A stretch of DNA of 64,000 nucleotides, taken from contig NZ_CP085041.1 in assembly GCF_022026155.1 (NCBI RefSeq), positions 1,830,306 to 1,894,305 on the forward strand, read 5' to 3'. The position numbers and the translations under genes are program-made. The DNA comes from Dissulfurimicrobium hydrothermale. GTDB taxonomy: Bacteria > Desulfobacterota > Dissulfuribacteria > Dissulfuribacterales > Sh68. Positions within the stretch are counted from its first letter, which is position 1, and every line of letters starts with the position of its first letter. This document shows positions 1 through 64,000 of the stretch, piece after piece. The notes below the pieces were generated by a model that saw only the letters and a list, made by a program, of their open reading frames with translations, searched no databases and was not told the DNA's origin.

Positions 1-215
1 ATCTCTTTAAAAATGAAGAGAAGATCGAGAAAAACGAACACCCGATGGAGAGGATTATGCTCGTAACCGACGAAAAAGAACAGGCGGTCATAACAACCAC
101 CGGGATACATATCGCAAGACGTCTAGGTGAGGCACTGGCGAGTGCATACCAGGGCGACCTTACATTTCAATACGGAGATGGCGAAAAGACCATACAGGTA
201 CAATGGCAGAGGTGA
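1..215 (+). CDS. C-terminal end of a small protein, possibly BCAM0308-like
   Basis: Only the last 70 codons are in the window; the reading frame is open from base 3 to a TGA at 213-215. The visible part has a short charged linker, then a compact alpha/beta segment (TTTGIHIARRLGEAL, then AYQGDLTFQYGDGEKTIQVQW). From memory this resembles the C-terminus of the small zinc-binding BCAM0308-type family, whose CxxC part would lie upstream of the window. The next gene starts inside this one (13-bp overlap), so the two are probably co-transcribed. No function is assigned with confidence. Confidence 0.45.
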   Translation, partial: LFKNEEKIEKNEHPMERIMLVTDEKEQAVITTTGIHIARRLGEALASAYQGDLTFQYGDGEKTIQVQWQR

Positions 216-895
216 GCCAAGGGATCAAGGCAGGCGCATTTGAACAGGGCAAGATATTTGCAATCGGTGACATACACGGTTGCATCGCCAACCTTCAAAG
301 GCTATTTGAGCGCCTGCCTTATGTAAAAAACAGAGACACGCTAGTGTTTCTGGGTGACTATATAGACAGGGGACCAAGCTCCAAGGAGGTCATCGAATTC
401 ATCCTAGACCTTCGAGATAGCGGACACAACCTGGTTCCGCTTATGGGCAACCACGAATATTACCTACTCAAATTTGCCAATACAAACGATGATATATTCC
501 TTGCAGCGCTAAGGGAAATAGGTGCAGAAGCCACCCTGGAGAGCTATGGGGCAAAGGACATGGGCAAGGTCGCAGGCCTTGCCTTTATGCCCCAGGACCA
601 CAAAGAATTCTTAAACGGGCTCATGCCTTTGTGGGAAAAGGCAGGGTTTATATTCGTCCATGGCGGCCTAATGCCAAATATACCCCTCAAAGACCAAACC
701 CCACCCGAAATTTATGAGATAAGGGAGATGTTTCTATCTTCTGACTTCAATTTTGGGAAATTCGTAGTCTTCGGGCATACGCCGTTCGAGATGCCGCTCG
801 TCACACCGACCAAGATCGGCATAGATACAGGGGCTGTCTACGGAAATATGTTGACCGCCGTGGAGCTCCCCGATATCAAGTTCTATCATGCCTAG
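203..895 (+). CDS. PPP-family metallophosphoesterase (PrpE/ApaH-like)
   Basis: A 230-residue cytosolic phosphoesterase with all di-metal motifs of the PPP family: GDIHG (22-26), GDYIDRG (51-57), GNHE (82-85), VHGG (His153) and GHTP (191-194). The family hydrolyses protein phosphoserine/threonine or dinucleoside polyphosphates; the sequence does not tell which. The length is typical of single-domain bacterial members. The ATG overlaps the end of the upstream gene. The stop codon TAG at 893-895 overlaps the stop of the convergent PpsA-like gene within the palindrome CCTAGG, so the two transcription units meet with no spacer and no visible terminator. Confidence 0.85.
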   Translation: MAEVSQGIKAGAFEQGKIFAIGDIHGCIANLQRLFERLPYVKNRDTLVFLGDYIDRGPSSKEVIEFILDLRDSGHNLVPLMGNHEYYLLKFANTNDDIFLAALREIGAEATLESYGAKDMGKVAGLAFMPQDHKEFLNGLMPLWEKAGFIFVHGGLMPNIPLKDQTPPEIYEIREMFLSSDFNFGKFVVFGHTPFEMPLVTPTKIGIDTGAVYGNMLTAVELPDIKFYHA

Positions 896-3543
896 GCATC
901 CAGATGCCCGGCAGGACCCGCTGGTCTCACAGACTCAAGACCCTTGAATTGATAATCTCCCTGCATAAAGGCCTCGACCATCCTATGCGCTGTGTGTTCA
1001 TTGATCATTGCCATATCAAGGAGTCGGGTAAAACCCAAAAGACGTCCAAGAAAAACGAGCCGCTCCTCAATCACCTGCTGCATGACTCCGCTCAATTCGC
1101 CATTTACCAGGTCGTCTTTAAGATCCACAAAGAAATTATGCCGCTCAAGCAACTCGGCGATAAGACTGGCCCTGCGTCTGCGCCTGACCAGATCGGTTCC
1201 GCCACCTTTGAAACGAAACCTCAAATAATTGGCCTTCGGATTCATTCCGCATACGGAGTCAATCATTACAAAGTGAAAATCCATCCTTGCATTCAAATTT
1301 ATGTAATCCCTGCTTAAGATTACATAATTCGGGCAACCTATAGGCCGTTCTGATTGTTGGTCGGCGATCCAATGTGAATAGGTCTGTCCAAGGTCAACCT
1401 GCCCTGGCGGGCCAGACCAGCGGAGCCCAGGCGTCGTCATCCCCTTCCACAGGGCCCTAAACGGTGCGGAAATAACCTCTTCAGGGGTTATCTTCAAACC
1501 CCTGTCCTCTTTCGGGACAAGCCCGCCGCCGAGATCGATCACGCTCAAAAGAAAGGGTATATCTGACTCCAATTTATAAACCAGGCCCTTTGCATCCGAA
1601 AGGAGCTCGTCCCCCATATCGAACATGGCTATGACTGCCTTTTCATGCACAAACCGTACTATGTCATGGATAGACCTGCACTCCATGATGGAGAACGTAG
1701 GGCCGTATGCATCAGTCAGATTCAACTTGACTATGAGTTGATGCAGCGTCTCTTGAAACGATCTGGCAATATCGCCCCGGTCCACACCGACATCCATCGG
1801 CGCGCCACCCCTTTTGCCGCCGTCCTCTTTTTTCTTTAGGGCACTCTCTATCTCGCCTCTGCTGGCCGCGGTGACTCGACCCGAAACGGCATCAACGGTG
1901 ATCCATTCGCCGTCCTTAAGATCTTTGGTAGCGGTTGCAAGACCGGTCAGCATGGGTACGGCGTGTTCCCTGGCCACACAAGACAGATGATCTGCCGGAT
2001 TCCCTATATCTACAAGTACCCCATTTACGTCTTTAACGACCCTTGCAGCATCAACCAGGCTCTGATGCAGAACCAATATCACAGCCCCTTCCATGGGCCT
2101 TTCAAGATCCTGCCTACGTCTTATGATGTTGACCCTGCCGGTCGCCACCCCCCGTGAGGCCACAACGGCCTTGTCAAATAGAACATTATCGCCTTGTCCA
2201 TGGTCTGCGGCCTGTATAGCTGAGATGCGCAGGGGTCTAGCCTGAAGGATGAATATAACGCCACTCTGGTCAACAGCCCACTCGATATCCTGGGGACCGC
2301 CGCTCAGGCTTTCAATCTTAAGCCCAAGATCGACAAGCGCCTTGATGAGTTCAGGGGTAAGCACCGGTCTCTGCCTGTCCATCTCAGGTACATCTTCGAG
2401 TCTGACGCCGCCGTTCTTGTTTAAAATCAACCTTTTGTCCTTTTTGGCTATCAAGGGCAGGGTATCATATGCATCCGTACGGGACGGCCTATAGATATCT
2501 GCACTTGACTCCCCGGCCACAGCAAGCTCGCCGAGGCCGAAGACGGCGCTTATGATCATACGCCCTGAATTGGTATTGTTTGGGTCCTGTGTAAAAAGTA
2601 TCCCTGCAGAAACTGCATCTATCATCTTGAGGCACAAAACCGCCATATTGAAATCAAGAGGGCTCATCCCTGCATTCAAACGGTAAATAAGGCTCCTTGC
2701 ATTGAAATTGCTTGCAATCACCTCCTTGACCGCCAGGATCAAATCCGCCTGATTTGTTACGTTTAAAACCGTAGTAAACTGCCCAGCGAAAGAATACTTA
2801 AGCCCATCTTCTCCTATTGCGCTGCTTCTTACGGCAAGACCTGGGGGGGTAGCTAAAAATGGAAGGGCCTGCGATACCACGGCATCCTCTAAGACGCTAG
2901 GAAGCGGTGTTGAAATGATCTCGCTTTTTACATCGTCTACCACCTGTTCTGGGAGCTTCAAGACCTCTCCCTGTCTGACATCCAAATATCTGCCCAGAGA
3001 CCTGATGATCTTAAATGTCAGGGCGCTCTTTTCGAGAAAGAGGCGGCAGGCATGAACAGGGATCACAAACCCTTGGGGCACATGAAAAAGACCTGACGCA
3101 GCAAGCCCCGCGAGCACAGACGCCTTATTTCCAACTAGCCTGTCCATTGATCCGCGGTATACCTGCTCAAGGGGCATGCAAAGGGGTATGCCGTCCTCTC
3201 TTGGGATCAACGCAATGGCATCTTTGATCTCCTTGGCTATCTTCCTGTGTTTTGTGAACAAGACTTTATGTCTGGCATAATCAAGTTTATTTAATTTTTC
3301 CACCAACTCATAGGTTACGGACAATAGTTCATCGATTTTTTTCAAAAGCCCTTCTTGCGAAACCAAATCCCTCCTCAGTCCCATGTCCAGTTCGGTGATC
3401 AGCCCCACGGCCCGACCATTTGCCTCAAGTATAGCTCTAAATATGTGGTATCTGATCTTTAAGGAACGAAGCCTCTCCTCTGCGTCCTTCTTTCTGGCCT
3501 CGCGCCATCTATCAATCTGATTTTGGAACCAGCGAAACATCAT
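892..3543 (-). CDS. PpsA-like PEP/pyruvate-binding protein, paralogue 1, with novel C-terminal domain
   Basis: An 883-residue cytosolic protein. Residues 1-120 are a helical region conserved in its two paralogues. About 125-440 is the PEP/pyruvate-binding ATP-grasp domain (GNKASVLAGL at 138-147, AVRSSAIGEDG at 237-247, PQDIEWAV at 417-424). About 450-560 is the swivelling phosphohistidine domain, with candidate His519 in NPADHLSCVARE. PEP synthase should then have a TIM barrel with a catalytic Cys; none is seen. Residues about 590-870 instead form a domain shared by the three paralogues (HDIVRFVHEKAV, VIDLGGG, DFHFVMIDS, RFRFKGG, RRRRRASLI). It is therefore probably a phosphotransfer or regulatory protein rather than a true PEP synthase. 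Last gene of a nine-gene operon, 3 bp after paralogue 2. Confidence 0.8.
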   Translation of the reverse strand: MMFRWFQNQIDRWREARKKDAEERLRSLKIRYHIFRAILEANGRAVGLITELDMGLRRDLVSQEGLLKKIDELLSVTYELVEKLNKLDYARHKVLFTKHRKIAKEIKDAIALIPREDGIPLCMPLEQVYRGSMDRLVGNKASVLAGLAASGLFHVPQGFVIPVHACRLFLEKSALTFKIIRSLGRYLDVRQGEVLKLPEQVVDDVKSEIISTPLPSVLEDAVVSQALPFLATPPGLAVRSSAIGEDGLKYSFAGQFTTVLNVTNQADLILAVKEVIASNFNARSLIYRLNAGMSPLDFNMAVLCLKMIDAVSAGILFTQDPNNTNSGRMIISAVFGLGELAVAGESSADIYRPSRTDAYDTLPLIAKKDKRLILNKNGGVRLEDVPEMDRQRPVLTPELIKALVDLGLKIESLSGGPQDIEWAVDQSGVIFILQARPLRISAIQAADHGQGDNVLFDKAVVASRGVATGRVNIIRRRQDLERPMEGAVILVLHQSLVDAARVVKDVNGVLVDIGNPADHLSCVAREHAVPMLTGLATATKDLKDGEWITVDAVSGRVTAASRGEIESALKKKEDGGKRGGAPMDVGVDRGDIARSFQETLHQLIVKLNLTDAYGPTFSIMECRSIHDIVRFVHEKAVIAMFDMGDELLSDAKGLVYKLESDIPFLLSVIDLGGGLVPKEDRGLKITPEEVISAPFRALWKGMTTPGLRWSGPPGQVDLGQTYSHWIADQQSERPIGCPNYVILSRDYINLNARMDFHFVMIDSVCGMNPKANYLRFRFKGGGTDLVRRRRRASLIAELLERHNFFVDLKDDLVNGELSGVMQQVIEERLVFLGRLLGFTRLLDMAMINEHTAHRMVEAFMQGDYQFKGLESVRPAGPAGHLDA

Positions 3544-3546
3544 ACC

Positions 3547-6096
3547 TCATAGCATATGCAACATCGTTTGTTCCAGGAACTTGTCAAAAAAGCGATCAAT
3601 GGATTCATCTGTAGCCATACGTACATCAAGCTGCCTTGTGAATGCGACAAGCTCACCAAGACGGGCCAATATGTACTCCATCTGGTCCGCTTCAAGCACC
3701 TTAGCCTTGCCCACTACAAGATCGCCGCGGCGCTCGACCCTGAAAAACAAGGCCTGAAGAACAGACTCTATGAGGACCGCCCTCCTCCTGCGCCTCTCCG
3801 CCTCTGCAAAACCGCCCACAAACCGAAAGTATATATAATTATTCTCAAGGTCCGGTGAGATATAGGAATCTATAACATTAAAGTGATAGCCGAGCCTGAG
3901 GCTTAGATTGCAATAACTATCCGCTATGATCGCAAGATTCTGGCCGCTGTATTCAGGCAGGTTGGCAAGGGCTGAGATCGGTCTGGAAAAGCTTGAAAGG
4001 ATATCTTTTATGCCCAACGGCACAGGCGTCCTATCCCATGCCCCTTCAGCAAGCAGTCCATCAAGTATGGCCCTGAACGGTCTGCTCCGTATCATCGAGA
4101 GTTCTATGCCCTTGTCACCGGCCTTGGGCTCAATCCCGCCACCCAGATCTATGACATTGATCGTGATAGGTATGGATACCAAAAGCGGAAAGGCTGGCGA
4201 CTTTGCAATGAACGACGTGGAAGATTGAAGATGGATCAAGGAATCCACCGCCTTTTCATGAGCAAAACGAAGGATGTCATGATAGGTCTTGCAATTTTCA
4301 GGCGTAAAATCAGGCGAGAGGGGATCGACCAGGTTCAGGGGGGCGATCCATCTAAGAAGCCTCCTGAGCGTACACGCCTCTCCAGACTCCAGAAAGACCT
4401 CCTCTGTTGCAGCCCGCACGTCTACAATGCCTTGGACCATACCGGCATATATGCGCCTGTCTTCAACATCCACAGTGACATCCATGCCTTCTTTCAAGAC
4501 AATGGTCGCGTCTCCAGTGCCTAAGAGCGCCGGGGTCCTGTACTCTCTGGCTATGGTTGCAAGATGCCCAGTAGGGCTGCCCACATCTGTGACGATTGCC
4601 GAGGCCTTGCGTATGATCGGGCTGAGCCTAGGGCTGGCGCTTTTACATACGGCTATGGCTCCTGCAGGGAAACTTGCAGGGTCATCATCCGGACTTACAT
4701 GCACCACCCGACCAGCGGCTATCCCGATCTGGGCCACCTGTCCCTTGCCCTCCATAAGCACAGGCAACCTCCTGAGCCTCGCCATGACATCGGCTGGCTG
4801 TACCGATGACACCGCCTTCAAATGTAACGGCCTGCTCTGGAGTATCACTAACGAATTCGAATCGTCCACGGCCCATTCAATATCCTGAGGTGCTCCAAAG
4901 GCCTTTTCAAGTGTCAGCGCAGCCTCTGCAATCATCTTTAGAAGCCCACCTGAAGCCACTGAAGAACCGCGCCTTAAACCGGAAGGCATGACTGAAAGCG
5001 GCAAATATCCGTCAGGGTGCACATCGAAAACAGGGCCACCCATGATCCTGCTTTCCAACGGTTGAAACGGATGGGTTCGTGAGATCAGGTGCCAATCAGG
5101 GTCAACCTCACCACTTACAAGTCGCTCACCAAGTCCATTGACCGCTGATACGGGCATGGCATCAATAAAAGGCCGAGACGGATCCCTGGTGTATACGATC
5201 CCGGAAATCCGAGCCGCCACCATCACCTGTATGCCGACGGCCACAGGGGCCTTTTCTTCATCAAGGGCCTCATCGCCCAGATATTCTAATACTTGCGGCG
5301 AAAAACGAGCAGCCATGACATCTTTGCAGGCGTTAAAAACATCGTCGGGATGAACGTTCAAGACGGTCTTGAACTGGCCGGCGAAGGTCCTCTCCCTGTC
5401 TTCTCCTATGGCGCTGCTCCTTACAGCAAGAAGCGCCTTGCGATCAAGACCCGCATAGAGTCTTTCAAGCCCCTCTTCAACAGCTAATTTAATGGCTTTT
5501 GGCACAACGGCCTTTTTAAAAAGCCCCCTGATCACTTCCCAGGCCCTTTCCGAACGCCTCTCATCTTCTATAACCCTCTCAATCCGTCGAAAGAGGTCGT
5601 TTTCGTCCATAAACAACCTGTATGCAGCGATTGTAAGGGCAAAACCCTTAGGCGTTTTCAGCCCCAAATGATTGCTAATTTCACCTAAATTGGCGTTTTT
5701 GGACCCGACTATCTGGTCGAGATCTCTGTCCAGGCAGGTGTAAGGCATTACGATCTGATCGCGATAAGGACCTGAGCCGCCCGCCATAATGTCTTCCAGG
5801 TTGTTTCTTATTGACTCGAAACTGTCATAAAGATCTATGTAGATATGGTTTGAAATGGAATTCAGGTTATGAATGATCTCTCTTATGATTTCACTCAATT
5901 CGGCTATAGACGCCGAGAGGAAGGCCTGATCGAAGAGATAGCCGCCGCCGAGCGTCTCTTCCATCCACCCTATTTTTTCCAGGGCCTTGTTGTTTAATTC
6001 AAGGATACGCCTAAAACGCCAAAAAGCACTTGATAAAAACAGATCTTGGGGGTTTTTTTGCGTCAAATCATCATGCTGCCTGGTTTCTGATGTCAT
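3547..6096 (-). CDS. PpsA-like PEP/pyruvate-binding protein, paralogue 2, with novel C-terminal domain
   Basis: An 849-residue paralogue with the same layout. The N-terminal helical region (about 24-105) includes FRRILELNNKALEKI and GGYLFD. The ATP-grasp domain is at about 118-425 (GSKNANLGEI at 131-140, AVRSSAIGEDR at 224-234, PQDIEWAV at 403-410). The phosphohistidine domain at about 445-550 has candidate His511 in GSPTGHLATIARE. The C-terminal domain runs from about 580 to 845 (YHDILRFAHEKAV, NVIDLGGG, GYHFNVIDS, YFRFVGG, RRRRRAVLIE). The PEP-synthase TIM barrel is absent. The phospho-acceptor His and ATP-site motifs are intact, so autophosphorylation is plausible; the downstream acceptor is unknown. 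It lies 5 bp after the sigma-54 activator gene. Confidence 0.8.
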   Translation of the reverse strand: MTSETRQHDDLTQKNPQDLFLSSAFWRFRRILELNNKALEKIGWMEETLGGGYLFDQAFLSASIAELSEIIREIIHNLNSISNHIYIDLYDSFESIRNNLEDIMAGGSGPYRDQIVMPYTCLDRDLDQIVGSKNANLGEISNHLGLKTPKGFALTIAAYRLFMDENDLFRRIERVIEDERRSERAWEVIRGLFKKAVVPKAIKLAVEEGLERLYAGLDRKALLAVRSSAIGEDRERTFAGQFKTVLNVHPDDVFNACKDVMAARFSPQVLEYLGDEALDEEKAPVAVGIQVMVAARISGIVYTRDPSRPFIDAMPVSAVNGLGERLVSGEVDPDWHLISRTHPFQPLESRIMGGPVFDVHPDGYLPLSVMPSGLRRGSSVASGGLLKMIAEAALTLEKAFGAPQDIEWAVDDSNSLVILQSRPLHLKAVSSVQPADVMARLRRLPVLMEGKGQVAQIGIAAGRVVHVSPDDDPASFPAGAIAVCKSASPRLSPIIRKASAIVTDVGSPTGHLATIAREYRTPALLGTGDATIVLKEGMDVTVDVEDRRIYAGMVQGIVDVRAATEEVFLESGEACTLRRLLRWIAPLNLVDPLSPDFTPENCKTYHDILRFAHEKAVDSLIHLQSSTSFIAKSPAFPLLVSIPITINVIDLGGGIEPKAGDKGIELSMIRSRPFRAILDGLLAEGAWDRTPVPLGIKDILSSFSRPISALANLPEYSGQNLAIIADSYCNLSLRLGYHFNVIDSYISPDLENNYIYFRFVGGFAEAERRRRRAVLIESVLQALFFRVERRGDLVVGKAKVLEADQMEYILARLGELVAFTRQLDVRMATDESIDRFFDKFLEQTMLHML

Positions 6097-6101
6097 AAAA
6101 C

Positions 6102-7502
6102 TCAGGCCTTGTGATCAGGCTTGTCAAGCAGATTGAGTTCACGCAGCCTCCGCCAAAGCGTCGTCCTCGAAATACCGAGTATCTTCGCCGTCTCGCTCTG
6201 ATTATAGCCCGTCCTCTGATATATACTTAAAATATGATCCTGCTCAAGGTGCTTCAATGTGTACCCTTCAGCCCTCAATACACCCGGATCTTTGGCTACA
6301 CAGAAAATATCAGGGGGTAGGTCGTTCGGCCCAAGTATCTTCCCACGGCTCAGGGCCACTGCCCTCTCCACTATATTCTCAAGCTCTCTGACGTTTCCTG
6401 GGAATGGATAGACCTCAAGAGGGGCCAAAAATTCTGACGAGACGCTGGTTATGGTCTTGTTAAACTTACGCCCGGCCTTGTCCACAAAATGATTCACCAA
6501 AGGCCTGATATCCTCCGGACGTTCCCTTAAGGGAGGTATCTCAATCATAACCACCTTCAGCCTGTAAAATAGATCCTGTCTGAATGCGCCCGCATCTATC
6601 ATCTTTACAATATCTCTGTTGGTTGCGGAGATGAAACGGACATCGAGGTCTATGAGCCGCACCCCGCCCACCCTGAGAAATGCCCTTTCTTGCAGCACCC
6701 TCAAAAATTTGACCTGCATGGAGAGCGGCATCTCCCCAACCTCATCCAAAAATACTGTACCGCCGTTAGCTGTTTCAAGAAGACCCAATTTTGTCGTGGC
6801 GGCACCGGTAAACGCCCCTTTTTCGTGGCCAAAGAGTTCGTTGGCCACCAAGTCTTCCGTGAACGCACCACAATTGAAAGAGACAAATGGAAAACCCGCC
6901 CTAAGGCTGTTTGCGTGAATGGCCCTTGCCACCAGCTCCTTACCCGTGCCGCTCTCTCCCTGGATAAACACGTTGCAATCCACGGCGGCCACCTGCGCGA
7001 TGGTCCTGAATATCTGACGCATCGCAGGCGAAACCCCGATTATGCCGCCGTAACTGCCGCATTTCTTGAGCTCTTTGTCGATCTGGCTCCTCCTGATGTT
7101 CTCGCGGACATGCTCCAAGGCATCTTTTACGACAGCTCGTAGGTTCTCAAGATGCAATGGCTTGGCAAGGTAATGAAATGCCCCTTTCTTTGTCGCCTCA
7201 ACTGCATGATCAATGGAGGCATAGCCAGTAATGATTATGATGGCCGCCTCGGGGCAGATCGCCTTGATCTGTCTCATAAGCTCTATCCCATCGGCATCCT
7301 TTAGCCTGACATCAACAATAACGACCTTTGGAAGCGCCTTTGGCATCGAGGCCATAGCATCTTTGGCCGATACAAAACCCTCAACCAGATATCCGTCTTT
7401 CCTGAGGGCCTGGATCAGGCGCTGCACAGTTATAGGCTCATCGTCTATAATAAAGATATCCATACATCTGTTATTATATTCATCCATAGCGACACGTTTC
7501 AC
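6102..7502 (-). CDS. NtrC-family sigma-54-dependent response regulator
   Basis: A 466-residue enhancer-binding protein. Receiver domain at about 14-130 (IIDDE, phospho-acceptor Asp64 in VIVDVRLK, Lys of AKPL). AAA+ sigma-54 interaction domain at about 152-390 with Walker A GESGTGKE (182-189), the sigma-54-contacting GAFTGA loop (229-234) and FLDEVGEMPL. Fis-type helix-turn-helix at the C-terminus (NQSETAKILGISRTTLWRRL). It should activate sigma-54 RNA polymerase when phosphorylated by the kinase encoded just upstream; the genes overlap as GTGA. Start is uncertain: GTG 7502, ATG 7487 or ATG 7463 (MDIFIIDDE). A perfect sigma-54 promoter heads this same operon, so autoregulation is likely. Confidence 0.92.
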   Translation of the reverse strand: MKRVAMDEYNNRCMDIFIIDDEPITVQRLIQALRKDGYLVEGFVSAKDAMASMPKALPKVVIVDVRLKDADGIELMRQIKAICPEAAIIIITGYASIDHAVEATKKGAFHYLAKPLHLENLRAVVKDALEHVRENIRRSQIDKELKKCGSYGGIIGVSPAMRQIFRTIAQVAAVDCNVFIQGESGTGKELVARAIHANSLRAGFPFVSFNCGAFTEDLVANELFGHEKGAFTGAATTKLGLLETANGGTVFLDEVGEMPLSMQVKFLRVLQERAFLRVGGVRLIDLDVRFISATNRDIVKMIDAGAFRQDLFYRLKVVMIEIPPLRERPEDIRPLVNHFVDKAGRKFNKTITSVSSEFLAPLEVYPFPGNVRELENIVERAVALSRGKILGPNDLPPDIFCVAKDPGVLRAEGYTLKHLEQDHILSIYQRTGYNQSETAKILGISRTTLWRRLRELNLLDKPDHKA

Positions 7503-8932
7503 GACCAGAGCGGGAGTTCGACTTCGAAGACAGACCCATGCCCAGGTTCACTCTTTACCACTATCTCTCCCTTGTGTTCTTTTATGATGCCATAACTTAC
7601 AGACAAACCCAAGCCGGTTCCGTCGGCCTTCGTGGTAAAAAACGGCTCGAACATGTGCTCTTTCACATCTTGTGGTATACCAGGGCCCGTATCCGATATC
7701 TCTACTACTGCCTTACCTTTTTTATCAAGCGAAGAGACTTTGACACCCAAGACGCCGCCGTTCTTCATGGCCTGGAGGGCATTTAATATTATATTTACAA
7801 AAACCTGCTGCAATTGACCGGGATTCCCCATTATCGGCACAGACGTCTCGGGCATATCGATCTTGGTCTCGATCCCGCTCAACTTCACCTGATTCTTAAG
7901 CAAAGCAAGCGTATTGTTGAGAAGACCGACTAGATCGACCTTGATCCATGCCATAGGCCTCCTTGATCTTGAAAAATCCAAGAGATTCCTGACGATCTCG
8001 CGAGCGCGGTCCACCTGTACGATTATATCACGGATCATACCGCGCCTCTCGTCACAATCCATGTTGGCAAGATCTTCCATCAACACCTCGGCGGTAAGCG
8101 AGATATTGTTCAACGGGTTGTTTATTTCATGCGCAATACCGGCTGTCACCTTGCCGAGCGCGGCAAGCTTCTCGGCCTGGATAAGCTGCTGATGTTTATC
8201 TGAAAGCGCCTTTATCATACCATTCAGGACATTAATGAGCTCGGTACATTCAATGCATGCACCAGTCGATTCGGCGGGTATGGTTGCAATCTCCCCCTTC
8301 ATCACCTTGGCCACGGAGCTCCTTATATGCAGAAGCGGTGCCATGATCCAATTGGTAAGAAATATACCGAGCCCAATGCAGACTGGAAAGGCGGTGACCA
8401 ATAGCGCCAATGCCACGGCCTTATAGTGCAGGGCGTCTCTTTCTACGCGCTTTTTGGCCAGACCGTCTATACCCATGACACACTTCATTAAGGCGTGGCC
8501 GTGCTGCCTGAGTCTATTCTTCAAATTGTCGACATCATGCTGTGCAAGGTTGGGACTAATAAACTGCCGCATCAGATTTGAATAGGCCTCAATCTCAACC
8601 TGGCATGCGCTGCCTGCAAACCGGCCAGACGGATATGGGATGAGGCCGAAAGATTCCATGGACGCAAGGGCTGACCTTACCTCATCAAGTTCATCAAGGG
8701 CCAACATGAGATTTGCCGTATTTTCATAGAGCAAAAAATTTTTTTCGTGCGAACGAACCTCAAATATCTTCTGATTCAACTCATAAAATGACTCTATGAT
8801 GCGCATCTTGTCTTCCACCCTGTAAAGGGCATAAATCGCAGCGGCGGCAGCAAAGCCACTCAGGACAAAGATGACGAAAAAACTTAAGATCAGCTTACCC
8901 TTGATGGTCTTTGGAGGCCTTAAGAAAGACAA
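7499..8932 (-). CDS. membrane sensor histidine kinase (HAMP, HisKA, HATPase)
   Basis: A 477-residue sensor kinase. First membrane segment at about 13-35, a periplasmic helical sensor at about 36-168 containing RSHEKNFLLYE, second membrane segment at about 170-195, then a HAMP-like linker. The HisKA dimerisation helix carries His268 in GIAHEINNPLNN. The HATPase_c domain follows, with the N box (NIILNALQAM) and G boxes (DTGPGIP, GTGLGLSV). It probably phosphorylates the NtrC-type regulator (overlapping gene downstream) and/or the single-receiver protein upstream. The R..EKN..LY sensor motif recurs in the AT-rich kinase at 21.8 kb. The signal is unknown. Confidence 0.9.
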   Translation of the reverse strand: MSFLRPPKTIKGKLILSFFVIFVLSGFAAAAAIYALYRVEDKMRIIESFYELNQKIFEVRSHEKNFLLYENTANLMLALDELDEVRSALASMESFGLIPYPSGRFAGSACQVEIEAYSNLMRQFISPNLAQHDVDNLKNRLRQHGHALMKCVMGIDGLAKKRVERDALHYKAVALALLVTAFPVCIGLGIFLTNWIMAPLLHIRSSVAKVMKGEIATIPAESTGACIECTELINVLNGMIKALSDKHQQLIQAEKLAALGKVTAGIAHEINNPLNNISLTAEVLMEDLANMDCDERRGMIRDIIVQVDRAREIVRNLLDFSRSRRPMAWIKVDLVGLLNNTLALLKNQVKLSGIETKIDMPETSVPIMGNPGQLQQVFVNIILNALQAMKNGGVLGVKVSSLDKKGKAVVEISDTGPGIPQDVKEHMFEPFFTTKADGTGLGLSVSYGIIKEHKGEIVVKSEPGHGSVFEVELPLWS

Positions 8933-8952
8933 TGGTATGTTACCTCTAAAAA

Positions 8953-9366
8953 TCAGGACCGTTCTTCTTTGGACAGCCTGGCGTCCTCCATGGCCCTTAT
9001 TATAACCCTCTTGAGCTCATCCAGGCGGAAAGGTTTTGCAATAAAATCGAAGACTCCTCGTCTAAACGCCTCTGAAGCGGTATCCAATTGTGCGTATCCG
9101 GTAATGATAACGACCTTGGTGTCAGGATTTTTTTTCTTTACCCTTTCCAGGACCGCCATTCCATCTAGGCCTTCCATCTTGAGGTCTGTCACAACTATAT
9201 CGAATGGATGCCTATCCATCGTTTCCATTGCGGCAACAGGATTGGTATATGTCTCTACATCAAACCCCATCTTTGTAAACACCTGCTGAAGGCGCCTGCC
9301 CACTATGGGCTCGTCATCGATCACGAGTAGCCTGAGGCGCTTGTTGTCATCGTCTGTCCGCACCAT
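8953..9366 (-). CDS. single-domain response regulator
   Basis: A receiver-only protein of about 137 residues (ATG at 9366; a TTG at 9369 is also possible). The acidic pair is in VIDDEP, the phospho-acceptor Asp is in VVTDLKMEGLDG (residue 61 from the ATG), Thr in VIITGY and Lys in IAKPFR. There is no output domain, so it acts either as a phosphorelay intermediate or by binding another protein. The neighbouring kinase and PpsA-like proteins are candidate partners (inference). It sits between PpsA-like paralogue 3 and the kinase gene, with short gaps, in the sigma-54 operon. Confidence 0.88.
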   Translation of the reverse strand: MVRTDDDNKRLRLLVIDDEPIVGRRLQQVFTKMGFDVETYTNPVAAMETMDRHPFDIVVTDLKMEGLDGMAVLERVKKKNPDTKVVIITGYAQLDTASEAFRRGVFDFIAKPFRLDELKRVIIRAMEDARLSKEERS

Positions 9367-9378
9367 CAACTCAACCTC

Positions 9379-11979
9379 TTATCTCCTATTGACGATCTCA
9401 TAGTCTCCCATCAAAAACGCCTCGGCATATCTGTCCACCTGCTCGTCGCTGTCCATCTGAACATCCAACTGTCTGGTAAAACCGACAAGCCTTCCCAAGA
9501 TATTAAGCGTCCTGACGATCTCCACCTTTGGCATATTGCCGGAACGGGCGATCACAATATCTCCCTTACTCTCGACATTAAAACCAAAGGCCTCAAGTAT
9601 GATTGCGATCAGGCGGGCACGTCTGGAACGCTTGGTTATATCGGTGGCACCGCCAAGAAAACGGAAATATATATGATTATCACGCGCCCTATCGCTGCAA
9701 TAGACGTCGATTATGTTGAAATGATAGCCAAATCTCAGGCTTAGATTTAGATAGTCGTTCGTTATAATGGCTATATTATGCCCGGAATACTGACCGCAAA
9801 GCGCATCGGTAGGTACGTTTACGATACTTGTGACGAGGTCGCCGAATCCTATGTTCGCCGCCCTGGTATGCCATACGCCGGGAAACATAAGACCTTCAAG
9901 TATAGTCTTAAATGGTATAGACGTAATAGCTGAAAACGGAACCTTATCGCCGGTCACATCTGCACTTACGCCGCCCCCCATATCTATAACAAGGATACCC
10001 ACCGGGATTGGGAAATCCAGCGGCCGCGCCCAATAATCCTTCAAGAGACGCCGCTCATCCCTGCCCATCTCGACCAGCTCGCCTACCGCCTTTTCATGTA
10101 CAAAGCGCAATATATCATGATATGTCTCACAGGCCTCAGGCACAAAATTATCCATCAATGGATCCACTAGATTGAGGGATGAGACCGTGTTCAACAGGCG
10201 CTTAAGGATGCGAAATTCTTTCGCCGCCGCGATATTCAGGTTGGTTGAGGTTTTAAAAGCCAAAAGTTCAGGGACGCGGCCCTTGTATATACGCCTATCT
10301 TCGGCGTCTACAGTAACCTCCATCCCATTTTGTACCAGAGAAAGTATCCCATTCACATTGACAAGGCAAGGTATCTGGAGCTCGCGGCATAGCGTTGACA
10401 TATGACTCACAGGGGTCCCAACCTCGGTCACTATGGCAGCTGTCTTGTGCATCACCCTGATAAACTGTGAAGAATCACGCCTGCTCACCAATACAGCACC
10501 CTCGGGAAACCTGTCGAGGTCTGAAACGGTCTCTACAATATAGACTAGACCAGCTCCTATGCCTTGCTGGGCTACGGCGCCCGTATCCGCCACGATCAGT
10601 TCATATTTCTGAAGCGCCTTTGCAAGCGATCCCTGTTGGGCCATCGTATCAGCCACAACAAGCGGTCTTGACTGGAGTATGCAGATATCCCCTTTTCCAT
10701 CAATGGCCCACTCTATATCCTGCGGCCGTCTATAGTAATTTTCAAGCTGCATGGCCTGGATAGAAAGCTTCTCAAGCTGTTCGACGGTAAGGCTCGGGGC
10801 GTCTTTCAATGCATCGGGAACAGGCCTTGTCTCAAGGCCACCGCCCTGCTTGAGGTAAAGACCTGTTTCTTTGACAGCTATCTTCTGCCTGACGAGCAAG
10901 GGATTGGCGCCCTTTTTAACGTAAAAGGTATCCGCCGACGCCCTGCCTTCCACCACCGCCTCCCCCTGGCCCCACACGGAAACGATCATCATGGTATCCC
11001 CGCCAGGTTCAGAGGGATCAACCGTATATACTATGCCGCTTATCTTGGAATCCACCATGCGGTAACAACCTGCGGCTATAGACATGTGTCCTTCACCCGG
11101 GAAGACGCGAAGCCTATAACGAATAGCCCTCCTTCCAAAGAGGCTGGCCGCGACTGAACGATATGCGTCAAATACCGCCAACGGATCTGCAGGCACGTTC
11201 AAGACCGTGTGGAATTGCCCGGCAAAGGAAAAATCCATGTCTTCTTCCTGTGCACTGCTCCTGACGGCCAACATAAGATCCTGACCCAGCCTAACCTTCA
11301 TCTCATCCAGCCTCTCCCCAATAAGAGATATAAGATCAGGGGGTGGCTTGGCAGCTGCTATGCTGGTTTCCAGCTTAATCCTCAAGGGCTCAATGGCGTC
11401 TACATCTACATCGGGGTCATCCATCATGGCCTCGATGGCGTCTACATCCCGCCGGAGGCCGTTATGATCGACAAGGTCATGATATGCCCTTGTGGTGATC
11501 ACAAAACCATCCGGGACCTTTAATCCAAGATTCTGAGCTATCTGGGCAAGATGGGAATTCTTCCCCCCTACTATCACAGCATGGGGTCTAGTTATGTCTT
11601 TTAAATCAAGGATGATTGGGCCAGTTCTATCTTCTCTGCCGGCCATAACGGTGTGGAGGCGACTGGTTAACCGGTCATAGACAGCATACAATTCCTGATA
11701 GCGGCCGCTGGACAGGGAATTTAACGCATGCACAGACTGAAGGACCGCTTCTTCCAAGGTCTTCATGCTGTCATTGATATACTGCTTGTCGAAGATATAA
11801 TCTCCGCTTAACTTTTCGCCGAGGTCTGCAATGATCTCAAGGGCCTTATTGTTGCAATTAAGGACTTCTCTGAAGCGCTCAAACACAACAGAGGCAGGAA
11901 ACGGGGTTTTGGCCCCGCCACCTGCCATTCTATCTTCAATGAACTTCTTGATACCTTTAAAAACATCCAACAAAGGCAC
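9379..11979 (-). CDS. PpsA-like PEP/pyruvate-binding protein, paralogue 3, with novel C-terminal domain
   Basis: An 866-residue paralogue with a GTG start at 11979 preceded by AAGGGG at close spacing. N-terminal helices at about 31-115 (FERFREVLNCNNKALEII, GDYIFD). ATP-grasp domain at about 125-440 (GGKNSHLAQIA at 138-148, AVRSSAQEED at 238-247, PQDIEWAI at 419-426). Phosphohistidine domain with candidate His526 in GTPVSHMSTLCRE. C-terminal domain at about 595-860 (YHDILRFVHEKAV, VIDMGGG, GYHFNIIDV, YFRFLGG, RRARLIAIILE). The canonical PEP-synthase barrel is absent. It is closer to paralogue 2 than to 1 in the C-terminal domain. It lies 12 bp after the TIGR02186-like gene. Confidence 0.8.
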   Translation of the reverse strand: MPLLDVFKGIKKFIEDRMAGGGAKTPFPASVVFERFREVLNCNNKALEIIADLGEKLSGDYIFDKQYINDSMKTLEEAVLQSVHALNSLSSGRYQELYAVYDRLTSRLHTVMAGREDRTGPIILDLKDITRPHAVIVGGKNSHLAQIAQNLGLKVPDGFVITTRAYHDLVDHNGLRRDVDAIEAMMDDPDVDVDAIEPLRIKLETSIAAAKPPPDLISLIGERLDEMKVRLGQDLMLAVRSSAQEEDMDFSFAGQFHTVLNVPADPLAVFDAYRSVAASLFGRRAIRYRLRVFPGEGHMSIAAGCYRMVDSKISGIVYTVDPSEPGGDTMMIVSVWGQGEAVVEGRASADTFYVKKGANPLLVRQKIAVKETGLYLKQGGGLETRPVPDALKDAPSLTVEQLEKLSIQAMQLENYYRRPQDIEWAIDGKGDICILQSRPLVVADTMAQQGSLAKALQKYELIVADTGAVAQQGIGAGLVYIVETVSDLDRFPEGAVLVSRRDSSQFIRVMHKTAAIVTEVGTPVSHMSTLCRELQIPCLVNVNGILSLVQNGMEVTVDAEDRRIYKGRVPELLAFKTSTNLNIAAAKEFRILKRLLNTVSSLNLVDPLMDNFVPEACETYHDILRFVHEKAVGELVEMGRDERRLLKDYWARPLDFPIPVGILVIDMGGGVSADVTGDKVPFSAITSIPFKTILEGLMFPGVWHTRAANIGFGDLVTSIVNVPTDALCGQYSGHNIAIITNDYLNLSLRFGYHFNIIDVYCSDRARDNHIYFRFLGGATDITKRSRRARLIAIILEAFGFNVESKGDIVIARSGNMPKVEIVRTLNILGRLVGFTRQLDVQMDSDEQVDRYAEAFLMGDYEIVNRR

Positions 11980-11991
11980 AGACCCCTTATA

Positions 11992-12819
11992 CTAGTGGCC
12001 TCCACCGCCCTTAAATATTAATCCCACGACAAGGCCGGCGGCCATGGCTATAACGATCGCTATAAGACCATATATGGCGGCATTTTGAAATGCAAGATCT
12101 GATAATAAATTCACCATACCCGTCTTTTTTACTATCAGTTCCTGGGTAGCTTTGGCGTATGCAACGCCGTCCTTGACCGCCAGCGCCTCTATAGTGTATT
12201 TATCGGGAGGCGCTTGATACGGCCAGTTCACTTTTAGGATATATCCGCCGCTGCCGTCTCTTACAATAGACCCTTCATTGATCCCATATAATCTATCTTT
12301 TTCCTTGAATTTTATAAACTCCTTAAACCAACGATCTTTGTCAACCGGCCCTTTGGAGCTCGTGATCTCTACCTGTGACTTGAGGGCGTCGTATCCGAGC
12401 CGCCTCTTCATCCGTTCATCAGGGCTTGTGATCTTTTCAAGCCTCCCAGTGGTATAGACCAGATACACATTTGACACGGGCTTGAATTCCATATCCCCGA
12501 CCTTCATCCAGAAAAGCCCAGCGGCCTTGCCATAATACTTCAATCCACTTTCAACTGGCGGCGATGATATCTTTATGACGATCTCATCCTTCGGATCGCT
12601 CTTGCCAGTGATTATAAGCATAGCCCCATGATAGAATGAGTTGATAGATACGACGTCCGGGATGACTTCACAAGTAATAGGACCCTGAATCGCATGGCCT
12701 GGCTTGGGATTTATCTGGGCCGACGCATCCATATCGGTCTGTGCACCCGCCAAGGCGAAACCACTAAACAAACATATTAGGACCAGACAAAATATCTTGA
12801 TGCAAAGATACCCTCTCAT
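11992..12819 (-). CDS. TIGR02186-like (Alph_Pro_TM) exported membrane protein
   Basis: About 275 residues from the ATG at 12819, which has a clear AAAGGAGGG site 8 bases upstream; the frame is open to 12873, but that upstream part lies inside the exporter gene. A signal peptide (KIFCLVLICLFSGFALAGA) leads a beta-rich periplasmic domain, and one C-terminal membrane helix ends in GLIFKGGGGH. The pattern (VSINSFYHGAMLIITG, later VYLVYTTGRLEKI) matches the family usually found beside TauE/SafE-type transporters, as here, where one base separates the genes. Its biochemical role is unknown; co-function with the exporter is an inference from this recurrent pairing. Confidence 0.7.
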   Translation of the reverse strand: MRGYLCIKIFCLVLICLFSGFALAGAQTDMDASAQINPKPGHAIQGPITCEVIPDVVSINSFYHGAMLIITGKSDPKDEIVIKISSPPVESGLKYYGKAAGLFWMKVGDMEFKPVSNVYLVYTTGRLEKITSPDERMKRRLGYDALKSQVEITSSKGPVDKDRWFKEFIKFKEKDRLYGINEGSIVRDGSGGYILKVNWPYQAPPDKYTIEALAVKDGVAYAKATQELIVKKTGMVNLLSDLAFQNAAIYGLIAIVIAMAAGLVVGLIFKGGGGH

Positions 12820-12820
12820 A

Positions 12821-13768
12821 TTAGTGCCCTCCTTTGTAAGCCAACAATAAAGACGGTTCCATGAGGAGTTCAAAAACTATCTTTACGGTTACCGCCAACA
12901 CTATGATGGCAAGCAGTATCTTGAGTTGATCACCATGAAGCTTTCTTCCAAGCTTTGTGCCGATCTGCGCCCCGAAAGTGGAACCAAGGAGAAGCAGGAT
13001 GGCAAGCACGAAATCGACCGTATGGTTTGTATATGCCTGAAGGAATGTCACCTCCACACATGTAAACATAATCTGGAAGAGGCTCGTTCCTACCACCACA
13101 TGCATTGGCATACGCAGGAGATATATCATTACTGGCACCATCAAAAAACCGCCGCCCACGCCCATGATAGCCGCAAGTATACCGACGAACGCCCCGAGCC
13201 CGACGGGCACCAACGCCGAATGGGTAACACCGGATTTTTCAAAGTATATCTGCATAGGGAGGGTACCCATGAAACCCTTGGCTGGTTTGCCTGACCCCTG
13301 CTTCTCCGGTTGGGAATGGGGATGATGCGTCTTCTTGCCAGCCGCCTTACCCTTCATCAGGGCATTTAGGCTCTCAAAAAACATAAACGTCCCGACAAGA
13401 CCCAACATCACGACATATGTCATCTTTATGAGAAAATCGGCCCCCCCGGTAGCCCTGAGCACCTTGATCAATTGAACGCCAAGCGCGCCACCAGTAAAAC
13501 CGCCGACAAGGAGCAGAAAGCCCATCTTGAAATCCACATTCCCAAGGCGCCAGTGCGCCAGAGTCCCTGTAGCGGATGCAGCCACGATTTGATTGGCATC
13601 CGTAGCCGCTGCAACCGTCGGCGGTATACCGGCCATCATAAGAAGGGGCGTCATCAAAAAACCGCCGCCCACGCCAAAAAGGCCTGACAAAAGCCCCACC
13701 AAAAGCCCCAAACCCACAGGCACTAAGATGTTTACACTCGTTAGTGCGATCGGCAAGTAAAGATACAT
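12821..13768 (-). CDS. TSUP-family (TauE/SafE) anion exporter
   Basis: A 315-residue inner-membrane protein with two internally similar halves of hydrophobic helices. Each half opens with the family motif: LVGLLSGLFGVGGGFLMTPL near the N-terminus and AFVGILAAIMGVGGGFLMVP in the second half. They are joined by a His/Lys-rich cytoplasmic loop (KKTHHPHSQ). TSUP proteins move sulfite, sulfonates or other sulfur anions; export of sulfite or thiosulfate is plausible in a sulfur-metabolising anaerobe, but the substrate is not shown by sequence. It is the second gene of the sigma-54 operon, between the Usp-like and TIGR02186-like genes. A C7 tract at 13441-13447 is intact. Confidence 0.88.
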   Translation of the reverse strand: MYLYLPIALTSVNILVPVGLGLLVGLLSGLFGVGGGFLMTPLLMMAGIPPTVAAATDANQIVAASATGTLAHWRLGNVDFKMGFLLLVGGFTGGALGVQLIKVLRATGGADFLIKMTYVVMLGLVGTFMFFESLNALMKGKAAGKKTHHPHSQPEKQGSGKPAKGFMGTLPMQIYFEKSGVTHSALVPVGLGAFVGILAAIMGVGGGFLMVPVMIYLLRMPMHVVVGTSLFQIMFTCVEVTFLQAYTNHTVDFVLAILLLLGSTFGAQIGTKLGRKLHGDQLKILLAIIVLAVTVKIVFELLMEPSLLLAYKGGH

Positions 13769-13783
13769 TTTACAAACCCTCCT

Positions 13784-14293
13784 TTAATTAAACTTCTGTT
13801 TATATGATCCCATAATCTCAAGCATGTTCTTATAGACCTCGTCTTCCCAGGGTCTGGCGATCAATGTCCAAAATGGCCCAAAGTACCATCTACCCCCCTG
13901 GTATAACCGTCTCCTGAGTCTGCCGAGCCATTTCTCTTTTTCCAGTGAGGTCTCACTATCGACAGCCCCCACAACAAGGCATGAGACGCGTGTATGAATC
14001 AAAAAATCGATCAATGAATCCTCATTGCCGGCATCAATCGCATAAGAAAAGATATTGATGCCCCTGTAATCACCAAGACGGATCACCATCTTTAACGACT
14101 CGTTCGGATCCGCGGAAAACCTTCTTGGTGCCGGGACGGACTCTAATCCGCCTATCTCCAAAAAAGATTCGTCAATATGTAACGCCGCCGCATGTATATC
14201 CGACGAAACCCTCTTTGCAAGCTCAATGGCGCAAAGGCTGGAGTAGAGATCCGCACTGCCGCCATCCAGAAGAAGGGCTATTCCTTTGCCCAT
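13784..14293 (-). CDS. universal stress protein-like protein
   Basis: A 169-residue cytosolic protein beginning GKGIALLLDGGSADLYSSLCAIELAKR, the Usp-type first strand and helix. A later strand is LVVGAVDSE. The usual ATP-binding G-2X-G-9X-G(S/T) signature is not evident, so it may be a non-ATP-binding Usp relative. It is the first gene of the operon, about 55 bases below the predicted start of the sigma-54 promoter and 15 bp before the exporter gene. Usp domains often accompany TSUP or anion transporters as regulators; that role is inferred here. Confidence 0.6.
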   Translation of the reverse strand: MGKGIALLLDGGSADLYSSLCAIELAKRVSSDIHAAALHIDESFLEIGGLESVPAPRRFSADPNESLKMVIRLGDYRGINIFSYAIDAGNEDSLIDFLIHTRVSCLVVGAVDSETSLEKEKWLGRLRRRLYQGGRWYFGPFWTLIARPWEDEVYKNMLEIMGSYKQKFN

Positions 14294-14645
14294 TTTTTAA
14301 CCGCCCTCTCTTTATCTTTACAATATTATACCGCCGGATAAGTCTATTATAGAAATAAAGCAATTAAAGTGCCACTAGCGCTAACTAGTTGTTTTTATTG
14401 ATTTAAAAAATTCTTACCTGATAAATAAATTCACAAAATTGTTTTAAAATGAAAAAATAACTATCGAATTGACTATAATCATTATATTTTTTATTTGTAC
14501 AATTCATTTCATTTTTAAACAATAGCTATTCAAACGTTTAAAAAAATAAAAAGGCAATCTTTGATTGCAAGAGAAACAAAGACCGTTTTTAAATTGACCT
14601 TGCCAATTTTGAACTAAATTGATAAATTTGTTATTTTGTTAACTT
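14294..14645. other. AT-rich divergent intergenic region with small palindromes
   Basis: This 352-base gap between divergent units is strongly AT-rich and holds no plausible gene. Besides the sigma-54 promoter it contains short perfect palindromes: TAGCGCTA (14376-14383), TTGTACAA (14495-14502), AATAGCTATT (14521-14530) and AAACGTTT (14532-14539). The last three lie about 150-190 bases upstream of the predicted start, where activator sites often sit, but none can be assigned. A weak hairpin GCAATC-TTT-GATTGC at 14554-14568 is followed by a T-rich run when read on the minus strand, so it could be a weak minus-strand terminator. Confidence 0.4.
14359..14374 (-). promoter_or_regulatory. sigma-54 (-24/-12) promoter of the Usp-exporter-PpsA operon
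   Basis: Read on the minus strand the sequence is TGGCAC-TTTAA-TTGCT, a full match to the sigma-54 consensus TGGCAC-N5-TTGCW, with GG and GC exactly ten bases apart. Transcription would begin near 14347, leaving a leader of about 55 bases before the Usp-like ATG at 14293. The operon it heads encodes a GAFTGA-bearing activator, a coherent autoregulatory arrangement. Confidence 0.75.
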
Positions 14646-14954
14646 ATGGAAAGTACCAAATGGCGCGATATAGAATCAGCCAAAAAACTGCTCGGTCTTC
14701 CGGATGAGGTGACAAAAAAGGAGATCCGAGATGCATACCGGGCGAGATCAAAGGAGATACACCCTGACAAAAACCAGGATTGCGTCTCGGACGAAATGGC
14801 AAGGCTCAACAAGGCATACAAACTCCTCATGGAATATGCCGATAATTATAAGATAAGGCTATGCCCCACGGAAGAAGGTATGAGTGATGAAGAGTGGTGG
14901 ATGCACCACTTCGGGCATGACCCGATCTGGACCAGGAATGATGAGGAAAAATAA
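14646..14954 (+). CDS. J-domain (DnaJ-like) protein
   Basis: A 102-residue protein whose first 70 residues form a J domain with the catalytic His-Pro-Asp at residues 39-41 (KEIHPDKNQD) and a recognisable helix III (MARLNKAYKLLMEYADNY). It lacks the Gly/Phe region, zinc fingers and substrate domain of full DnaJ. It is therefore a class III J protein that would stimulate DnaK ATPase for an unknown client. It starts the plus-strand run and ends 3 bp before the aspartate kinase ATG. No strong ribosome site is visible before its ATG. Confidence 0.8.
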   Translation: MESTKWRDIESAKKLLGLPDEVTKKEIRDAYRARSKEIHPDKNQDCVSDEMARLNKAYKLLMEYADNYKIRLCPTEEGMSDEEWWMHHFGHDPIWTRNDEEK

Positions 14955-14957
14955 AAA

Positions 14958-16187
14958 ATGGCGTTAATAATTCAAAAATATGGCGGGACATCGGTTGCTG
15001 ACTGCAAAAAGATCGAAAAAGTGGCTGAGCGGGTAATATTCTGCAAACGTCAGGGCAACGATGTAGTTGCTGTATTATCCGCCATGGCTGGCGAGACAAA
15101 CAGACTGATAGCCCTTGCCAAGAAGATAGACCCAAGACCTGACCAAAGGGAACTTGATGTACTGATGGCGACAGGGGAGCAGGTTACGATCGCCCTTTTT
15201 GCCATCGCGGTCAAAAAGAGAGGTTTTGAATCCAAGTCGTTTTTAGGCTCCCAGGTCCCGATCGTAACAACCCCTTCATTCAACAAGGCCAGGATAGAAA
15301 AAATACCCGCGGAAAACCTTCTGGCCGCGCTCAGAGCGGGCATAATCCCTGTCGTGGCAGGCTTCCAGGGCGTAACCAGGCATGGTGACATAACCACGCT
15401 AGGACGCGGCGGCTCAGATACAACTGCAGTGGCCATTGCGGCGGCCTTACATGCCGATCTGTGTGAGATATATACAGATGTCGAGGGCGTCTACACAACC
15501 GATCCTAATATATGTCCAAGAGCCAGAAAGATCGAGAGGATTTCTTACGAAGAAATGATGGAGATGGCGAGCCTTGGGGCAAAGGTCTTGGAGATAAGGT
15601 CAGTTGAGTTTGCAATGAGATATGGAATACCCATCCATGTGAGATCAACCTTTACAGACACACCCGGCACGCTCGTGGTCAAGGAGGATGAAAATATGGA
15701 AGATATCTTGGTATCAGGGGTTACATACAGCAGAAATGAGGCCCGCATCACATTGAGCAAGGTGCCAGACAAGCCAGGCATCGCATCCAAGATATTTACC
15801 CCTATATCAGATGCAAACATCGTGGTTGACATGATCATCCAAAACACCAGGTCGGGCGACCTTACCGATATAACATTCACTGTTTCAAGAAACGACTACG
15901 ATCAGGCCATGGAGATCGTTAAGAAGGTGGCATCCGACATCGGTGCGGAAAAGGTCACAGGGGACGACAACATGGCAAAGGTATCCATAGTCGGCGTAGG
16001 CATGCGGAACCATGCCGGCGTCGCGACAAAGATGTTCGACATACTGGCAAGGCATGGGATCAATATCCTCATGATAAGCACATCCGAGATAAAGGTCTCC
16101 TGTGTGATAGAAGAAAAATACACCGAACTTGCTGTCCGCGCCCTGCATGAAGGCTTCGGCCTTGACCAATCCCAGCCGGCGTCGTGA
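14958..16187 (+). CDS. lysC: aspartate kinase
   Basis: A 409-residue cytosolic enzyme phosphorylating L-aspartate to 4-phospho-aspartate, the first step towards lysine, threonine, methionine and diaminopimelate. The N-terminus [13 protein letters not shown] is the family signature. The catalytic amino-acid-kinase domain ([27 protein letters not shown]) covers about 1-245. Two ACT regulatory domains follow ([17 protein letters not shown] and [19 protein letters not shown]), typical of feedback-inhibited monofunctional enzymes. The citramalate synthase gene follows 16 bp later, so branched-chain and aspartate-family synthesis may be co-expressed. Confidence 0.95.
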
Positions 16188-16203
16188 CCTTCAGGATAAC
16201 GCA

Positions 16204-17796
16204 ATGCCCGTCAGAATTGAAATATATGACACCACACTGAGGGATGGGACCCAGGCCGAGGACTTCAACCTTTCAGTCGAGGATAAGATCAGGATAGCCA
16301 TAAGGCTTGATGAATTAGGCATGGATTATATCGAAGGCGGTTGGCCAGGCTCAAACCCGAAGGATGGCCAATTCTTTCAGGAGATACAGAATTACTCGTT
16401 AAAACACAGTAAGATCGTGGCATTCGGGAGCACCCACCAGGCAAGGTTCCAGGCCCATGAAGACCCAAATCTTAAGGCATTGATAGAGGCACGCACGCCG
16501 GCGGTCACCATCTTTGGCAAGACCTGGGACGTACATGTTAGAGATGCGTTAAGGATTTCGCTTGAAAGGAACCTGGAGCTCATAGAAGACTCCGTTTCGT
16601 GGTTGACATCTAAGGTGGAAACGGTCTTTTATGACGCCGAACACTTCTTCGACGGCTACAAGGCGAACCAAGCCTACGCCATCCAGACCCTTAAAAGGGC
16701 TGTAAAGGGCGGGGCAAAATGCCTTGTGCTCTGCGATACGAATGGCGGGACACTCCCTCACGAGCTCACACAGATCATAGACCAGGTAAAATCGCAGATG
16801 GGCAGTGATATAAAACTCGGCATCCACTGCCACAACGATTCAGATGTAGCGGTTGCAAACTCCCTCATGGCAGCAATGTCAGGTGTCGTCCAAATACAGG
16901 GTACCATGAACGGTTTCGGCGAGCGCTGCGGCAATGCAAACCTCTGCTCCATAATCCCGGCGCTGACGCTCAAGATGGGCTTTAAATGCACCGCTGGTGA
17001 AAACCTTTCGCAGCTTACAGGCGCATCCCGTTTTGTAAGCGAGATAGCAAACCTCCCGCATAACAAATATCAGCCATACGTCGGGACCAGCGCATTCGCA
17101 CACAAGGGTGGGGTCCATGTAAGCGCAGTACAGAGAAACCCTGAGACCTATGAACATGTAAGGCCTGAACTTATAGGGAATGTCCAGCGCATACTCGTCT
17201 CAGATCTGGCCGGTAAAAGCAACATACTCGCCAAGGCAAGGCAATTCGGCCTAGACCTAGACAGTCGCGATCCTGCAGTGATGGCCATCGTCTCGCAACT
17301 AAAAGAGCTTGAGGCCCAGGGGTTTCAATTTGAGGGCGCAGAGGCCTCTTTCGAGATACTTATGCGCAAGGCCACTGGCGCCATGCGCAGGTATTTTGAG
17401 CTCATAGGCTTTAGAGTCATCGACCAAAAACTGAAGGAAGATGGTCCGCCTCAATCTGAGGCCACAATCATGGTGCGCGTAGGGGGCCAGGTGGAGCACA
17501 CTGCGGCCACTGGCAACGGCCCTGTAAATGCCCTGGATAACGCCCTCAGAAAGGCCATCGAGAAATTTTTCCCACAAATCAAAGAAATGAGGCTTGAAGA
17601 CTATAAAGTAAGGGTCCTTCCTGGACGGCCTGGCACGGAGGCAAAGGTGAGGGTCTTGATAGAATCAAGGGATCAAAAAGAGAAATGGGGTACCGTAGGT
17701 GTCTCCCACGACATTATAGAGGCAAGTTGGCAGGCACTGGTAGATGGCATATGCTACAAGCTTATCAAATCAGAGGGGAAGCGAAGGACGGGATAA
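16204..17796 (+). CDS. cimA: (R)-citramalate synthase
   Basis: 530 residues from the ATG at 16204 (AGGAT six bases upstream); the frame is open further upstream only inside lysC. The enzyme condenses pyruvate and acetyl-CoA to citramalate, an isoleucine route independent of threonine deaminase. The HMGL-like TIM barrel begins with [15 protein letters not shown], has the metal-binding [13 protein letters not shown], and [15 protein letters not shown]. The C-terminal LeuA-type dimerisation domain (about 400-520) is the allosteric part. The GTQAEDF start and overall length fit the CimA group better than 2-isopropylmalate synthase. Confidence 0.92.
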
Positions 17797-17800
17797 CGTA

Positions 17801-18145
17801 ATGAAGATACGTCATGTCGTATTCCTCGCATCGGCGATAGGGATCATCCTCCTTATAAAACAGTCGACTCCGCCTTATTTACCAGATGAACCATATCTGG
17901 AACGAACGTTTGAGCCCAAGACGGGCTATGCCCACCTTTTTTTCGGCCCCCTGGACATAAACTCTGCTTCTCTTGAGGAGCTCACCGTTCTGCCGGGTAT
18001 AGGGGAAAAGAGGGCAGAGGGGATTCTCACACTCCGGGCATCTGTCGGATTCTTCTTCTCAAGAGACGAGATCTGCCTGCTGGGTGGACCGATAAGCCCA
18101 AGGCTTGCAATGTCAATAACCCCCTATATCAAGGCGGGTGATTAA
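17801..18145 (+). CDS. ComEA-like helix-hairpin-helix protein
   Basis: A 114-residue protein with an N-terminal membrane or signal segment (VVFLASAIGIILLI) and a helix-hairpin-helix domain in its second half (INSASLEELTVLPGIGEKRAEGIL). This layout matches ComEA-type DNA-binding proteins that hold DNA at the outer face of the inner membrane. A role in DNA uptake is possible, but no other competence genes are visible. The ATG at 17801 lies 4 bases after the cimA stop. The domain is short, with one HhH pair. Confidence 0.7.
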   Translation: MKIRHVVFLASAIGIILLIKQSTPPYLPDEPYLERTFEPKTGYAHLFFGPLDINSASLEELTVLPGIGEKRAEGILTLRASVGFFFSRDEICLLGGPISPRLAMSITPYIKAGD

Positions 18146-18197
18146 AAAATATCAATTGACAAAAACCATGACGGAAACCGGGACAAAACATTCAAAT

Positions 18198-18956
18198 ATG
18201 GCAAGGATAATAGCAATGGCTGGAAAGGGTGGGACAGGTAAAACCACCATCACGGCCCTCTTGATAAGGCATATGGTCAAAAAAGGCCTCACCCCAATAC
18301 TTGCCGTTGATGCGGATGCCAATGCAAATCTCAATGAATTGCTCGGTCTGAAGCTATACAAAAGTCTTGGAGAGATAAGGGACAGCATGAAGACAGATAC
18401 CCCTGCCGGCATGACAAAGAGCAATTTTATGGAGATGGAGATAAACAAGGCCATCATAGAGGCCGATGGTTTTGATCTTATAGTTATGGGGCAACCTGAG
18501 GGGCCAGGCTGTTATTGCATGGCCAACTCCATACTTGCTCAAGTGATGGAAAGACTCGCTCGCGGTTATCGATATCTCATTGTTGACAATGAGGCTGGCA
18601 TGGAACACCTGAGTCGTCTGAATCTCAGGCAGATATATACCCTTTTTGTTATATCCGATCCATCTTCAAGGGGGGTCCTAACGGCGAAGAGGATCGCAGA
18701 CCTCACCAGGAGTCTAGGTGTCGAGGTAGGACGGAAAGTGCTTATAGTGAATCGGACGCCGATATCAATGCCTGCGGAACTGGAAGCCCAAATAAGAAAG
18801 GCGGTCGAAGAAACAGACCTCATACTCGGGGGCTATGTGCCATTCAGTCAGGACCTTTTCGAATACGAGACCAAACAGATGCCGCTTCTTGGACTCCGGG
18901 ATGATGCAGAGGCGATAAGGGAAACAGACAGGATATTTGAAAAATTCATAGATTGA
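18198..18956 (+). CDS. CooC-like nickel-maturation ATPase
   Basis: 252 residues from the ATG at 18198; the frame is open from 18138 and the exact start is unclear because no good ribosome site is seen. It is a deviant Walker-A (MinD/ParA-class) ATPase: KGGTGKTT at 10-17, then DADANANLNELLG. The CxC motif GPGCYCMAN (Cys105, Cys107) is the metal-binding signature of CooC, which uses ATP to insert nickel into carbon monoxide dehydrogenase. No CODH gene is in the window, so the client is either elsewhere or different. It precedes the DUF202-type membrane proteins. Confidence 0.75.
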   Translation: MARIIAMAGKGGTGKTTITALLIRHMVKKGLTPILAVDADANANLNELLGLKLYKSLGEIRDSMKTDTPAGMTKSNFMEMEINKAIIEADGFDLIVMGQPEGPGCYCMANSILAQVMERLARGYRYLIVDNEAGMEHLSRLNLRQIYTLFVISDPSSRGVLTAKRIADLTRSLGVEVGRKVLIVNRTPISMPAELEAQIRKAVEETDLILGGYVPFSQDLFEYETKQMPLLGLRDDAEAIRETDRIFEKFID

Positions 18957-18973
18957 ACATAAAGACTGATGCA

Positions 18974-20608
18974 ATGTCTATCAAAAAATTTGAAAGGCTC
19001 GTCAACAGAAAATTAATAACGCCTGAGGCGCTGAATGAGATCATAGAGGAGTCGAGGCGCTCCGGTGGATATCCTGAAGAATTGCTGATTGAAAGGGGTC
19101 TGCCTAAACACGAGATCCTCTTTTCCCTGGCTGAACACTATGGCTATCCATTTATTGAATATGATGAAAAGGTTGCTGCATCTTATTTCATCACACTCCA
19201 TCTCGACATGGAAAGGCACAAAAAGGCACTTTGGTTTCCGATCGCCTTAAATGGAGACACGGCAAAGGTAGTTATATATGATCCGGACAGGCCGTCTATA
19301 ACTGAAGAGATAAAAAAGACGCTGAAGGTCGAAAAAATAGAACCCATGATCGCCCTGCCCTCTGATATCATACGGATCATTGAAAATAGCTTTGATGTAA
19401 ACCCAGGTTTTCCGCAAACAGCGGGCAGGACCCCTTTAGCAAAGGTCAGGACGTTTCTTGCCGACAGGCGCTCATTTCTCTCCTGTTACAGGACTTCACT
19501 GGCAAGAGGCAGAACAGGGCTCGCCTTTCTCAGGACCGGTATCTCATTCATTGTCATAAGCCTGACGCTTCTAAGGATATTCGGCATTAGACCTCTCTTG
19601 ATAATCGAGGCCCCGCTTTTAATAACCGGTTGCGCAATGATCATAGACGGCCTCAAGTGGCATCTGCCCGCCCACAATATCGGCAGGAAGATGCTCTACT
19701 GCTCAGCCACTGAACCCACATGGGGGACAACACTGCTTGAGGTATCAAATCCAGGGGATAATCCGATATTCACCCGTACCGCACCAATCAAAGGTGCCGA
19801 CAGGCTCAGGGCTGCGTGGAGAAATCTCTCGCCAGTGATGAGACGCAGATTCCTCGCCAGCGACAGGACGGACATGGCAGAGGAACGTACGGTCCTTGCC
19901 TGCTACAGAACAATCATGGCACGGGCTCGTACAGGGCTTGCCTTTGCACGCACAGGGATCGCATTCACAGGACTCGGCATCGCCCTTTTCAGACAGTTTC
20001 ATGTCGGCCCTTGGACGGCCTTTGATCTCGCCTTAATCTTTACGGGTGTCATAATGGCCATAGAAGGCTTCTACTGGTATCTTCCTGGCCGGCAGGCCGG
20101 CGTAGAGGGTTTTGAATCGGTTAAAAAGGCGGGCGGCAAAACGACGATCTGGGATTTTGTCTTCCCATTACCCGTATTCAAACATACTGATACCGAATAT
20201 GCGCCCATCCCGCCTGTCAAACCATCCTACTCACCTGGTATATGGGCCACCACAGGACTCGCCCTCGAAAGGACGCTCCTTGCAGACAGAAGGGGTGTGA
20301 TGGCAAGGCTGCGCACCATCATGGCCCGCTCGAGAACCGGCTTGGCTTTCATAAGGACCGGCATGAGCGTGGCGTCCGTCGGACTAGGGCTTATGGTGTA
20401 TTTCGGAATCAACAGTATTGCCTGGAGCATGCTGAACCTTGCGTTGATAATCATCGGTCTGATCTCCATTGCGGACGGGCTTTATTGGTACTTACCGGCA
20501 GAAAAGATAAAAAAGATGTTTCCGTACTGTTTTGGGGGGATGGAGATCACCATCCCTGATTATGGAACACCGGCGCGATTTTGGAAAAAAATAGTCTTCA
20601 GCCAATGA
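18974..20608 (+). CDS. MshEN-like domain fused to three DUF202-like membrane repeats
   Basis: 544 residues from the ATG at 18974 (a TTG at 18953 would add seven). Residues about 1-140 resemble the N-terminal domain of GspE/MshE ATPases (FERLVNRKLITPEALNEII, LAEHYGYPFIEYDE), but no ATPase follows. Instead there are three repeats of about 85 residues (roughly 153-238, 290-375 and 429-513). Each has an Arg-rich amphipathic stretch (such as ACYRTIMARARTGLAFARTG) and two hydrophobic helices ending in W(H/Y)LP. The repeats match the DUF202 pattern. MshEN domains can bind cyclic di-GMP in other proteins; a membrane-bound sensor is a guess. It overlaps the next, similar gene by ATGA. Confidence 0.7.
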   Translation: MSIKKFERLVNRKLITPEALNEIIEESRRSGGYPEELLIERGLPKHEILFSLAEHYGYPFIEYDEKVAASYFITLHLDMERHKKALWFPIALNGDTAKVVIYDPDRPSITEEIKKTLKVEKIEPMIALPSDIIRIIENSFDVNPGFPQTAGRTPLAKVRTFLADRRSFLSCYRTSLARGRTGLAFLRTGISFIVISLTLLRIFGIRPLLIIEAPLLITGCAMIIDGLKWHLPAHNIGRKMLYCSATEPTWGTTLLEVSNPGDNPIFTRTAPIKGADRLRAAWRNLSPVMRRRFLASDRTDMAEERTVLACYRTIMARARTGLAFARTGIAFTGLGIALFRQFHVGPWTAFDLALIFTGVIMAIEGFYWYLPGRQAGVEGFESVKKAGGKTTIWDFVFPLPVFKHTDTEYAPIPPVKPSYSPGIWATTGLALERTLLADRRGVMARLRTIMARSRTGLAFIRTGMSVASVGLGLMVYFGINSIAWSMLNLALIIIGLISIADGLYWYLPAEKIKKMFPYCFGGMEITIPDYGTPARFWKKIVFSQ

Positions 20609-21819
20609 AAAATCCCGCTCTTACAAGAGATACAGAAAAATTTTTGTCACTTGTGGACAGTAACATGCTGACCGCAGAGGAATTGCACGCCGCAGAGTTT
20701 GCCGCCCAGGCCCGCGGCATAGACATGGAAGTCATACTTATACGTGAATATGGTCTGCCTCGCCATGTACTTCTAAAGGCCCTCTCAAACTATTACAATT
20801 GTCCTTTCATAGAATACGATGAGAGGACCCCCATACCGCCCGAACTTCTATCAGGACTGAATGAAGAAAGGCCTTCCATAACCAAGTGGTTTCCGGTCAT
20901 AAAAGATGGTGACACGGTCATCATAGCGACCAATAATCCAAAAGACCCTGAGGTGTTGGACGAGGTCACCAGGTTTATCAAGGCCAAAAAATATGAATTC
21001 TGGGTGGCACTCAAGGAAGACATCGGCTGGTTCATCCAGGACTTTCTGCATGCACCGCCCGGCCAACTCATAGGGACCGAAAGGACAGGGCTTGCATATT
21101 GGCGGAACACCATGGCACATTGGAGGACAAGGCTTGCATGCTACCGGACGGACATGGCCAAGGCAAGGACCGACCTGGCATTCTTGAGATGGGGATTGGG
21201 GCTTGTAGCTATATCAAACGCGCTCATGCGCACACATAAATCAAGGTCAATATATTATTTTTATTTCTCACTGATGGCCGTCGGTCTACTGCTCGGCGCC
21301 TTCGGACTTACCGGTTATCTGAAAATAAGAAAGACGAGAATGAAGCCACCCGAACACCAGACACTCGTGGAGGTAACCGCAGCGACCCTGCATTTTCTTG
21401 AGAACTATCATTTTATCGAAGGTATCAGTACGAAGCCATCTATAAAGAAGAGCATGCTAGCGCGCCTCGGCGACTTTCTTGCTGGCCATTCCACTATTAT
21501 CTATCCCTCTCCTGCGAGCAGGGAAAGGACCCACCTGGCACGCGAGAGGAACGTCCTTGCCAGCCAGAGGACCATCGCCGGTTGCTATCGCACCATATAT
21601 GCCCGCGCGCGTACAGGGTTGGCATTTATAAGGACAGGCGTTTCTTTCACGAGCCTAGGGTTGGGTCTTATCAAGTATTTCGGCTTCAGCCTGTTGAGTA
21701 TCTACGATGCCATGCTTGTTGTCGCTGGAATATTGATGGTGACAGATGGCCTGTTATGGTATCTTCCTGTTAGGAAAGAACAGTCCGAGATCCCAAGATG
21801 CGTAGTGCCCGATTACTAA
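20605..21819 (+). CDS. MshEN-like domain fused to two DUF202-like membrane repeats
   Basis: 404 residues from the ATG at 20605, which overlaps the previous stop (ATGA). It is a paralogue of the preceding gene. The N-terminal MshEN-like domain (FLSLVDSNMLTAEELHAAEF, NYYNCPFIEYDERTPIP) is followed by two DUF202-like repeats at about 162-244 and 307-390. The second is the better conserved (GCYRTIYARARTGLAFIRTG, then LLWYLP); the first carries substitutions (LAYWRNTMAHWRTRLACYRT). Function unknown. It is followed after 7 bases by an AT-rich sensor kinase, so a link to signalling is possible but only by position. Confidence 0.68.
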   Translation: MKNPALTRDTEKFLSLVDSNMLTAEELHAAEFAAQARGIDMEVILIREYGLPRHVLLKALSNYYNCPFIEYDERTPIPPELLSGLNEERPSITKWFPVIKDGDTVIIATNNPKDPEVLDEVTRFIKAKKYEFWVALKEDIGWFIQDFLHAPPGQLIGTERTGLAYWRNTMAHWRTRLACYRTDMAKARTDLAFLRWGLGLVAISNALMRTHKSRSIYYFYFSLMAVGLLLGAFGLTGYLKIRKTRMKPPEHQTLVEVTAATLHFLENYHFIEGISTKPSIKKSMLARLGDFLAGHSTIIYPSPASRERTHLARERNVLASQRTIAGCYRTIYARARTGLAFIRTGVSFTSLGLGLIKYFGFSLLSIYDAMLVVAGILMVTDGLLWYLPVRKEQSEIPRCVVPDY

Positions 21820-21826
21820 AATAATT

Positions 21827-23242
21827 ATGAAAGTAGAACATCGAATTGTACTGTCCAATATCTTCAATCTCAGCTTGATTGTCGTGGTAGTTTTTTTTGC
21901 CTTTCAAAACCTGAATCTTGTCCTGACGAAATTAAGATTTGTTGAGATAGCTGACGACTTGAATGCATCTTTTTTAGAGATGAGGCTGGCAGAAAAAAAT
22001 TATTTCTTATATAAAGATAAACTTGCTATTGATGATATAATACTTAAGATAGATGAAACAAATTCTTCTATAAACAGCGTAAAAAAAGACATAATTAAAG
22101 CTATCAATGAAGATAATTTCACTAAGCTTGAAGCATATTTAAAAGATTATAGCGAAATTATTTCACAAATACAAAAAAATAATACTGAGAATGCAAAATT
22201 AGAAACTAAACTAAGAGAATCAGGTAGAAGGTTAAGGGAATTTTCAAGTACAATAACACATCTTGAAAGAATTCACGTAAATGAACTCATTTTAAATTCA
22301 AAAAGAATATTGTTACATTCATTCTGGATTATTCTACTTTCAAGTATAATAATAAGTCATTTAATTTCAAGAAAAATATTACAATCATTAAAACTAATAG
22401 AAAAAATGACACTATCAATATCAGAAGGGAATTTCAAGACACTAAAGGATATAAAATCAAATGACGAGTGTGGATCTGTAATCAAAGCACTTAATTTTAT
22501 GGCAAATGAGCTTAGAAATCGTGAAGAACAACTTATACAATCAAAAAAATTAGCATCAATAGGCGTAATGACAGCTGGAGTTGCACATGAATTAACGAAT
22601 CCACTGAATAATATTTCAATGATTGCTCAAACATATCTAGAACTCTATGATAATTTAAGTAGAAATGATAGAATAGAATTTATGAATAAAGTAGAAAGTG
22701 AAACTGATAGAATGAAGGAAATTGTAAAAAATTTCCTTGATTTTTCTAAGCCTAAAGAACCACATCTTAAACAAACTGACATCAATTTAGTTATACAAAA
22801 GGCTTACAAGCTTATGCAAAATATGCTATATATATCAAATATAGATACACAGCTTGAACTTGATGAATCTTTACCTAAAATCTTTATTGATGAAAATCAA
22901 ATACAACAAGTCCTTGTAAATCTTATTACAAATGCAGCTCAGGCAATGACAAAAAATGGAAAACTCCATATTAAATCAAGTTTAGACAAAAATAAAAATT
23001 ATATAGAAATATATATAACAGATACAGGAAAAGGTATACCGCCCGAGTTACTTCCACATATATTTGACCCATTCTTCACCACAAAAGGGGAAGGCGGTAC
23101 AGGTCTTGGATTATCTGTAAGTTATGGAATAATAAAAAATCACAAAGGCGATATATCAGTTGAAAGTAAAGTAGGAAAAGGCACAACATTTACTATAAGA
23201 TTACCAATTTATAATGGAGAAGAGGATAAGACAAATGGATAA
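21827..23242 (+). CDS. sensor histidine kinase of strikingly AT-rich composition
   Basis: A 471-residue kinase with two membrane segments (about 10-32 and 162-180). Between them is a periplasmic helical sensor containing RLAEKNYFLYKDK; then a HAMP-like region, HisKA with His254 (GVAHELTNPLNN), and a HATPase_c domain (LITNAAQAM, DTGKGIPPE, GTGLGLSVSYGI). It pairs with the receiver protein whose gene overlaps its end by 8 bases. The codons are dominated by AAA, AAT, ATA, TTA and GAA, unlike both neighbours. This points to recent acquisition or a different selective history. Domain layout matches the kinase at 7.5-8.9 kb. Confidence 0.92.
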   Translation: MKVEHRIVLSNIFNLSLIVVVVFFAFQNLNLVLTKLRFVEIADDLNASFLEMRLAEKNYFLYKDKLAIDDIILKIDETNSSINSVKKDIIKAINEDNFTKLEAYLKDYSEIISQIQKNNTENAKLETKLRESGRRLREFSSTITHLERIHVNELILNSKRILLHSFWIILLSSIIISHLISRKILQSLKLIEKMTLSISEGNFKTLKDIKSNDECGSVIKALNFMANELRNREEQLIQSKKLASIGVMTAGVAHELTNPLNNISMIAQTYLELYDNLSRNDRIEFMNKVESETDRMKEIVKNFLDFSKPKEPHLKQTDINLVIQKAYKLMQNMLYISNIDTQLELDESLPKIFIDENQIQQVLVNLITNAAQAMTKNGKLHIKSSLDKNKNYIEIYITDTGKGIPPELLPHIFDPFFTTKGEGGTGLGLSVSYGIIKNHKGDISVESKVGKGTTFTIRLPIYNGEEDKTNG

Positions 23243-23603
23243 ACCAAGGATAATGGTTATCGATGATGAAAAGATAGTTTGTGACATGTCAAAACTATCG
23301 CTTGAACAGGCAGGATATGAGGTCGAAACTTTTCTAAGTGCAGAACCGGCACTCGAGAGGCTGAAAGAAAAAAAATTCGATGTAGTTGTCACTGATTACA
23401 AAATGAAAGGCATGGATGGGATGGACGTTTTGAAAACCGTGAAAAATCTCTATCCCGAGACAAAAGTCATAATGATAACCGCCTTCGCGAATCTCGAAAC
23501 GGCCATAGAGGCACTGAGGGCTGATGTACATGACTTTTTCCCAAAACCGGTAAAGATAAAAGAGTTAAAGGCCTCTATAGAACGGGCGCTGAGCGGTAAA
23601 TAA
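23235..23603 (+). CDS. single-domain response regulator
   Basis: A 122-residue receiver protein from the ATG at 23235, which overlaps the kinase stop and has GAGAAGAGG upstream. Acidic pair in VIDDEK, phospho-acceptor Asp54 in VVTDYKMKGMDG, Thr in MITAF and Lys in FPKPVK. There is no output domain, so it must act through a partner, perhaps the adjacent DUF202 proteins or a phosphorelay (inference). Base composition returns to the local norm within this gene although the kinase upstream is AT-rich. It converges on the TPR gene. Confidence 0.88.
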   Translation: MDKPRIMVIDDEKIVCDMSKLSLEQAGYEVETFLSAEPALERLKEKKFDVVVTDYKMKGMDGMDVLKTVKNLYPETKVIMITAFANLETAIEALRADVHDFFPKPVKIKELKASIERALSGK

Positions 23604-23634
23604 AAACCTGGACAGAGAGGAGGGCAGGGAATTT

Positions 23635-25350
23635 TTACTCCATCATGATACTGTTTCTCAATTCAAGTTTTTCTATCTTTTTCTTTAGTCTCGCCTTGTC
23701 CTTCTCATCCTTAGCTGATAAAAGTGCCTTTTCGAGCATCGAAATTGCCTTTTTATAGTTATGTCCAGCGGCGTATGCGTCGCCAAGGTGTTCGATTATA
23801 ATGGGGTCGTCAGGGACAAGGGCATTGGCCTTCTCAAGATACTCTATGGCCTTTTTATAAACACCTTTTTTATAATACACCCAGCCTAAACTGTCGATTA
23901 TATAGCCATCGTCAGGCTCTTTTGTGAGCGCCTTCTTGATGAGATCTTCTGCCTCGTCAAGCTTTATACCCTCTTCTGCATATGTATAGCCGAGATAATT
24001 GAGGGCAGAGACATTATCCGGCTCCAATTCTATAACCTTTTTGGCAAGCTTGACGGCCTCGTCCCTCTTGCCAAGCTTGTCTTTCAACATAACCAGCGCG
24101 AAGATTATATTTGTATTATCTACATTAGTCTTAATCTTAAGCGCATTTTCAAGCAGAGACTCTGCATCAGCAGACCTGCCGGCATCTTCATAAAGCGACG
24201 AGAGCGCCATGACCCAAGGGACGGTGCCAGGTCGTTCTTTAAGAAGGCGCTCCAGAAGCCCGATGGCCTGATCAATCTTGCCCTCTTTCTTCAAGAGAAA
24301 GGCGAGATGAGACTTCGCCTCTACAAAATTATCTTCGCCCTGTTTTATCTTATCTAAAATGCTTATGGCTGCATCCACATCACCCTTCTGCTCGTCAGCC
24401 AGAGCCATATAAAAAAGCACCTGACCGCTTTCAGGATAATCTCTTTCAAGCCCTTTAAGAACGGAAAGCGCATCGTCGTATCTTTCAAGCTGAATCAGCA
24501 GGACAGCGATCCTGAGCTTTATCCGCGGGTCGTTCTTGACCAAGGCATCGAGCTGCTTCAACCCATCAAGGGCCTCTTCATATCTCTTCTCCCTGACCAA
24601 GAGGTCGATGAGCCTCTCTCTCGCATTTGCATCACCTGGTTCCTGCTCAAGAAACGCCTTGTAACACTCTATGGCATCGGAAAAAGAACCCATCTGCTCG
24701 TAGGCATAGGCCAATTCAAGATAAAAGGCGGCAAACTGCTTGTTCAGATTAAGACCCTTCTTTAAGTATTCAATGGCCTTGGAATAATCCTTCTCGTCTC
24801 TGTAAAGTGCACCGAGGTAATAATATGCAAGAAACGACCTAGTCCCGCCCGTCTGGGCCAATTTTTTGAATGCCTCTTCGGCCTTTACAAGATCATTCGA
24901 CTGCGCGTAAATCGACCCTTGGAGAAATAGGGCGTCCTGATAGCCTGGATCGGTCTTCAAAACCCCGTCAAGGATAGACAAGGCGGCATCATAATCGCCC
25001 TGTGCCGCATGACAACGCGCCAGCATAACCTTCAGCCCGAGATCATCTGGATCCATATCTATCGCCTTTTCAGCCCATTTCTTGCATCGATCAAAATCAC
25101 CCATTTGAAAAACAGTCTCGGCCAACTCCTTGACTATAGCCACAGATCCAGGGTCCATTTTAAGGGCCTGCTCGAGATGATTTACTGCCGCGTCAAAACG
25201 CCCCTCCTGCCTTTCAATGGTGGCCTGCATATAAGATGCATAAGCCGCCTCTTTCAATGTAGCCCTCTCGCCGCCCATTGCGTCAGCGGAGAAAAACAGG
25301 GCCATGGCAGGCAAAATCAGACAATATAAGATCATTTTATGTAGATTCAC
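23635..25350 (-). CDS. exported TPR-repeat protein
   Basis: A 571-residue protein with a signal peptide (MILYCLILPAMALFFSADA) followed by about fifteen TPR units across the mature protein, typical examples being GRFDAAVNHLEQALKMDPGS and GVYKKAIEYLEKANALVPDD. TPRs form protein-binding superhelices; a periplasmic scaffold is likely, partner unknown. The frame begins with a GTG at 25350 overlapping the sigma-factor stop as GTGA; an ATG at 25335 begins exactly at the signal peptide, so either start is possible. It is the second gene of a two-gene unit with the sigma factor. Confidence 0.82.
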   Translation of the reverse strand: MNLHKMILYCLILPAMALFFSADAMGGERATLKEAAYASYMQATIERQEGRFDAAVNHLEQALKMDPGSVAIVKELAETVFQMGDFDRCKKWAEKAIDMDPDDLGLKVMLARCHAAQGDYDAALSILDGVLKTDPGYQDALFLQGSIYAQSNDLVKAEEAFKKLAQTGGTRSFLAYYYLGALYRDEKDYSKAIEYLKKGLNLNKQFAAFYLELAYAYEQMGSFSDAIECYKAFLEQEPGDANARERLIDLLVREKRYEEALDGLKQLDALVKNDPRIKLRIAVLLIQLERYDDALSVLKGLERDYPESGQVLFYMALADEQKGDVDAAISILDKIKQGEDNFVEAKSHLAFLLKKEGKIDQAIGLLERLLKERPGTVPWVMALSSLYEDAGRSADAESLLENALKIKTNVDNTNIIFALVMLKDKLGKRDEAVKLAKKVIELEPDNVSALNYLGYTYAEEGIKLDEAEDLIKKALTKEPDDGYIIDSLGWVYYKKGVYKKAIEYLEKANALVPDDPIIIEHLGDAYAAGHNYKKAISMLEKALLSAKDEKDKARLKKKIEKLELRNSIMME

Positions 25351-26303
25351 GCCTCGCCTATCCCTTCAGGGTAAGATTCGATATCTTTCACCCTATCTTT
25401 TAGATATTGCTGCACCTTTTTCTTCAACCTCGACTCTATCTGCCTCACCCTTTCCCTTGAAACACCAAACTTCTCCCCGAGCTCCTGCAATGTAGCCGGC
25501 TCGTCGGTAAGCATACGTCTCTCGAAGATTATCCTTTCTTTGCCCTTCAGCGTATCCTTCAGATCTGCCAGGTGTTTTCTCAGGTGTCCTAACATCTCCT
25601 CTCTCGCAAGTCTAGATTCGACTGAAGCGTCACGGCTAGGCAGAAAATCAAGATGACTGTCGTCCGAATCGTCCTGGACCGGCGCATCAAGAGACACCTC
25701 CCATGAACCCATCCGCTGCTCCATGTCTATGACCTCCTGCTCCGAGACGCCAAGACCCTCCGAGATGAGTTTCGGTACCGGCTCAAAACCAAGGGCGGAG
25801 ATACGCTCCCTTTCTTTATTCAGGTTATAGAACAGCTTCCTCTGTGCCTGCGTCGTCCCAATCTTCACAAGACGCCAATTGTCCATGATAAATTTCAATA
25901 TATAGGCCTTGATCCAGAAGGATGAATAATATGAAAACTTTACACCCTTGTAGGGATCGAATTTCCTGACCGCCTGCATAAGCCCTATGCTTCCTTCCTG
26001 GATCAGGTCCATGAAATTTTGCATCCAAAACTTCTGAAAGTCCAGGGCTATCTTTACCACCAATCTTAGATTCGCAGTTATAATCCTTGATGCAATATGC
26101 GGGTCGCGGGTCTCATAATATAATTTGGTGAGTTTTTCCTCCTCCTCCCTGGTCAAAAGGGGATAGCGGCTTATCTCGCCGAGATACATCTGAAGCGGGT
26201 CCATCTCATCCGACGCCACAACGCTGCCTTGAACATCGAACCTCAGCGCCGGCAAATTCGTTCTGTCACCCTTAGTGTCTGATGTCTTTGTCTTATCAAC
26301 CAT
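25347..26303 (-). CDS. rpoH: RpoH-type (sigma-32 family) RNA polymerase sigma factor
   Basis: A 318-residue sigma-70-family factor. Region 1.2 (DPLQMYLGEISRYPLLTREEE), region 2 with the core-binding and -10 recognition segment (LIQEGSIGLMQAVRKFDPYKG, FSYYSSFWIKAYI), the RpoH-box-like QRKLFYNL after region 2, and a region 4 helix-turn-helix (TLQELGEKFGVSRERVRQIE). The RpoH box and length fit the heat-shock subgroup rather than the housekeeping factor, whose long N-terminus is missing. No typical -35/-10 was recognised in the 163-base gap upstream (26304-26466). Confidence 0.88.
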   Translation of the reverse strand: MVDKTKTSDTKGDRTNLPALRFDVQGSVVASDEMDPLQMYLGEISRYPLLTREEEEKLTKLYYETRDPHIASRIITANLRLVVKIALDFQKFWMQNFMDLIQEGSIGLMQAVRKFDPYKGVKFSYYSSFWIKAYILKFIMDNWRLVKIGTTQAQRKLFYNLNKERERISALGFEPVPKLISEGLGVSEQEVIDMEQRMGSWEVSLDAPVQDDSDDSHLDFLPSRDASVESRLAREEMLGHLRKHLADLKDTLKGKERIIFERRMLTDEPATLQELGEKFGVSRERVRQIESRLKKKVQQYLKDRVKDIESYPEGIGEA

Positions 26304-26466
26304 TGCTACCAGCCATAAAATTTATTTAAAATTATTTTACAACAAAGACCTGGATTCTCCAAAAGAAATAAAATGCACCTGCTAAAAAACAATACTACTA
26401 AAAAGACAAGGGAAACGGCCGTAAAAGAAAAGGGATACAAGCCCTGCCTATCTAAACCAGATTGAG

Positions 26467-27306
26467 CTAAAACTCGGCGGGGAGCCCCTTTACCCTGGCC
26501 CGGGTGAAGACGGGCCCGTCCTTACAGACATAAACAGGGCCTATATTGCAGTGACCACATACGCCAAGGCCGCACTTCATGCGGTTTTCAAGCGATAGAT
26601 AGACCTGTTCGTCTTGCCAGCCGATCTTTTCAAGGGGCGGCATAGTAAACTTGATCATTATAGGCGGGCCGCAGATGAGCGCCGCGGCGTTTTGAGGCGA
26701 AGGCGCCACCTTCTCCGTTATGGTCGGAACAAAACCTACAAGCCCTGTCCACCCTGGGGCCTCCCGATCGATCGTCACATATAGATCCAGATCATCCCGA
26801 TCGGCCCAGAGAGCGAGTTCGTCACGGTACAGGAGCATCCCAGGGGTCCGCGCCCCATAGATGACCGTGATCTTACCATAGTCATCTCTGTGCTCAAGCA
26901 GGTAAACAAGTGTGGCCCGAAGGGTCGTAAATGCAAAACCGCCCGCTATAATGAGTATATTCCTGCCCTTTAGCAAGCTATCCACCGGAAACCCGTTCCC
27001 AAGCGGACCGCGGATGCCTATCCTTGCCCCCTTGTCAAGCTGGTGAAGGACGGTGGTGACCACACCAGCCCTGTTCACTGTAAAAAGAAGCGCATCTTTC
27101 TCGGTGGGCGATGAGGCGATACCGATAGGTATCTCGCCCTTCCCGGCGATGGAGAGCATTGCGAATTGACCCGGGATATGGTGCCAAACGGCCCTTGCCA
27201 GCTCGTCTTCAAGCACGAGCCTGAATGTCTTCAGGTTTCCATCCTCGGTCTCGATCTTTATATCGTCTATGCGCGCAGCATATGGAATATACGGATTTTT
27301 TGTCAT
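26467..27306 (-). CDS. FAD/NAD(P)-binding subunit of the Flox-Hdr complex (FlxA/HydG-like)
   Basis: 279 residues of the ferredoxin-reductase fold. The FAD-binding barrel is at about 8-105 (IPGQFAMLSI, GPLGNGFP), the NAD(P)-binding domain at about 110-235 (ILIIAGGFAFTTLRA, CGPPIMIKF), and a C-terminal [2Fe-2S] site is formed by Cys245, Cys250, Cys253 and Cys261 (KCGLGVCGHCNIG, YVC). This is the PyrK / sulfhydrogenase-gamma type. In Flox complexes this subunit oxidises NADH and passes electrons for flavin-based bifurcation at HdrA. It is the last gene of the seven-component operon, 3 bases after the ferredoxin-type subunit gene. Confidence 0.85.
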   Translation of the reverse strand: MTKNPYIPYAARIDDIKIETEDGNLKTFRLVLEDELARAVWHHIPGQFAMLSIAGKGEIPIGIASSPTEKDALLFTVNRAGVVTTVLHQLDKGARIGIRGPLGNGFPVDSLLKGRNILIIAGGFAFTTLRATLVYLLEHRDDYGKITVIYGARTPGMLLYRDELALWADRDDLDLYVTIDREAPGWTGLVGFVPTITEKVAPSPQNAAALICGPPIMIKFTMPPLEKIGWQDEQVYLSLENRMKCGLGVCGHCNIGPVYVCKDGPVFTRARVKGLPAEF

Positions 27307-27309
27307 CTC

Positions 27310-28359
27310 TTACTCCATACCCACAAGGTCATGGATGACCTCGCGGATATCGATATTAACCGGACACTCGCGAATGCAGCGCCCACATCCCACGCAAGAG
27401 ACAAAACCAAAGCGGTCAGGGAAGTATTTGAGCTTGTGCATGAAGCGGTTTCTCACCCTCTTTAGCGCCTCACCCCTTGGGTTGTGACCAGAGGCATGGA
27501 GGGTAAAAAGCGGAAACATACATGAATCCCAACAACGAATACGGCGTCCCTGCCCGCAGATTATCTCATCCTGGATATCAAAGCAATAACAGGTGGGACA
27601 GAGGAAGGTACAGGCCCCGCAGTTTATACAGGATTCGGAGAGAGGCTGCCATATATCTCTATTATATAGGGACGTCATGTCTTTGGACCTCAGGACCTCA
27701 TCCAGCCTTGAGATCTGCCCTTCGGCCGTATCGACAGCAGATCTTAACGCCCTTAAGCAGGCAATGTCTTCATTGGTTGCATCCCCTTTCCCATCAGCCG
27801 CCTTTAATAAAAGGTCTTCCCCCTTGTGTGTTAGCACCTCGGCGACAAGGCCGTCATCCATCTCTGTGATAAGTATATCCAGGCCATCGGTCCCATATGG
27901 TGAACCACCTACCAATCTGCAAAAACAGGTGCTACACTGAGTCCCGCAAGAAAACCCGACTATCACGGTCCGTTCAAGAAGCGCCCTGAAATATGGATCC
28001 CCCTCAAACGGCATGGCATTCAACATAATACTTCTGGCATCGCACGGCCTCACCCCGAAAAGCACCCGCCGCCCGTCGACATCGATCGTTTCAGCCCTCG
28101 GCAACCACGCATCCTGGTCCGTATGTCTGGCAGAAAAGGTGAGGATAATCTCGGGCTGGGGAAAGAAAAAGGTCTTTATCGGGGTCTTCGGCGCGCCGGC
28201 AGGTATCTCAAGCGCATCGGAAATATTTGCTTTATTGATACGCAACCATGTCTTTTGCCCTTTTGCTTCATCTTTAATCAGGCCATAGGACTCAAATTCA
28301 CTCGCCCAGGCCAAAAGCCAGCCAGAAAGCCCGTCTCTATCAATCTTAACAGCCCTCAT
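27310..28359 (-). CDS. 4Fe-4S dicluster subunit of Flox-Hdr (sulfhydrogenase-beta-like)
   Basis: 349 residues, related to the HydB/AsrA-type iron-sulfur subunits that pair with PyrK-like FAD subunits. The N-terminal two thirds hold VRPCDARSI and a cysteine set (FSCGTQCSTCFCRLVGG). Two C-terminal ferredoxin motifs follow: CINCGACTFLCPTCYC and CVGCGRCIRECP. It should wire electrons between the NAD-linked flavoprotein and the HdrA/MvhD side. The gene overlaps its upstream neighbour by ATGA and precedes the FAD subunit by 3 bases, the usual order in flx clusters. Confidence 0.82.
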   Translation of the reverse strand: MRAVKIDRDGLSGWLLAWASEFESYGLIKDEAKGQKTWLRINKANISDALEIPAGAPKTPIKTFFFPQPEIILTFSARHTDQDAWLPRAETIDVDGRRVLFGVRPCDARSIMLNAMPFEGDPYFRALLERTVIVGFSCGTQCSTCFCRLVGGSPYGTDGLDILITEMDDGLVAEVLTHKGEDLLLKAADGKGDATNEDIACLRALRSAVDTAEGQISRLDEVLRSKDMTSLYNRDIWQPLSESCINCGACTFLCPTCYCFDIQDEIICGQGRRIRCWDSCMFPLFTLHASGHNPRGEALKRVRNRFMHKLKYFPDRFGFVSCVGCGRCIRECPVNIDIREVIHDLVGME

Positions 28360-29390
28360 GCCTTGTTCTTCTCCTTGATTATCACAAACCCCTGCGGGTC
28401 ATCAGGCCTGTAGGTGACAAGCGGGGGCTGAATCAACGGATCAAGCCCGGCCTCGACGCCAAAGAGTTCAAATACATCTTTTTCGAGCTTCTTGGTAAAG
28501 AGCCTCATTTTTATGCCCATGGGACAGGCGCTCTCACACGCCCCACAGTCGGTGCAGCGCCCTGCGCAGTGAAAGGCTCTAAGTATGTGAAAGAGCGCGG
28601 TATCCGTGGGATCTATCGACTTTCCAACCCACTGGGGCCTTGAATCGTCCACAAAGCATGTCGGGCAATAACAGAGCGGACAGGCGTTTCTGCAGGCATA
28701 GCAGCGGATACATGAGGCTATCTCGTTTTTAAACCAGGCCCAGCGCTCATCCACTGTCATGGCCTCAATCACTTCTATCTGGGCGAAGCGGTCATCGGCC
28801 TTTCTGTTTGAATCAGGCCCTATCTTATAGTCGAATATTACTGGATCGGGATGAACACAGCTCTTGCAATTGTCCCGTACCACTGACCAGCGGTCTATTT
28901 CAAGCCCATAATCGCTGCCTGAGATCTTAAGCGTATGTTCACCTTCCTCAACCTTAAAGATCTCGCGGCCACCGGTCATGGCCATGACCTTCTTTCTGTC
29001 CACCATACCGCGGCTTGAGACCCCAAGGATCACAAGCCTTTTGCGGTCCACCTGCCTTTCCTGCATCTGGACCACGATATTTCTAGACCAGCAGCCTGTA
29101 GCCACCACCCCGACCTTTGGAAGCGGGCCGGCAGGTACAGGGTCTCTGAGGCCCCTCGGCGGCTCAAGGGACTTTAAAAGGCTTGGCAGGTAGTTTGCAA
29201 GGTTCATGACACAAAAGCTGTTCCAAACGAACCTTTCTGCATCCTCAGGCCTCCTTGCAACAAAAGGCCTCAAAGTCATAGGGATGCTTCCTTCAATAAA
29301 TCCCAGGAAGACCGCTACCTCGCCGGATGAGAGGAGTTCAGCGGCCTTAGCCCTGATTCCTTCTGTAATTTCCGCGTTTGTATGAGACAT
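28356..29390 (-). CDS. 4Fe-4S ferredoxin-type subunit of Flox-Hdr
   Basis: 344 residues. The N-terminal 220 residues contain a Rossmann-like segment (VGVVATGCWSRNIVVQMQER) and a cysteine pair (DNCKSCVHPDP). Then come two ferredoxin-type sets, CIRCYACRNACPLCYCPTC and CTDCGACESACPMG. This matches the second iron-sulfur subunit of Flox clusters, which resembles F420-hydrogenase-beta/formate dehydrogenase-beta proteins. It likely contributes a cluster chain to the bifurcating complex. It lies 6 bases after the mvhD-like gene and overlaps the next gene by 4. Confidence 0.78.
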   Translation of the reverse strand: MSHTNAEITEGIRAKAAELLSSGEVAVFLGFIEGSIPMTLRPFVARRPEDAERFVWNSFCVMNLANYLPSLLKSLEPPRGLRDPVPAGPLPKVGVVATGCWSRNIVVQMQERQVDRKRLVILGVSSRGMVDRKKVMAMTGGREIFKVEEGEHTLKISGSDYGLEIDRWSVVRDNCKSCVHPDPVIFDYKIGPDSNRKADDRFAQIEVIEAMTVDERWAWFKNEIASCIRCYACRNACPLCYCPTCFVDDSRPQWVGKSIDPTDTALFHILRAFHCAGRCTDCGACESACPMGIKMRLFTKKLEKDVFELFGVEAGLDPLIQPPLVTYRPDDPQGFVIIKEKNKA

Positions 29391-29396
29391 GGCCGC

Positions 29397-29870
29397 CTAC
29401 CCACCAATTCCTTTCACTAACCTCTTTTGAGGCCCGAGGGCCTTCACGAGCCCGGTCACCTCCTTCACCACATCAGCGAACTGCCCGCCTTCAGAGGCGG
29501 AGACCCATGAGAAATTGACCCTGCCAGGCTCTATGCCGATAAATTCAAGAAAATTCTTAAACAGGGCAAAACGGCGCCTCGCATATAAGTTGCCACTTAT
29601 ATAGTGGCAGTCGCCTGGGTGACAACCGGACACCAACACCCCGTCGGCACCGGCCTTCAGGGCATCGAGGATCATATTCGGCGAGATGCACCCCGAACAT
29701 GGAACCCTAATTATCCTGATGCTAGGCGGATACTGAAACCGGCTTACCCCGGCAAGATCAGCCCCTGCATAGCTGCACCAGTTGCACAAAAAGGCGACGA
29801 TCCTTGGCTCCCAATCTACAGATGCTATCTCCCTGCAGGCCATCGTCGGCTTTAAAAGCTCATATCCCAT
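29397..29870 (-). CDS. mvhD: MvhD/FlxD-type [2Fe-2S] protein
   Basis: A 157-residue electron-transfer protein with the MvhD cysteine pattern: FLCNWCSYAGAD, VPCSGCISPN and SGCHPGDCHY. In methanogens MvhD links the hydrogenase to HdrA; in Flox clusters the equivalent protein links the FlxABC module to HdrA. All cysteines are ordinary Cys codons. It lies 39 bases below hdrA and just above the Flox iron-sulfur subunits, the junction expected for this role. Confidence 0.88.
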   Translation of the reverse strand: MGYELLKPTMACREIASVDWEPRIVAFLCNWCSYAGADLAGVSRFQYPPSIRIIRVPCSGCISPNMILDALKAGADGVLVSGCHPGDCHYISGNLYARRRFALFKNFLEFIGIEPGRVNFSWVSASEGGQFADVVKEVTGLVKALGPQKRLVKGIGG

Positions 29871-29909
29871 GAATGATAAGCACCTTCCATATCGGCAGTG
29901 ACAAGCATC

Positions 29910-32900
29910 TTACCAAACATCCGCCATATCCATCGCGGATTCTATCGCGGCCATTATCTGCTCGTTGCCTAGATTTTTAACGCTTACGGCACCAGAACGG
30001 CAAGAGGCCGCACACGCCCCGCAGCCCTTGCACAATCCGATATCGACCACAGCCCTACCTGTATCTTGGTCTATATTGATAGCCGCATACGGACAGATCT
30101 GGGTACAGACCGCGCATCCAGTACACTTAGCCGTATCCACATATGCGGTCATGGACTCAACCGACACGGCGTCTCTCGAAAGTATAGTAACGGCACGGGC
30201 TGCAGCGGCCTTTGCCTGGGCGATGGATTCATCCATCGGCTTTGGATAGTGGCAAAGACCTGCAAGAAAGACCCCTTCTGTGGCAAAGTCCACGGGCCTC
30301 AGTTTCATGTGCGCCTCAAGCAAAAACCCATCCTGATCCATGGCGCATTTAAAAAACCCGGCAAGCCCGCCCGCGTCATCACGCGGGACCACGCCGGAGG
30401 CAAGCACCAGGAGATCAGGATGGAACATCACGGGCCTATCAAGGATCATGTCATGGGCCTTGACCACAAGCCTTCCGCCGTCATCACTCACCTCTGGGAG
30501 GTGATCGAGGTCGTAGCGGACAAAAATGATCCCCTTTGCCCTGGCCTCTTCATACAATCGCTCGCGCATCCCATAGGTGCGGATATCGCGATAGAGCATG
30601 AATATTGCCATCTCAGGGTTCAGCTCTTTGAGTTTCAACGCCTGATCTATGGCATGCGTGCAACAGACACGGCTGCAATAGGGACGCTCAGGCACCCTTG
30701 AACCCACACAGTGTATGAAAACGGCCTGCGAAAGCCCATTCAAGCCCTCATCAGCTGCTATAAAACGCCTGTCAAGCTCCAGGAGCGTATGCACCGCAGG
30801 ATGCCTGCCATAAAGGTAATTCCATTTGCCCTCCCTTGGCTTAAAGGACTCTCCGCCGATTGCAATTATGGCCACGCCGTGCTCAATGACGCTTCCGTCG
30901 GAAAGGCTCGTCTTGAACCTGCCCACAGAGCCGAACGCCTCTGTTACAGTAGATTTAAGATGAAGTTCTATATTGGGGTGAGAAGAGACAGTCTTTGCAA
31001 GCTCCTCAAGATAGGGCTGGACCTCAAATCCCTGCCATGTGCGATAAAACTTCCTTGCATGACCCCCAAGCCTGTCTTTACGCTCGACTATAAAGACCTT
31101 GAAACCTTGGTCCGCGATCGCAACGGCTGCAGTCATGCCCGCTACGCCTGCACCCACCACTAGCGCCGATTTTGTAACCGGAACGCTGCTATAAGGCAAG
31201 GGCCCATCCCCCCTCACCTTTGCAACCGCCATCCGGACGAGGTCCATGGCCTTTCGTGTGGCCTTTTGAGGTTCATCCCTGTGAACCCACGAATCCTGGT
31301 CACGGATGTTGGCCATCTCAAAGAGGTGCTTGTTGATCCCTGCCTCCCTCAGGGTCTCCTGAAAGAGGGGTTCATGGGTTCGAGGGCTGCACGACGCCAC
31401 CACCACGCGGTTCAGGCGCTCCCTGCGGATAGTCTCCGCCATCTGGTTTATGGTGTCCTGCGAGCAGGTAAAGAGGTTGTCCTGTGCGAATACAACGCCG
31501 GGAAGCCCGCGGGCATACTCGGTAACGGCCTTCACGTCCACGACGCTTGCTATATTAATACCACAGTGGCAGACAAAGACCCCGATCCTTGGCGGTTCAG
31601 GGCGCACATTACGCTCGGGCGGAAATTCCTTTGCCTTTGTCTCAGTCCATCTAGCGGGCGAAAGAAGCCTTCCTGCCTCAAGTGCGGCGGCGCTTGCCTC
31701 CATGACCGACTGGGGGATATCCTTTGGCTCCTGGGCGGCCCCGCACACAAAGACCCCTGGACGGCTCGTAGAGACAGGGGAGAACGGCGAAGTAAGCACA
31801 AAGCCGTCTTTATTGAACCCAACCCCGAGCCTGTCTATGAGGGCGACGGCCTCATGATTCAATTCCATCCCCACAGACAAAACCACAAGGTCAAATTCCT
31901 CCTCGCACATCCTGCCGGCCTCATCGGCATAGCGGATCAATAGAGTGCCTTCGTCTGCAGGTATAACGCTGTGCACCTTTGATCTGTGGAATCTAACCCC
32001 TTCTTGTACAGCGCGATTGTAATAGGCCTCAAAACCCTTGCCGTGGGTACGTATGTCCATGAAAAATATATGTGCATCTAGTGCACCGCCAGCATGTTCC
32101 CTTGCGATAAGCGCCTGTTTTATGGCGTACATGCAGCAGACGGACGAACAGTAGCCGCGACAGGCCCTGTTCGTATCCCTAGAACCAACACACTGAAGCC
32201 AGGCTATGCGCCTTGGTTCTTTCCCGTCAGAAGGCCGTTCCATGCGCCCCAAACATGGCCCGGAAGGACTTAGTAGTCGTTCAAACTCCATGGCCGTGAC
32301 CACGTTTGGAATACGCCTATAACCTGTAAAATCAAGTCCTGACGGATCAAACAGGGAAAACCCAAGGGCCAAGACCACAGAGCCCACTTCAAACACATGA
32401 TCTTTCGGGACGTCATCAAAATTGATCGCCCCTGCCGGACATACATTTGCACACGCCCCGCAACGGCCAGGCCTCTTGAGCCAGATGCATTCATCCGGAT
32501 CAATGGCGTATTTGAGTGGCACGGCCTGCGGATACATGAGATACACAGCCTTTCTCTCGGAAAGGCCCATATTAAACCCATTTTTTGTCTTTTTGGGGCA
32601 TTTTTCAGCACACAGCCCACATGCTATGCACTTGGTTGTATCCACATATCTTGGATGTTGCCGGACAACGGCCTTGAAATCCCCTGGCTCGCCATCTAGA
32701 CTTATAAGTTCGGAAAGCGTAAGGAGATTGATATTCAGATTGCGCCCGCACTCAACGAGCTTTGGAGATAGTATGCAGGCCGAGCAGTCGTTTGTAGGAA
32801 ATGTCTTGTCAAGCTTGGCCATAGCCCCGCCTATCGCAGGACGCCGCTCAACCAGATGCACATAATAGCCGCTCTCCGCAAGATCCAGCGCGGCCTGAAC

Positions 32901-32948
32901 CCCTGCAATCCCCCCGCCAACCACAAGCACAGATCCCCTGGGATTCAT
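29910..32948 (-). CDS. hdrA: heterodisulfide reductase subunit A, tandem-fused form
   Basis: About 1012 residues from the ATG at 32948 (AGAGG six to seven bases upstream; GTG 32957 and ATG 32954 are alternatives). Two HdrA flavin modules lie in series. The first starts VLVVGGGIAGVQAALDLAESG, with DCSACILSPKL and ferredoxin motifs CIACGLCAEKCP and CGACANVCP. The second starts ALVVGAGVAGMTAAVAIADQG. Each ends in a CVGSR...CSxVCC motif. Two C-terminal ferredoxin motifs (CTGCAVCTQICP, CKGCGACAASC) follow. HdrA carries the bifurcating FAD, coupling NADH or hydrogen oxidation to ferredoxin and disulfide reduction. It follows the UGA-containing hdrCB gene with an overlap or near overlap, depending on the start. 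Confidence 0.88.
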   Translation of the reverse strand: MNPRGSVLVVGGGIAGVQAALDLAESGYYVHLVERRPAIGGAMAKLDKTFPTNDCSACILSPKLVECGRNLNINLLTLSELISLDGEPGDFKAVVRQHPRYVDTTKCIACGLCAEKCPKKTKNGFNMGLSERKAVYLMYPQAVPLKYAIDPDECIWLKRPGRCGACANVCPAGAINFDDVPKDHVFEVGSVVLALGFSLFDPSGLDFTGYRRIPNVVTAMEFERLLSPSGPCLGRMERPSDGKEPRRIAWLQCVGSRDTNRACRGYCSSVCCMYAIKQALIAREHAGGALDAHIFFMDIRTHGKGFEAYYNRAVQEGVRFHRSKVHSVIPADEGTLLIRYADEAGRMCEEEFDLVVLSVGMELNHEAVALIDRLGVGFNKDGFVLTSPFSPVSTSRPGVFVCGAAQEPKDIPQSVMEASAAALEAGRLLSPARWTETKAKEFPPERNVRPEPPRIGVFVCHCGINIASVVDVKAVTEYARGLPGVVFAQDNLFTCSQDTINQMAETIRRERLNRVVVASCSPRTHEPLFQETLREAGINKHLFEMANIRDQDSWVHRDEPQKATRKAMDLVRMAVAKVRGDGPLPYSSVPVTKSALVVGAGVAGMTAAVAIADQGFKVFIVERKDRLGGHARKFYRTWQGFEVQPYLEELAKTVSSHPNIELHLKSTVTEAFGSVGRFKTSLSDGSVIEHGVAIIAIGGESFKPREGKWNYLYGRHPAVHTLLELDRRFIAADEGLNGLSQAVFIHCVGSRVPERPYCSRVCCTHAIDQALKLKELNPEMAIFMLYRDIRTYGMRERLYEEARAKGIIFVRYDLDHLPEVSDDGGRLVVKAHDMILDRPVMFHPDLLVLASGVVPRDDAGGLAGFFKCAMDQDGFLLEAHMKLRPVDFATEGVFLAGLCHYPKPMDESIAQAKAAAARAVTILSRDAVSVESMTAYVDTAKCTGCAVCTQICPYAAINIDQDTGRAVVDIGLCKGCGACAASCRSGAVSVKNLGNEQIMAAIESAMDMADVW

Positions 32949-32953
32949 CAGCA

Positions 32954-34183
32954 TCACCTCTTAAGCGCCCTTACTATCCAGTTCCAAAGATGGGTAGTTT
33001 GCCAGCCGCCGCCATAAAAATCGCAGATATCTTTTATTTGGGTGTGACAGTTATGGCACGGCGTTATTACCACATCAGCCCCAGTCTTTTTCAGCTGCTC
33101 GAACTTGACCTTGCCGTACTCCCTACGGTTCTTTGCAAACCCGGACTGAAGCGCCCCGCCTCCCCCGCCGCAGCAGTAGTTGTTGGATCTGTTGGGCCAT
33201 ACCTCTATGAAATTTGCCTCGCCTGCAACCTGCTTCACGACAAATCTAAGGTCATCGGCCACTGCATCTCCAAGGCCCTGCCTGACGAGCTTACATGGGT
33301 CTTGCACTGTAAACTTAAGACCATCTTTGTTCCATGACGAATCTACTTTGAGCCTCCCCTCCCTTATCCATTTGGCGTAAAGGCTTATAATGCTCAAAAA
33401 TTCAAACCTGTGCGAGATGTTGAACCTGCGCAACCCCTCCAGGGTCGCATAAAACATATGGCCTCACTCGGTGTTTATGTAATATCGGCACCCGAGGGCG
33501 TCGACCACCTCGGCCTGCTTGCGTACCGTCATCTCCCAGTCCTTGGCGTCACCAGTAAAAAGGCAGTAGTTTGCCCCATCCCACCACTTTGAGGAATAGG
33601 TCCAATCGATCCCTGCGGCATGCAATATCTTCCAGAGAGGGACCATCTCTTCTGGCTCGACCGTCGGCTCCTTTGCGTTCTGATTGAGGTAATATTCAGC
33701 GCCCGCCTTGTCTATCGGCGCATTGATATCCGCCCATTCAGGCTCATTCTGGCGCACCTCTTCAAGCACATCCCTCACCACCCAGACAAAATCTTCATTG
33801 GGGATACCCGTGCTATTGGTTTCCTTTTGAAGATCGCATGAACGCTGTAGGTTTCTGGGCCGCTCATCCCTCGGCCTCATGCCGCGGATCTCATAGACTA
33901 TGCGTCCAACATCTATGCCCATCGGACACACATACCTGCACCTCTGACACATGGTGCAGGTATATATCCAATTGGTCTTTAAAATTTCATCATCCTGGCC
34001 TAGGACCAGAAGCCGCAGGAATTTCCGTGGGTCAAGACCATCGATGCCGGTTGCAGGACAACCGCTCGCACAAAGACCGCACGTCAAGCAGTAATCGATC
34101 CTGGCGTCCGGAACTGAGCGCTCTATCCGCCCCTTGACCCAGGCCCTGAGCCTAACAATATCCAACGGTTTCTCGTCCGGCAT
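32954..34183 (-). CDS. hdrB: HdrC-HdrB fusion (HdrD/DsrK-like), probable selenoprotein with in-frame UGA
   Basis: A single frame of 409 residues runs from the ATG at 34183 (AGAGGA upstream) to the TGA at 32954-32956, interrupted by one TGA at 33464-33466 (residue 240). The N-terminal half has two ferredoxin motifs, CLTCGLCASGCP and CTMCQRCRYVCPMG. The C-terminal half has a CCG domain (DPCKLVRQG, NNYCCGGGGGALQ, PCHNCHTQ). The interrupting codon falls in INTE-U-GHMFYATLEG, where relatives have ECGH. Cys-to-Sec replacement with a downstream hairpin is the simplest reading. A nonsense mutation, or two separate subunits with restart at ATG 33457, are alternatives. The protein should hold the active-site clusters that reduce a disulfide or similar acceptor in the Flox-Hdr complex. 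Confidence 0.82.
33430..33448 (-). promoter_or_regulatory. candidate bacterial SECIS hairpin
   Basis: On the minus strand, 15 bases after the in-frame UGA, a seven-pair stem GCGACCC / GGGUUGC (one G-U pair) encloses the loop UGGAG. The loop begins 22 bases after the UGA and has G as its second base. Both fit known bacterial SECIS rules (loop 16-37 bases from the UGA, a G among the first two loop bases) for SelB-directed selenocysteine insertion. Confidence 0.65.
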
Positions 34184-34227
34184 AAATCATCCTCTTTTAA
34201 GCGCTGCAAAGACTATTGTATTTGTTT

Positions 34228-34257
34228 TTACTACTTCTTTGTCCTACATATTGTCAA
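34228..34257 (-). promoter_or_regulatory. possible sigma-70 promoter of the Flox-Hdr operon
   Basis: Minus-strand TTGACA (34252-34257) and, 18 bases on, TAGTAA (34228-34233, four of six matches to TATAAT). Transcription would start about 40 bases upstream of the hdrCB ATG at 34183. The -35 is perfect, the -10 weak. Confidence 0.4.
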
Positions 34258-34349
34258 TTCTTTCAATGCCTGATATCGGCGGATTAGGCTAGATTTTTAT
34301 CAAAATCAGGCCAAAGATATATTTTATTTCTTTAATATTGATATATTGC

Positions 34350-34510
34350 ACAAGACCAAACACCACTTGACACAAAACCTCAAGACCAGTAAGAATAAAC
34401 CACTTTTAAAGACCTCTGTGGTGGGCGTAGTTCAACGGTTAGAGCGTCGGGTTGTGGCCCCGAAGGCTATGGGTTCGAATCCCATCGCTCACCCCAAACA
34501 AGACCAAACA
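34350..34510. repeat. 13-bp direct repeats flanking tRNA-His
   Basis: ACAAGACCAAACA occurs perfectly at 34350-34362 and again at 34498-34510, enclosing the tRNA-His gene. The right copy begins two bases after the encoded CCA. It could be a footprint of recombination or duplication at the tRNA end that borders the GC-rich restriction island; chance identity over 13 bases within 150 is unlikely. Confidence 0.6.
34420..34496 (+). tRNA. tRNA-His (anticodon GTG)
   Basis: A complete cloverleaf can be drawn. The acceptor arm GTGGGCG pairs with CGCTCAC (one G-U), preceded by the extra G at -1 (34420) that pairs with discriminator C, the hallmark of histidine tRNA. D arm with TAGTTCAACGGTTAGA, anticodon loop around TTGTGGC with anticodon GTG, T arm ATGGG-TTCGAAT-CCCAT, and an encoded CCA (34494-34496). 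It stands alone between the Flox-Hdr promoter region and the restriction island, the kind of site where islands insert. Confidence 0.95.
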
Positions 34511-34556
34511 GTTTTTTTCAAGAAAAGAGCTTTCTTCATTCATTCATTATTCTTGC

Positions 34557-34575
34557 ATGGATAAAATCCATTTTT
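34557..34575 (+). terminator. weak hairpin-T terminator after tRNA-His
   Basis: ATGGAT-AAA-ATCCAT forms a six-pair stem with a three-base loop at 34557-34571, directly followed by four further T. The stem is AT-rich and weak, but its position 60 bases after the tRNA fits a terminator. The rest of 34576-34763 shows nothing recognisable except the AGGAGG-type site before hsdM. Confidence 0.4.
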
Positions 34576-34763
34576 GCATTACAATGCCTTCTTTATAAGC
34601 TCCAGTTTTAAACCCACTACAACTATATGATTGTACCTGCGGGCCTACAGTGCAGAATGAGACGAAAATAGCGCAACATGGTCGCTCTCTGCTCACTGAA
34701 CTGAACAGAAGCGCCTAAGGTCTCATACCACAGAAAGGTGAAACCCCCGGAGGAAGGTTTGAC

Positions 34764-36899
34764 ATGGAAAACGGCCAATTGACTTGGATCACCAATTTCA
34801 TCTGGGGCATCGCCAACGATGTGCTGCGCGACCTCTACGTGCGCGGCAAGTACCGTGACGTCATTCTCCCGATGACGGTGCTGCGGCGTCTCGATGCGGT
34901 GCTGGAGCCCACCAAGCAGGCGGTGCTCGACATGAAGGCATCGCTCGACAAGTCAGGGATCGTGCACCAGGAAGCTGCCCTGCGACAGGCCGCCGGTCAA
35001 GCCTTCTATAACACCTCCCCCTTCACGCTACGCGACCTCAAGGCGCGTGCCAGCCGCCAGCAACTGGAGGCGGATTTTCGCGCCTACCTGGATGGCTTCT
35101 CGCCCAACGTGCAGGAGATCATCGACAACTTCGAGTTCCGCAACCAAATCCCCCGCCTGGCCAAAGCCGACGCCCTGGGCACGCTCATCGAGAAGTTCCT
35201 CGACCCGTCCATCAACCTAAGTCCCTACCCTGTGCGGGGCAGCGACGGCACCGTCCGGCTACCCGGCCTCGACAATCATGCCATGGGCACCATCTTCGAG
35301 GAGCTGGTGCGCCGCTTCAACGAAGAGAACAACGAGGAGGCCGGCGAACACTGGACCCCACGGGACGCCGTGAGGCTGATGGCCCGCCTGATCTTTGAGC
35401 CAATCGCCAACCAGATCGAATCCGGCACCTACCTGCTCTACGACGGCGCCTGCGGCACCGGCGGGATGCTCACGGTGGCCGAGGAAACCCTGTTGCAACT
35501 GGCGAAAGAGCGTGGCAAACAGGTCTCGGTGCATCTTTTCGGCCAGGAGATCAACGCCGAGACCTACGCCATCTGCAAAGCCGACCTTTTGCTCAAGGGC
35601 GAGGGCGATGCTGCTGACAACATCGTCGGCGGACCGGAGCATTCGACCCTCTCCAACGACGCCTTCCCCGGCCGCACCTTCGACTTCATGCTCTCCAATC
35701 CGCCCTACGGGAAGAGTTGGAAGAGCGACCTGGAACGCATGGGCGGCAAGGCTGGCATCAGGGACCCGCGCTTTGTCGTGCAGCACCGGCCTGCCTGCCG
35801 CGCAGAGCACGGCGCAGGCAGGGGCGAGGAGCTCTCGCTCGTCACCCGCGTGAGCGACGGCCAGATGCTGTTCCTGGTGAACATGCTCTCCAAGATGAAG
35901 CACGACACCCCGCTCGGCAGTCGCATCGCCGAGGTGCACAACGGCTCGTCGCTGTTTACGGGGGACGCCGGCCAGGGCGAGAGCAACATCCGCCGCTGGA
36001 TCATCGAGAACGACTGGCTCGAGGCGATCGTCGCCCTGCCGCTCAACATGTTCTACAACACCGGTATCGCCACCTACGTCTGGGTGCTCACGAACCGCAA
36101 GCCCGAGCACCGCAAAGGCCGCGTGCAGCTCATCGACGCCACGCAGTGGTACAAGCCCCTGCGCAAAAACCTGGGCAAGAAGAACTGCGAGCTGTCCGAA
36201 GAGGACATCCGCCGCATTGTTGATACCTTCCTCAAATTCGAGGAGACCGACCTGCCTGCCGCGCAAGCCGATAGCGCAGCGCAGGCAGGGCAGTCCAAGA
36301 TCTTTCCCAACGCGGCCTTTGGTTACTGGAAGGTGACGGTGGAGCGCCCCCTGCGCCTGAAAGGCATCGCCCCCGAGCGCGCCTACACCCCCAAGGAGAT
36401 CAAGGCGCTTCGGGAAACGGCCGAGCGCGCCGAAGATGCGCCGCCGGTGATCAAGAAAATCCACAAACCTGGCACCGCGCCCGATCCGCTGCGCGGCCTG
36501 TTCGAGGTTACCATTCACGGCAAGCCGCGCGTGGTGGAGTACGAGCCGGACACCGAACTGCGCGATACCGAGCAGATCCCCTTCCTCGAATGCCCGGCCT
36601 GCCATCAACCGGGCTACTTGCCGAGCCTGGAAGACCAGCGCACGGCCATCGAGACCTTCCTGCGCCGCAAGGTCCTGCCCTATGCGGCGGACCTGCCTGC
36701 GCCGTGCTCGCCGCGGCAGGCAGGTGCCTGGTACGACCCAGCGAGCGTCAGGATCGGCTACGAGATCAGCTTCAACCGCTACTTTTACAAGCCAAAGGCC
36801 CTGCGGTCTCTGAAAGAAATCCGCGCGGATCTTCTGGCGGTGGAGCAGGAGGCGGAAGGGTTGTTGGTGGAGATTTTGGGGGGAACGAAACATGAATAA
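34764..36899 (+). CDS. hsdM: type I restriction-modification DNA methyltransferase subunit M
   Basis: A 711-residue N6-adenine methyltransferase. The N-terminal helical domain (WGIANDVLRDLYVRGKYRDV) is followed by the SAM-binding fold with EHWTPRDAVRLM, motif I-like GACGTGGMLTVAEE and the catalytic NPPY (LSNPPYGKSWK). With HsdS it methylates the recognition site; with HsdR it forms the restriction complex. A good AGGAGGAAGG site precedes the ATG. Three 33-39-base palindromic sequences lie inside it, each adding about 10-14 residues in frame relative to the pattern I remember for relatives. Base composition is clearly GC-richer than outside the island. Its stop lies inside the start of the next gene (8-base overlap). 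Confidence 0.95.
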   Translation: MENGQLTWITNFIWGIANDVLRDLYVRGKYRDVILPMTVLRRLDAVLEPTKQAVLDMKASLDKSGIVHQEAALRQAAGQAFYNTSPFTLRDLKARASRQQLEADFRAYLDGFSPNVQEIIDNFEFRNQIPRLAKADALGTLIEKFLDPSINLSPYPVRGSDGTVRLPGLDNHAMGTIFEELVRRFNEENNEEAGEHWTPRDAVRLMARLIFEPIANQIESGTYLLYDGACGTGGMLTVAEETLLQLAKERGKQVSVHLFGQEINAETYAICKADLLLKGEGDAADNIVGGPEHSTLSNDAFPGRTFDFMLSNPPYGKSWKSDLERMGGKAGIRDPRFVVQHRPACRAEHGAGRGEELSLVTRVSDGQMLFLVNMLSKMKHDTPLGSRIAEVHNGSSLFTGDAGQGESNIRRWIIENDWLEAIVALPLNMFYNTGIATYVWVLTNRKPEHRKGRVQLIDATQWYKPLRKNLGKKNCELSEEDIRRIVDTFLKFEETDLPAAQADSAAQAGQSKIFPNAAFGYWKVTVERPLRLKGIAPERAYTPKEIKALRETAERAEDAPPVIKKIHKPGTAPDPLRGLFEVTIHGKPRVVEYEPDTELRDTEQIPFLECPACHQPGYLPSLEDQRTAIETFLRRKVLPYAADLPAPCSPRQAGAWYDPASVRIGYEISFNRYFYKPKALRSLKEIRADLLAVEQEAEGLLVEILGGTKHE
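35790..35822 (+). repeat. palindromic mini-element copy 1 inside hsdM
   Basis: 33 bases bounded by CCTGCCTGC and GCAGGCAGG, perfect nine-base inverted arms. It encodes the extra residues PACRAEHGAGR between two conserved methyltransferase blocks (RFVVQH and LSLVTRVSDGQM). It reads nearly as the reverse complement of copy 3. Confidence 0.75.
36251..36289 (+). repeat. palindromic mini-element copy 2 inside hsdM
   Basis: 39 bases with the same nine-base arms CCTGCCTGC / GCAGGCAGG and a centre six bases longer than in copies 1 and 3. It encodes about LPAAQADSAAQAG between FEETD and QSKIFPNAAFGYW. The six-base difference keeps the frame. Confidence 0.75.
36692..36724 (+). repeat. palindromic mini-element copy 3 inside hsdM
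   Basis: 33 bases with arms CCTGCCTGC / GCAGGCAGG. Its centre GCCGTGCTC matches the reverse complement of copy 1, so the two are the same element in opposite orientation. It encodes LPAPCSPRQAG just before the conserved WYDPASVRIGYEISF. Confidence 0.75.
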
Positions 36900-39693
36900 G
36901 CCGATCTGGCCCTATCCCGGCTCGCGCTGGTGGAAGTTCGACTTCCACACCCATACGCCGGCATCAAGAGATACGTACTGGGCGAGAAACAACATTAATC
37001 TGTCGCCAGAAGAGTGGTTACTCGAGTACATGCGCGCCGAGATCGATTGCGTGGCCGTTACGGATCATAATAGCGGGGCGTGGATCGACGATCTCAAAAA
37101 GGCCTATGCGAATATGAAGGCGCAAGCCGAAGCCGGCAACCCGCCCGAAGGCTTCCGCAAGTTGACAATCTTCCCAGGAGTGGAAATCTCAGTACAGGGC
37201 GGCATTCATCTATTGGCGATTTTCGAACCTGACGCCAAGACCGGCGACATCGATACATTGCTTGGCAAAGTGGACTACAATGGTTCCAAAGGCGACAGCG
37301 ACGGCGTTACCAGGAAAGGTATCGCAGCGGTTTTAGAAGCCATTTTAGAAAGTGGAGCTATTCCCATCCCTGCACATGCAGATGCAGACAAGGGTTTGCT
37401 GGCTGTTAGACCTGGCACCCAGAAAAGTCGCATTGATGCAAACACCGTTCGCCAAGCGCTGGATGTAGAGGGCGTTCTCGCTGTGGAATGGGTCGATTCG
37501 AATAAGAAGGACTATCTCACTTGCGTAAAAAAACAAGCCAAGAAACTCACGAGAATACTCGGTAGCGACTGCCACACCTTTCATGGCAACGCAGTCCCCG
37601 GCAGCCGCTACACCTGGGTCAAGATGGCCAAGCCCACGCTGGATGGCCTAAGGCTTGCGCTGCTGGATGGGAACGGCGTTTCGATCCGCCGCAGTGACGA
37701 GGGCACGTTCGACCCCTTCAAGACACCCGCTCATTTCATCACTGCTATTGAGATTGGCAGTGCCCGCTATATGGGAAACGGTCAGGCCGAGCGGATCGAG
37801 CTTACACCTTTCTACAACGCCCTGATCGGTGGGCGTGGAACCGGAAAATCCAGCTTCGTTCACGCCTTGCGCCTGGCCTATGGACGCAACGACGAGCTGA
37901 ACAGCCTAAGCGGCAATGCAGAGCCTTTGCGTCAATTCGAATCCTTCCGCAAGGTGCCTAAAGCGCGCGATGACGAAGGTGCGCTACGTGTGGAGACCGA
38001 GATTTGTGCGGAGCTAATGCGCGAAGGGCAACTGTCCAGGCTACGCTGGCAGAACCCCGGATCACCACAAATCATAGTCGAAGAGAAGGACGCGAACGGG
38101 ACTTGGTGCGAGTCAGGAAGCCAGGCTGTTAATCCCGAGCGCTTCCCAATCCGCCTTTTCTCCCAGGGCCAGATTGCGGCCATGGCGGGTGAAAGCCGTC
38201 AAGCGCTCCTGTCCGTGATCGACGAGGCAGCCCAGGTCGGAAAACTCAAACGAGAATTTGAAGAGGAAAAACGCAGCTTTCTCACCCAGCGGGCGCGCCT
38301 TCGCGAGCTGGAAGGAAAGCTTGCCGACCGTCACGAGGTAGAACGAAGGTTACATGAGGTGGTTAGGAAACTCGACGCTTTTGCCCAGGCACATCATGCC
38401 GAGGTCCTGAAGGCCCATGCGCATGCCCAGAATCAGCGAAGAGAGGTCGAGCAACTCCTTAAACAAATGCACGCGCTGCCTGAGCGGATTGAAGATGTCG
38501 CGCGAGACCTCATCCTTGACGACTGGTCTTCTGGCGTTTTTGATGACGCGAGTGATGCGGACGTACTTGAGTGGCGCAAGAAGGCAGATGACGCCGTGCA
38601 GCAAGTGCGGCAAGCCCTTGAGCAAGCAAGCAGTGCCTTGGCCGAAAATGCGCGACTGCTCGAACAAGACCCACTGCTCGCCGTCTGGCGTAAGCGCACC
38701 GACAAGGCTCAGGCAGATTTCGAAGACTTGCAGAAATCCTTGGCCGCGCAAGGCGTGAACGACCCACAAGCCTTCGGACAGCTGGTGCAGGAGCGTCAGT
38801 ACCTCGAGGCACAGCTCAAGCGCCTCGATCAGATCAAGGCAGAGCGGGACACGCTCGAAGAGGCGATCGCCGCGCAATGGCAAAAAGTCGTGGAAGCGCG
38901 CGAGGCCATCACGTCAACGCGAGCAGAATTCGTCAAGAAAACGCTGGACGGCAATCCCTACGTGCGCATCGAAGTCGTGCCTTTCGGCTTCGACGCGCGT
39001 GTAATCGAGCGCAGCCTGCGCGAGCTTCTCGAGGCCACGGATGATCGGTTCGAAAACGACATCTTGGCGATGGCCGCGGCGGGCAATCCCACGGGTGGCC
39101 TGGCCTTCAAGATCGCCCAAGCAGATGACCGCAAGGCAGCTCTGGATAGTTCAAAGAAACAACTGCAGACAATCGCAGATGCATTTGGCGGCCACTTCAA
39201 GAACTACCTCAAAAAGAAACTGGAGAGGCCTGAGTTTGCCGACCACATCCAATGCTGGTTCCCCGAAGACGATCTGCGCATCCAGTACAGTCGCAGGGCC
39301 GACGGCACCGACTGGGCGGCCCTCACCCAGGGATCGCAGGGCCAGCGCTCGGCGGCACTGCTTGCTTTCTTGCTCGCGTTCGGCGAGGAACCTTTGGTTC
39401 TTGACCAGCCCGAGGACGATCTGGACAATCATTTGATTTACGACCTCATCGTCCGCCAAATCCGCGAAAGCAAGCTGCGCCGGCAACTCGTCATCGTAAC
39501 TCACAATCCCAATATCGTTGTCAACGGCGACGCTGAGCTGGTGCACGTGCTCGACTTTCGAGGCGGGCAATGCCGTGTGGTCGAGCGCGGTGCACTTCAG
39601 GAGAACTCGGTACGCGAAGAGGTCTGCCGCGTGATGGAAGGCGGGCGCGACGCCTTCGAGCGGCGCTGGAAGCGCCTGGGAAGGAGGGTGTGA
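36892..39693 (+). CDS. TrlF-like PHP-domain AAA/SMC-type ATPase
   Basis: A 933-residue protein placed between hsdM and hsdS. The N-terminal PHP phosphoesterase-like domain is at about 14-260 (DFHTHTPASRD, AVTDHNSGAW, GVEISVQGGIHLLAIF, PAHAD, GSDCH). Then an ABC/SMC-like ATPase head with Walker A GGRGTGKSSF (about 313-322), a long coiled coil (about 440-700), and the second half of the head with the signature-like QGSQGQRSA and Walker B PLVLDQPEDDLDN. This is the layout of TrlF-family ATPases seen inside type I restriction operons. A nuclease-linked anti-phage role is inferred. It starts inside hsdM and ends 1 base before hsdS. Confidence 0.85.
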   Translation: MNKPIWPYPGSRWWKFDFHTHTPASRDTYWARNNINLSPEEWLLEYMRAEIDCVAVTDHNSGAWIDDLKKAYANMKAQAEAGNPPEGFRKLTIFPGVEISVQGGIHLLAIFEPDAKTGDIDTLLGKVDYNGSKGDSDGVTRKGIAAVLEAILESGAIPIPAHADADKGLLAVRPGTQKSRIDANTVRQALDVEGVLAVEWVDSNKKDYLTCVKKQAKKLTRILGSDCHTFHGNAVPGSRYTWVKMAKPTLDGLRLALLDGNGVSIRRSDEGTFDPFKTPAHFITAIEIGSARYMGNGQAERIELTPFYNALIGGRGTGKSSFVHALRLAYGRNDELNSLSGNAEPLRQFESFRKVPKARDDEGALRVETEICAELMREGQLSRLRWQNPGSPQIIVEEKDANGTWCESGSQAVNPERFPIRLFSQGQIAAMAGESRQALLSVIDEAAQVGKLKREFEEEKRSFLTQRARLRELEGKLADRHEVERRLHEVVRKLDAFAQAHHAEVLKAHAHAQNQRREVEQLLKQMHALPERIEDVARDLILDDWSSGVFDDASDADVLEWRKKADDAVQQVRQALEQASSALAENARLLEQDPLLAVWRKRTDKAQADFEDLQKSLAAQGVNDPQAFGQLVQERQYLEAQLKRLDQIKAERDTLEEAIAAQWQKVVEAREAITSTRAEFVKKTLDGNPYVRIEVVPFGFDARVIERSLRELLEATDDRFENDILAMAAAGNPTGGLAFKIAQADDRKAALDSSKKQLQTIADAFGGHFKNYLKKKLERPEFADHIQCWFPEDDLRIQYSRRADGTDWAALTQGSQGQRSAALLAFLLAFGEEPLVLDQPEDDLDNHLIYDLIVRQIRESKLRRQLVIVTHNPNIVVNGDAELVHVLDFRGGQCRVVERGALQENSVREEVCRVMEGGRDAFERRWKRLGRRV

Positions 39694-39769
39694 AATGTTT
39701 ACGACACCCAGAGAATTGATCGACAAAAACCCCTCTCTAGAGGGACTACCAAGAAACACTGGCCTGAAG

Positions 39770-40487
39770 CCCTACCCCGCCTACAAAGACTCCGGCGTGG
39801 AGTGGCTCGGCCAGGTGCCGGAGCATTGGGAGGTGGTGGCCGGGCGTACGGTGTTTCGTCAAATCAATGACCGTGGTCATCCTGACGAGCAGATGCTGTC
39901 GGTAACCATCACACGCGGCGTACTGCGTCAGGCAGACTTGCTCGCGGACAGTTCCAAGAAAGACTCCTCGAACGAGGACAAGTCCAACTACAAACTCGTT
40001 CAACCGGGTGACCTGGTGTACAACAAAATGCGTGCCTGGCAGGGGGCGGTGGGCGTCTCGGCTTACCGGGGGATCGTGAGCCCGGCTTACATCGTCCAGC
40101 GGCTAAGGAGCGCCGAGAACTTGCCCCGCTACATGCACTTTCTTCTTCGTACACCCCTTTTCGCTTCGGAGGCCGAGCGATGGTCGTATGGCATCACTTC
40201 GGATCAGTGGAGTCTGCGAGCAGAAGAATTCAAGTGTATCTACTTCTCACTTCCCCCCCCTCTCCGAACAAACCGCCATCGTCCGCTTCCTCGATTACAT
40301 GGACCGGCGGGTTCGGCGCTACATCCGCGCCAGGCAGAAACTGATCAAACTGCTGGAGGAGTACAAGCAGGCCCTCATCCACCGCGCCGTCACCGGGCAG
40401 ATCGATGTCCGCACCGGCAGGCCCTATCCGGCCTACAAGCCCTCCGGCGTGGAGTGGCTGGGCCAGGTGCCGGCGCATTGGGAGGTG
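39770..40487 (+). repeat. internal direct repeat of hsdS (39770-39835 and 40422-40487)
   Basis: Two 66-base segments, nearly identical, encode YPAYKxSGVEWLGQVPxHWEV at the start of each target-recognition domain, 652 bases apart. Such repeats are normal in hsdS and can serve as sites for domain-exchange recombination. Confidence 0.8.
40253..40260 (+). repeat. C8 homopolymer at the hsdS frameshift
   Basis: Eight C in a row after TT, exactly where the hsdS frame breaks. Seven C would restore a continuous protein. Confidence 0.85.
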
Positions 40488-41004
40488 CGACGGCTGAAAA
40501 CGATATGCAGAATGAAGGCTGGAGAAAACATCACTAACCAGTCAATCGAACCATCAGGCGATTTCCCAGTTTACGGCGGTAATGGAATTCGAGGTTACAC
40601 GTCTGGCTTCACTCATCAAGGTGAATTCATATTGATTGGTCGCCAGGGGGCGCTGTGTGGCAATGTCCATCTGGTCCAAGGGCGATTTTGGGCTTCTGAG
40701 CACGCTGTCGTTGTTTCACCCTATGGTGGTCACGACCTTCAGTGGTTTGCTGGATTACTCCAGGCCATGAACTTGAATCAATATTCGATGGCGGCTGCGC
40801 AACCCGGACTTTCAGTTGAGCGTGTTCTGAATCTCTGGGCACCAGTACCGCCTGCTGAAGAGCAAAGGCGCATTGCTGAATATGCCATGTTCGCCACGTC
40901 GCGGATTAGGAGCGCCATTGCCGCCGCTCGCCGCGAAATCGAACTTCTGCGCGAATACCGCGAGCGCTTGATTGCCGATGTGGTCACCGGCAAGGTGGAT
41001 GCGA

Positions 41005-41039
41005 GAAGTGTGAAGTGTGAAGGGGGAAGTGTGAATGAG
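41005..41039 (+). repeat. AAGTGTGAA repeat at the 3' end of hsdS
   Basis: GAAGTGTGAAGTGTGAAG followed by GGGGAAGTGTGAATGAG. It encodes RSVKCEGGSVNE directly after the usual HsdS terminus (VVTGKVDAR), creating the tail. The same peptide pattern recurs inside hsdR. Confidence 0.7.
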
Positions 41040-41143
41040 GAAAATGAGCAAGGAGAGATGGAGTGGGAATCGCAAAATGAGGATGACGAAGCGGAGGATG
41101 AACTCGAAGGAGAGATGCGCGAGGCTGACACGGACGAGGGGGT

Positions 41144-41512
41144 ATGATGGAAAAGCCCACGAACATTCAGGAACGAGCGTTTGATTTCGCGGTGCGTGTG
41201 GTGAAGCTGTGCATCCACTTGGACGGTCAACCCGGTGTTCCGCGAACCCTGTCAAACCAGTTGTTGCGCTCGGGAACCGCAATTGGCGCAAATCTGGAAG
41301 AAGGCATCGGCGCTCAATCCGAAGCAGACTATCTGACCAAAGTCTCCATCGCCTGCAAAGAGGCCCGCGAAACGCTCTTCTGGCTCAAGTTGCTGGCCGC
41401 AACAGAGATCGTGCCGCAGGACCGTCTGGCTGGAATCACCGATGAATGCAATCAACTCGTCGCCATTCTTACGGCGACGGCCAAACATCTAAAGGAGCGG
41501 CGCCATGGCTAA
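41144..41512 (+). CDS. four-helix-bundle protein (S23/IVP-like)
   Basis: A 122-residue all-helical protein of the TIGR02436 type, recognised by the opening ERAFDFAVRVVKLC and LLRSGTAIGANLEEGIGAQSEADYLTKVSIACKEARET. These proteins often sit inside restriction-modification or 23S-rRNA intervening contexts; their role in restriction operons is unknown. The start ATGATG overlaps the hsdS stop, and its end overlaps the hsdR start by 8 bases, so it is translated as part of the hsd operon. Confidence 0.85.
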   Translation: MMEKPTNIQERAFDFAVRVVKLCIHLDGQPGVPRTLSNQLLRSGTAIGANLEEGIGAQSEADYLTKVSIACKEARETLFWLKLLAATEIVPQDRLAGITDECNQLVAILTATAKHLKERRHG

Positions 41513-44500
41513 TCACACTTCACACTTCACACCGCACACTTCACACTTTTCGGAAACCAGCGAAGCCGGGCTTGAAACCCTGATCTGCCGGACGCTCACG
41601 GGCAGTGACTGCACGCCCCGGCCTGCCGGTTCCTCGGCGGTCCTGGCCGAGGCGACGGCGTCCTACGGGGGTGTGGGTTGGCTCCCCGGCGATCCGTCCG
41701 ATTACGACCGGGAGTACTGCGTCGATCTGGTTCAGCTTACGGCCTTTCTGCGTTCGACGCAACCGGAGGTTGCCGATGCGCTCGATCTCAACAACGACAG
41801 CCCCACGCGGCGCAAGTTTCTGGCGCGCCTCCAGGGCGAGGTGAGCAAGCGCGGGGTGGTGGACGTATTGCGCAATGGGATTCAGCACGGGCCTTACCGC
41901 ATCGAGCTCTTCTACGGCACGCCTTCCCCCGGAAACGAGCAAGCGCGGGCGCTCTATGAGCAGAACCGCTTCACCGTCACGCGCCAGCTCCGCTATAGCC
42001 GCGACGAGACGCAGCGGGCGCTGGATTTGGTGCTCTTTATCAACGGCTTACCGGTTTTCACCTTCGAGCTCAAAAACCGCCTCACCAAACAGACGGTGCA
42101 TGACGCCATCGAGCAGTACAGGCGCGACCGCAACCCGCGCGAGAAGCTATTTGAATTGGGCCGCTGCGTGGCGCACTTCGCCGTGGACGAAAACGAGGTG
42201 TGGTTCTGTACGCACCTTGCGGGCAAGGCGTCTTGGTTTCTGCCTTTTAACAAGGGATGGAACGACGGCGCGGGCAATCCTCCCAATCCGCAGGGGCTCA
42301 AGACCGATTACCTCTGGCGGGAGATACTCACCCGCGAGAGCCTGACCGACATCCTTGAAAACTACGCCCAACTCGTTGAGGAGAAAGACCTCAAGACCGG
42401 CAAGAAACGGCGACGGCAGATCTTCCCCCGCTATCACCAGCTCGACGTGGTGCGAAAACTTTTGGCGGACGCGGCGGCGCACGGCGCAGGGCGGCGGTAT
42501 CTCATCCAGCATTCCGCCGGCAGCGGCAAGTCCAACTCCATCGCCTGGCTGGCGCATCAGTTCGTAAGAAGTGTGAAGGGTGAAGTGGGAAGTGTGAAAA
42601 AAACCGAGCATTCACCCATCACCCCTCACACTTCACACTTCATTTTCGATTCCATTATCGTAGTGACCGACCGGCGCATCCTGGACCAGCAGATCCGGGA
42701 CACGGTCAAGCAGTTTGCCCAGGTGAGCGCCACGGTGGGGCACGCTGAGCATTCCGGCGACCTGCGGCGCTTCATCGAGGGCGGCAAGAAGATCATCATC
42801 ACGACGCTGCAGAAGTTCCCGTTCATCCTCGACGAAATTGGCAACGAGCACTGCGGGCGCCGTTTTGCGATCATCATTGACGAGGCGCATTCGAGCCAGG
42901 GTGGCCGCACGGCAGCGAAGATGCACCAGGCGCTGGCAGGGATGGACGACGAGGAAGACGAGACCTTCGAAGACCAGATCAACCGGCTGATGGAGGCCCG
43001 AAAGCTGCTGCCGAACGCCAGCTACTTTGCCTTCACCGCCACCCCGAAGAACAAAACGTTGGAGATGTTTGGTGAACCCGACCCGCAGCCCGACGGCACG
43101 GTGAAGCACCGGCCGTTTCATAGCTACACCATGAAACAGGCCATTCAAGAAGGGTTCATCCTGGATGTGCTGGCCCACTATACACCGGTCAAGAGCTACT
43201 ACAAGCTCATCAAGAAAATCGAGGACGATCCCGAATTCGACGTCAAAAAGGCGCAGAAGAAGCTGTGCCGCTTCGTCGAGGGGCACGAGTACGCCATCCG
43301 GCTCAAGGCTGAGATCATGGTAGACCACTTTCATGAGCAGGTGATCGCCAAAGGCAAGATCGGCGGCCAGGCGCTGGCCATGGTGGTGACCGGCGGCATC
43401 GAGCGCGCGATCCAGTACTTCGATGCGATCCAGGACTATCTCAAGGAGCGTAAAAGCCCCTACCGTGCCATCGTGGCCTTCTCGGGTGAGCACGAGTATG
43501 GCGGTCAACAGGTCACCGAGGCCAGCCTTAACGGCTTTCCATCGAACCAGATCGCCGACAAGATCCGGGAGGACCCGTACCGGTTTTTGATCTGCGCCGA
43601 CAAGTTCCAGACCGGCTATGACGAGCCGCTCCTGCACACGATGTACGTGGACAAGGTGCTCTCCGGGGTCAAGGCGGTGCAGACCCTTTCGCGCCTCAAC
43701 CGCGCCCACCCTCAGAAGCACGACACCTTCGTCCTCGATTTCGTCAACGACCCGGAGACGATCCGGAAGGACTTCGAGCCCTACTACCGGACCACCATCC
43801 TCGCCGACGAAACCGACCCCAACAAGCTACACGATCTTAAGGCCGACCTTGACGGCTATCAGGTGTACGCGCCTGAGCAAGTCGATGAACTGGTGCGGCT
43901 CTACCTGAGCGACGCCGACCGCGACCAGCTCGACCCGATCCTTGACGCCTGCGTCGCCGCCTACCTGGAGCAGCTCGACAAGGACGGTCAAATCGACTTC
44001 AAGGGCAAAGCCAAGGCGTTTCTGCGCACCTATAATTTTCTGGCTTCGATTCTCCCCTACACTAACGCCGCGTGGGAGAAGCTATCGATCTTCCTCGAGT
44101 TCCTGGTGCCCAAGCTGCCGGCACCCAAAGAGAAAGACCTCTCCAAAGGTATCCTCGAGGCGATCGACATGGACAGCTACCGGGTCGAAAAGCAGGCGAC
44201 TATAAGGATCGCGCTTCCCGATGCGAATGCCGAGATCGAACCGGTGCCCACTGTGGGTGGTGGACACAAAGCCGAGCCGGAGCTGGACCGGCTTTCGAAC
44301 ATCATCCAGACCTTTAACGACCTGTTTGGCAACATTGTCTGGACCGACGCCGACCGGGTGCGCAAACTGATCACCGAGGAGATTCCCGCACGCGTCGCAG
44401 CCGACACCGCCTACCAGAACGCATGTAAGTATTCTGACAAGCAGAATGCCCGTATCGAGCACGACAGGGCCCTTGCTCGGGTCATCACCGCCCTACTCAA

Positions 44501-44609
44501 GGATGACACCGAGCTGTTTAAGCAGTTTAGCGACAATGAGTCGTTCCGTCGCTGGCTGATTGATACGGTATTCGCATTGACCTACACCGAACCTGGCACC
44601 GCGGGGTAG
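41505..44609 (+). CDS. hsdR: type I restriction endonuclease subunit R
   Basis: A 1034-residue translocase-nuclease. The N-terminal nuclease domain holds LDLVLFINGLPVFTFELKN (PD-(D/E)xK core). The SF2 motor has Walker A SAGSGKSNS, DEAH in IIIDEAHSSQGG, FAFTATPKNKTLEMFG, and TGYDEPLLHTMYVDK with VQTLSRLNRAH. The C-terminal helical region binds the methylase complex. With HsdM and HsdS it pumps and cuts unmethylated DNA. Two unusual additions: the N-terminus NHTSHFTPHTSHFS, and about 26 residues (RSVKGEVGSVKKTEHS, PITPHTSHF) between motif I and FDSIIVVTDRRIL. Both are encoded by AAGTGTGAA-type repeats, in frame. Confidence 0.95.
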   Translation: MANHTSHFTPHTSHFSETSEAGLETLICRTLTGSDCTPRPAGSSAVLAEATASYGGVGWLPGDPSDYDREYCVDLVQLTAFLRSTQPEVADALDLNNDSPTRRKFLARLQGEVSKRGVVDVLRNGIQHGPYRIELFYGTPSPGNEQARALYEQNRFTVTRQLRYSRDETQRALDLVLFINGLPVFTFELKNRLTKQTVHDAIEQYRRDRNPREKLFELGRCVAHFAVDENEVWFCTHLAGKASWFLPFNKGWNDGAGNPPNPQGLKTDYLWREILTRESLTDILENYAQLVEEKDLKTGKKRRRQIFPRYHQLDVVRKLLADAAAHGAGRRYLIQHSAGSGKSNSIAWLAHQFVRSVKGEVGSVKKTEHSPITPHTSHFIFDSIIVVTDRRILDQQIRDTVKQFAQVSATVGHAEHSGDLRRFIEGGKKIIITTLQKFPFILDEIGNEHCGRRFAIIIDEAHSSQGGRTAAKMHQALAGMDDEEDETFEDQINRLMEARKLLPNASYFAFTATPKNKTLEMFGEPDPQPDGTVKHRPFHSYTMKQAIQEGFILDVLAHYTPVKSYYKLIKKIEDDPEFDVKKAQKKLCRFVEGHEYAIRLKAEIMVDHFHEQVIAKGKIGGQALAMVVTGGIERAIQYFDAIQDYLKERKSPYRAIVAFSGEHEYGGQQVTEASLNGFPSNQIADKIREDPYRFLICADKFQTGYDEPLLHTMYVDKVLSGVKAVQTLSRLNRAHPQKHDTFVLDFVNDPETIRKDFEPYYRTTILADETDPNKLHDLKADLDGYQVYAPEQVDELVRLYLSDADRDQLDPILDACVAAYLEQLDKDGQIDFKGKAKAFLRTYNFLASILPYTNAAWEKLSIFLEFLVPKLPAPKEKDLSKGILEAIDMDSYRVEKQATIRIALPDANAEIEPVPTVGGGHKAEPELDRLSNIIQTFNDLFGNIVWTDADRVRKLITEEIPARVAADTAYQNACKYSDKQNARIEHDRALARVITALLKDDTELFKQFSDNESFRRWLIDTVFALTYTEPGTAG
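41513..41548 (+). repeat. TCACACTT repeat at the 5' end of hsdR
   Basis: Four TCACACTT-type units, with a break at ACCGCAC, form codons 3-14 of hsdR (HTSHFTPHTSHF). It is the reverse-complement orientation of the repeat ending hsdS. Confidence 0.7.
42568..42641 (+). repeat. palindromic AAGTGTGAA element inside hsdR
   Basis: A 74-base element with 11-base perfect inverted ends GAAGTGTGAAG / CTTCACACTTC. The left part carries forward repeats, the right part (TCACCCATCACCC, then CACACTTCACAC) reverse ones. It could fold into one long imperfect hairpin. It is inserted in frame in the helicase domain. Confidence 0.75.
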
Positions 44610-44624
44610 CAGTAGGCGCGAATC

Positions 44625-44683
44625 GATGTCGCTCTATAATTTATTCGAAATATACGGTATTGTAACCCATAAAGAGCGACATC
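44625..44683. repeat. 59-base element with perfect 11-bp inverted ends after hsdR
   Basis: GATGTCGCTCT (44625-44635) and AGAGCGACATC (44673-44683) are exact inverted repeats around a 37-base AT-rich centre. It starts 16 bases after the hsdR stop, where the GC-rich island ends. It may be a bidirectional terminator, or the remnant or mini-form of a mobile element; no flanking target duplication is obvious. Confidence 0.6.
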
Positions 44684-44693
44684 CCCCGCATTT

Positions 44694-45062
44694 TCAGCAA
44701 GTTGTAGTAGCCGTTGTATATCGTTTTTCTTTGCGGATCTTGTCGAGCTCGTCCTCGATTCTCTCGAGTTCGTCATCATCGGCAAGCCGTTTCCAGAATG
44801 GACTATTGTCTTGATCTCTTGTCTGAGCAAGGGCATTTATCCTGAGTTGTCGGCTGCCGCTGAAATCAAGATCTTGCAACCATTTTACAAAGTATTGGTA
44901 TTGCCCATTATACATATCAAATTGCTGTACATCTTTTGCCGAAATTCCTAGTGGCCTATCATTTATACTTTTGGTATTATCTGCAATCAATAAGACACCT
45001 ACTATAAGCAGTACAACAGTCAATGTTGTAACGACGAACTTCTTTTTTAATTGTTTTTTCAA
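44694..45062 (-). CDS. small hypothetical membrane-anchored or exported protein
   Basis: A 122-residue frame with a TTG start at 45062 and a strong AAAGGAGGA site upstream, which supports real translation. The N-terminus is Lys-rich followed by a hydrophobic stretch (FVVTTLTVVLLIVGVLLIA), then a hydrophilic domain (QYFVKWLQDLDFSGSRQLRI) and a charged helix (DDELERIEDELDKIRKEKR). No family is recognised. It lies at the AT-rich edge of the restriction island on the opposite strand to hsdR. Confidence 0.55.
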   Translation of the reverse strand: MKKQLKKKFVVTTLTVVLLIVGVLLIADNTKSINDRPLGISAKDVQQFDMYNGQYQYFVKWLQDLDFSGSRQLRINALAQTRDQDNSPFWKRLADDDELERIEDELDKIRKEKRYTTATTTC

Positions 45063-45331
45063 TATTCTTCCTCCTTTATTATCTTTTTAATATATTATCT
45101 TTTTTAATAATATTTAATATAATTTTTACCTATTAATGCCTTGCAAGTATTCTTCAGAGCTTTAGTCTGATTATTTCCTGTTTTTGGAAATAAATATGCG
45201 CGGTAAAAATGGAAAAAATATGAAAGAAATAAGAAAATATTTTATTGAAATTGAAATATTAAGAATTGTGCTAAATCTTGCTGTCAAATATCTAATGTAT
45301 AGACATGATATCAGCCATATCTCTGATCAGT
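45063..45331. other. AT-rich gap between island and TPR gene
   Basis: No gene seen. It holds the ribosome site of the small protein and an eight-base perfect inverted repeat TTATTTCC / GGAAATAA at 45171-45193 with a seven-base loop. This has no T-run after it on the plus strand and could be an operator or a weak hairpin. Confidence 0.35.
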
Positions 45332-47308
45332 TTATCTTTTCACTATGGATGCATCTATAATCCCCTTTTCTATGGTAGATATAAGCCTCTTCATCTGACG
45401 ACCGCCGATATCAACGGCCTTTACCTGTCTCAGAAAACGCCTGGCTGTATCCTTGTCGCCTTCCACTTCGAGATAACCAAAGGCAAGAAAGGCAAGGGAT
45501 TGAATATCTGCCGGATTGCGCTTCACCGCCTCAGACCATGCCTCTTTCGCCTTCCGCCATCCGCCCTGCCTGTTATAAGCCATCCTGCCAATGACCCTAA
45601 ACACAGCGGCCGGGATGTCCTCCTGTCCTATCTGCCGCGCATAAATATTGGTAAACGGTCTGAGCACCCTTTCGGCCTCATCCGTCTTGCCGGCGTCAAG
45701 CAGGACCTCTGCAAACCGCACAGCCGTCCGTATATCATCCGGTTTAAGTCTATAAGCCTCACCAAGGGCCTCTTCGGCCTCTTCAGCCCTACCCATGTCA
45801 AGGAGTAATCCACCAAGGTTGTAGTATGCCATGAACTCATCTGGAGAAGACTTTATGGCCCTTGAAAAGGCATCCGAGGCCTCCTTGATCTTCCCAAGCC
45901 TTGCAAGGGATACGCCGAGGCTGTTCAACAAGTTGGAGCTTGAGGGATCCATCTTGAGCCCTTCTCTATAAGCCCTGCATGCGCCAACGAGGTCACCCCA
46001 CGAAAAGAGTTCATCACCCCACACATTTAACGTCACGGCGTCGAATACAGCTGATGTCCCTTGACCAAGAAGGACGGCATGCAAATAGGCATATAAAGCT
46101 GGCAACGGCGAGGTGGCCCTGCTGCTGACTTTATACACACCAAGCGTAATAGACACGCCGTTCTTTAACAAGTTAGGCTTCAGGAGCCTGTCTGCCAAAT
46201 CCTTAGTGATGGCCTGATGTTGATCCGAATCAGACGATTTTTGAATGATAAATACACTGTCAGGCCCTGCCTCTATAAATTCAAGCCCTTCCGTATGCAC
46301 GTCTTTTAGGCGCTGAGATACAGGCCTTGCAAACGCCACTATGGTGTTCCTCGCCTTTCTACAGATATCGCTTGCGATGGCGAGACATCCGGTGACATCC
46401 TGTATCCCTATCCTTTTTTTAAAGATCTCAAGATCTCTGGAAGAGATAACCGATATACCGAGTGCCTCGGCAGCCGCCTCGGTCTCCTTGATATGCTCCA
46501 GACACAGCTGAGGGTCGGTCCCGCCGGCAAAGCTATGCCCATAAACGTTAAAGAAAAAGAGGCCCAACCCCCTCCCCTTGGCTACAATATCTCTCAACCC
46601 AAGGGACAATTTTGAACCATCCATGTGAGGCAGGCATATCCAGGCCTCATAACGGTTGCCCCCCGCCCACTCAAACGTCGAATCAGTCCAAACCCTGGCG
46701 CAAAGCCCAAGTATGGCTTCTTTGTCGTATATCTTTCCGGCGTTGGCCTTTCTGGACCGAGAAGACCTGCCCACACTTCTATGGGTCTTTGCCCATACTA
46801 GATGCAAAAACGACGACTCCGCCTCCTTCTCAGACTGAAACAGGTGTTTGAGAAATAAGACGAGGTATTGCGGCGGCTCCCCGGGAGGGGCGATCGAGGT
46901 CTCGATACGAAGCGTCCTCATCCTTTCCTTGGCATATGCCTTCAAAAGAGACAGGATACGCCCGTCTTCTTCAGGGCCGACCGCCCTTGGTATCCCGGAA
47001 AGGACCAAAAGGCCTGATAGCCGACCTTCACACGGTACAGGGATGAACATCTTGAGCCCCACCCTGTCCAAAAAGGCATCGGCCTTTTCAATGGCCTCCC
47101 TGGCCCTTGAAAGCTGTCGTCCGGAAAGGGCCTCGACATTCAACGCCTCGTCATATGGGCAATCTGCATCTAACTGTATGACAACGGCCCTTCCGCTGGC
47201 AAATGGAAATTTTGTCTTGAGTTCCTCAATAAGTAAGGGGGCAAGACATGCAAAATCATGGCCGGAGATCATGACCGGCCTCCCATGGGTATGTCCATTG
47301 TACATCAC
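45332..47308 (-). CDS. large protein with unknown N-terminal half and C-terminal TPR repeats
   Basis: A 658-residue cytosolic protein (ATG at 47308; a later Met at residue 13 begins MISGHDFACL). Residues about 440-640 contain TPR units (FSWGDLVGACRAYREGLKMD, NLLNSLGVSLARLGKIKEAS, DEFMAYYNLGGLLLDMGRAEE). The first 430 residues hold alpha/beta blocks reminiscent of GAF or degenerate GGDEF domains (TGCLAIASDICRKARNTIVAF, PDSVFIIQKSSDSD, ISVISSRDLEIF), but no catalytic motif is visible, so this is only a guess. Two N-terminal stretches (SGRAVVIQLDADC, MFIPVPCEGRLSGLLVLSG) look GAF-like. It lies 22 bases downstream of selA on the same strand. Confidence 0.6.
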   Translation of the reverse strand: MMYNGHTHGRPVMISGHDFACLAPLLIEELKTKFPFASGRAVVIQLDADCPYDEALNVEALSGRQLSRAREAIEKADAFLDRVGLKMFIPVPCEGRLSGLLVLSGIPRAVGPEEDGRILSLLKAYAKERMRTLRIETSIAPPGEPPQYLVLFLKHLFQSEKEAESSFLHLVWAKTHRSVGRSSRSRKANAGKIYDKEAILGLCARVWTDSTFEWAGGNRYEAWICLPHMDGSKLSLGLRDIVAKGRGLGLFFFNVYGHSFAGGTDPQLCLEHIKETEAAAEALGISVISSRDLEIFKKRIGIQDVTGCLAIASDICRKARNTIVAFARPVSQRLKDVHTEGLEFIEAGPDSVFIIQKSSDSDQHQAITKDLADRLLKPNLLKNGVSITLGVYKVSSRATSPLPALYAYLHAVLLGQGTSAVFDAVTLNVWGDELFSWGDLVGACRAYREGLKMDPSSSNLLNSLGVSLARLGKIKEASDAFSRAIKSSPDEFMAYYNLGGLLLDMGRAEEAEEALGEAYRLKPDDIRTAVRFAEVLLDAGKTDEAERVLRPFTNIYARQIGQEDIPAAVFRVIGRMAYNRQGGWRKAKEAWSEAVKRNPADIQSLAFLAFGYLEVEGDKDTARRFLRQVKAVDIGGRQMKRLISTIEKGIIDASIVKR

Positions 47309-47330
47309 CCCTTTTCAGCCTTTGGATCTT

Positions 47331-48776
47331 CTAAGCCTCGGCTACACCTAACGGCACATCATCCGCCGCTGCGCAGCATGCCTTGCTGACAGCAGTTGTT
47401 ATGATAGGAATGTCATCGGGCAGGATGGTCCTTGCATCCATGAGTATGGCATCGTCTTCCGTCCGCACAATGACAGGCGGGTCGTTTTTTCTCAAAAGCC
47501 TCTCCATATCCGCAATTGAGGCAAGGCCCATCGAAGTCTTGACTGTCACCGCCACAGACCTCAGCCTTTCAAGCGGTAGCGACCCTCCACCGGCCATTGA
47601 AATAGTCTCCTTCAAGCCCAAACCAAGGCCGTCTATCTTCAGTGCCTTCAGGCTGGCAAGGAGCCTTTTTGCCCTGGTCTGTATCGCACGCAGGTCCTGG
47701 GTAAGAAAATCAAGTGTTGGAATAGTCTTTACGGCCTTTTCTGGGTCACGATAGAGCCTTAAAACGCCTTCAAGGGCGCAAAGCGTGAGCTTATCTATCC
47801 TTACCGCCCTATTCAACGGATTCGCCTTTATCTTCTCTATTATTTCCTTCCTGCCTACGATGATCCCGGCCTGCGGGCCTCCAAGGAGCTTATCCCCGCT
47901 GAAGCTCACCACAGATACACCGGCCTTAAGCGCCTCCTGAACGGTTGGTTCGTGCATGAGTCCGTATCGTGAAAGGTCTATCAAGACGCCGCTCCCGAGG
48001 TCTTCATAGACCGAGATCCCGCATCTACTGCCAAGCTCAGTTAACTCAGTAATTGGAACAGATTTTGTAAAGCCGATGATGCTGAAATTGCTCTGGTGGA
48101 CCTTCAACAGCAAAGCCGTGTCCGGCCCTATGGCTGATTCGTAGTCCTTAAGGTGGGTCTTATTGGTCGTACCGACCTCTTTTAAGATGGCCCCGCTTCT
48201 GGACATGACATCAGGGATCCTGAAAGAGCCGCCTATCTCCACCAGTTCCCCTCTGGAGACGACCACTTCCTTTCCCTTGGCAAGCGTTTCAAGGATGATC
48301 AATACCGCTGCCGCATTGTTGTTTACAACGAGAGCGGCCTCAGCCCCTGTCAATTCACAGAGCAGGTCTTCCACATGGCTGTATCTATTTCCACGCCCGC
48401 CGCTGTCGAGATTATATTCTAGATTTGAATAACGGCCAGCTATTTCAAGGAGATCTTTGAATATGCACCGCGGCAGGAGCGATCTACCTAGATTTGTATG
48501 CACGACCACGCCTGTGGCGTTTACAACCGGACGAAGAGATGGCCTATTTAGTGCATCGAATTTTAAATACAGGAGCCGTTTTATATGTTCCGGATCAAGG
48601 ATGTCCTGCCCGTCTGTAAAACCTCCTGCAAGAATAACCTCTCTAAGGCTTGCAGCCGTCTCCCTCGCCGCCCTCAGTTTCAGACCGTGCGGTGCGCCGA
48701 CAGGCAAATCATCCATCAACATGTCCACCTTGGGGAGTTGCTTCAACAGTTTCTTTTGGACACCAGAATAAACCAT
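47331..48776 (-). CDS. selA: L-seryl-tRNA(Sec) selenium transferase
   Basis: A 481-residue PLP enzyme converting seryl-tRNA(Sec) to selenocysteinyl-tRNA(Sec) with selenophosphate. Typical features: the N-terminal helical domain, RPVVNATGVVVHTNLGRSLLP, the PLP-site EDLGSG, and the Schiff-base lysine in SFSGDKLLGGPQAGIIVG. It shows that this organism makes selenocysteine and supports reading the UGA in hdrCB as Sec. selB, selC and selD are not in the window. It is followed by the TPR gene; about 130 bases separate it from the NifU-like gene upstream. Confidence 0.95.
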   Translation of the reverse strand: MVYSGVQKKLLKQLPKVDMLMDDLPVGAPHGLKLRAARETAASLREVILAGGFTDGQDILDPEHIKRLLYLKFDALNRPSLRPVVNATGVVVHTNLGRSLLPRCIFKDLLEIAGRYSNLEYNLDSGGRGNRYSHVEDLLCELTGAEAALVVNNNAAAVLIILETLAKGKEVVVSRGELVEIGGSFRIPDVMSRSGAILKEVGTTNKTHLKDYESAIGPDTALLLKVHQSNFSIIGFTKSVPITELTELGSRCGISVYEDLGSGVLIDLSRYGLMHEPTVQEALKAGVSVVSFSGDKLLGGPQAGIIVGRKEIIEKIKANPLNRAVRIDKLTLCALEGVLRLYRDPEKAVKTIPTLDFLTQDLRAIQTRAKRLLASLKALKIDGLGLGLKETISMAGGGSLPLERLRSVAVTVKTSMGLASIADMERLLRKNDPPVIVRTEDDAILMDARTILPDDIPIITTAVSKACCAAADDVPLGVAEA

Positions 48777-48907
48777 TTCAAACTCACGCTTATACAGACC
48801 GACAAAACAAGGGTTTAACCTTCACCTATCACTCGGCAAAATTTACTCCTTAAGAACGGCCCTAAAAGGACACTGCCCATGGCCAGCTTGCCCCATCACC
48901 GCTAGGC

Positions 48908-49141
48908 CTAAACGGCCTGAACCGATGATATCTCAGGCACCTCGCCCTTAAGGAAACGCTCTATTCCGGCCTTGAGCGTCATCTGGCTCATCGGGCAGCC
49001 CTTACATGCCCCTGTGAGCCTCACTTTTACCACTCCACTTGCCTCATCTATCTCTACAAGCTCTACATCACCACCGTCTCTTTGAAGCATTGGGCGCACC
49101 TTATCCATTGCAGCCTTGACCTTTTCTTTCATAGGTTCCAC
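48908..49141 (-). CDS. NifU C-terminal-domain iron-sulfur scaffold protein
   Basis: A 77-residue protein consisting only of the NifU C-terminal (Nfu) domain: [18 protein letters not shown] and the cluster-binding [12 protein letters not shown]. Two subunits would share a [4Fe-4S] cluster through this CxxC for delivery to apoproteins, relevant for the many iron-sulfur proteins nearby. It lies in the same orientation as the cysteine desulfurase gene further upstream, though other genes intervene. Confidence 0.9.
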
Positions 49142-49191
49142 CTCGTATGATTTTTATCTCCAACGAATGACAAATCGCTGGATTTAACAAA

Positions 49192-49764
49192 TTATTTCAT
49201 CGACCTTGCTGCATCGATGATTTCTTTGCGGTTGAACAGGGATAAAAGCTTAAAACCTAGCCTTAAAAGGGCCTCCCTGCCCCCTTCCTCCCTGTCGATT
49301 ATGGCTATAACCTGTCCGATTTCATAACCCTCTCCGCGCGTCCTTTCAATGGCCTTTATCAGCGTACCGCCTGTTGTTACCACATCTTCCACCAGGGCCA
49401 CCATAGAACCCCTGGGTATGTTGGCCTTGCCTTCTATCCATGACCCAGTCCCGTGCCCCTTTGGCTCTTTGCGGATGATAAAGGCCGGGATGGGTCTTTT
49501 CTCAAGAAAGCTCACCAACGAGACCGCGGTTACGAGTGGATCGGCCCCAAGGGTCATGCCGCCGACCCCACAAATCGGTGGTTTTGAACCTGCGATATGC
49601 CTGAACATGAGCCTGCCGCAGAGATACGCCCCTTCAGGCGAAAGGGTCGTCTGTTTGCAATCTATATAAAAAGCACTCTCCTTTCCGGATGTAAGTTTGA
49701 ATATACCCTCTTTATATGAATGTCTAACAATTATCTCCAAAAGCCTTTCTCTTTCGTCCTTCAT
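49192..49764 (-). CDS. pyrE: orotate phosphoribosyltransferase
   Basis: A 190-residue enzyme transferring phosphoribose from PRPP to orotate to give OMP in pyrimidine synthesis. The PRPP motif is VALVEDVVTTGGTLIKAIE. The first segment (IVRHSYKEGIFKLTSGKESAFYIDCKQ) matches the orotate-binding part. The length is normal for the short bacterial form. It overlaps purB upstream by ATGA, so pyrimidine and purine genes are coupled. Confidence 0.92.
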   Translation of the reverse strand: MKDERERLLEIIVRHSYKEGIFKLTSGKESAFYIDCKQTTLSPEGAYLCGRLMFRHIAGSKPPICGVGGMTLGADPLVTAVSLVSFLEKRPIPAFIIRKEPKGHGTGSWIEGKANIPRGSMVALVEDVVTTGGTLIKAIERTRGEGYEIGQVIAIIDREEGGREALLRLGFKLLSLFNRKEIIDAARSMK

Positions 49765-51062
49765 GTTATTTCCCCGAATACGCGGCCAAATATGTCGTCA
49801 ACGTGTTTTGTATGATAGCCCAGGTCAAAAAGGGCCTCTATCTCAGACGGTGCCAGATATTTTAAAACCATGTCGTCTTTCAGAAGAAGCTCTTTGAACT
49901 CAACCCTACCTGCCCACACCTCCATCGCCTGCGCCTGAACGACCTTGTAGGCCTCTTCCCTGCCCATCCCCTTTTCGACCAGGGCGAGCATAACCCTTTG
50001 CGAGAAGATGAGGCCTTTCAGAAGATCAAGGTTCTTCTGCATATTCTCCGGATAGACCACTAGTTTTTCTATCAAACCAGTCATGCGGCCAAGCATGAAG
50101 TCTGCCGTAATGAATGCATCAGGGCCTATGACCCGCTCGACAGAGGAATGACTGATGTCCCTTTCATGCCAGAGGGCTACATCTTCAAGCGCCGGCAAGG
50201 CGTAGGAACGGACAAGACGCGCAAGGCCGCAGAGGTTTTCAGAAAGAATAGGATTTCTCTTGTGGGGCATAGCCGAGGAACCTTTTTGACCCTTGCTGAA
50301 ATATTCTTCGGCCTCAAGGACCTCGGTACGCTGAAGATGGCGTATCTCTGTCGCCATCTTTTCAACTGAACTTGCAAGTATGGCCAGGGCACAGAAGACC
50401 TCGGCATACCTATCTCTTTGGATTATCTGATTCGAGGCCGGGGCAGGTGTCAGACCGAGACGTTCACACACATATGCCTCTACCCTTGGATCAATATTTG
50501 CGAAGGTGCCGACCGCCCCCGACAGCTTGCCGAAGGAGATAACATCCCTGGCATTCTCAAGGCGCCTTCTATTCCGCACCATTTCATCATACCAGATCGC
50601 AAGCTTCAGCCCAAAGGTGATAGGCTCGGCGTGAATACCGTGGGATCTGCCTATCATAACTGTATATTTGTGTTCGATAGCGCGCCTTTTTATGGCCTCC
50701 ATAAGGAGGTCCAAGTCTTCGATTATTATGTTGAGTGCCTGCCGATAGATAACTGCTGAAGCTGTATCGAGCATGTCGGATGATGTAAGTCCCAAATGGA
50801 GATAACGCCCAGCCGGACCGACATATTCAGCTACATTAGTCAAAAATGCTATGACATCGTGCCTGGTCTCGTTCTCGATCTCCTCAATCCGCTTTGGGTC
50901 AAAAGCCGCCTTTTCCCTTATCTCCTTAGCCGCCTCCCCAGGAACAACCCCAATCTCCGCCCAGGCCTCAGCCGCCAATACCTCAACCTCAAGCCATGTC
51001 TTGTATCTGTTTTCTTGGCTCCAAAGCGCCGCCATCCTGGGCCTTGAATAACGTTCGATCAT
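49761..51062 (-). CDS. purB: adenylosuccinate lyase
   Basis: A 433-residue member of the fumarase/aspartase family, acting at two steps of purine synthesis (SAICAR and adenylosuccinate cleavage). The signature SSAMPHKRNP is intact, with conserved TSSDMLDTASA and GRSHGIHAEPITFG containing catalytic histidines. It begins MIERYSRPRMAALWSQENRYK as usual for the short form. It is translationally coupled to pyrE by a 4-base overlap. Confidence 0.95.
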   Translation of the reverse strand: MIERYSRPRMAALWSQENRYKTWLEVEVLAAEAWAEIGVVPGEAAKEIREKAAFDPKRIEEIENETRHDVIAFLTNVAEYVGPAGRYLHLGLTSSDMLDTASAVIYRQALNIIIEDLDLLMEAIKRRAIEHKYTVMIGRSHGIHAEPITFGLKLAIWYDEMVRNRRRLENARDVISFGKLSGAVGTFANIDPRVEAYVCERLGLTPAPASNQIIQRDRYAEVFCALAILASSVEKMATEIRHLQRTEVLEAEEYFSKGQKGSSAMPHKRNPILSENLCGLARLVRSYALPALEDVALWHERDISHSSVERVIGPDAFITADFMLGRMTGLIEKLVVYPENMQKNLDLLKGLIFSQRVMLALVEKGMGREEAYKVVQAQAMEVWAGRVEFKELLLKDDMVLKYLAPSEIEALFDLGYHTKHVDDIFGRVFGEIT

Positions 51063-51110
51063 GCAAAAACTCCTTGTCTGTTTTTGATACTGACTATAGC
51101 AGCGCCCTTT

Positions 51111-52247
51111 TTACAAAACAAGGCTGCTTAAGGCCTCTCTGAGGGCAGCAAGCACTGTCTCCTGCTCCTCTCTTTTTATGAATGGGTGCATAGGAAGAGA
51201 GAGCACCTCTCTAGAAGCCTCTTCGGCATGCGGGAAAGGTCCTTGAGGCAGCCCTATATACTTGAAGGCAGGTTGGAGATGAATTGGTCTTGGATAATGG
51301 ACAGCGGTCGGCACGCCATGCACCTCTAGGAACCTGGCCACTTCGTCCCTTAAGTTTCCCTTTACCCGAACGGTGTACTGGGCAAAGACGCAGGTCCTGC
51401 CTCCTGCAACCTTTGGAGGCGTTATATAAGGCATGATCTCTTTGAGCCCTTCGGTATAAAATCCGGCAGCCTCCTCCCTCTTTTTCAATTCTTCCTCGAG
51501 ATGACTGAACTTTACCAGAAGTATAGCGGCCTGAATTGCATCCAGACGGGCGTTTAGACCTATTTTTTCATGTATATAACGCCTGCTTTGCCCATGCACT
51601 CGGAGCGAAATACACATCCTTGCAATCTCGTCGTCATCCGTAAAGAGCATCCCGCCATCTCCATAGGCACCAAGGGGCTTGGATGGAAAAAAGGACGTAA
51701 CGCCAATCTCTGATACGGCACAGGACATGCGACCTTTATAGCGGGCGCCGAAGGATTGGCAGGCATCTTCTATTACATGCAGGCCATAAGTCTTTGCAAT
51801 GTCATTTATTTCATCCATATCAGGACATTGGCCGAACAGACTTACAGGGATGACGCAACGAGGCATTGACCCGCTGCGCGATCTGGCATCCAATATCTTT
51901 TTAAAGGCCTGCGGATCCATATTGTAGGTAATAGGGTCGATATCGACAAATACCGGCCTTGCGCCTACAAGACTTACGGCCTCTGCGGTCGCTATGAATG
52001 AAAAAGGCGTCGTGACGACCTCATCCCCAGGACCGACGCCACAGGCCATAAGTGCCAAAACAAGGGCATCGGTACCAGAGCTCACGCCGATTGCATGGCG
52101 TACCCCTACGTATCCGGCAAGAACGGCCTCAAGCCTTTCCACCACCTCACCAAGGATAAACTGGCCGCTTTCAAGGACGCTGTGGACCGCCTCGTCTATC
52201 TCGCCTTTATATGCCTCATATTGTCTGTTTAGATCGATGAATTTCAT
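51111..52247 (-). CDS. DegT/DnrJ/EryC1/StrS-family aminotransferase
   Basis: A 378-residue PLP enzyme of the sugar aminotransferase family. GVSSGTDALVLALMACGVGPGDEVVTTPFSF contains the phosphate-binding Ser/Gly/Thr, EDACQSFGA the cofactor ring contact, and FFPSKPLGAYGDGGML the Schiff-base lysine. It would aminate a keto-sugar nucleotide for surface polysaccharide or glycan synthesis. No sugar-nucleotide genes are nearby, so the substrate is unknown. It lies 11 bases downstream of the cysteine desulfurase gene. Confidence 0.9.
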   Translation of the reverse strand: MKFIDLNRQYEAYKGEIDEAVHSVLESGQFILGEVVERLEAVLAGYVGVRHAIGVSSGTDALVLALMACGVGPGDEVVTTPFSFIATAEAVSLVGARPVFVDIDPITYNMDPQAFKKILDARSRSGSMPRCVIPVSLFGQCPDMDEINDIAKTYGLHVIEDACQSFGARYKGRMSCAVSEIGVTSFFPSKPLGAYGDGGMLFTDDDEIARMCISLRVHGQSRRYIHEKIGLNARLDAIQAAILLVKFSHLEEELKKREEAAGFYTEGLKEIMPYITPPKVAGGRTCVFAQYTVRVKGNLRDEVARFLEVHGVPTAVHYPRPIHLQPAFKYIGLPQGPFPHAEEASREVLSLPMHPFIKREEQETVLAALREALSSLVL

Positions 52248-52258
52248 GGATTGTTCCT

Positions 52259-53407
52259 TTAATTAAGGCGGTTCAAGGCCTCTTTGATAGCAAATACGGC
52301 GTCGTCTATTTCTCTGTCCGTCGTGAACCTCCCAAGCGAAAAACGTATGGCACCCATGGCGACGGTCTTTTCTACACCCATCGCGGAAAGGACGTGCGAG
52401 ACTACTGCCGAGCCTGCATGACATGCGGCACCGGTAGATGCCATCAGTCCCGGCGCCGTCTGGAGTATCCGGGCGCCGCTCAATCCGACGAAGCTGATAT
52501 TCAGGGTATTCGGTAGTGTCTTGTCAACCTGACCGTGTCTTATTATCTGACGCCCAAGGGATAATATGCCGTCGTACAGCCTTTCCCTAAGTTCAGACTG
52601 ACGTTTCATCTCATCTTCAAGACCATCTTGCACAAAGACACTGGCTGCGCCCAGACCTACGGCAAGGGGTGTCGGCTCAGTTCCAGGCCTCCGCCCCATC
52701 TCCTGACCTGCACCAAAGATGATCTGATCAAAAGGCGCCCCATCCTTTACAAACAGGGCCCCTATGCCCTTAGGTGCGTAAAGTTTATGCCCTGCTATAG
52801 TGAGATAGTCAACGCCAAGCATCTGCACATCCACAGGTATCTTGCCAACCGCCTGGGCTGCATCTGTATGCACCGGTACACCGTACTCATGCGCTATTCC
52901 TGCGATCTCGGCAAGAGGCTGAACCGCGCCGGTTTCATTGTTGGCGAGCATAACCGAGACCATAGCCGTATTGGGTCTTAAGGCCTTCTTTATGTCCGAC
53001 GGATCGACAAGACCAAGGCTGTCCACCCTTATGAATGACACGTCCCATCCCTCTTCCATCAGGTGAATAGCCGGGTTCAGGACCGATGGGTGTTCGATCT
53101 GAGTGGTTATGATGTGCCTCTTTTCATGCGAACCAGCCCTCGCCGCACCTAAGATGACCGTATTGTTGGACTCTGTGCCACCGCTGGTGAAAAAGACCTC
53201 CTCAGGCCTTGCATTTATCAATGAAGCCACCTTGGCCCTCGCCGCCTCTATACCTTCCTTTGCAGCCCTGCCAAGTCCATGGATGCTACTTGGATTCCCC
53301 CAGAGATCTTTCAGTGCGTGGTTAATCGCTTCGATAACAGGGGTTGCAATGGGTGTCGTGGCGTTGTAATCAAGATAAAGTCCATTTTTTTTTAAGTCCA
53401 TCTTCAT
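52259..53407 (-). CDS. nifS: cysteine desulfurase (NifS/IscS family)
   Basis: A 382-residue PLP enzyme releasing sulfur from cysteine for iron-sulfur, thio-cofactor or selenium chemistry. YLDYNATTPIATPVIEA opens the protein. The PLP lysine is in TIAGHKLYAPKG, the cofactor histidine in HTDAAQAVGKI, and the catalytic Cys in STGAACHAGSAVVSHVL. The ATG at 53407 is followed by a second in-frame ATG. Only 65 bases separate it from the divergent rlpA gene, so the promoters are back to back. Confidence 0.92.
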   Translation of the reverse strand: MKMDLKKNGLYLDYNATTPIATPVIEAINHALKDLWGNPSSIHGLGRAAKEGIEAARAKVASLINARPEEVFFTSGGTESNNTVILGAARAGSHEKRHIITTQIEHPSVLNPAIHLMEEGWDVSFIRVDSLGLVDPSDIKKALRPNTAMVSVMLANNETGAVQPLAEIAGIAHEYGVPVHTDAAQAVGKIPVDVQMLGVDYLTIAGHKLYAPKGIGALFVKDGAPFDQIIFGAGQEMGRRPGTEPTPLAVGLGAASVFVQDGLEDEMKRQSELRERLYDGILSLGRQIIRHGQVDKTLPNTLNISFVGLSGARILQTAPGLMASTGAACHAGSAVVSHVLSAMGVEKTVAMGAIRFSLGRFTTDREIDDAVFAIKEALNRLN

Positions 53408-53472
53408 AGCGTTTGTATTTATGACCGAAAACCGAAAAAAAAGAAAGCCTTTTCTTGGAGGACGGCGTTCGT

Positions 53473-54276
53473 TTGAAGAAAAATTTTAGACGATCCGATT
53501 CGGCCCTTGTCCTCATATGTCTTATATCTATCCTTGCAGGTTGCGCAAAAACAACCCCGCCGCCTGAAACATATACCTATATTCCACCGCAGGTCGGTGG
53601 CAGGCAAAGATATGCACCGCCTGCAAAAGTCCCTGCAACACAACGTCCTTACACAATAAACGGTCACACATACTACCCGCTACCTTCGGCGGAGGGCTTT
53701 GTAGAAGAAGGCTATGCATCCTGGTATGGCCCCAACTTTCATGGAAAGCCCACCGCATGCGGCGAAACATATAACATGTACGATATCTCAGCTGCACATA
53801 AGATACTCCCGATCAATACATATGTAAGGGTCACAAACCTTGAAAACGGGAAAGAAGTCATAGCCAGGATCAACGACAGAGGTCCATTCGTAAAGGATAG
53901 GATAATCGATCTCAGTTACGGCACAGCAAAGATACTCGGTATTGTAGGGACCGGAACGGCAAGGGTCAGGGTTGAGGCCCTTGGCGAAGGGAGCGTCACC
54001 TCCGGCGGCGTTATAAAATTCAAAAAACATCCCGACTTCAAGAAGGGCGTCTTCTATGTCCAAGTAGGGGCATTCCTCGACCAGGCGAACGCCCTGAATA
54101 TGAAACGAAGGCTTGAGGGCACATACAAAGACGTAACAATAACCACCGGGATGGTGGGTGGCCAGGTCTTCTACAGGGTGCAGATCTTTGCAGCAAATGA
54201 CTACAATGAGGCGAAGATATTTGAGGCGAAGGCCTCAAGGACTATCACCCCTGGCGCATTTGTGGTGGCCAGATAA
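53473..54276 (+). CDS. rlpA: RlpA-like septal-ring lipoprotein with SPOR domain
   Basis: 267 residues from a TTG at 53473 (GGAGG about ten bases upstream; another TTG at 53455 is less likely). The lipoprotein signal peptide has lipobox ISILAGC. The double-psi beta-barrel follows (GYASWYGPNFHGKPTACGE, HKILPINTYVRVTN, RINDRGPFV). A C-terminal SPOR domain (GVFYVQVGAFLDQANA) binds denuded peptidoglycan. RlpA cleaves or remodels septal glycan strands. It ends 15 bases before the convergent helicase gene. Confidence 0.9.
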   Translation: MKKNFRRSDSALVLICLISILAGCAKTTPPPETYTYIPPQVGGRQRYAPPAKVPATQRPYTINGHTYYPLPSAEGFVEEGYASWYGPNFHGKPTACGETYNMYDISAAHKILPINTYVRVTNLENGKEVIARINDRGPFVKDRIIDLSYGTAKILGIVGTGTARVRVEALGEGSVTSGGVIKFKKHPDFKKGVFYVQVGAFLDQANALNMKRRLEGTYKDVTITTGMVGGQVFYRVQIFAANDYNEAKIFEAKASRTITPGAFVVAR

Positions 54277-54291
54277 GAAACGTGGATACGG

Positions 54292-55846
54292 CTAAAAAAG
54301 ATCCTTTTGCCTGGGGCGTCTGGCCTTTTTGGGTCTGTCTTTCCCTTGCTCTTGCTCCGCAAAAAGCCCGCCGGATATCCTGGATAAGAAACGGCTCGGG
54401 ATAAGCCTGTCCCCCCTCGCATACAGGGCACGCTCCCCTGAGATACAGAGAAAGAGCCTCTCTGAGGACCTTGTGATCCCAACATAAAATAGCCTTTCTT
54501 CCTCGGCCACATCCCCATTCCTCCAGGGAAGCACACCTTCTTCACAACCAATTATAAAAACAATCGGGAATTCCAGGCCTTTTGATGCATGCATGGAGAG
54601 CAGAGATACCCCTTCGGCCTCTTCCCATATCTCTGCAATGGTCTTGACATCAGCCCGTCCTATCTCAGGGGCATCGGACATGGCCTTGAATTTATAAGGT
54701 ATACCCCTTTCTTTCAAAGCCCTGGCTACTGCATCAGAAAGGGCGTTAACCCTGAACAACACCGCAACATCGGAAAGGCTCCTCATCTGGCCTGCTCCGA
54801 TGGACATATTTATCGAATCCAGGCTTACAGCCCCTGTCATGGCCTCAATAGTCTTTGCTATCCATTTGGCCTCCGATATATCATCCTTAAAAGTCTTGAG
54901 GACCAATTTCGGTCCATCGCCCTTGGCCGATCTGAGCACCGGCACAGACCCTCCTATCACACATGCAGCAGCATCGAGGATGGTTTGAGGGCATCTGTAG
55001 GAGATATCAAGGGTTATGGTCTTTTGGACGCCAAAATCCTTTAAAAACATATCGATGAAGGCTGGATCCGCTCCCCTGAAACCATAAATCGCCTGTTTCG
55101 GGTCGCCTATTGCCGTAATCTTCGGGCAGTCGCCGGCGTTATCATCCGGGCGACAGGCCATCTCTTTAACAATGGCATATTGAACCGCGTTTATATCTTG
55201 AAATTCATCCACAAGTATGAAACGGGTCTTTTCCCTGAATCGCCACCTTATCTCAGGCAGCTTAAGCAGCTGCAAAGACTCAACTAAGAGATCGGCATAG
55301 TCCCAAAACCCCATTTGGCGCATAGCAGCTTCATAGACGATCAGCGCATCGCTTAACCGCCTATCATCAAAAGATCGGGGGGGGATAGGCCTCCTTAGCC
55401 CTCATAACCTCCTCGAAGAGCCCCCTGAGCCCGGCTGTGCTGAACCTGGCTGCAGCCGCAGCCTCTTCAAAGACCTCAAAGGCCTCATCTTCACCAACAG
55501 GCCTTGCTGCAGCTGCCCCGAATTCCTCTCTCAGGAAACCCAGGGCCCACGAATGAAAGGTACAGAGCCTCGGTAGGGAATTGTCTGCGGCAGAACCTGC
55601 ATCTGTCTGATGGGCCAGAAGCAAGCCTACACGGTTCCTGATCTCTCTTGCGGCCTTGTTTGTGAAAGTTACGGCAAGTATTTGATCAGGCCTCACCCCA
55701 AGTTCAGTTATGAGGTATACAATCTTATGGGCGAGCAACCTAGTCTTGCCGGCCCCAGGGCCGGCTATCACGAGAAGCGGCCCTTCATTGAAGGTCACAG
55801 CGGAGAGCTGCGCCTGGTTCAATCCATCAAACCAACGCCCGTCCAT
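54292..55846 (-). pseudogene. compact UvrD/Rep-type helicase, frameshifted in a C8 tract
   Basis: The first part (55846 to a stop at 55367) has QAQLSAVTF, Walker A GPGAGKTRLL, AVTFTNKAAREIRNR and FHSWALGFLREEFG. The second part in another frame (to 54292) has FILVDEFQDINAVQ, IGDPKQAIYGFRGAD, DISYRCPQ, SMHASKGLEFPIVFIIG and ERLFYVGITRSSERL. Deleting one base from the run of eight (G8 on plus, 55377-55384) joins them through AYPPRSFDDRRLSDALIVYEA. The repaired protein is about 517 residues, shorter than UvrD, with SF1A motifs complete but reduced 1B/2B insertions. Either a recent loss of function or a sequence error. Confidence 0.82.
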
Positions 55847-56072
55847 CGGATATCCTTGCTTGACGTAGGAATTAAATATATCAATACATAAGAAATCTGG
55901 TAGTAGATAAATTTCATCTCATGATTTGACTGATTTGACGACAGAGCTGATAATCCTCTTTACCCCTGATGGGGCTATCAGAGGGGAAGAGCGATGGGAA
56001 TTGCAAATTGCAAGAAGATGACAACTTCTATCGGCGATTTCAGATTCATTTTGATCGGAGGACGACGCTAAG

Positions 56073-56573
56073 ATGATGCCTGACATCACCTTTATCGGCT
56101 GGCACAACGCCGGCAAGACCACGATCCTTTGTGCCGTGATCAAGGAACTTTCAAGAAGAGGCCGAAAGGTCGCGGTAGTGAAACACACGAAACACACGCT
56201 CCTGGACATGAATGCCTCTGGGACGGACAGCGCATTACTCCTTAAAGCCGGAGCGAAGAGGGTCACGGTCATGACCCCGAAGGGCATGGTTCACCTTGAA
56301 AGAGATACGGTGGATAGCGGTACTGGTGCAACGATGGGCGGCTGTGAGGTATTCGACGTCGTGTTGGGCGAAGGCTTTAAATACGACCCAGCGATCCCAA
56401 AGATAGAGGTCGCGAGAAAAGGGGTTTCGAACGAAGGAGCGTTGAAGGGTATGGTAACCGGTGTAATAGCGGTTGTGACCGACAACCCTGAAATCGAAGA
56501 AACTAGGGACGTCAAGGTCTTCGAAATCCATGATATCCGGGCATTGTGCGATTTCATAGAGGGGCGGATCTGA
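56073..56573 (+). CDS. mobB: molybdopterin-guanine dinucleotide biosynthesis protein MobB
   Basis: A 166-residue P-loop protein: Walker A GWHNAGKTTIL, then VAVVKHTKHTLLDMNASGTDS, typical of MobB, which assists MobA in making the guanine dinucleotide form of the molybdenum cofactor. Its presence suggests molybdo- or tungsto-enzymes elsewhere in the genome. ATG-ATG start with GGAGG upstream. The 226 bases before it (55847-56072) hold no recognised gene. It lies upstream of the hydrogenase promoter and is probably a separate unit. Confidence 0.88.
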   Translation: MMPDITFIGWHNAGKTTILCAVIKELSRRGRKVAVVKHTKHTLLDMNASGTDSALLLKAGAKRVTVMTPKGMVHLERDTVDSGTGATMGGCEVFDVVLGEGFKYDPAIPKIEVARKGVSNEGALKGMVTGVIAVVTDNPEIEETRDVKVFEIHDIRALCDFIEGRI

Positions 56574-56597
56574 ATCTTTATAAAATAATTATTTTTC

Positions 56598-56625
56598 TTG
56601 ACAAGGTTAAAAAAAGGTGGATAAT
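56598..56625 (+). promoter_or_regulatory. sigma-70-type promoter of the hydrogenase operon
   Basis: TTGACA (56598-56603), a 16-base spacer, then GATAAT (56620-56625). The -35 is perfect and the -10 matches five of six. Transcription would begin near 56632, about 110 bases before the small-subunit ATG. Confidence 0.6.
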
Positions 56626-56741
56626 TTTTCATTAAAGGCTCAATTCAAATCAATTCAAAGGCAATTACCCGACTTGATAAGATCTGATATTTAGAGGGGC
56701 CGAATAATTATCAAAACCGTTTTTTTATGAGAGGAGGGCTC

Positions 56742-57851
56742 ATGTCACGAAATCTGCATCTAGCGGATATCGATCCGAGGCTTACGCGAAGAGGGTTTCT
56801 GAAGGGTTGCGTCATGGCAGCCGCGGCCCTTGGACTCTCAGATGAAATGGTGCCGCATCTTGTAGAGGCGGCGTCCTCTCCTCAGAGGCCGCCTGTTGTC
56901 TGGCTCCATTTCCAGGAGTGCACCGGCTGCACGGAGGCCTTGCTCAGGGCGTCTCATCCGGACATAGGCAGGCTGATCCTGAATCTCATCTCACTCGACT
57001 ACCATGAGACGGTCATGGCCGCTGCCGGGAAACAGGCTGAAGACGTCCTTGACGAGACTATAAAGAAATATGACGGGAAGTTTATCTGCGTGGTTGAAGG
57101 TGGTATTCCGACCAAAGATGGTGGTGTTTATTGCAAGATAGGCGGCCGTACCGCCATTTCCATCCTTAAAGACGTAGCGCCGAGATCGGCGGCGATAATC
57201 GCCATCGGGACCTGCGCCACATTTGGCGGCATCCAAGCGGCCAGCCCCAACCCGACCGGGGCCGTAGGTGTGAGAGACATCATCCACGGCAAACCCATCA
57301 TAAACATCTCGGGCTGCCCGCCGAACCCGATAAGTTTTCTCGGAACAGTCCTCAATTTCCTTACCTTCAAGCGTCTGCCGGCCACAGACCAACTTGGAAG
57401 GCCACTCTTCGCCTACGGCAGGAAGATCCACGACCAATGCGAGAGACGCGCCCATTTTGACGAAGGCCGCTATGCCGAGCACTTCGGAGATGATGGGCAT
57501 CTTGAGGGCTATTGCCTTTACAAGGTGGGCTGCAAGGGCCCCGAGACCTTTTCAAACTGCCCGGCAGTGCGCTTTAATGACGTCGAGGTCTGGCCGGTCT
57601 CGGCAGGACATGGCTGTGTCGGATGCACCGAGCCCAGGTTTTGGGATACCATGACACCGTTTTATGAGAGACTGCCCAACGTAAAGATCCCTGCCGGAAA
57701 GGGTGCGGTGATAGGGGCCGAATCGGCCGGCAAGAAGATACTCGGTGTCACCGCAGCGGCCATAGGTATACATGCCGCAGTCGGAATAGGGAAGAAGCTC
57801 GCCAAGGCCAAGGCCGCACAGAAGCCGGAAGATATAAAAAAGGAGAGATGA
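56742..57851 (+). CDS. hyaA: [NiFe] uptake hydrogenase small subunit
   Basis: 369 residues from the ATG at 56742 with GAGAGGAGG just upstream. The twin-arginine signal TRRGFLKGCVMAAAALGLS sends the folded dimer to the periplasm. The proximal cluster motif is ECTGCTEALLR, with further ligands in CATFGG, SGCPPNP and the CxnC set GCKGPETFSNCP and GHGCVGCTEPRFWD. A hydrophobic C-terminal helix (ILGVTAAAIGIHAAVGIG) would anchor it beside the cytochrome b. It is thus a group 1, membrane-linked hydrogen-oxidising enzyme. It ends one base before the large subunit ATG. Confidence 0.93.
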   Translation: MSRNLHLADIDPRLTRRGFLKGCVMAAAALGLSDEMVPHLVEAASSPQRPPVVWLHFQECTGCTEALLRASHPDIGRLILNLISLDYHETVMAAAGKQAEDVLDETIKKYDGKFICVVEGGIPTKDGGVYCKIGGRTAISILKDVAPRSAAIIAIGTCATFGGIQAASPNPTGAVGVRDIIHGKPIINISGCPPNPISFLGTVLNFLTFKRLPATDQLGRPLFAYGRKIHDQCERRAHFDEGRYAEHFGDDGHLEGYCLYKVGCKGPETFSNCPAVRFNDVEVWPVSAGHGCVGCTEPRFWDTMTPFYERLPNVKIPAGKGAVIGAESAGKKILGVTAAAIGIHAAVGIGKKLAKAKAAQKPEDIKKER

Positions 57852-57852
57852 G

Positions 57853-59553
57853 ATGGCCCAGCGCATAACGGTTGATCCGATAACGAGGATAGAGGGGCAC
57901 CTGAGGATAGACGCCGAGGTGGAAGGCGGCGTGATCAAAGACGCCTGGTCGTCAGGACAGATGTGGCGCGGCATCGAGGTGATACTCCAAGGCAGAGACC
58001 CTCGTGACGCCTGGGTATTTACACAACGCATATGCGGCGTGTGCACCACGGTTCATGCCATAGCGAGTGTAAGGGCGGTCGAAAACGCGCTTAATCTTGA
58101 AATCCCATTGAATGCCCAATATATCAGAAACCTGATCCTCGCTATCCACGCCCTCCATGACCACATAGTCCACTTTTATGTCCTGTCCGCACTTGACTGG
58201 GTGGATGTAGTCTCGGCCTTAAAGGCCGATCCCCAAAAGACAGCCTCCCTTGCAGAGAGCCTCTCAGACTGGCCAGGCAACAGCCCTGAACGCTTTAAGG
58301 CCGTACAAGAAAAGATAAGGGCCCTGGTAGAGAGCGGGCAGCTCGGCCCGTTCGCCAATGCCTACTGGGGCCATCCCGCCATGCAGCTCCCACCAGAGGC
58401 GAACCTCATGGCTGTATCACACTATCTTGAGGCCCTTGATTACCAGAGAAAGGCCGACTCGGCCTATGCGATCCTCGGCGGAAAGAATCCACACATACAA
58501 AATCTCTCTGTAGGCGGGGTTACGACCGCCATAAACCTCAATAACGAAACCACACTCAACATGGAGCGCCTTTACTGGATAAAACAACTCGTTGAGGAGG
58601 TCTCCGGATTTGTAAAAAAAGTCTATCTGCCTGATGTGACAGCCATAGGTGCGTTCTATAAAGACTGGTTCAAATTTGGCGCAGGGGTCACAAATTACCT
58701 TGCCGTTCCTGACATGCCGCTTGACACCAAGGCAGAACACTTTGATCTGCCTGGCGGCACCATACTTGACGGCGACCTCAAGACGGTAAAGGCCTTTACC
58801 AACTTCAAAGACCCGTATTTCAGGGATAACGTAGTTGAGTGCATCAAGCACTCCTGGTATAAGGGCGACTGGACACGCTCCCCATTTGAAGAGGACACGC
58901 TCCCACAGTACACGGATTTTGACCTGACCGGTAAGTATTCATGGATAAAGGCCCCGAGATTCCAAGGGAGACCCATGCAGGTGGGCCCGCTCGCCCAGGT
59001 GCTCGTCGGATATGCCCTTGGTCATGAACCCACAAAAAAATATGTTGACGACACACTTTCCAAGGTTAGCAGCCTTGCAGGGGCCCAGATAGGTCCTGAA
59101 GTCCTGCACTCCACTCCAGGCCGCCATCTGGCAAGGGCGATAAGGGCGGCGGTCCTCTGCGACCTGGCTATAAAACACTGGGGGCTCCTGGTAGATAATA
59201 TAAACCGCGGAGATGTAGCCATATTTAATTCACCCACCTTTCCAAGGGGCGAGCAGCGTGGTTTCGGTTTCCATGAGGCCCCGAGGGGTGCGCTATCCCA
59301 CTGGATCATTATCCAAGACGGCAAGATCAAGAATTACCAGTGTGTCGTCCCATCGACCTGGAATGCAGGCCCAAGGGACGAAAGGGGCAATCCAGGGCCA
59401 TATGAGGCCTCCCTGGTCGGAAACCCTGTGGCTGTGCCTGAAAAGCCCCTTGAACTCTTGAGGACCGTTCATTCCTTTGATCCGTGCATCGCCTGTGCAA
59501 TCCATGTCCTTGATCCTGACGGAGGCGAAATGTCTAAGGTCAAGGTACTCTAG
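57853..59553 (+). CDS. hyaB: [NiFe] uptake hydrogenase large subunit
   Basis: 566 residues. The active-site nickel is bound by Cys61/Cys64 (RICGVCTTVHA) and Cys545/Cys548 (DPCIACAIHV). All four are Cys, so it is a NiFe rather than NiFeSe enzyme although the organism seems to use selenocysteine. The 15 residues after His551 are the C-terminal extension that a maturation protease removes after nickel insertion; that protease gene is not in the window. It oxidises H2 in the periplasm and passes electrons through the small subunit to the cytochrome b. Confidence 0.95.
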   Translation: MAQRITVDPITRIEGHLRIDAEVEGGVIKDAWSSGQMWRGIEVILQGRDPRDAWVFTQRICGVCTTVHAIASVRAVENALNLEIPLNAQYIRNLILAIHALHDHIVHFYVLSALDWVDVVSALKADPQKTASLAESLSDWPGNSPERFKAVQEKIRALVESGQLGPFANAYWGHPAMQLPPEANLMAVSHYLEALDYQRKADSAYAILGGKNPHIQNLSVGGVTTAINLNNETTLNMERLYWIKQLVEEVSGFVKKVYLPDVTAIGAFYKDWFKFGAGVTNYLAVPDMPLDTKAEHFDLPGGTILDGDLKTVKAFTNFKDPYFRDNVVECIKHSWYKGDWTRSPFEEDTLPQYTDFDLTGKYSWIKAPRFQGRPMQVGPLAQVLVGYALGHEPTKKYVDDTLSKVSSLAGAQIGPEVLHSTPGRHLARAIRAAVLCDLAIKHWGLLVDNINRGDVAIFNSPTFPRGEQRGFGFHEAPRGALSHWIIIQDGKIKNYQCVVPSTWNAGPRDERGNPGPYEASLVGNPVAVPEKPLELLRTVHSFDPCIACAIHVLDPDGGEMSKVKVL

Positions 59554-59629
59554 CCAGGTTGAACCAGTTGAACAATATGGAATGGATAGGCGCTATTTAT
59601 GTAACACAAAATAATGCGAGGGGGTGGCC

Positions 59630-60283
59630 ATGAGGGCGACCGCTACATATGAAAAAAAGAAGGCTTGGGGCGTACTTTTAAGGCTGTTTCACTGGGCCTA
59701 TGCCATTACAATAGTTATTCTTGTAATCAGTGGCTATTATATATATGAGCCATGGTTGAACTCGCACGAACTAGGCGCATCATTTCCCATGGCCTCAACC
59801 AGGTATATCCATTTTGTTGCAGGATATGCATTTATCGGTGCGATTGTTGTAAGGATATATCTCTTCTTCTTCGGCAATAAGCAAGAGCGTTTTCTGGACT
59901 CTGCACCTGTAACCCCAAGAAATATCAAAAATTTATTCGGCACCATTGTTTATTATCTGTATCTTACAGACTATCATGAGGAAAGGCTTGGGCATAACGC
60001 CCTTTTTATGCTCTTTTACATCATCACGCTGTTTCTTACATTGGTACAGGTATTGACCGGACTTTATCTGCTATTTCCTGAAAACTTAGCCGTTCAACAC
60101 ATGGGCATCAGTCTCTTCGGTACCCAGCAGGAGGCGCGTCTCGTTCATCATTTTCTTATGTGGTATTTTATAATATTTACCATGACGCACATCTATATCA
60201 CTATTTGGAACGATATAGAAAGACCGGAAGGCCTCATCTCATCTATCTTCAACGGCAGCAAATTCAAACCTAAAAAGGCGTGA
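59630..60283 (+). CDS. hyaC: Ni/Fe-hydrogenase b-type cytochrome subunit
   Basis: 217 residues from the ATG at 59630 (GAGGGGG seven bases upstream; GTG 59624 possible). Four membrane helices carry candidate haem-ligand histidines: LFHWAYAITIVILVISG, STRYIHFVAGYAFIGA, HNALFMLFYIITLFLTLVQ and LVHHFLMWYFIIFTMTHIYI. It anchors the hydrogenase and passes electrons to the quinone pool. Its stop overlaps the hypF ATG as ATGATGG/TGA within four bases, tying structural and maturation genes together. Confidence 0.9.
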   Translation: MRATATYEKKKAWGVLLRLFHWAYAITIVILVISGYYIYEPWLNSHELGASFPMASTRYIHFVAGYAFIGAIVVRIYLFFFGNKQERFLDSAPVTPRNIKNLFGTIVYYLYLTDYHEERLGHNALFMLFYIITLFLTLVQVLTGLYLLFPENLAVQHMGISLFGTQQEARLVHHFLMWYFIIFTMTHIYITIWNDIERPEGLISSIFNGSKFKPKKA

Positions 60284-62631
60284 TGGAAGAAAGAAAGGAC
60301 GGCCTTAAAACCCCTGACAGGGAAGCGGTTGAGTTCCTTGTCAGGGGGCAGGTCCAGGGGGTTGGATTCAGGCCGTTCGTCTATAGACTGGCAAAGAGGT
60401 TCGGGATCCTCGGTTCCGTGGCGAACAACGGATACGGCGTGGTCATTAGGGCGATGGCCACAAAAGATGCACTCTCTGCCTTTATCCAGGCGGTCATTGA
60501 AAAGGCCCCGTTCCTCGCAAAGATAGCTAGTATCGAATCAAGACCATTCAAGGCAGGGTTGGAATACAAAAATTTCGTTATCCTGGAAAGTGAAAAGATC
60601 AGGGATGTATTTGTACACATCCCACCTGATGTGGCAACCTGCCCAATGTGCCTGCACGAGCTTTCTGACCCGGAAGACAGACGTTACAGATATCCCTTTA
60701 TAAATTGCACTGACTGCGGCCCGAGGTACTCGATCATAGAGTCGGTCCCGTATGACAGGGAAAGGACCTCGATGAAGGCCTTTCAGATGTGCGATGACTG
60801 CCAAAACGAATACCATAATCCAGGGGACAGGAGGTTTCATGCCGAACCAAATGCCTGCCGGCGATGCGGTCCAGGTCTTGGTTGGCATGGCAAAGACGGC
60901 GAAAAAATCGAAACCGATGACCCGATCAGGGAGGCGGCAGCGGCGTTAAGACAGGGGAAAATCGTCGCCATAAAGGGCCTGGGCGGCTTTCACCTTGCAG
61001 CCGATGCATCAAACGAAGAGGCAGTGGCCGAACTGAGGGTCAGGAAGAGACGCCCGTCAAAACCCCTTGCCGTGATGGCCGCCAATCTTGAAACCGCAAG
61101 GCTGATCTGTGAAATAGACGCCATCGAAGCCGCGGCCCTTACCTCTCCGAGACGCCCCATAGTGCTGCTCAAAAGGCGCATGGATGCCGGACTTGCATTA
61201 AACCTTGCACCAGGGATAAGGGAAGTGGGAGTCATGCTGCCGTACACCCCCCTTCATCACCTGATCTTCACCTTTCCGGATGCACCAAGGGTGATCGTGC
61301 TTACCAGCGGGAATCCGGGCGGCGAACCTATTGCGAAAGACAATAACGAGGCACTGATCAGACTTTCAGGGATAGCGGATTTTTTTCTTATCCACGACAG
61401 AGAGATAGTAAACAGGCTTGACGACTCAGTCGTCAGGCAGATTGGGGGAAAGATAAGGGTCATCAGGCGCTCGAGGGGTTATGCCCCAGAGCCAGTTACG
61501 CTCAGCATTGAATACCCTAGGATGATCGCTATGGGAGGGTTTCTCAAGAGCACATTCTGTCTCTCAAAAGGCCGGGGCGCTGTTTTAAGTCAGCACATAG
61601 GCGATCTCGAAACCCCTGAGAGCATTGATTTCTTTGAAGAGGCAGTCGGGCATTTAAAGGATCTGTTCGAGATCGAACCGGAGGCAGTCGCCTGCGATCT
61701 GCACCCCGACTATCCTGGCACGCGCTATGCTATGAGCCTTGGGCTCCCCGTCTATCCTGTACAACATCACTACGCCCATACGACAGCGGTCATGGCTGAA
61801 TACGGCCTTGAAGGGCCATGCATATCGGTCATCCTTGACGGCGCGGGACTCGGGCCTGACCTGACGATCTGGGGCGGGGAGGTGCTGCTTGCAGACCTTT
61901 ATGGTTTCAGACGTCTCGGGCGGCTCGGTCATCTCCTGCTCCCGGGCGGGGATGCAGCCGCAAGAGAGCCCTGGCGCATGGCCATGTCAGCCATCTTTTC
62001 CGCTTTTGGGCCAGATGGGTTGGAGAACGCCATTCTACCCGGGCTCTCCATAATCTCAAAAGAAAAAAGAATGGTCCTGACCTCCATGATGATGAACGGC
62101 GTCAACATCCCGCTCACCTCAAGCTGCGGCAGGCTCTTTGATGCGATAGCCGCCATCCTTGGGGTCTGTCTCACGGCCGACTATGAAGGACAGGCAGCGA
62201 TGCAGCTGGAAACCGTCTCATGGGAGGCAAAAGATGAAAAGGTGTCTAGGAGTTATCCCATGGAGATCTCGAAAAAGGATGGAATGCTGGTGCTTGACCT
62301 TTCAACCATCGTAAAATCAGTATTAAAAGACCTTAAAGATGCGGTACCGCTCCCCTTGATAGGGATATCATTTCACAGATGGCTTGTCGAGGCGTTATGC
62401 CTTATTGTAAAAAAACTATCTGAAGAGACTGGCGTAAAAGAGATAGTCCTTAGCGGCGGGTGCATGCAGAACAAGATACTTTTGGAGGGCTTGATGACCG
62501 CCATGATTCGCAAAGGTCTTGATCCATATGCTGGGGAATTGATCCCGGCGAATGACGGCGGGTTATCGCTAGGTCAACTTGTTGTTGGAGGCACAAGGTA
62601 TGTGTCTGGCCGTACCAATGGAGGTTGTTGA
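60283..62631 (+). CDS. hypF: hydrogenase maturation carbamoyltransferase HypF
   Basis: 782 residues from the ATG at 60283. Acylphosphatase domain at about 14-105 (VRGQVQGVGFRPFVYRL); two zinc fingers (CPMCLHELSDPEDRRYRYPF with CTDCGPRYS, and CDDCQNEYHNPGDRRFH with CRRCGPGL); YrdC-like domain (IVAIKGLGGFHLAADA, KRRPSKPLAVM); and a Kae1-like C-terminal domain with HHYAHTTAVMAEYGL. HypF makes the carbamoyl group that HypE turns into the cyanide ligands of the NiFe site. Its end overlaps hypC by 32 bases. Confidence 0.95.
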   Translation: MEERKDGLKTPDREAVEFLVRGQVQGVGFRPFVYRLAKRFGILGSVANNGYGVVIRAMATKDALSAFIQAVIEKAPFLAKIASIESRPFKAGLEYKNFVILESEKIRDVFVHIPPDVATCPMCLHELSDPEDRRYRYPFINCTDCGPRYSIIESVPYDRERTSMKAFQMCDDCQNEYHNPGDRRFHAEPNACRRCGPGLGWHGKDGEKIETDDPIREAAAALRQGKIVAIKGLGGFHLAADASNEEAVAELRVRKRRPSKPLAVMAANLETARLICEIDAIEAAALTSPRRPIVLLKRRMDAGLALNLAPGIREVGVMLPYTPLHHLIFTFPDAPRVIVLTSGNPGGEPIAKDNNEALIRLSGIADFFLIHDREIVNRLDDSVVRQIGGKIRVIRRSRGYAPEPVTLSIEYPRMIAMGGFLKSTFCLSKGRGAVLSQHIGDLETPESIDFFEEAVGHLKDLFEIEPEAVACDLHPDYPGTRYAMSLGLPVYPVQHHYAHTTAVMAEYGLEGPCISVILDGAGLGPDLTIWGGEVLLADLYGFRRLGRLGHLLLPGGDAAAREPWRMAMSAIFSAFGPDGLENAILPGLSIISKEKRMVLTSMMMNGVNIPLTSSCGRLFDAIAAILGVCLTADYEGQAAMQLETVSWEAKDEKVSRSYPMEISKKDGMLVLDLSTIVKSVLKDLKDAVPLPLIGISFHRWLVEALCLIVKKLSEETGVKEIVLSGGCMQNKILLEGLMTAMIRKGLDPYAGELIPANDGGLSLGQLVVGGTRYVSGRTNGGC

Positions 62632-62845
62632 AATAAAGGATGGCGATGAGCTGACATCTCCGATCGCCCTGGTGGAGCTGGGGGGGATAAGGCGCGAAAT
62701 CAGGCTCGATATCGTAGACCGACTCCCTCATATTGGCGACTATGTGATCGTCCATGCAGGTTTCGCCGTACACAGCCTCACAAAAGACGAGGCCGAGGAG
62801 AGTATCTCACTTATCAGGCGAATGGCCGATGGATGGAGGGAATAA
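62600..62845 (+). CDS. hypC: hydrogenase maturation chaperone HypC
   Basis: 81 residues from the ATG at 62600, inside the end of hypF. The invariant N-terminus MCLAVPMEVVEI, with Cys2 binding the Fe(CN)2CO unit, fixes this start rather than the upstream TTG at 62579. HypC carries the iron centre with HypD to the large subunit. It ends 6 bases before the hypD ATG. Confidence 0.93.
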   Translation: MCLAVPMEVVEIKDGDELTSPIALVELGGIRREIRLDIVDRLPHIGDYVIVHAGFAVHSLTKDEAEESISLIRRMADGWRE

Positions 62846-62851
62846 GGCGTA

Positions 62852-63940
62852 ATGGGTCAGTCTGAAGATATATCCGATCCGGACCTTATAAAAGACCTGG
62901 CCTTGAGGCTTAAAGGACTTGTCAAAAGGCCGATGAAGTTCATGGAGGTCTGCGGCACACATACTGTAAGCATATCCCGTTCCGGGCTGCGTTCCATAAT
63001 CCCGAAGGAGATAGAGCTTATCTCAGGTCCGGGCTGCCCTGTCTGCGTCACGGCCCAGGGCGATATCGATGCCTTTATCGAGACCGCCAAGATACCTGGG
63101 ATAACGGTTACAACCTTTGGAGACCTCTTAAAGGTCCCAGGATCAAGCGACTCGCTGGCCGGACGGCGGGCCAAAGGGGCACAGGTGGATGTCGTCTACT
63201 CGCCCGTGGATGCACTTCAGCTCGCAAGAAAGGATAGATCACGCGAGGTGGTCTTCCTGGCGGTCGGCTTCGAGACCACCATCCCATGCATCGCCGCCAC
63301 CATAAAAGATGCGGCGCGCGATGGAACAGGCAATTTTTCTATACTACCCGCCCTGAAGCTCATGCCACCGGCACTTGAGGCCTTACTCGAAACCGACATT
63401 GGCATCGACGGCCTAATCTGTCCAGGCCATGTAAGCGCTGTCATAGGGGCCGCAGCTTACAAACCTATAGCAGAAGGTTTTGGGATGCCGTGCGTAGTTG
63501 CAGGTTTTGAACCGGCCGAAATACTCTTTGCACTGATCCTTTTGGCGAGACAGGTGAATGCAGGGAGGGCCGAGGTTGAAAACGCCTATCCAAGGGCGGT
63601 CTCGTGGGAGGGGAACGGCAAGGCCTTGGGCATCATGAACGAGGTCTTCCTCCAGTGCGATACAGAGTGGAGAGGCCTCGGCGCGATAAGACAAAGCGGC
63701 CTTGCCCTAAAGCCTGAATACAATAAATTTGACGCAAAATACAGGTTCGGGATCGAGACAAGACACACACCTGAACCGAAGGGCTGCCTGTGCGGCGACA
63801 TAATAAAAGGATTAGACATCCCAAGCAACTGCCCGTTTTTTGCATCAATATGCACACCGGTCTCTCCGGTGGGCCCGTGCATGGTCTCGTCAGAGGGGGC
63901 ATGCGCAGCATATTTCAGATACGAAACAGGGGTAATATGA
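62852..63940 (+). CDS. hypD: hydrogenase maturation protein HypD
   Basis: A 362-residue iron-sulfur scaffold on which the Fe(CN)2CO group is built. Conserved segments: FMEVCGTHTVSISRSGLR, GPGCPVCVT, TTFGDLLKVPGS, VVFLAVGFETT, and a C-terminal cysteine set (CLCGDIIKG, NCPFF, SICTP, GPCMVSSEGACAAYF) for the [4Fe-4S] cluster. The length is normal. It overlaps the hypE start by ATGA. Confidence 0.95.
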   Translation: MGQSEDISDPDLIKDLALRLKGLVKRPMKFMEVCGTHTVSISRSGLRSIIPKEIELISGPGCPVCVTAQGDIDAFIETAKIPGITVTTFGDLLKVPGSSDSLAGRRAKGAQVDVVYSPVDALQLARKDRSREVVFLAVGFETTIPCIAATIKDAARDGTGNFSILPALKLMPPALEALLETDIGIDGLICPGHVSAVIGAAAYKPIAEGFGMPCVVAGFEPAEILFALILLARQVNAGRAEVENAYPRAVSWEGNGKALGIMNEVFLQCDTEWRGLGAIRQSGLALKPEYNKFDAKYRFGIETRHTPEPKGCLCGDIIKGLDIPSNCPFFASICTPVSPVGPCMVSSEGACAAYFRYETGVI

Positions 63941-64000
63941 GACTGGAAAATATCCTCCTCGATCATGGAAGCGGCGGGCTCTTTACGCAAGAGCTGGTTG
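63937..64000 (+). CDS. hypE: start of hydrogenase maturation protein HypE (cut by window end)
   Basis: Only 21 codons are present. They read MRLENILLDHGSGG then LFTQELV; DHGSGG is the usual HypE N-terminal motif. HypE dehydrates HypF-made thiocarboxamide to thiocyanate for the NiFe centre. The ATG overlaps the hypD stop, matching the order hypF-hypC-hypD-hypE. Confidence 0.85.
   Translation, partial: MRLENILLDHGSGGLFTQELV

Follow-up and report, generated by a model that had tools for sequence, protein, structure and literature searches.

The window, the whole 64,000-nucleotide stretch of Dissulfurimicrobium hydrothermale DNA analyzed here, carries an hdrCB-like (HdrD/"GlpC"-type) gene at 32954–34183 on the minus strand, delimited by translation, homolog search, and alignment. 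Read from 34183 to 32954 with TGA translated as U, it encodes 409 residues, has its sole internal UGA at residue 240 (33466–33464) in the motif TEUGH, and ends at a true TGA stop. Under translation table 11, the same interval yields two ORFs of 239 and 167 aa. A plus-strand reading of 32954–34183 is full of stops and was rejected. An initial annotation had described a continuous 409-residue HdrD/DsrK-like frame split by one in-frame UGA and had named no strand; the split frame was borne out, and the gene lies on the minus strand.

Behind the gene on the same strand lies hdrA (29910–32957), encoding a 1,015-aa flavin/Fe-S bifurcating-type subunit. The 4-base overlap of the two genes proposed earlier holds for a GTG start of hdrA; an ATG farther inside the gene is just as possible as the start codon. 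Next come mvhD/flpD in the floxD role (29397–29870, 157 aa), a gene for an Fe-S protein in the floxC position (28356–29390, 344 aa) that is a recurrent neighbor in other loci, a floxB-like gene for a sulfhydrogenase beta/AsrA-like Fe-S protein (27310–28359, 349 aa), and a floxA-like gene for an NAD-binding, sulfhydrogenase gamma/AsrB-like flavoprotein (26467–27306, 279 aa), all on the minus strand. These genes were named from the ORF list and family matches, and the FloxA–C labels are given by similarity and position. Neither hdrA nor mvhD contains an internal UGA. The selA gene already reported for this window is located at 47385–48746 on the minus strand (587 bits; cut-off 267.9).

Pfam placed an HdrC-like 4Fe-4S dicluster domain at residues 29–91 (33911–34099, minus strand), with Cys32, 35, 38, 42, 76, 79, 82, and 86 invariant in 34 aligned rows. 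It found only one CCG domain, at residues 292–384 (33032–33310, minus strand), in which Cys297, 337, 338, 376, and 379 form a noncubane-cluster-type site by Pfam and alignment. Across the HdrB-like half of the 34 aligned proteins, the invariant positions are 240 (C or U), 297, 337, 338, 376, and 379. The C-terminal CCG site is complete with five Cys, and position 240 is the only invariant Cys/Sec of the N-terminal CCG-like half. Two complete CCG cysteine sets, as in HdrB of the two-noncubane-cluster type, were not found in the protein.

The predicted structure (pLDDT 90.5, pTM 0.89) matches EtfD over residues 15–409 (Z 25.5) and HdrB over residues 162–409 (Z 18.6–19.4). No solved DsrK structure was among the matches listed by the profile searches at the limits used. 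In the model, residue 240 sits between a strand (234–237) and a helix (241–253), in a way similar to Cys376 between strand 371–374 and helix 377–389, and a profile search aligned position 240 with the leading Cys of CPHC in EtfD. By this placement and alignment, Sec240 corresponds to the first Cys in the CxxC of the N-terminal half. The initial annotation had put the UGA in the first CCG-type site, which the predicted fold supports for the N-terminal CCG-like half; the site is degenerate, however, and goes unseen by Pfam. HdrB has two noncubane clusters facing each other, and the CxxC Cys equivalent to residue 240 ligates one of them. Since the N-terminal half keeps position 240 alone and the C-terminal site has its five Cys, the selenocysteine probably acts beside one noncubane cluster. 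We infer that the other cluster is gone and that the leftover Sec/Cys would work against the remaining one.

Homologs were defined by a profile-match threshold of E ≤ 1e-60 within the loci compared, which gave 130 distinct sequences. In 101 of these, one UGA each occurs, always in the same aligned column as the UGA of the window gene, and the other 29 carry Cys in that column; both the U and the C variants anticipated for this site thus occur in the phylum. The recurrence of UGA in one column is far beyond chance. All 60 genomes searched, the host genome included, had some match at E ≤ 0.001. Among the first 56 aligned rows, six of which seem to duplicate a gene already present from another source, residue 240 is UGA in 44 and Cys in 12, and the aligned part holds no other internal UGA. 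The same UGA is present in 27 further genomes of the order at 75–85% identity. A phylum search of 395 genomes gave 161 with a match at E ≤ 1e-40, and among the matches listed the internal stop was one TGA or none. Genomic regions (20 and then 80) were chosen from the match lists, several overlapping earlier loci, and one contig scan yielded six relatives.

Coding constraint was compared with nine relatives, giving pS of 0.48–0.94 and pN of 0.04–0.23 on the two sides of the UGA; purifying selection acts on both. The gene therefore has the features of a bacterial selenoprotein gene, an in-frame UGA aligned with the Cys of homologs and coding sequence on both sides. On a tree built by a quick method, with some deep joins flagged as long branches, the Sec/Cys state changes 13 times, and at least 11 changes are forced by starred branches. 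Two genomes of one genus (g241) differ by a recent Sec/Cys exchange: G380 (L075/L158) has UGA and G396 (L076/L159) has Cys at the same residue, and both have selA and adjoining flox-type genes. Another locus (L097, G170:C3:740409-756620) holds two different UGA-bearing paralogs on one strand; some 4 kb separates them, and hdrA and mvhD lie in the gap.

A SECIS-like hairpin lies 3′ of the UGA at 33429–33449 on the minus strand. It has 9 bp in the centroid fold and the apical loop GGA at 33438–33440, and the loop begins 23 nt 3′ of the UGA; in the alignment, columns 18–26 pair with 30–38 around the G-containing loop. Taken by itself, this stretch of the window folds with no unusual stability (z −0.62; 55 of 200 shuffles did equally well). 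Single-sequence folding was rejected as proof of a SECIS for lack of significance, and comparative tests were used for that reason. In 41 UGA sequences (40 distinct), which are related, so that their counts are not independent trials, 93.6% of 360 cells pair, a level reached in none of 500 shuffles. Control values were 34–48% for slid versions of the stem and 48.1% for nine Cys sequences. Cells changed on both sides numbered 30, against 8.0 in shuffles. In the covariation test, two of five measures failed to beat shuffles, namely pairs changed on both sides and further pair types (433 and 438 of 500 shuffles as high).

One fixed stem register for all sequences was rejected, and a free-register stem score was used, because 22 of the 101 UGA sequences are out of the register of the window gene. 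With free register, an equal stem arose in ≤0.05 of synonymous recodings for 91 of 101 UGA sequences and for 3 of 29 Cys sequences (medians 0.005 and 0.46), and in none of 200 recodings of the window gene. Stems of at least 5 pairs occur in 98 of 101 UGA forms and 13 of 29 Cys forms, and column 27 is G in all 101 UGA sequences and 16 of 29 Cys sequences; these counts, too, come from related sequences and are not independent. A bacterial SECIS-type hairpin lies shortly downstream and has a G in a small apical loop, and the comparative tests found a hairpin of this description. One Cys form (L147, G284:C51) also retains a strong stem (score 21) where the SECIS would lie, but has no GG at loop columns 26–28; this stem looks like a fossil SECIS that outlasted a Sec-to-Cys exchange.

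The host genome encodes tRNA-Sec with anticodon UCA, selB, and selD in addition to selA, and each of the genes that the initial annotation had left to be confirmed is thus present. Hits of the tRNA-Sec model above its cut-off are not all tRNA-Sec, and ARAGORN and alignment were therefore used to separate the tRNAs. The selD gene (G000:C1:578294-579217, L016) has its own in-frame UGA in the motif ASGUASK and encodes a second selenoprotein. The region G000:C1:1461214-1463225 also holds a tRNA-Sec-like tRNA-Cys with a GCA anticodon (56 bits to the tRNA-Sec model; L006 1501–1589) and, immediately behind it, a second SelB-like gene (L014 ORF 1264–3471; 297 bits against a cut-off of 242). This is the selC*/selB* arrangement described for Syntrophobacterales and Desulfobacterales in the portion of the literature consulted (PMC7609411).

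Lost Sec machinery was rejected as a general reason for the Cys forms. Of 28 Cys-carrying genomes, 27 were tested for selA (G080 was left out), and 24 of the 27 have it above cut-off. The gene is a fragment under the cut-off in G036, and none was found in G049 or in G050, which is a UGA carrier as well and whose genome is 79% complete.

We read the UGA at residue 240, with a probability of about 0.95 judged from sequence data, as a selenocysteine codon in a soluble HdrC-HdrB fusion, which SelB and tRNA-Sec(UCA) would decode as directed by the downstream hairpin. The reading frame, the position of the UGA, the hairpin, the machinery genes, and the gene neighborhood are all directly observed. 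Conservation, hairpin, machinery, and neighborhood all lend good support to the initial proposal, which placed selenocysteine in an HdrC-HdrB-type subunit encoded next to HdrA and Flox-type genes.

It is very improbable that the UGA is a real stop, with translation re-initiating at the ATG of Met243, three codons past the UGA, to give a separate second protein. An ATG and a GAGG stretch do stand just after the UGA in the window, and Met is found at +3 in 32 of 101 UGA homologs, but the remaining 69 have A, V, E, I, or G at this position, and the 29 Cys forms read straight through. A cut here would also sever a strand-helix unit of the predicted CCG-like fold. Homologs ending naturally at this point, which would have spoken against selenocysteine, were not seen; two matches restricted to the front part were inspected, and each stops no more than 4 bases from the end of its contig.

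Insertion of a different amino acid, either Trp or another residue by general readthrough or Cys delivered by a tRNA-Cys of the selC* type and a dedicated SelB, is similarly improbable. The tRNA-Sec-like tRNA-Cys and the SelB-like gene behind it speak for such decoding, as do the selC* tRNAs of Desulfobacterales, which according to the available part of a review have UCA anticodons and are charged with Cys (PMC7609411). The tRNA-Cys of this genome has the anticodon GCA, however, and therefore should read UGC/UGU and not UGA, and the tRNA detected with a UCA anticodon is tRNA-Sec. Where homologs have no UGA, they carry Cys and never Trp, and TGA also ends the same gene normally. In lineages with a UCA-bearing selC* tRNA-Cys, the same UGA might be read as Cys. 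An assembly error at 33464–33466 or a pseudogene, for which nothing speaks beyond the broken frame itself, is the least probable explanation: the genome is a single contig (99.95% complete), the UGA recurs in the 27 further genomes of the order and the 101 distinct sequences from many separate assemblies, and selection is purifying on both sides.

Gene neighborhoods were compared for 78 distinct homologs flanked on each side by about 5.4 kb or more. In 23 loci (20 UGA, 3 Cys), hdrA, mvhD, and all three flox-type genes are on the same strand, with the Sec-family gene first, as in the window, in 10 and last in 13. A further 36 loci (24 UGA, 12 Cys) have hdrA and mvhD without the full flox set, and neither hdrA nor mvhD was found on the same strand in 19 (12 UGA, 7 Cys). 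Flox is therefore not a general partner of the family, 55 of the 78 loci being without the full set. A NiFe-hydrogenase motif scan of the neighborhoods, too crude to show absence, gave one hit (L147). No UGA was found within the MvhD motif in 67 motif hits, although Sec in other MvhD proteins may lie outside this motif.

In domain order and fold, the protein resembles methanogen HdrB plus HdrC, by sequence match for HdrC and by structural match for HdrB. Methanogen HdrB has two noncubane clusters; the window protein is fused, keeps position 240 alone in its N-terminal half, and is not expected to use CoM/CoB. The methanogen Hdr precedent offered in the initial annotation is less apt: in the accessible portions of the literature, the methanogen Sec subunit is HdrA, a different subunit, and it was rejected as a precedent, as HdrA and MvhD of the window operon have no internal UGA. 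The best NCBIfam matches over most of the length are HmcF (187 bits), TmcB (177 bits), and DsrK (135 bits), far below the curated equivalog cut-offs of 750, 735, and 400, and substrate and partner therefore cannot be read from the family name. Unlike DsrK, HmcF, and TmcB, the window gene adjoins hdrA and flox-type genes.

Related selenoproteins have been published. The sections consulted of a 2026 review list an "Fe-S oxidoreductase-like protein, PTHR43551, motif UGH" as a high-confidence predicted selenoprotein and name a Deltaproteobacterial operon of four selenoprotein genes with frhA, frhD, and hdrA (PMC13188914). An Fe-S oxidoreductase (GlpC)-like bacterial family with the motif UGH appears in excerpts of two sources (PMC13188914; PMC1794560), and the part consulted of a 2007 study reports a two-member readthrough cluster of Fe-S oxidoreductases, exemplified by DP1009 (PMC1914089). 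As far as these sources go, the GlpC-like family (PTHR43551/COG0247) shares with the window protein the UGH motif, the CCG/Fe-S protein type, the bacterial group, and the linkage to hdrA and frhD/mvhD (PMC13188914, PMC9312934, PMC1794560). Selenocysteine in the UGH motif of an Fe-S/CCG-type protein is found in the window protein too, which was likened to published members (e.g., WP_174406253.1, DP1009) by motif and description. The operon in those passages leads to frhG-frhA hydrogenase genes, whereas the window operon leads to flox-type genes, and HdrA and MvhD of the window, unlike the published four-selenoprotein-gene operon, are encoded without internal UGA. Desulfobacterium autotrophicum HRM2 is described in the available text as having a selenocysteine HdrD4, likewise a soluble HdrC-HdrB fusion predicted to hold Sec, to which the window protein was likened by description (PMC2702500). 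The FlxABCD-HdrABC system, as far as covered by the portions consulted (PMC4287179, PMC6687939), shares one strand-consistent run of hdrA, an mvhD-like gene, and three flox-type genes; its separate hdrB and hdrC are replaced in the window by one Sec fusion.

A possible electron path rests on properties described for the families involved. NAD(P)H would be oxidized by FloxA, and the FloxB/C Fe-S proteins and then MvhD would carry the electrons on to the HdrA flavin. From HdrA, some would go to ferredoxin and the others to the HdrC-like two-cluster domain of the Sec protein, and this domain would supply the noncubane cluster in the C-terminal CCG site. Sec240, in place of the first Cys of the N-terminal CxxC and opposite this cluster, could then attack a disulfide or persulfide, so that one Sec and one noncubane cluster would do the work of the two clusters of HdrB. 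We infer this path, NAD(P)H to Flox to MvhD to HdrA to the Sec protein to a disulfide, with its bifurcation step, at roughly even odds, and the role of Sec is likewise a proposal; the family properties behind the path are in part those given in one source (PMC6687939). The substrate is a more tentative matter, with the DsrC trisulfide as the leading candidate. The genome encodes one DsrC, and two other proteins with CCG matches are open frames of 424 and 540 aa. More doubtful still is a family-wide scheme, in which Sec would stand in place of a whole HdrB noncubane cluster. A selenol, as free selenolate or exchangeable ligand facing one noncubane [4Fe-4S] cluster, would reduce or make protein persulfides or trisulfides such as that of DsrC, and during sulfur disproportionation HdrA-Flox would couple this reaction to NAD(P)H and ferredoxin.

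Selenoproteins of this kind have been described in related bacteria before, and with the GlpC-like UGH selenoproteins and HdrD4 published, the window gene is a well-supported addition to a known family. The searched portions of the literature on selenoproteins of this order hold no report of the gene, and neither the Flox setting nor the degenerate CCG site was found in the parts of the literature searched, which is no proof of absence in print. In the portion searched by word, the Dissulfurimicrobium hydrothermale genome paper has no "selenocysteine," "hdr," or "flox" and mentions one heterodisulfide reductase subunit A (PMC8780430). The additions here are the degenerate N-terminal site with a lone Cys/Sec, the flox linkage in two gene orders, and repeated exchange even though selA is mostly kept. 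The restored gene supplies the Flox-HdrA module of a sulfur disproportionator with a likely disulfide-reducing subunit and ties selenium supply to the energy metabolism of the organism. The find is correct and useful and is not surprising to a specialist, and it poses one directly testable mechanistic question. The lone Cys/Sec and at least 11 exchanges make the role of residue 240 testable, and repeated exchange at one residue with selA kept constitutes a natural mutant series.

Elsewhere in the window, positions 34764–44609 carry what we take, from ORF translations, to be a type I restriction-modification-like set (methylase-, ATPase-, specificity-, and helicase-like ORFs). It lies behind tRNA-His (34421–34496) and is perhaps an island at this tRNA.

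Follow-up and report, generated by a model that had tools for sequence, protein, structure and literature searches.

The heptamer repeats that lie in frame in the hsdS and hsdR genes of a type I R-M operon of Dissulfurimicrobium hydrothermale are likely to be parts of a mobile-element-like cassette, which consists of a gene of the PF05635 family (23S_rRNA_IVP or S23; here, the IVP gene), tandem heptamers on its upstream side and an inverted set of the same heptamers downstream. The best reading is that this cassette is related to the intervening sequences (IVS) of rRNA and has MITE-like derivatives that survive in frame. In particular, one cassette would have come to sit at the hsdS-hsdR junction of an imported operon, where its arrays would have turned into part of the HsdS tail and of the HsdR N-terminus. 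In the motor domain of HsdR, a gene-less, MITE-like palindrome of the same heptamer would have taken the place of a short linker. The cassette would move using host or other enzymes, and the IVP protein would recognize its own heptamer array, either in DNA or in RNA folded into a stem.

Repeats of the hsd operon and the gene between them

The window (the whole stretch of DNA that was analysed, 64,000 nucleotides) contains 12 matches to AAGTGTGAAGTGTGA with up to two mismatches, and every one of them lies within 41006-42640. In 100 dinucleotide shuffles of the window, the mean number of matches is 0.06 and the maximum is 1. An earlier note, made from the letters of this DNA, had placed the repeat at the 3' end of hsdS, at the 5' end of hsdR and, as a palindrome, inside hsdR, and all three positions are confirmed (Table 1). 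The note had also reported recurring in-frame peptides, and the translations of the three copies agree with it: DARSVKCEGGSVN in HsdS, MANHTSHFTPHTSHF at the start of HsdR and RSVKGEVGSVKK...TPHTSHF in the HsdR loop. A repeat family that is read in frame is therefore borne out. Its unit, previously taken to be a 9-mer, is the heptamer AAGTGTG together with T-to-G variants. The palindrome is built of two arms around a 12-nt centre.

Table 1. Heptamer arrays and genes at the hsdS-hsdR junction (window positions)
Feature	Position	Strand	Details
hsdS 3' part, host gene of left array	40188..41147	+	PF01420
Left heptamer array GAAGTGTGAAGTGTGAAGGGGGAAGTGTGAA	41005..41035	+	In-frame HsdS stretch RSVKCEGGSVN
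hsdS acidic C-terminal tail, left array to IVP start	41036..41147	+	Acidic tail also ends homologues
122-aa four-helix-bundle gene, PF05635 (23S_rRNA_IVP / S23)	41144..41512	+	E 3e-18
hsdR, host gene of right array and palindrome	41505..44609	+	PF04313, PF18766 and others
Right heptamer array, inverted relative to left	41513..41548	-	In-frame HsdR residues HTSHFTPHTSHF
Gene-less palindrome in hsdR, left arm	42568..42598	+	Peptide RSVKGEVGSVK
Gene-less palindrome in hsdR, right arm	42611..42641	-	Peptide SPITPHTSHF

A third gene, which is absent from the earlier note, lies between the first two copies. Its 122-aa frame matches PF05635 with 66.4 bits (cut-off 33.8) and overlaps both neighbours, the hsdS stop at its start and the hsdR start at its end. 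The protein resembles PDB entries 2RLD and 2GSC (XCC0516) in sequence, entries whose names state no function, and its solved relatives are pentamers. Because this gene lies between them, the hsdS array and the array at the 5' end of hsdR are better understood as a pair of inverted ends belonging to one unit than as the separate insertions proposed before. The third copy is best taken for a palindrome that shares the heptamer family of the cassette ends and has no gene.

Measured against known classes of mobile DNA, terminal inverted repeats (the mark of IS elements and DNA transposons) are present around the IVP gene, and the gene-less stretch at 42568-42641 has termini in common with the gene-carrying stretch at 41005-41548, as MITE-like elements do. 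No transposase was found in the cassette, where the 122-aa ORF matches PF05635 only and the rest of the coding sequence that the arrays enclose belongs to the hsdS tail; nor does the cassette hold a nuclease gene. One feature of this locus counts against a cassette: the left array ends 108 bp 5' of the IVP start, a distance at the upper limit of what is usual, and sequence resembling an hsdS tail lies in between.

The operon has further peculiarities. A C8 tract at 40253-40260 divides hsdS into overlapping frames (39695-40537 and 40188-41147), which may mean that the gene varies in phase by slippage, that it is dead or that the sequence contains an error. A 933-aa ATPase (AAA_21 and SMC-like matches) is encoded at 36892-39693, between hsdM and hsdS. 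Within hsdM, a GC-rich repeat family (ACCGGCCTGCCTGCCGCGCA ... AGCACGGCGCAGGCAGG) occurs at 35785-35823, 36246-36290 and 36692-36724; two of its copies are 94% complementary to one another, and it is probably the other in-frame palindromic family of the earlier note.

Homologues of the host genes lack the repeats. The repeat is absent from the hsdR loci fetched from the phylum. At RSVKGEVGSVKKTEHSPITPHTSHF of the window HsdR, relatives of 67-81% identity show about 8 residues (e.g. GLERENAP), which link the Walker A helix to the strand FDSIIVV; these relatives are without both inserts. The third copy had been assigned to an interdomain loop; it sits instead within the motor domain, after the Walker A helix and before the strand that follows. 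The predicted HsdR structure places the insert in a coil between helix 342-354 and strand 383-388 (mean pLDDT 50, a hint of secondary structure only). The palindrome replaces the 8-residue linker, and this is a replacement rather than a clean insertion. At three loci (L016, L017 and L018) hsdS and hsdR follow directly on each other, an IVP gene being absent, and HsdS has the acidic tail at its end without the SVKCEGGSVN stretch. The comparison with hsdR genes lacking the repeat that the earlier note had called for thus yielded such genes, and hsdS homologues lack it as well.

The GC content of the operon is 59.3%, against 49-51.5% on either side, and no close hsdR relative was found among the few genomes of the same order that were sampled. 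Because of these two observations, the operon was probably acquired horizontally, its repeats along with it, and the donor origin suggested previously holds up to this extent. A genome-wide count, which had also been proposed, returned no AAGTGTG-type repeat (up to one mismatch) outside the operon in the whole 2.03-Mb host genome. The exact 15-mer is present in 6 of 395 genomes of the phylum (the host counted), with 15 copies in one of them; no IVP gene stands next to the copies examined. The outcome that would have told against the earlier note (a repeat absent from every other genome, with its residues kept in all homologues) is not what was found. What survives of its interpretation is the in-frame family, missing from homologues, in an operon that looks imported; two separate insertions are not supported.

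A period-7 array runs through three phases, so that the same seven codons appear in every frame, and the heptamer peptides are KCEV*SV on one strand and HTSHFTL on the other. An array therefore survives in frame easily: none of the frames of the TTCACAC strand contains a stop, and in both forward copies of the window (hsdS and hsdR) a T-to-G unit stands where the recurrent TGA would otherwise fall in frame. Nor is such survival unique to HsdR, since gene-less arrays and palindromes lie in other reading frames. These include NYELRITNYEL in L112 and heptamer palindromes that, as in HsdR, yield forward and reverse peptides: GTGDWGLGTGN...PIPSTQYPVPN in L102 (2029-2095) and ESVKWKVESVKW...LHFTLYTLHS in L150 (3439-3646).

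Period-7 arrays beside PF05635 genes

The arrangement seen in the hsd operon recurs around the gene family at large. PF05635 genes were drawn from the phylum, from 80 named genomes of many phyla and from viral contigs, and arrays were scored within 300 bp at the 102 cellular loci with enough flank. Period-7 arrays stand upstream of 50 of the 102 genes, downstream of 65, on at least one side of 75 and on both sides of 40, and each of the periods 3-6 and 8-12 gives 0-2. At 1.1-1.5 kb from the genes the count of period-7 arrays is 6-7, in shuffled flanks it is 0, and control pieces of same-phylum hsdR loci contain one in 1 of 431 cases. On viral contigs, arrays lie upstream of 12 and downstream of 14 of the 19 PF05635 genes.

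The two flanks of a PF05635 locus are inverted copies of one another: the longest exact inverted match between a locus's own flanks averages 14.7 nt, compared with 9.5 nt for direct matches and 8.6 nt for matches with another locus. The heptamer sequence varies between loci and partly follows the relatedness of the IVP proteins. A Mantel test of heptamer composition against protein distance gives r 0.355 (highest value in 2000 permutations 0.10), and the correlation is seen between phyla too, with r 0.25 for different-phylum pairs only (largest of 1000 permutations 0.14). A stricter rule, that all IVPs at least 55% identical share GAAG heptamers, proved too strong (9/14, against 13/63 below 50% identity; Fisher p 0.002). 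A specific association of IVP genes with R-M loci was also dropped; they have neighbours of several kinds (methyltransferases, ATP synthase, PmbA/TldD and others).

Growth of arrays in place by slippage, their nearness to IVP genes being coincidental or due to a shared build-up in relaxed regions, is very unlikely as the whole explanation. Array lengths do differ between relatives, and in many bacteria no other long simple repeats are as over-represented as heptamers (PMC4692102, PMC4679880). Slippage, however, is unable to make inverted copies across a gene, and it explains neither the concentration beside PF05635 genes nor the tracking of heptamer and protein across phyla.

The cassette reading has its own difficulties. 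At the threshold used, 27 of the 102 loci have no period-7 array, and gene-less single arrays are common elsewhere. Such arrays and palindromes in other genomes, the gene-less hsdR palindrome and the phylum relative with 15 exact 15-mers would fit a view along the lines of the earlier note, in which independent REP-like palindromes inserted three times in the hsd operon of a repeat-rich donor; the IVP gene would then be an unrelated passenger. We consider this quite unlikely: the hsdS and hsdR 5' arrays are single, point in opposite directions and flank a member of a gene family that is arranged likewise in most other genomes.

The host genome has a second IVP gene, which adjoins another R-M or restriction-type locus. 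Its nearest arrays are direct, not inverted, which counts against a cassette. Their heptamer is of the GAGTTAT type, unlike AAGTGTG; the repeat therefore belongs to the unit and not to the host. At this second locus (L226, G000:C1:309000-325000, about 4775-8079), the IVP gene is shortened and comes right after a 997-aa frame.

Occupied sites, possible mobility and predicted RNA folding

Sites in other genomes bear on whether the cassette moves. In Nostoc plasmids it lies within a gene for a DNA cytosine methyltransferase. Two relatives have this gene intact; the copy with the cassette is about 115 codons short. Members of the Anabaena/Dolichospermum group carry one and the same cassette in other contexts, its right boundary coinciding with the end of the heptamer array, and the right flank is found without the cassette in two relatives. 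Since relatives either lack the insert or carry the cassette elsewhere, we infer that it is mobile. At the compared sites, sequence has been replaced or rearranged (8 residues of HsdR and about 115 of the Nostoc methyltransferase); none of them displayed a target-site duplication, and no clean empty site was found among the compared relatives. Dolichospermum G409 was rejected as an empty site, as a different palindromic repeat occupies the same junction with no clean boundary, and G402 was rejected as a clean site because an expanded array there contains a run of N.

Related observations come from the same organisms. In a DISARM-like operon of the Dolichospermum group (L112, L222), the same junction is occupied by an IVP cassette in one genome and by an unrelated GGATTAAAGGATGTACAGGATG palindrome in another, and the proteins neighbouring it carry several in-frame NYELRITNYEL stretches. 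In G402:C1, from the genus group of L112, one heptamer array is present in many copies genome-wide.

The element could alternatively be defined by RNA processing and not by DNA mobility, the arrays folding into a stem around the IVP gene that RNase III cuts, as in the 23S rRNA IVS. There is a precedent in Coxiella burnetii, whose 23S rRNA IVS combines an S23p ORF with GACAGAT heptamers; its termini form a 28-bp stem, which RNase III cleaves (PMC4990558). A stem is predicted around the IVP gene of the hsd operon (561 nt, -205 kcal/mol, z -2.85), the hsdR palindrome gives a strong predicted hairpin (131 nt, z -3.95), and IVP genes are mostly co-oriented with their neighbours (upstream 63/78, downstream 58/77). 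Folding is expected of any inverted repeat, however, and the site is not rRNA. In addition, cleavage of the hsdR hairpin would break an essential message, and the arrival of copies at new sites is left unexplained. As a complete account, RNA processing is unlikely. We rank a DNA-mobile cassette above an RNA-only intervening sequence because of the gene-less hsdR palindrome and the differing sites, and both of these readings stand far above slippage alone. Folding and cleavage are compatible with the mobile cassette as an additional property of it.

Relation to known systems

Several known systems share parts of this anatomy. Avd of diversity-generating retroelements has an S23-like fold; no reverse transcriptase of such an element is among the Pfam matches of the hsd operon. 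As with MITEs and REPIN-type palindromes, which have a partner gene acting in trans, a gene-less palindrome shares its termini with a nearby gene-carrying unit, but here the termini are tandem heptamers that differ by locus, and the unit is without a transposase or RAYT gene. Heptanucleotide repeats have been described in cyanobacteria and Xanthomonas (STRR; GGGAATC and GGGGA(C/T)T; PMC4692102) and in Beggiatoaceae (TAACTGA; PMC4679880). They are likewise tandem 7-mers, some in inverted pairs and some within reading frames. In the accessible parts of these papers no link to an IVP/S23 gene is drawn, whereas the hsd arrays are the inverted flanks of one. No paper linking heptamer arrays to IVP/S23 genes generally was found in the open literature, to which the search was confined; earlier work on the link may exist in subscription journals.

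That mirrored heptamers are usual around PF05635 genes suggests a widespread, little-noticed kind of mobile DNA. A broader proposal, which we put forward tentatively and hold to be somewhat less probable than its opposite, is that PF05635/S23 proteins are the repeat-recognition factors of widespread, undescribed heptamer-ended cassettes, with an own heptamer for each clade. The 23S rRNA IVS would be a specialized case of these, and scattered arrays and palindromes, both intergenic and in protein loops (of the HTSHF, NYELRITNYEL and SVKWKV types), would be their non-autonomous offspring. The link to the arrays gives the S23/IVP four-helix-bundle genes, which are common and structurally solved, a concrete candidate ligand and role. 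It also ties rRNA intervening sequences to scattered heptanucleotide repeats that are usually ascribed to slippage, and points to a source of in-frame loop insertions in proteins.

The closest likeness is with the 23S rRNA IVS, which has a PF05635/S23-type ORF of about 120 codons, complementary termini that form a long stem and tandem heptamers near the ORF. The hsd cassette shows the PF05635 frame and the complementary, stem-forming termini, and lacks the insertion in an rRNA helix. It lies in a protein operon, between hsdS and hsdR, instead of in rRNA helix 9, 25 or 45, and it has arrays on both sides as well as a gene-less palindromic relative in coding sequence. The nearest known kind is the rRNA intervening sequence, of which the cassette is a variant that lies outside rRNA and follows a general rule of heptamer ends.
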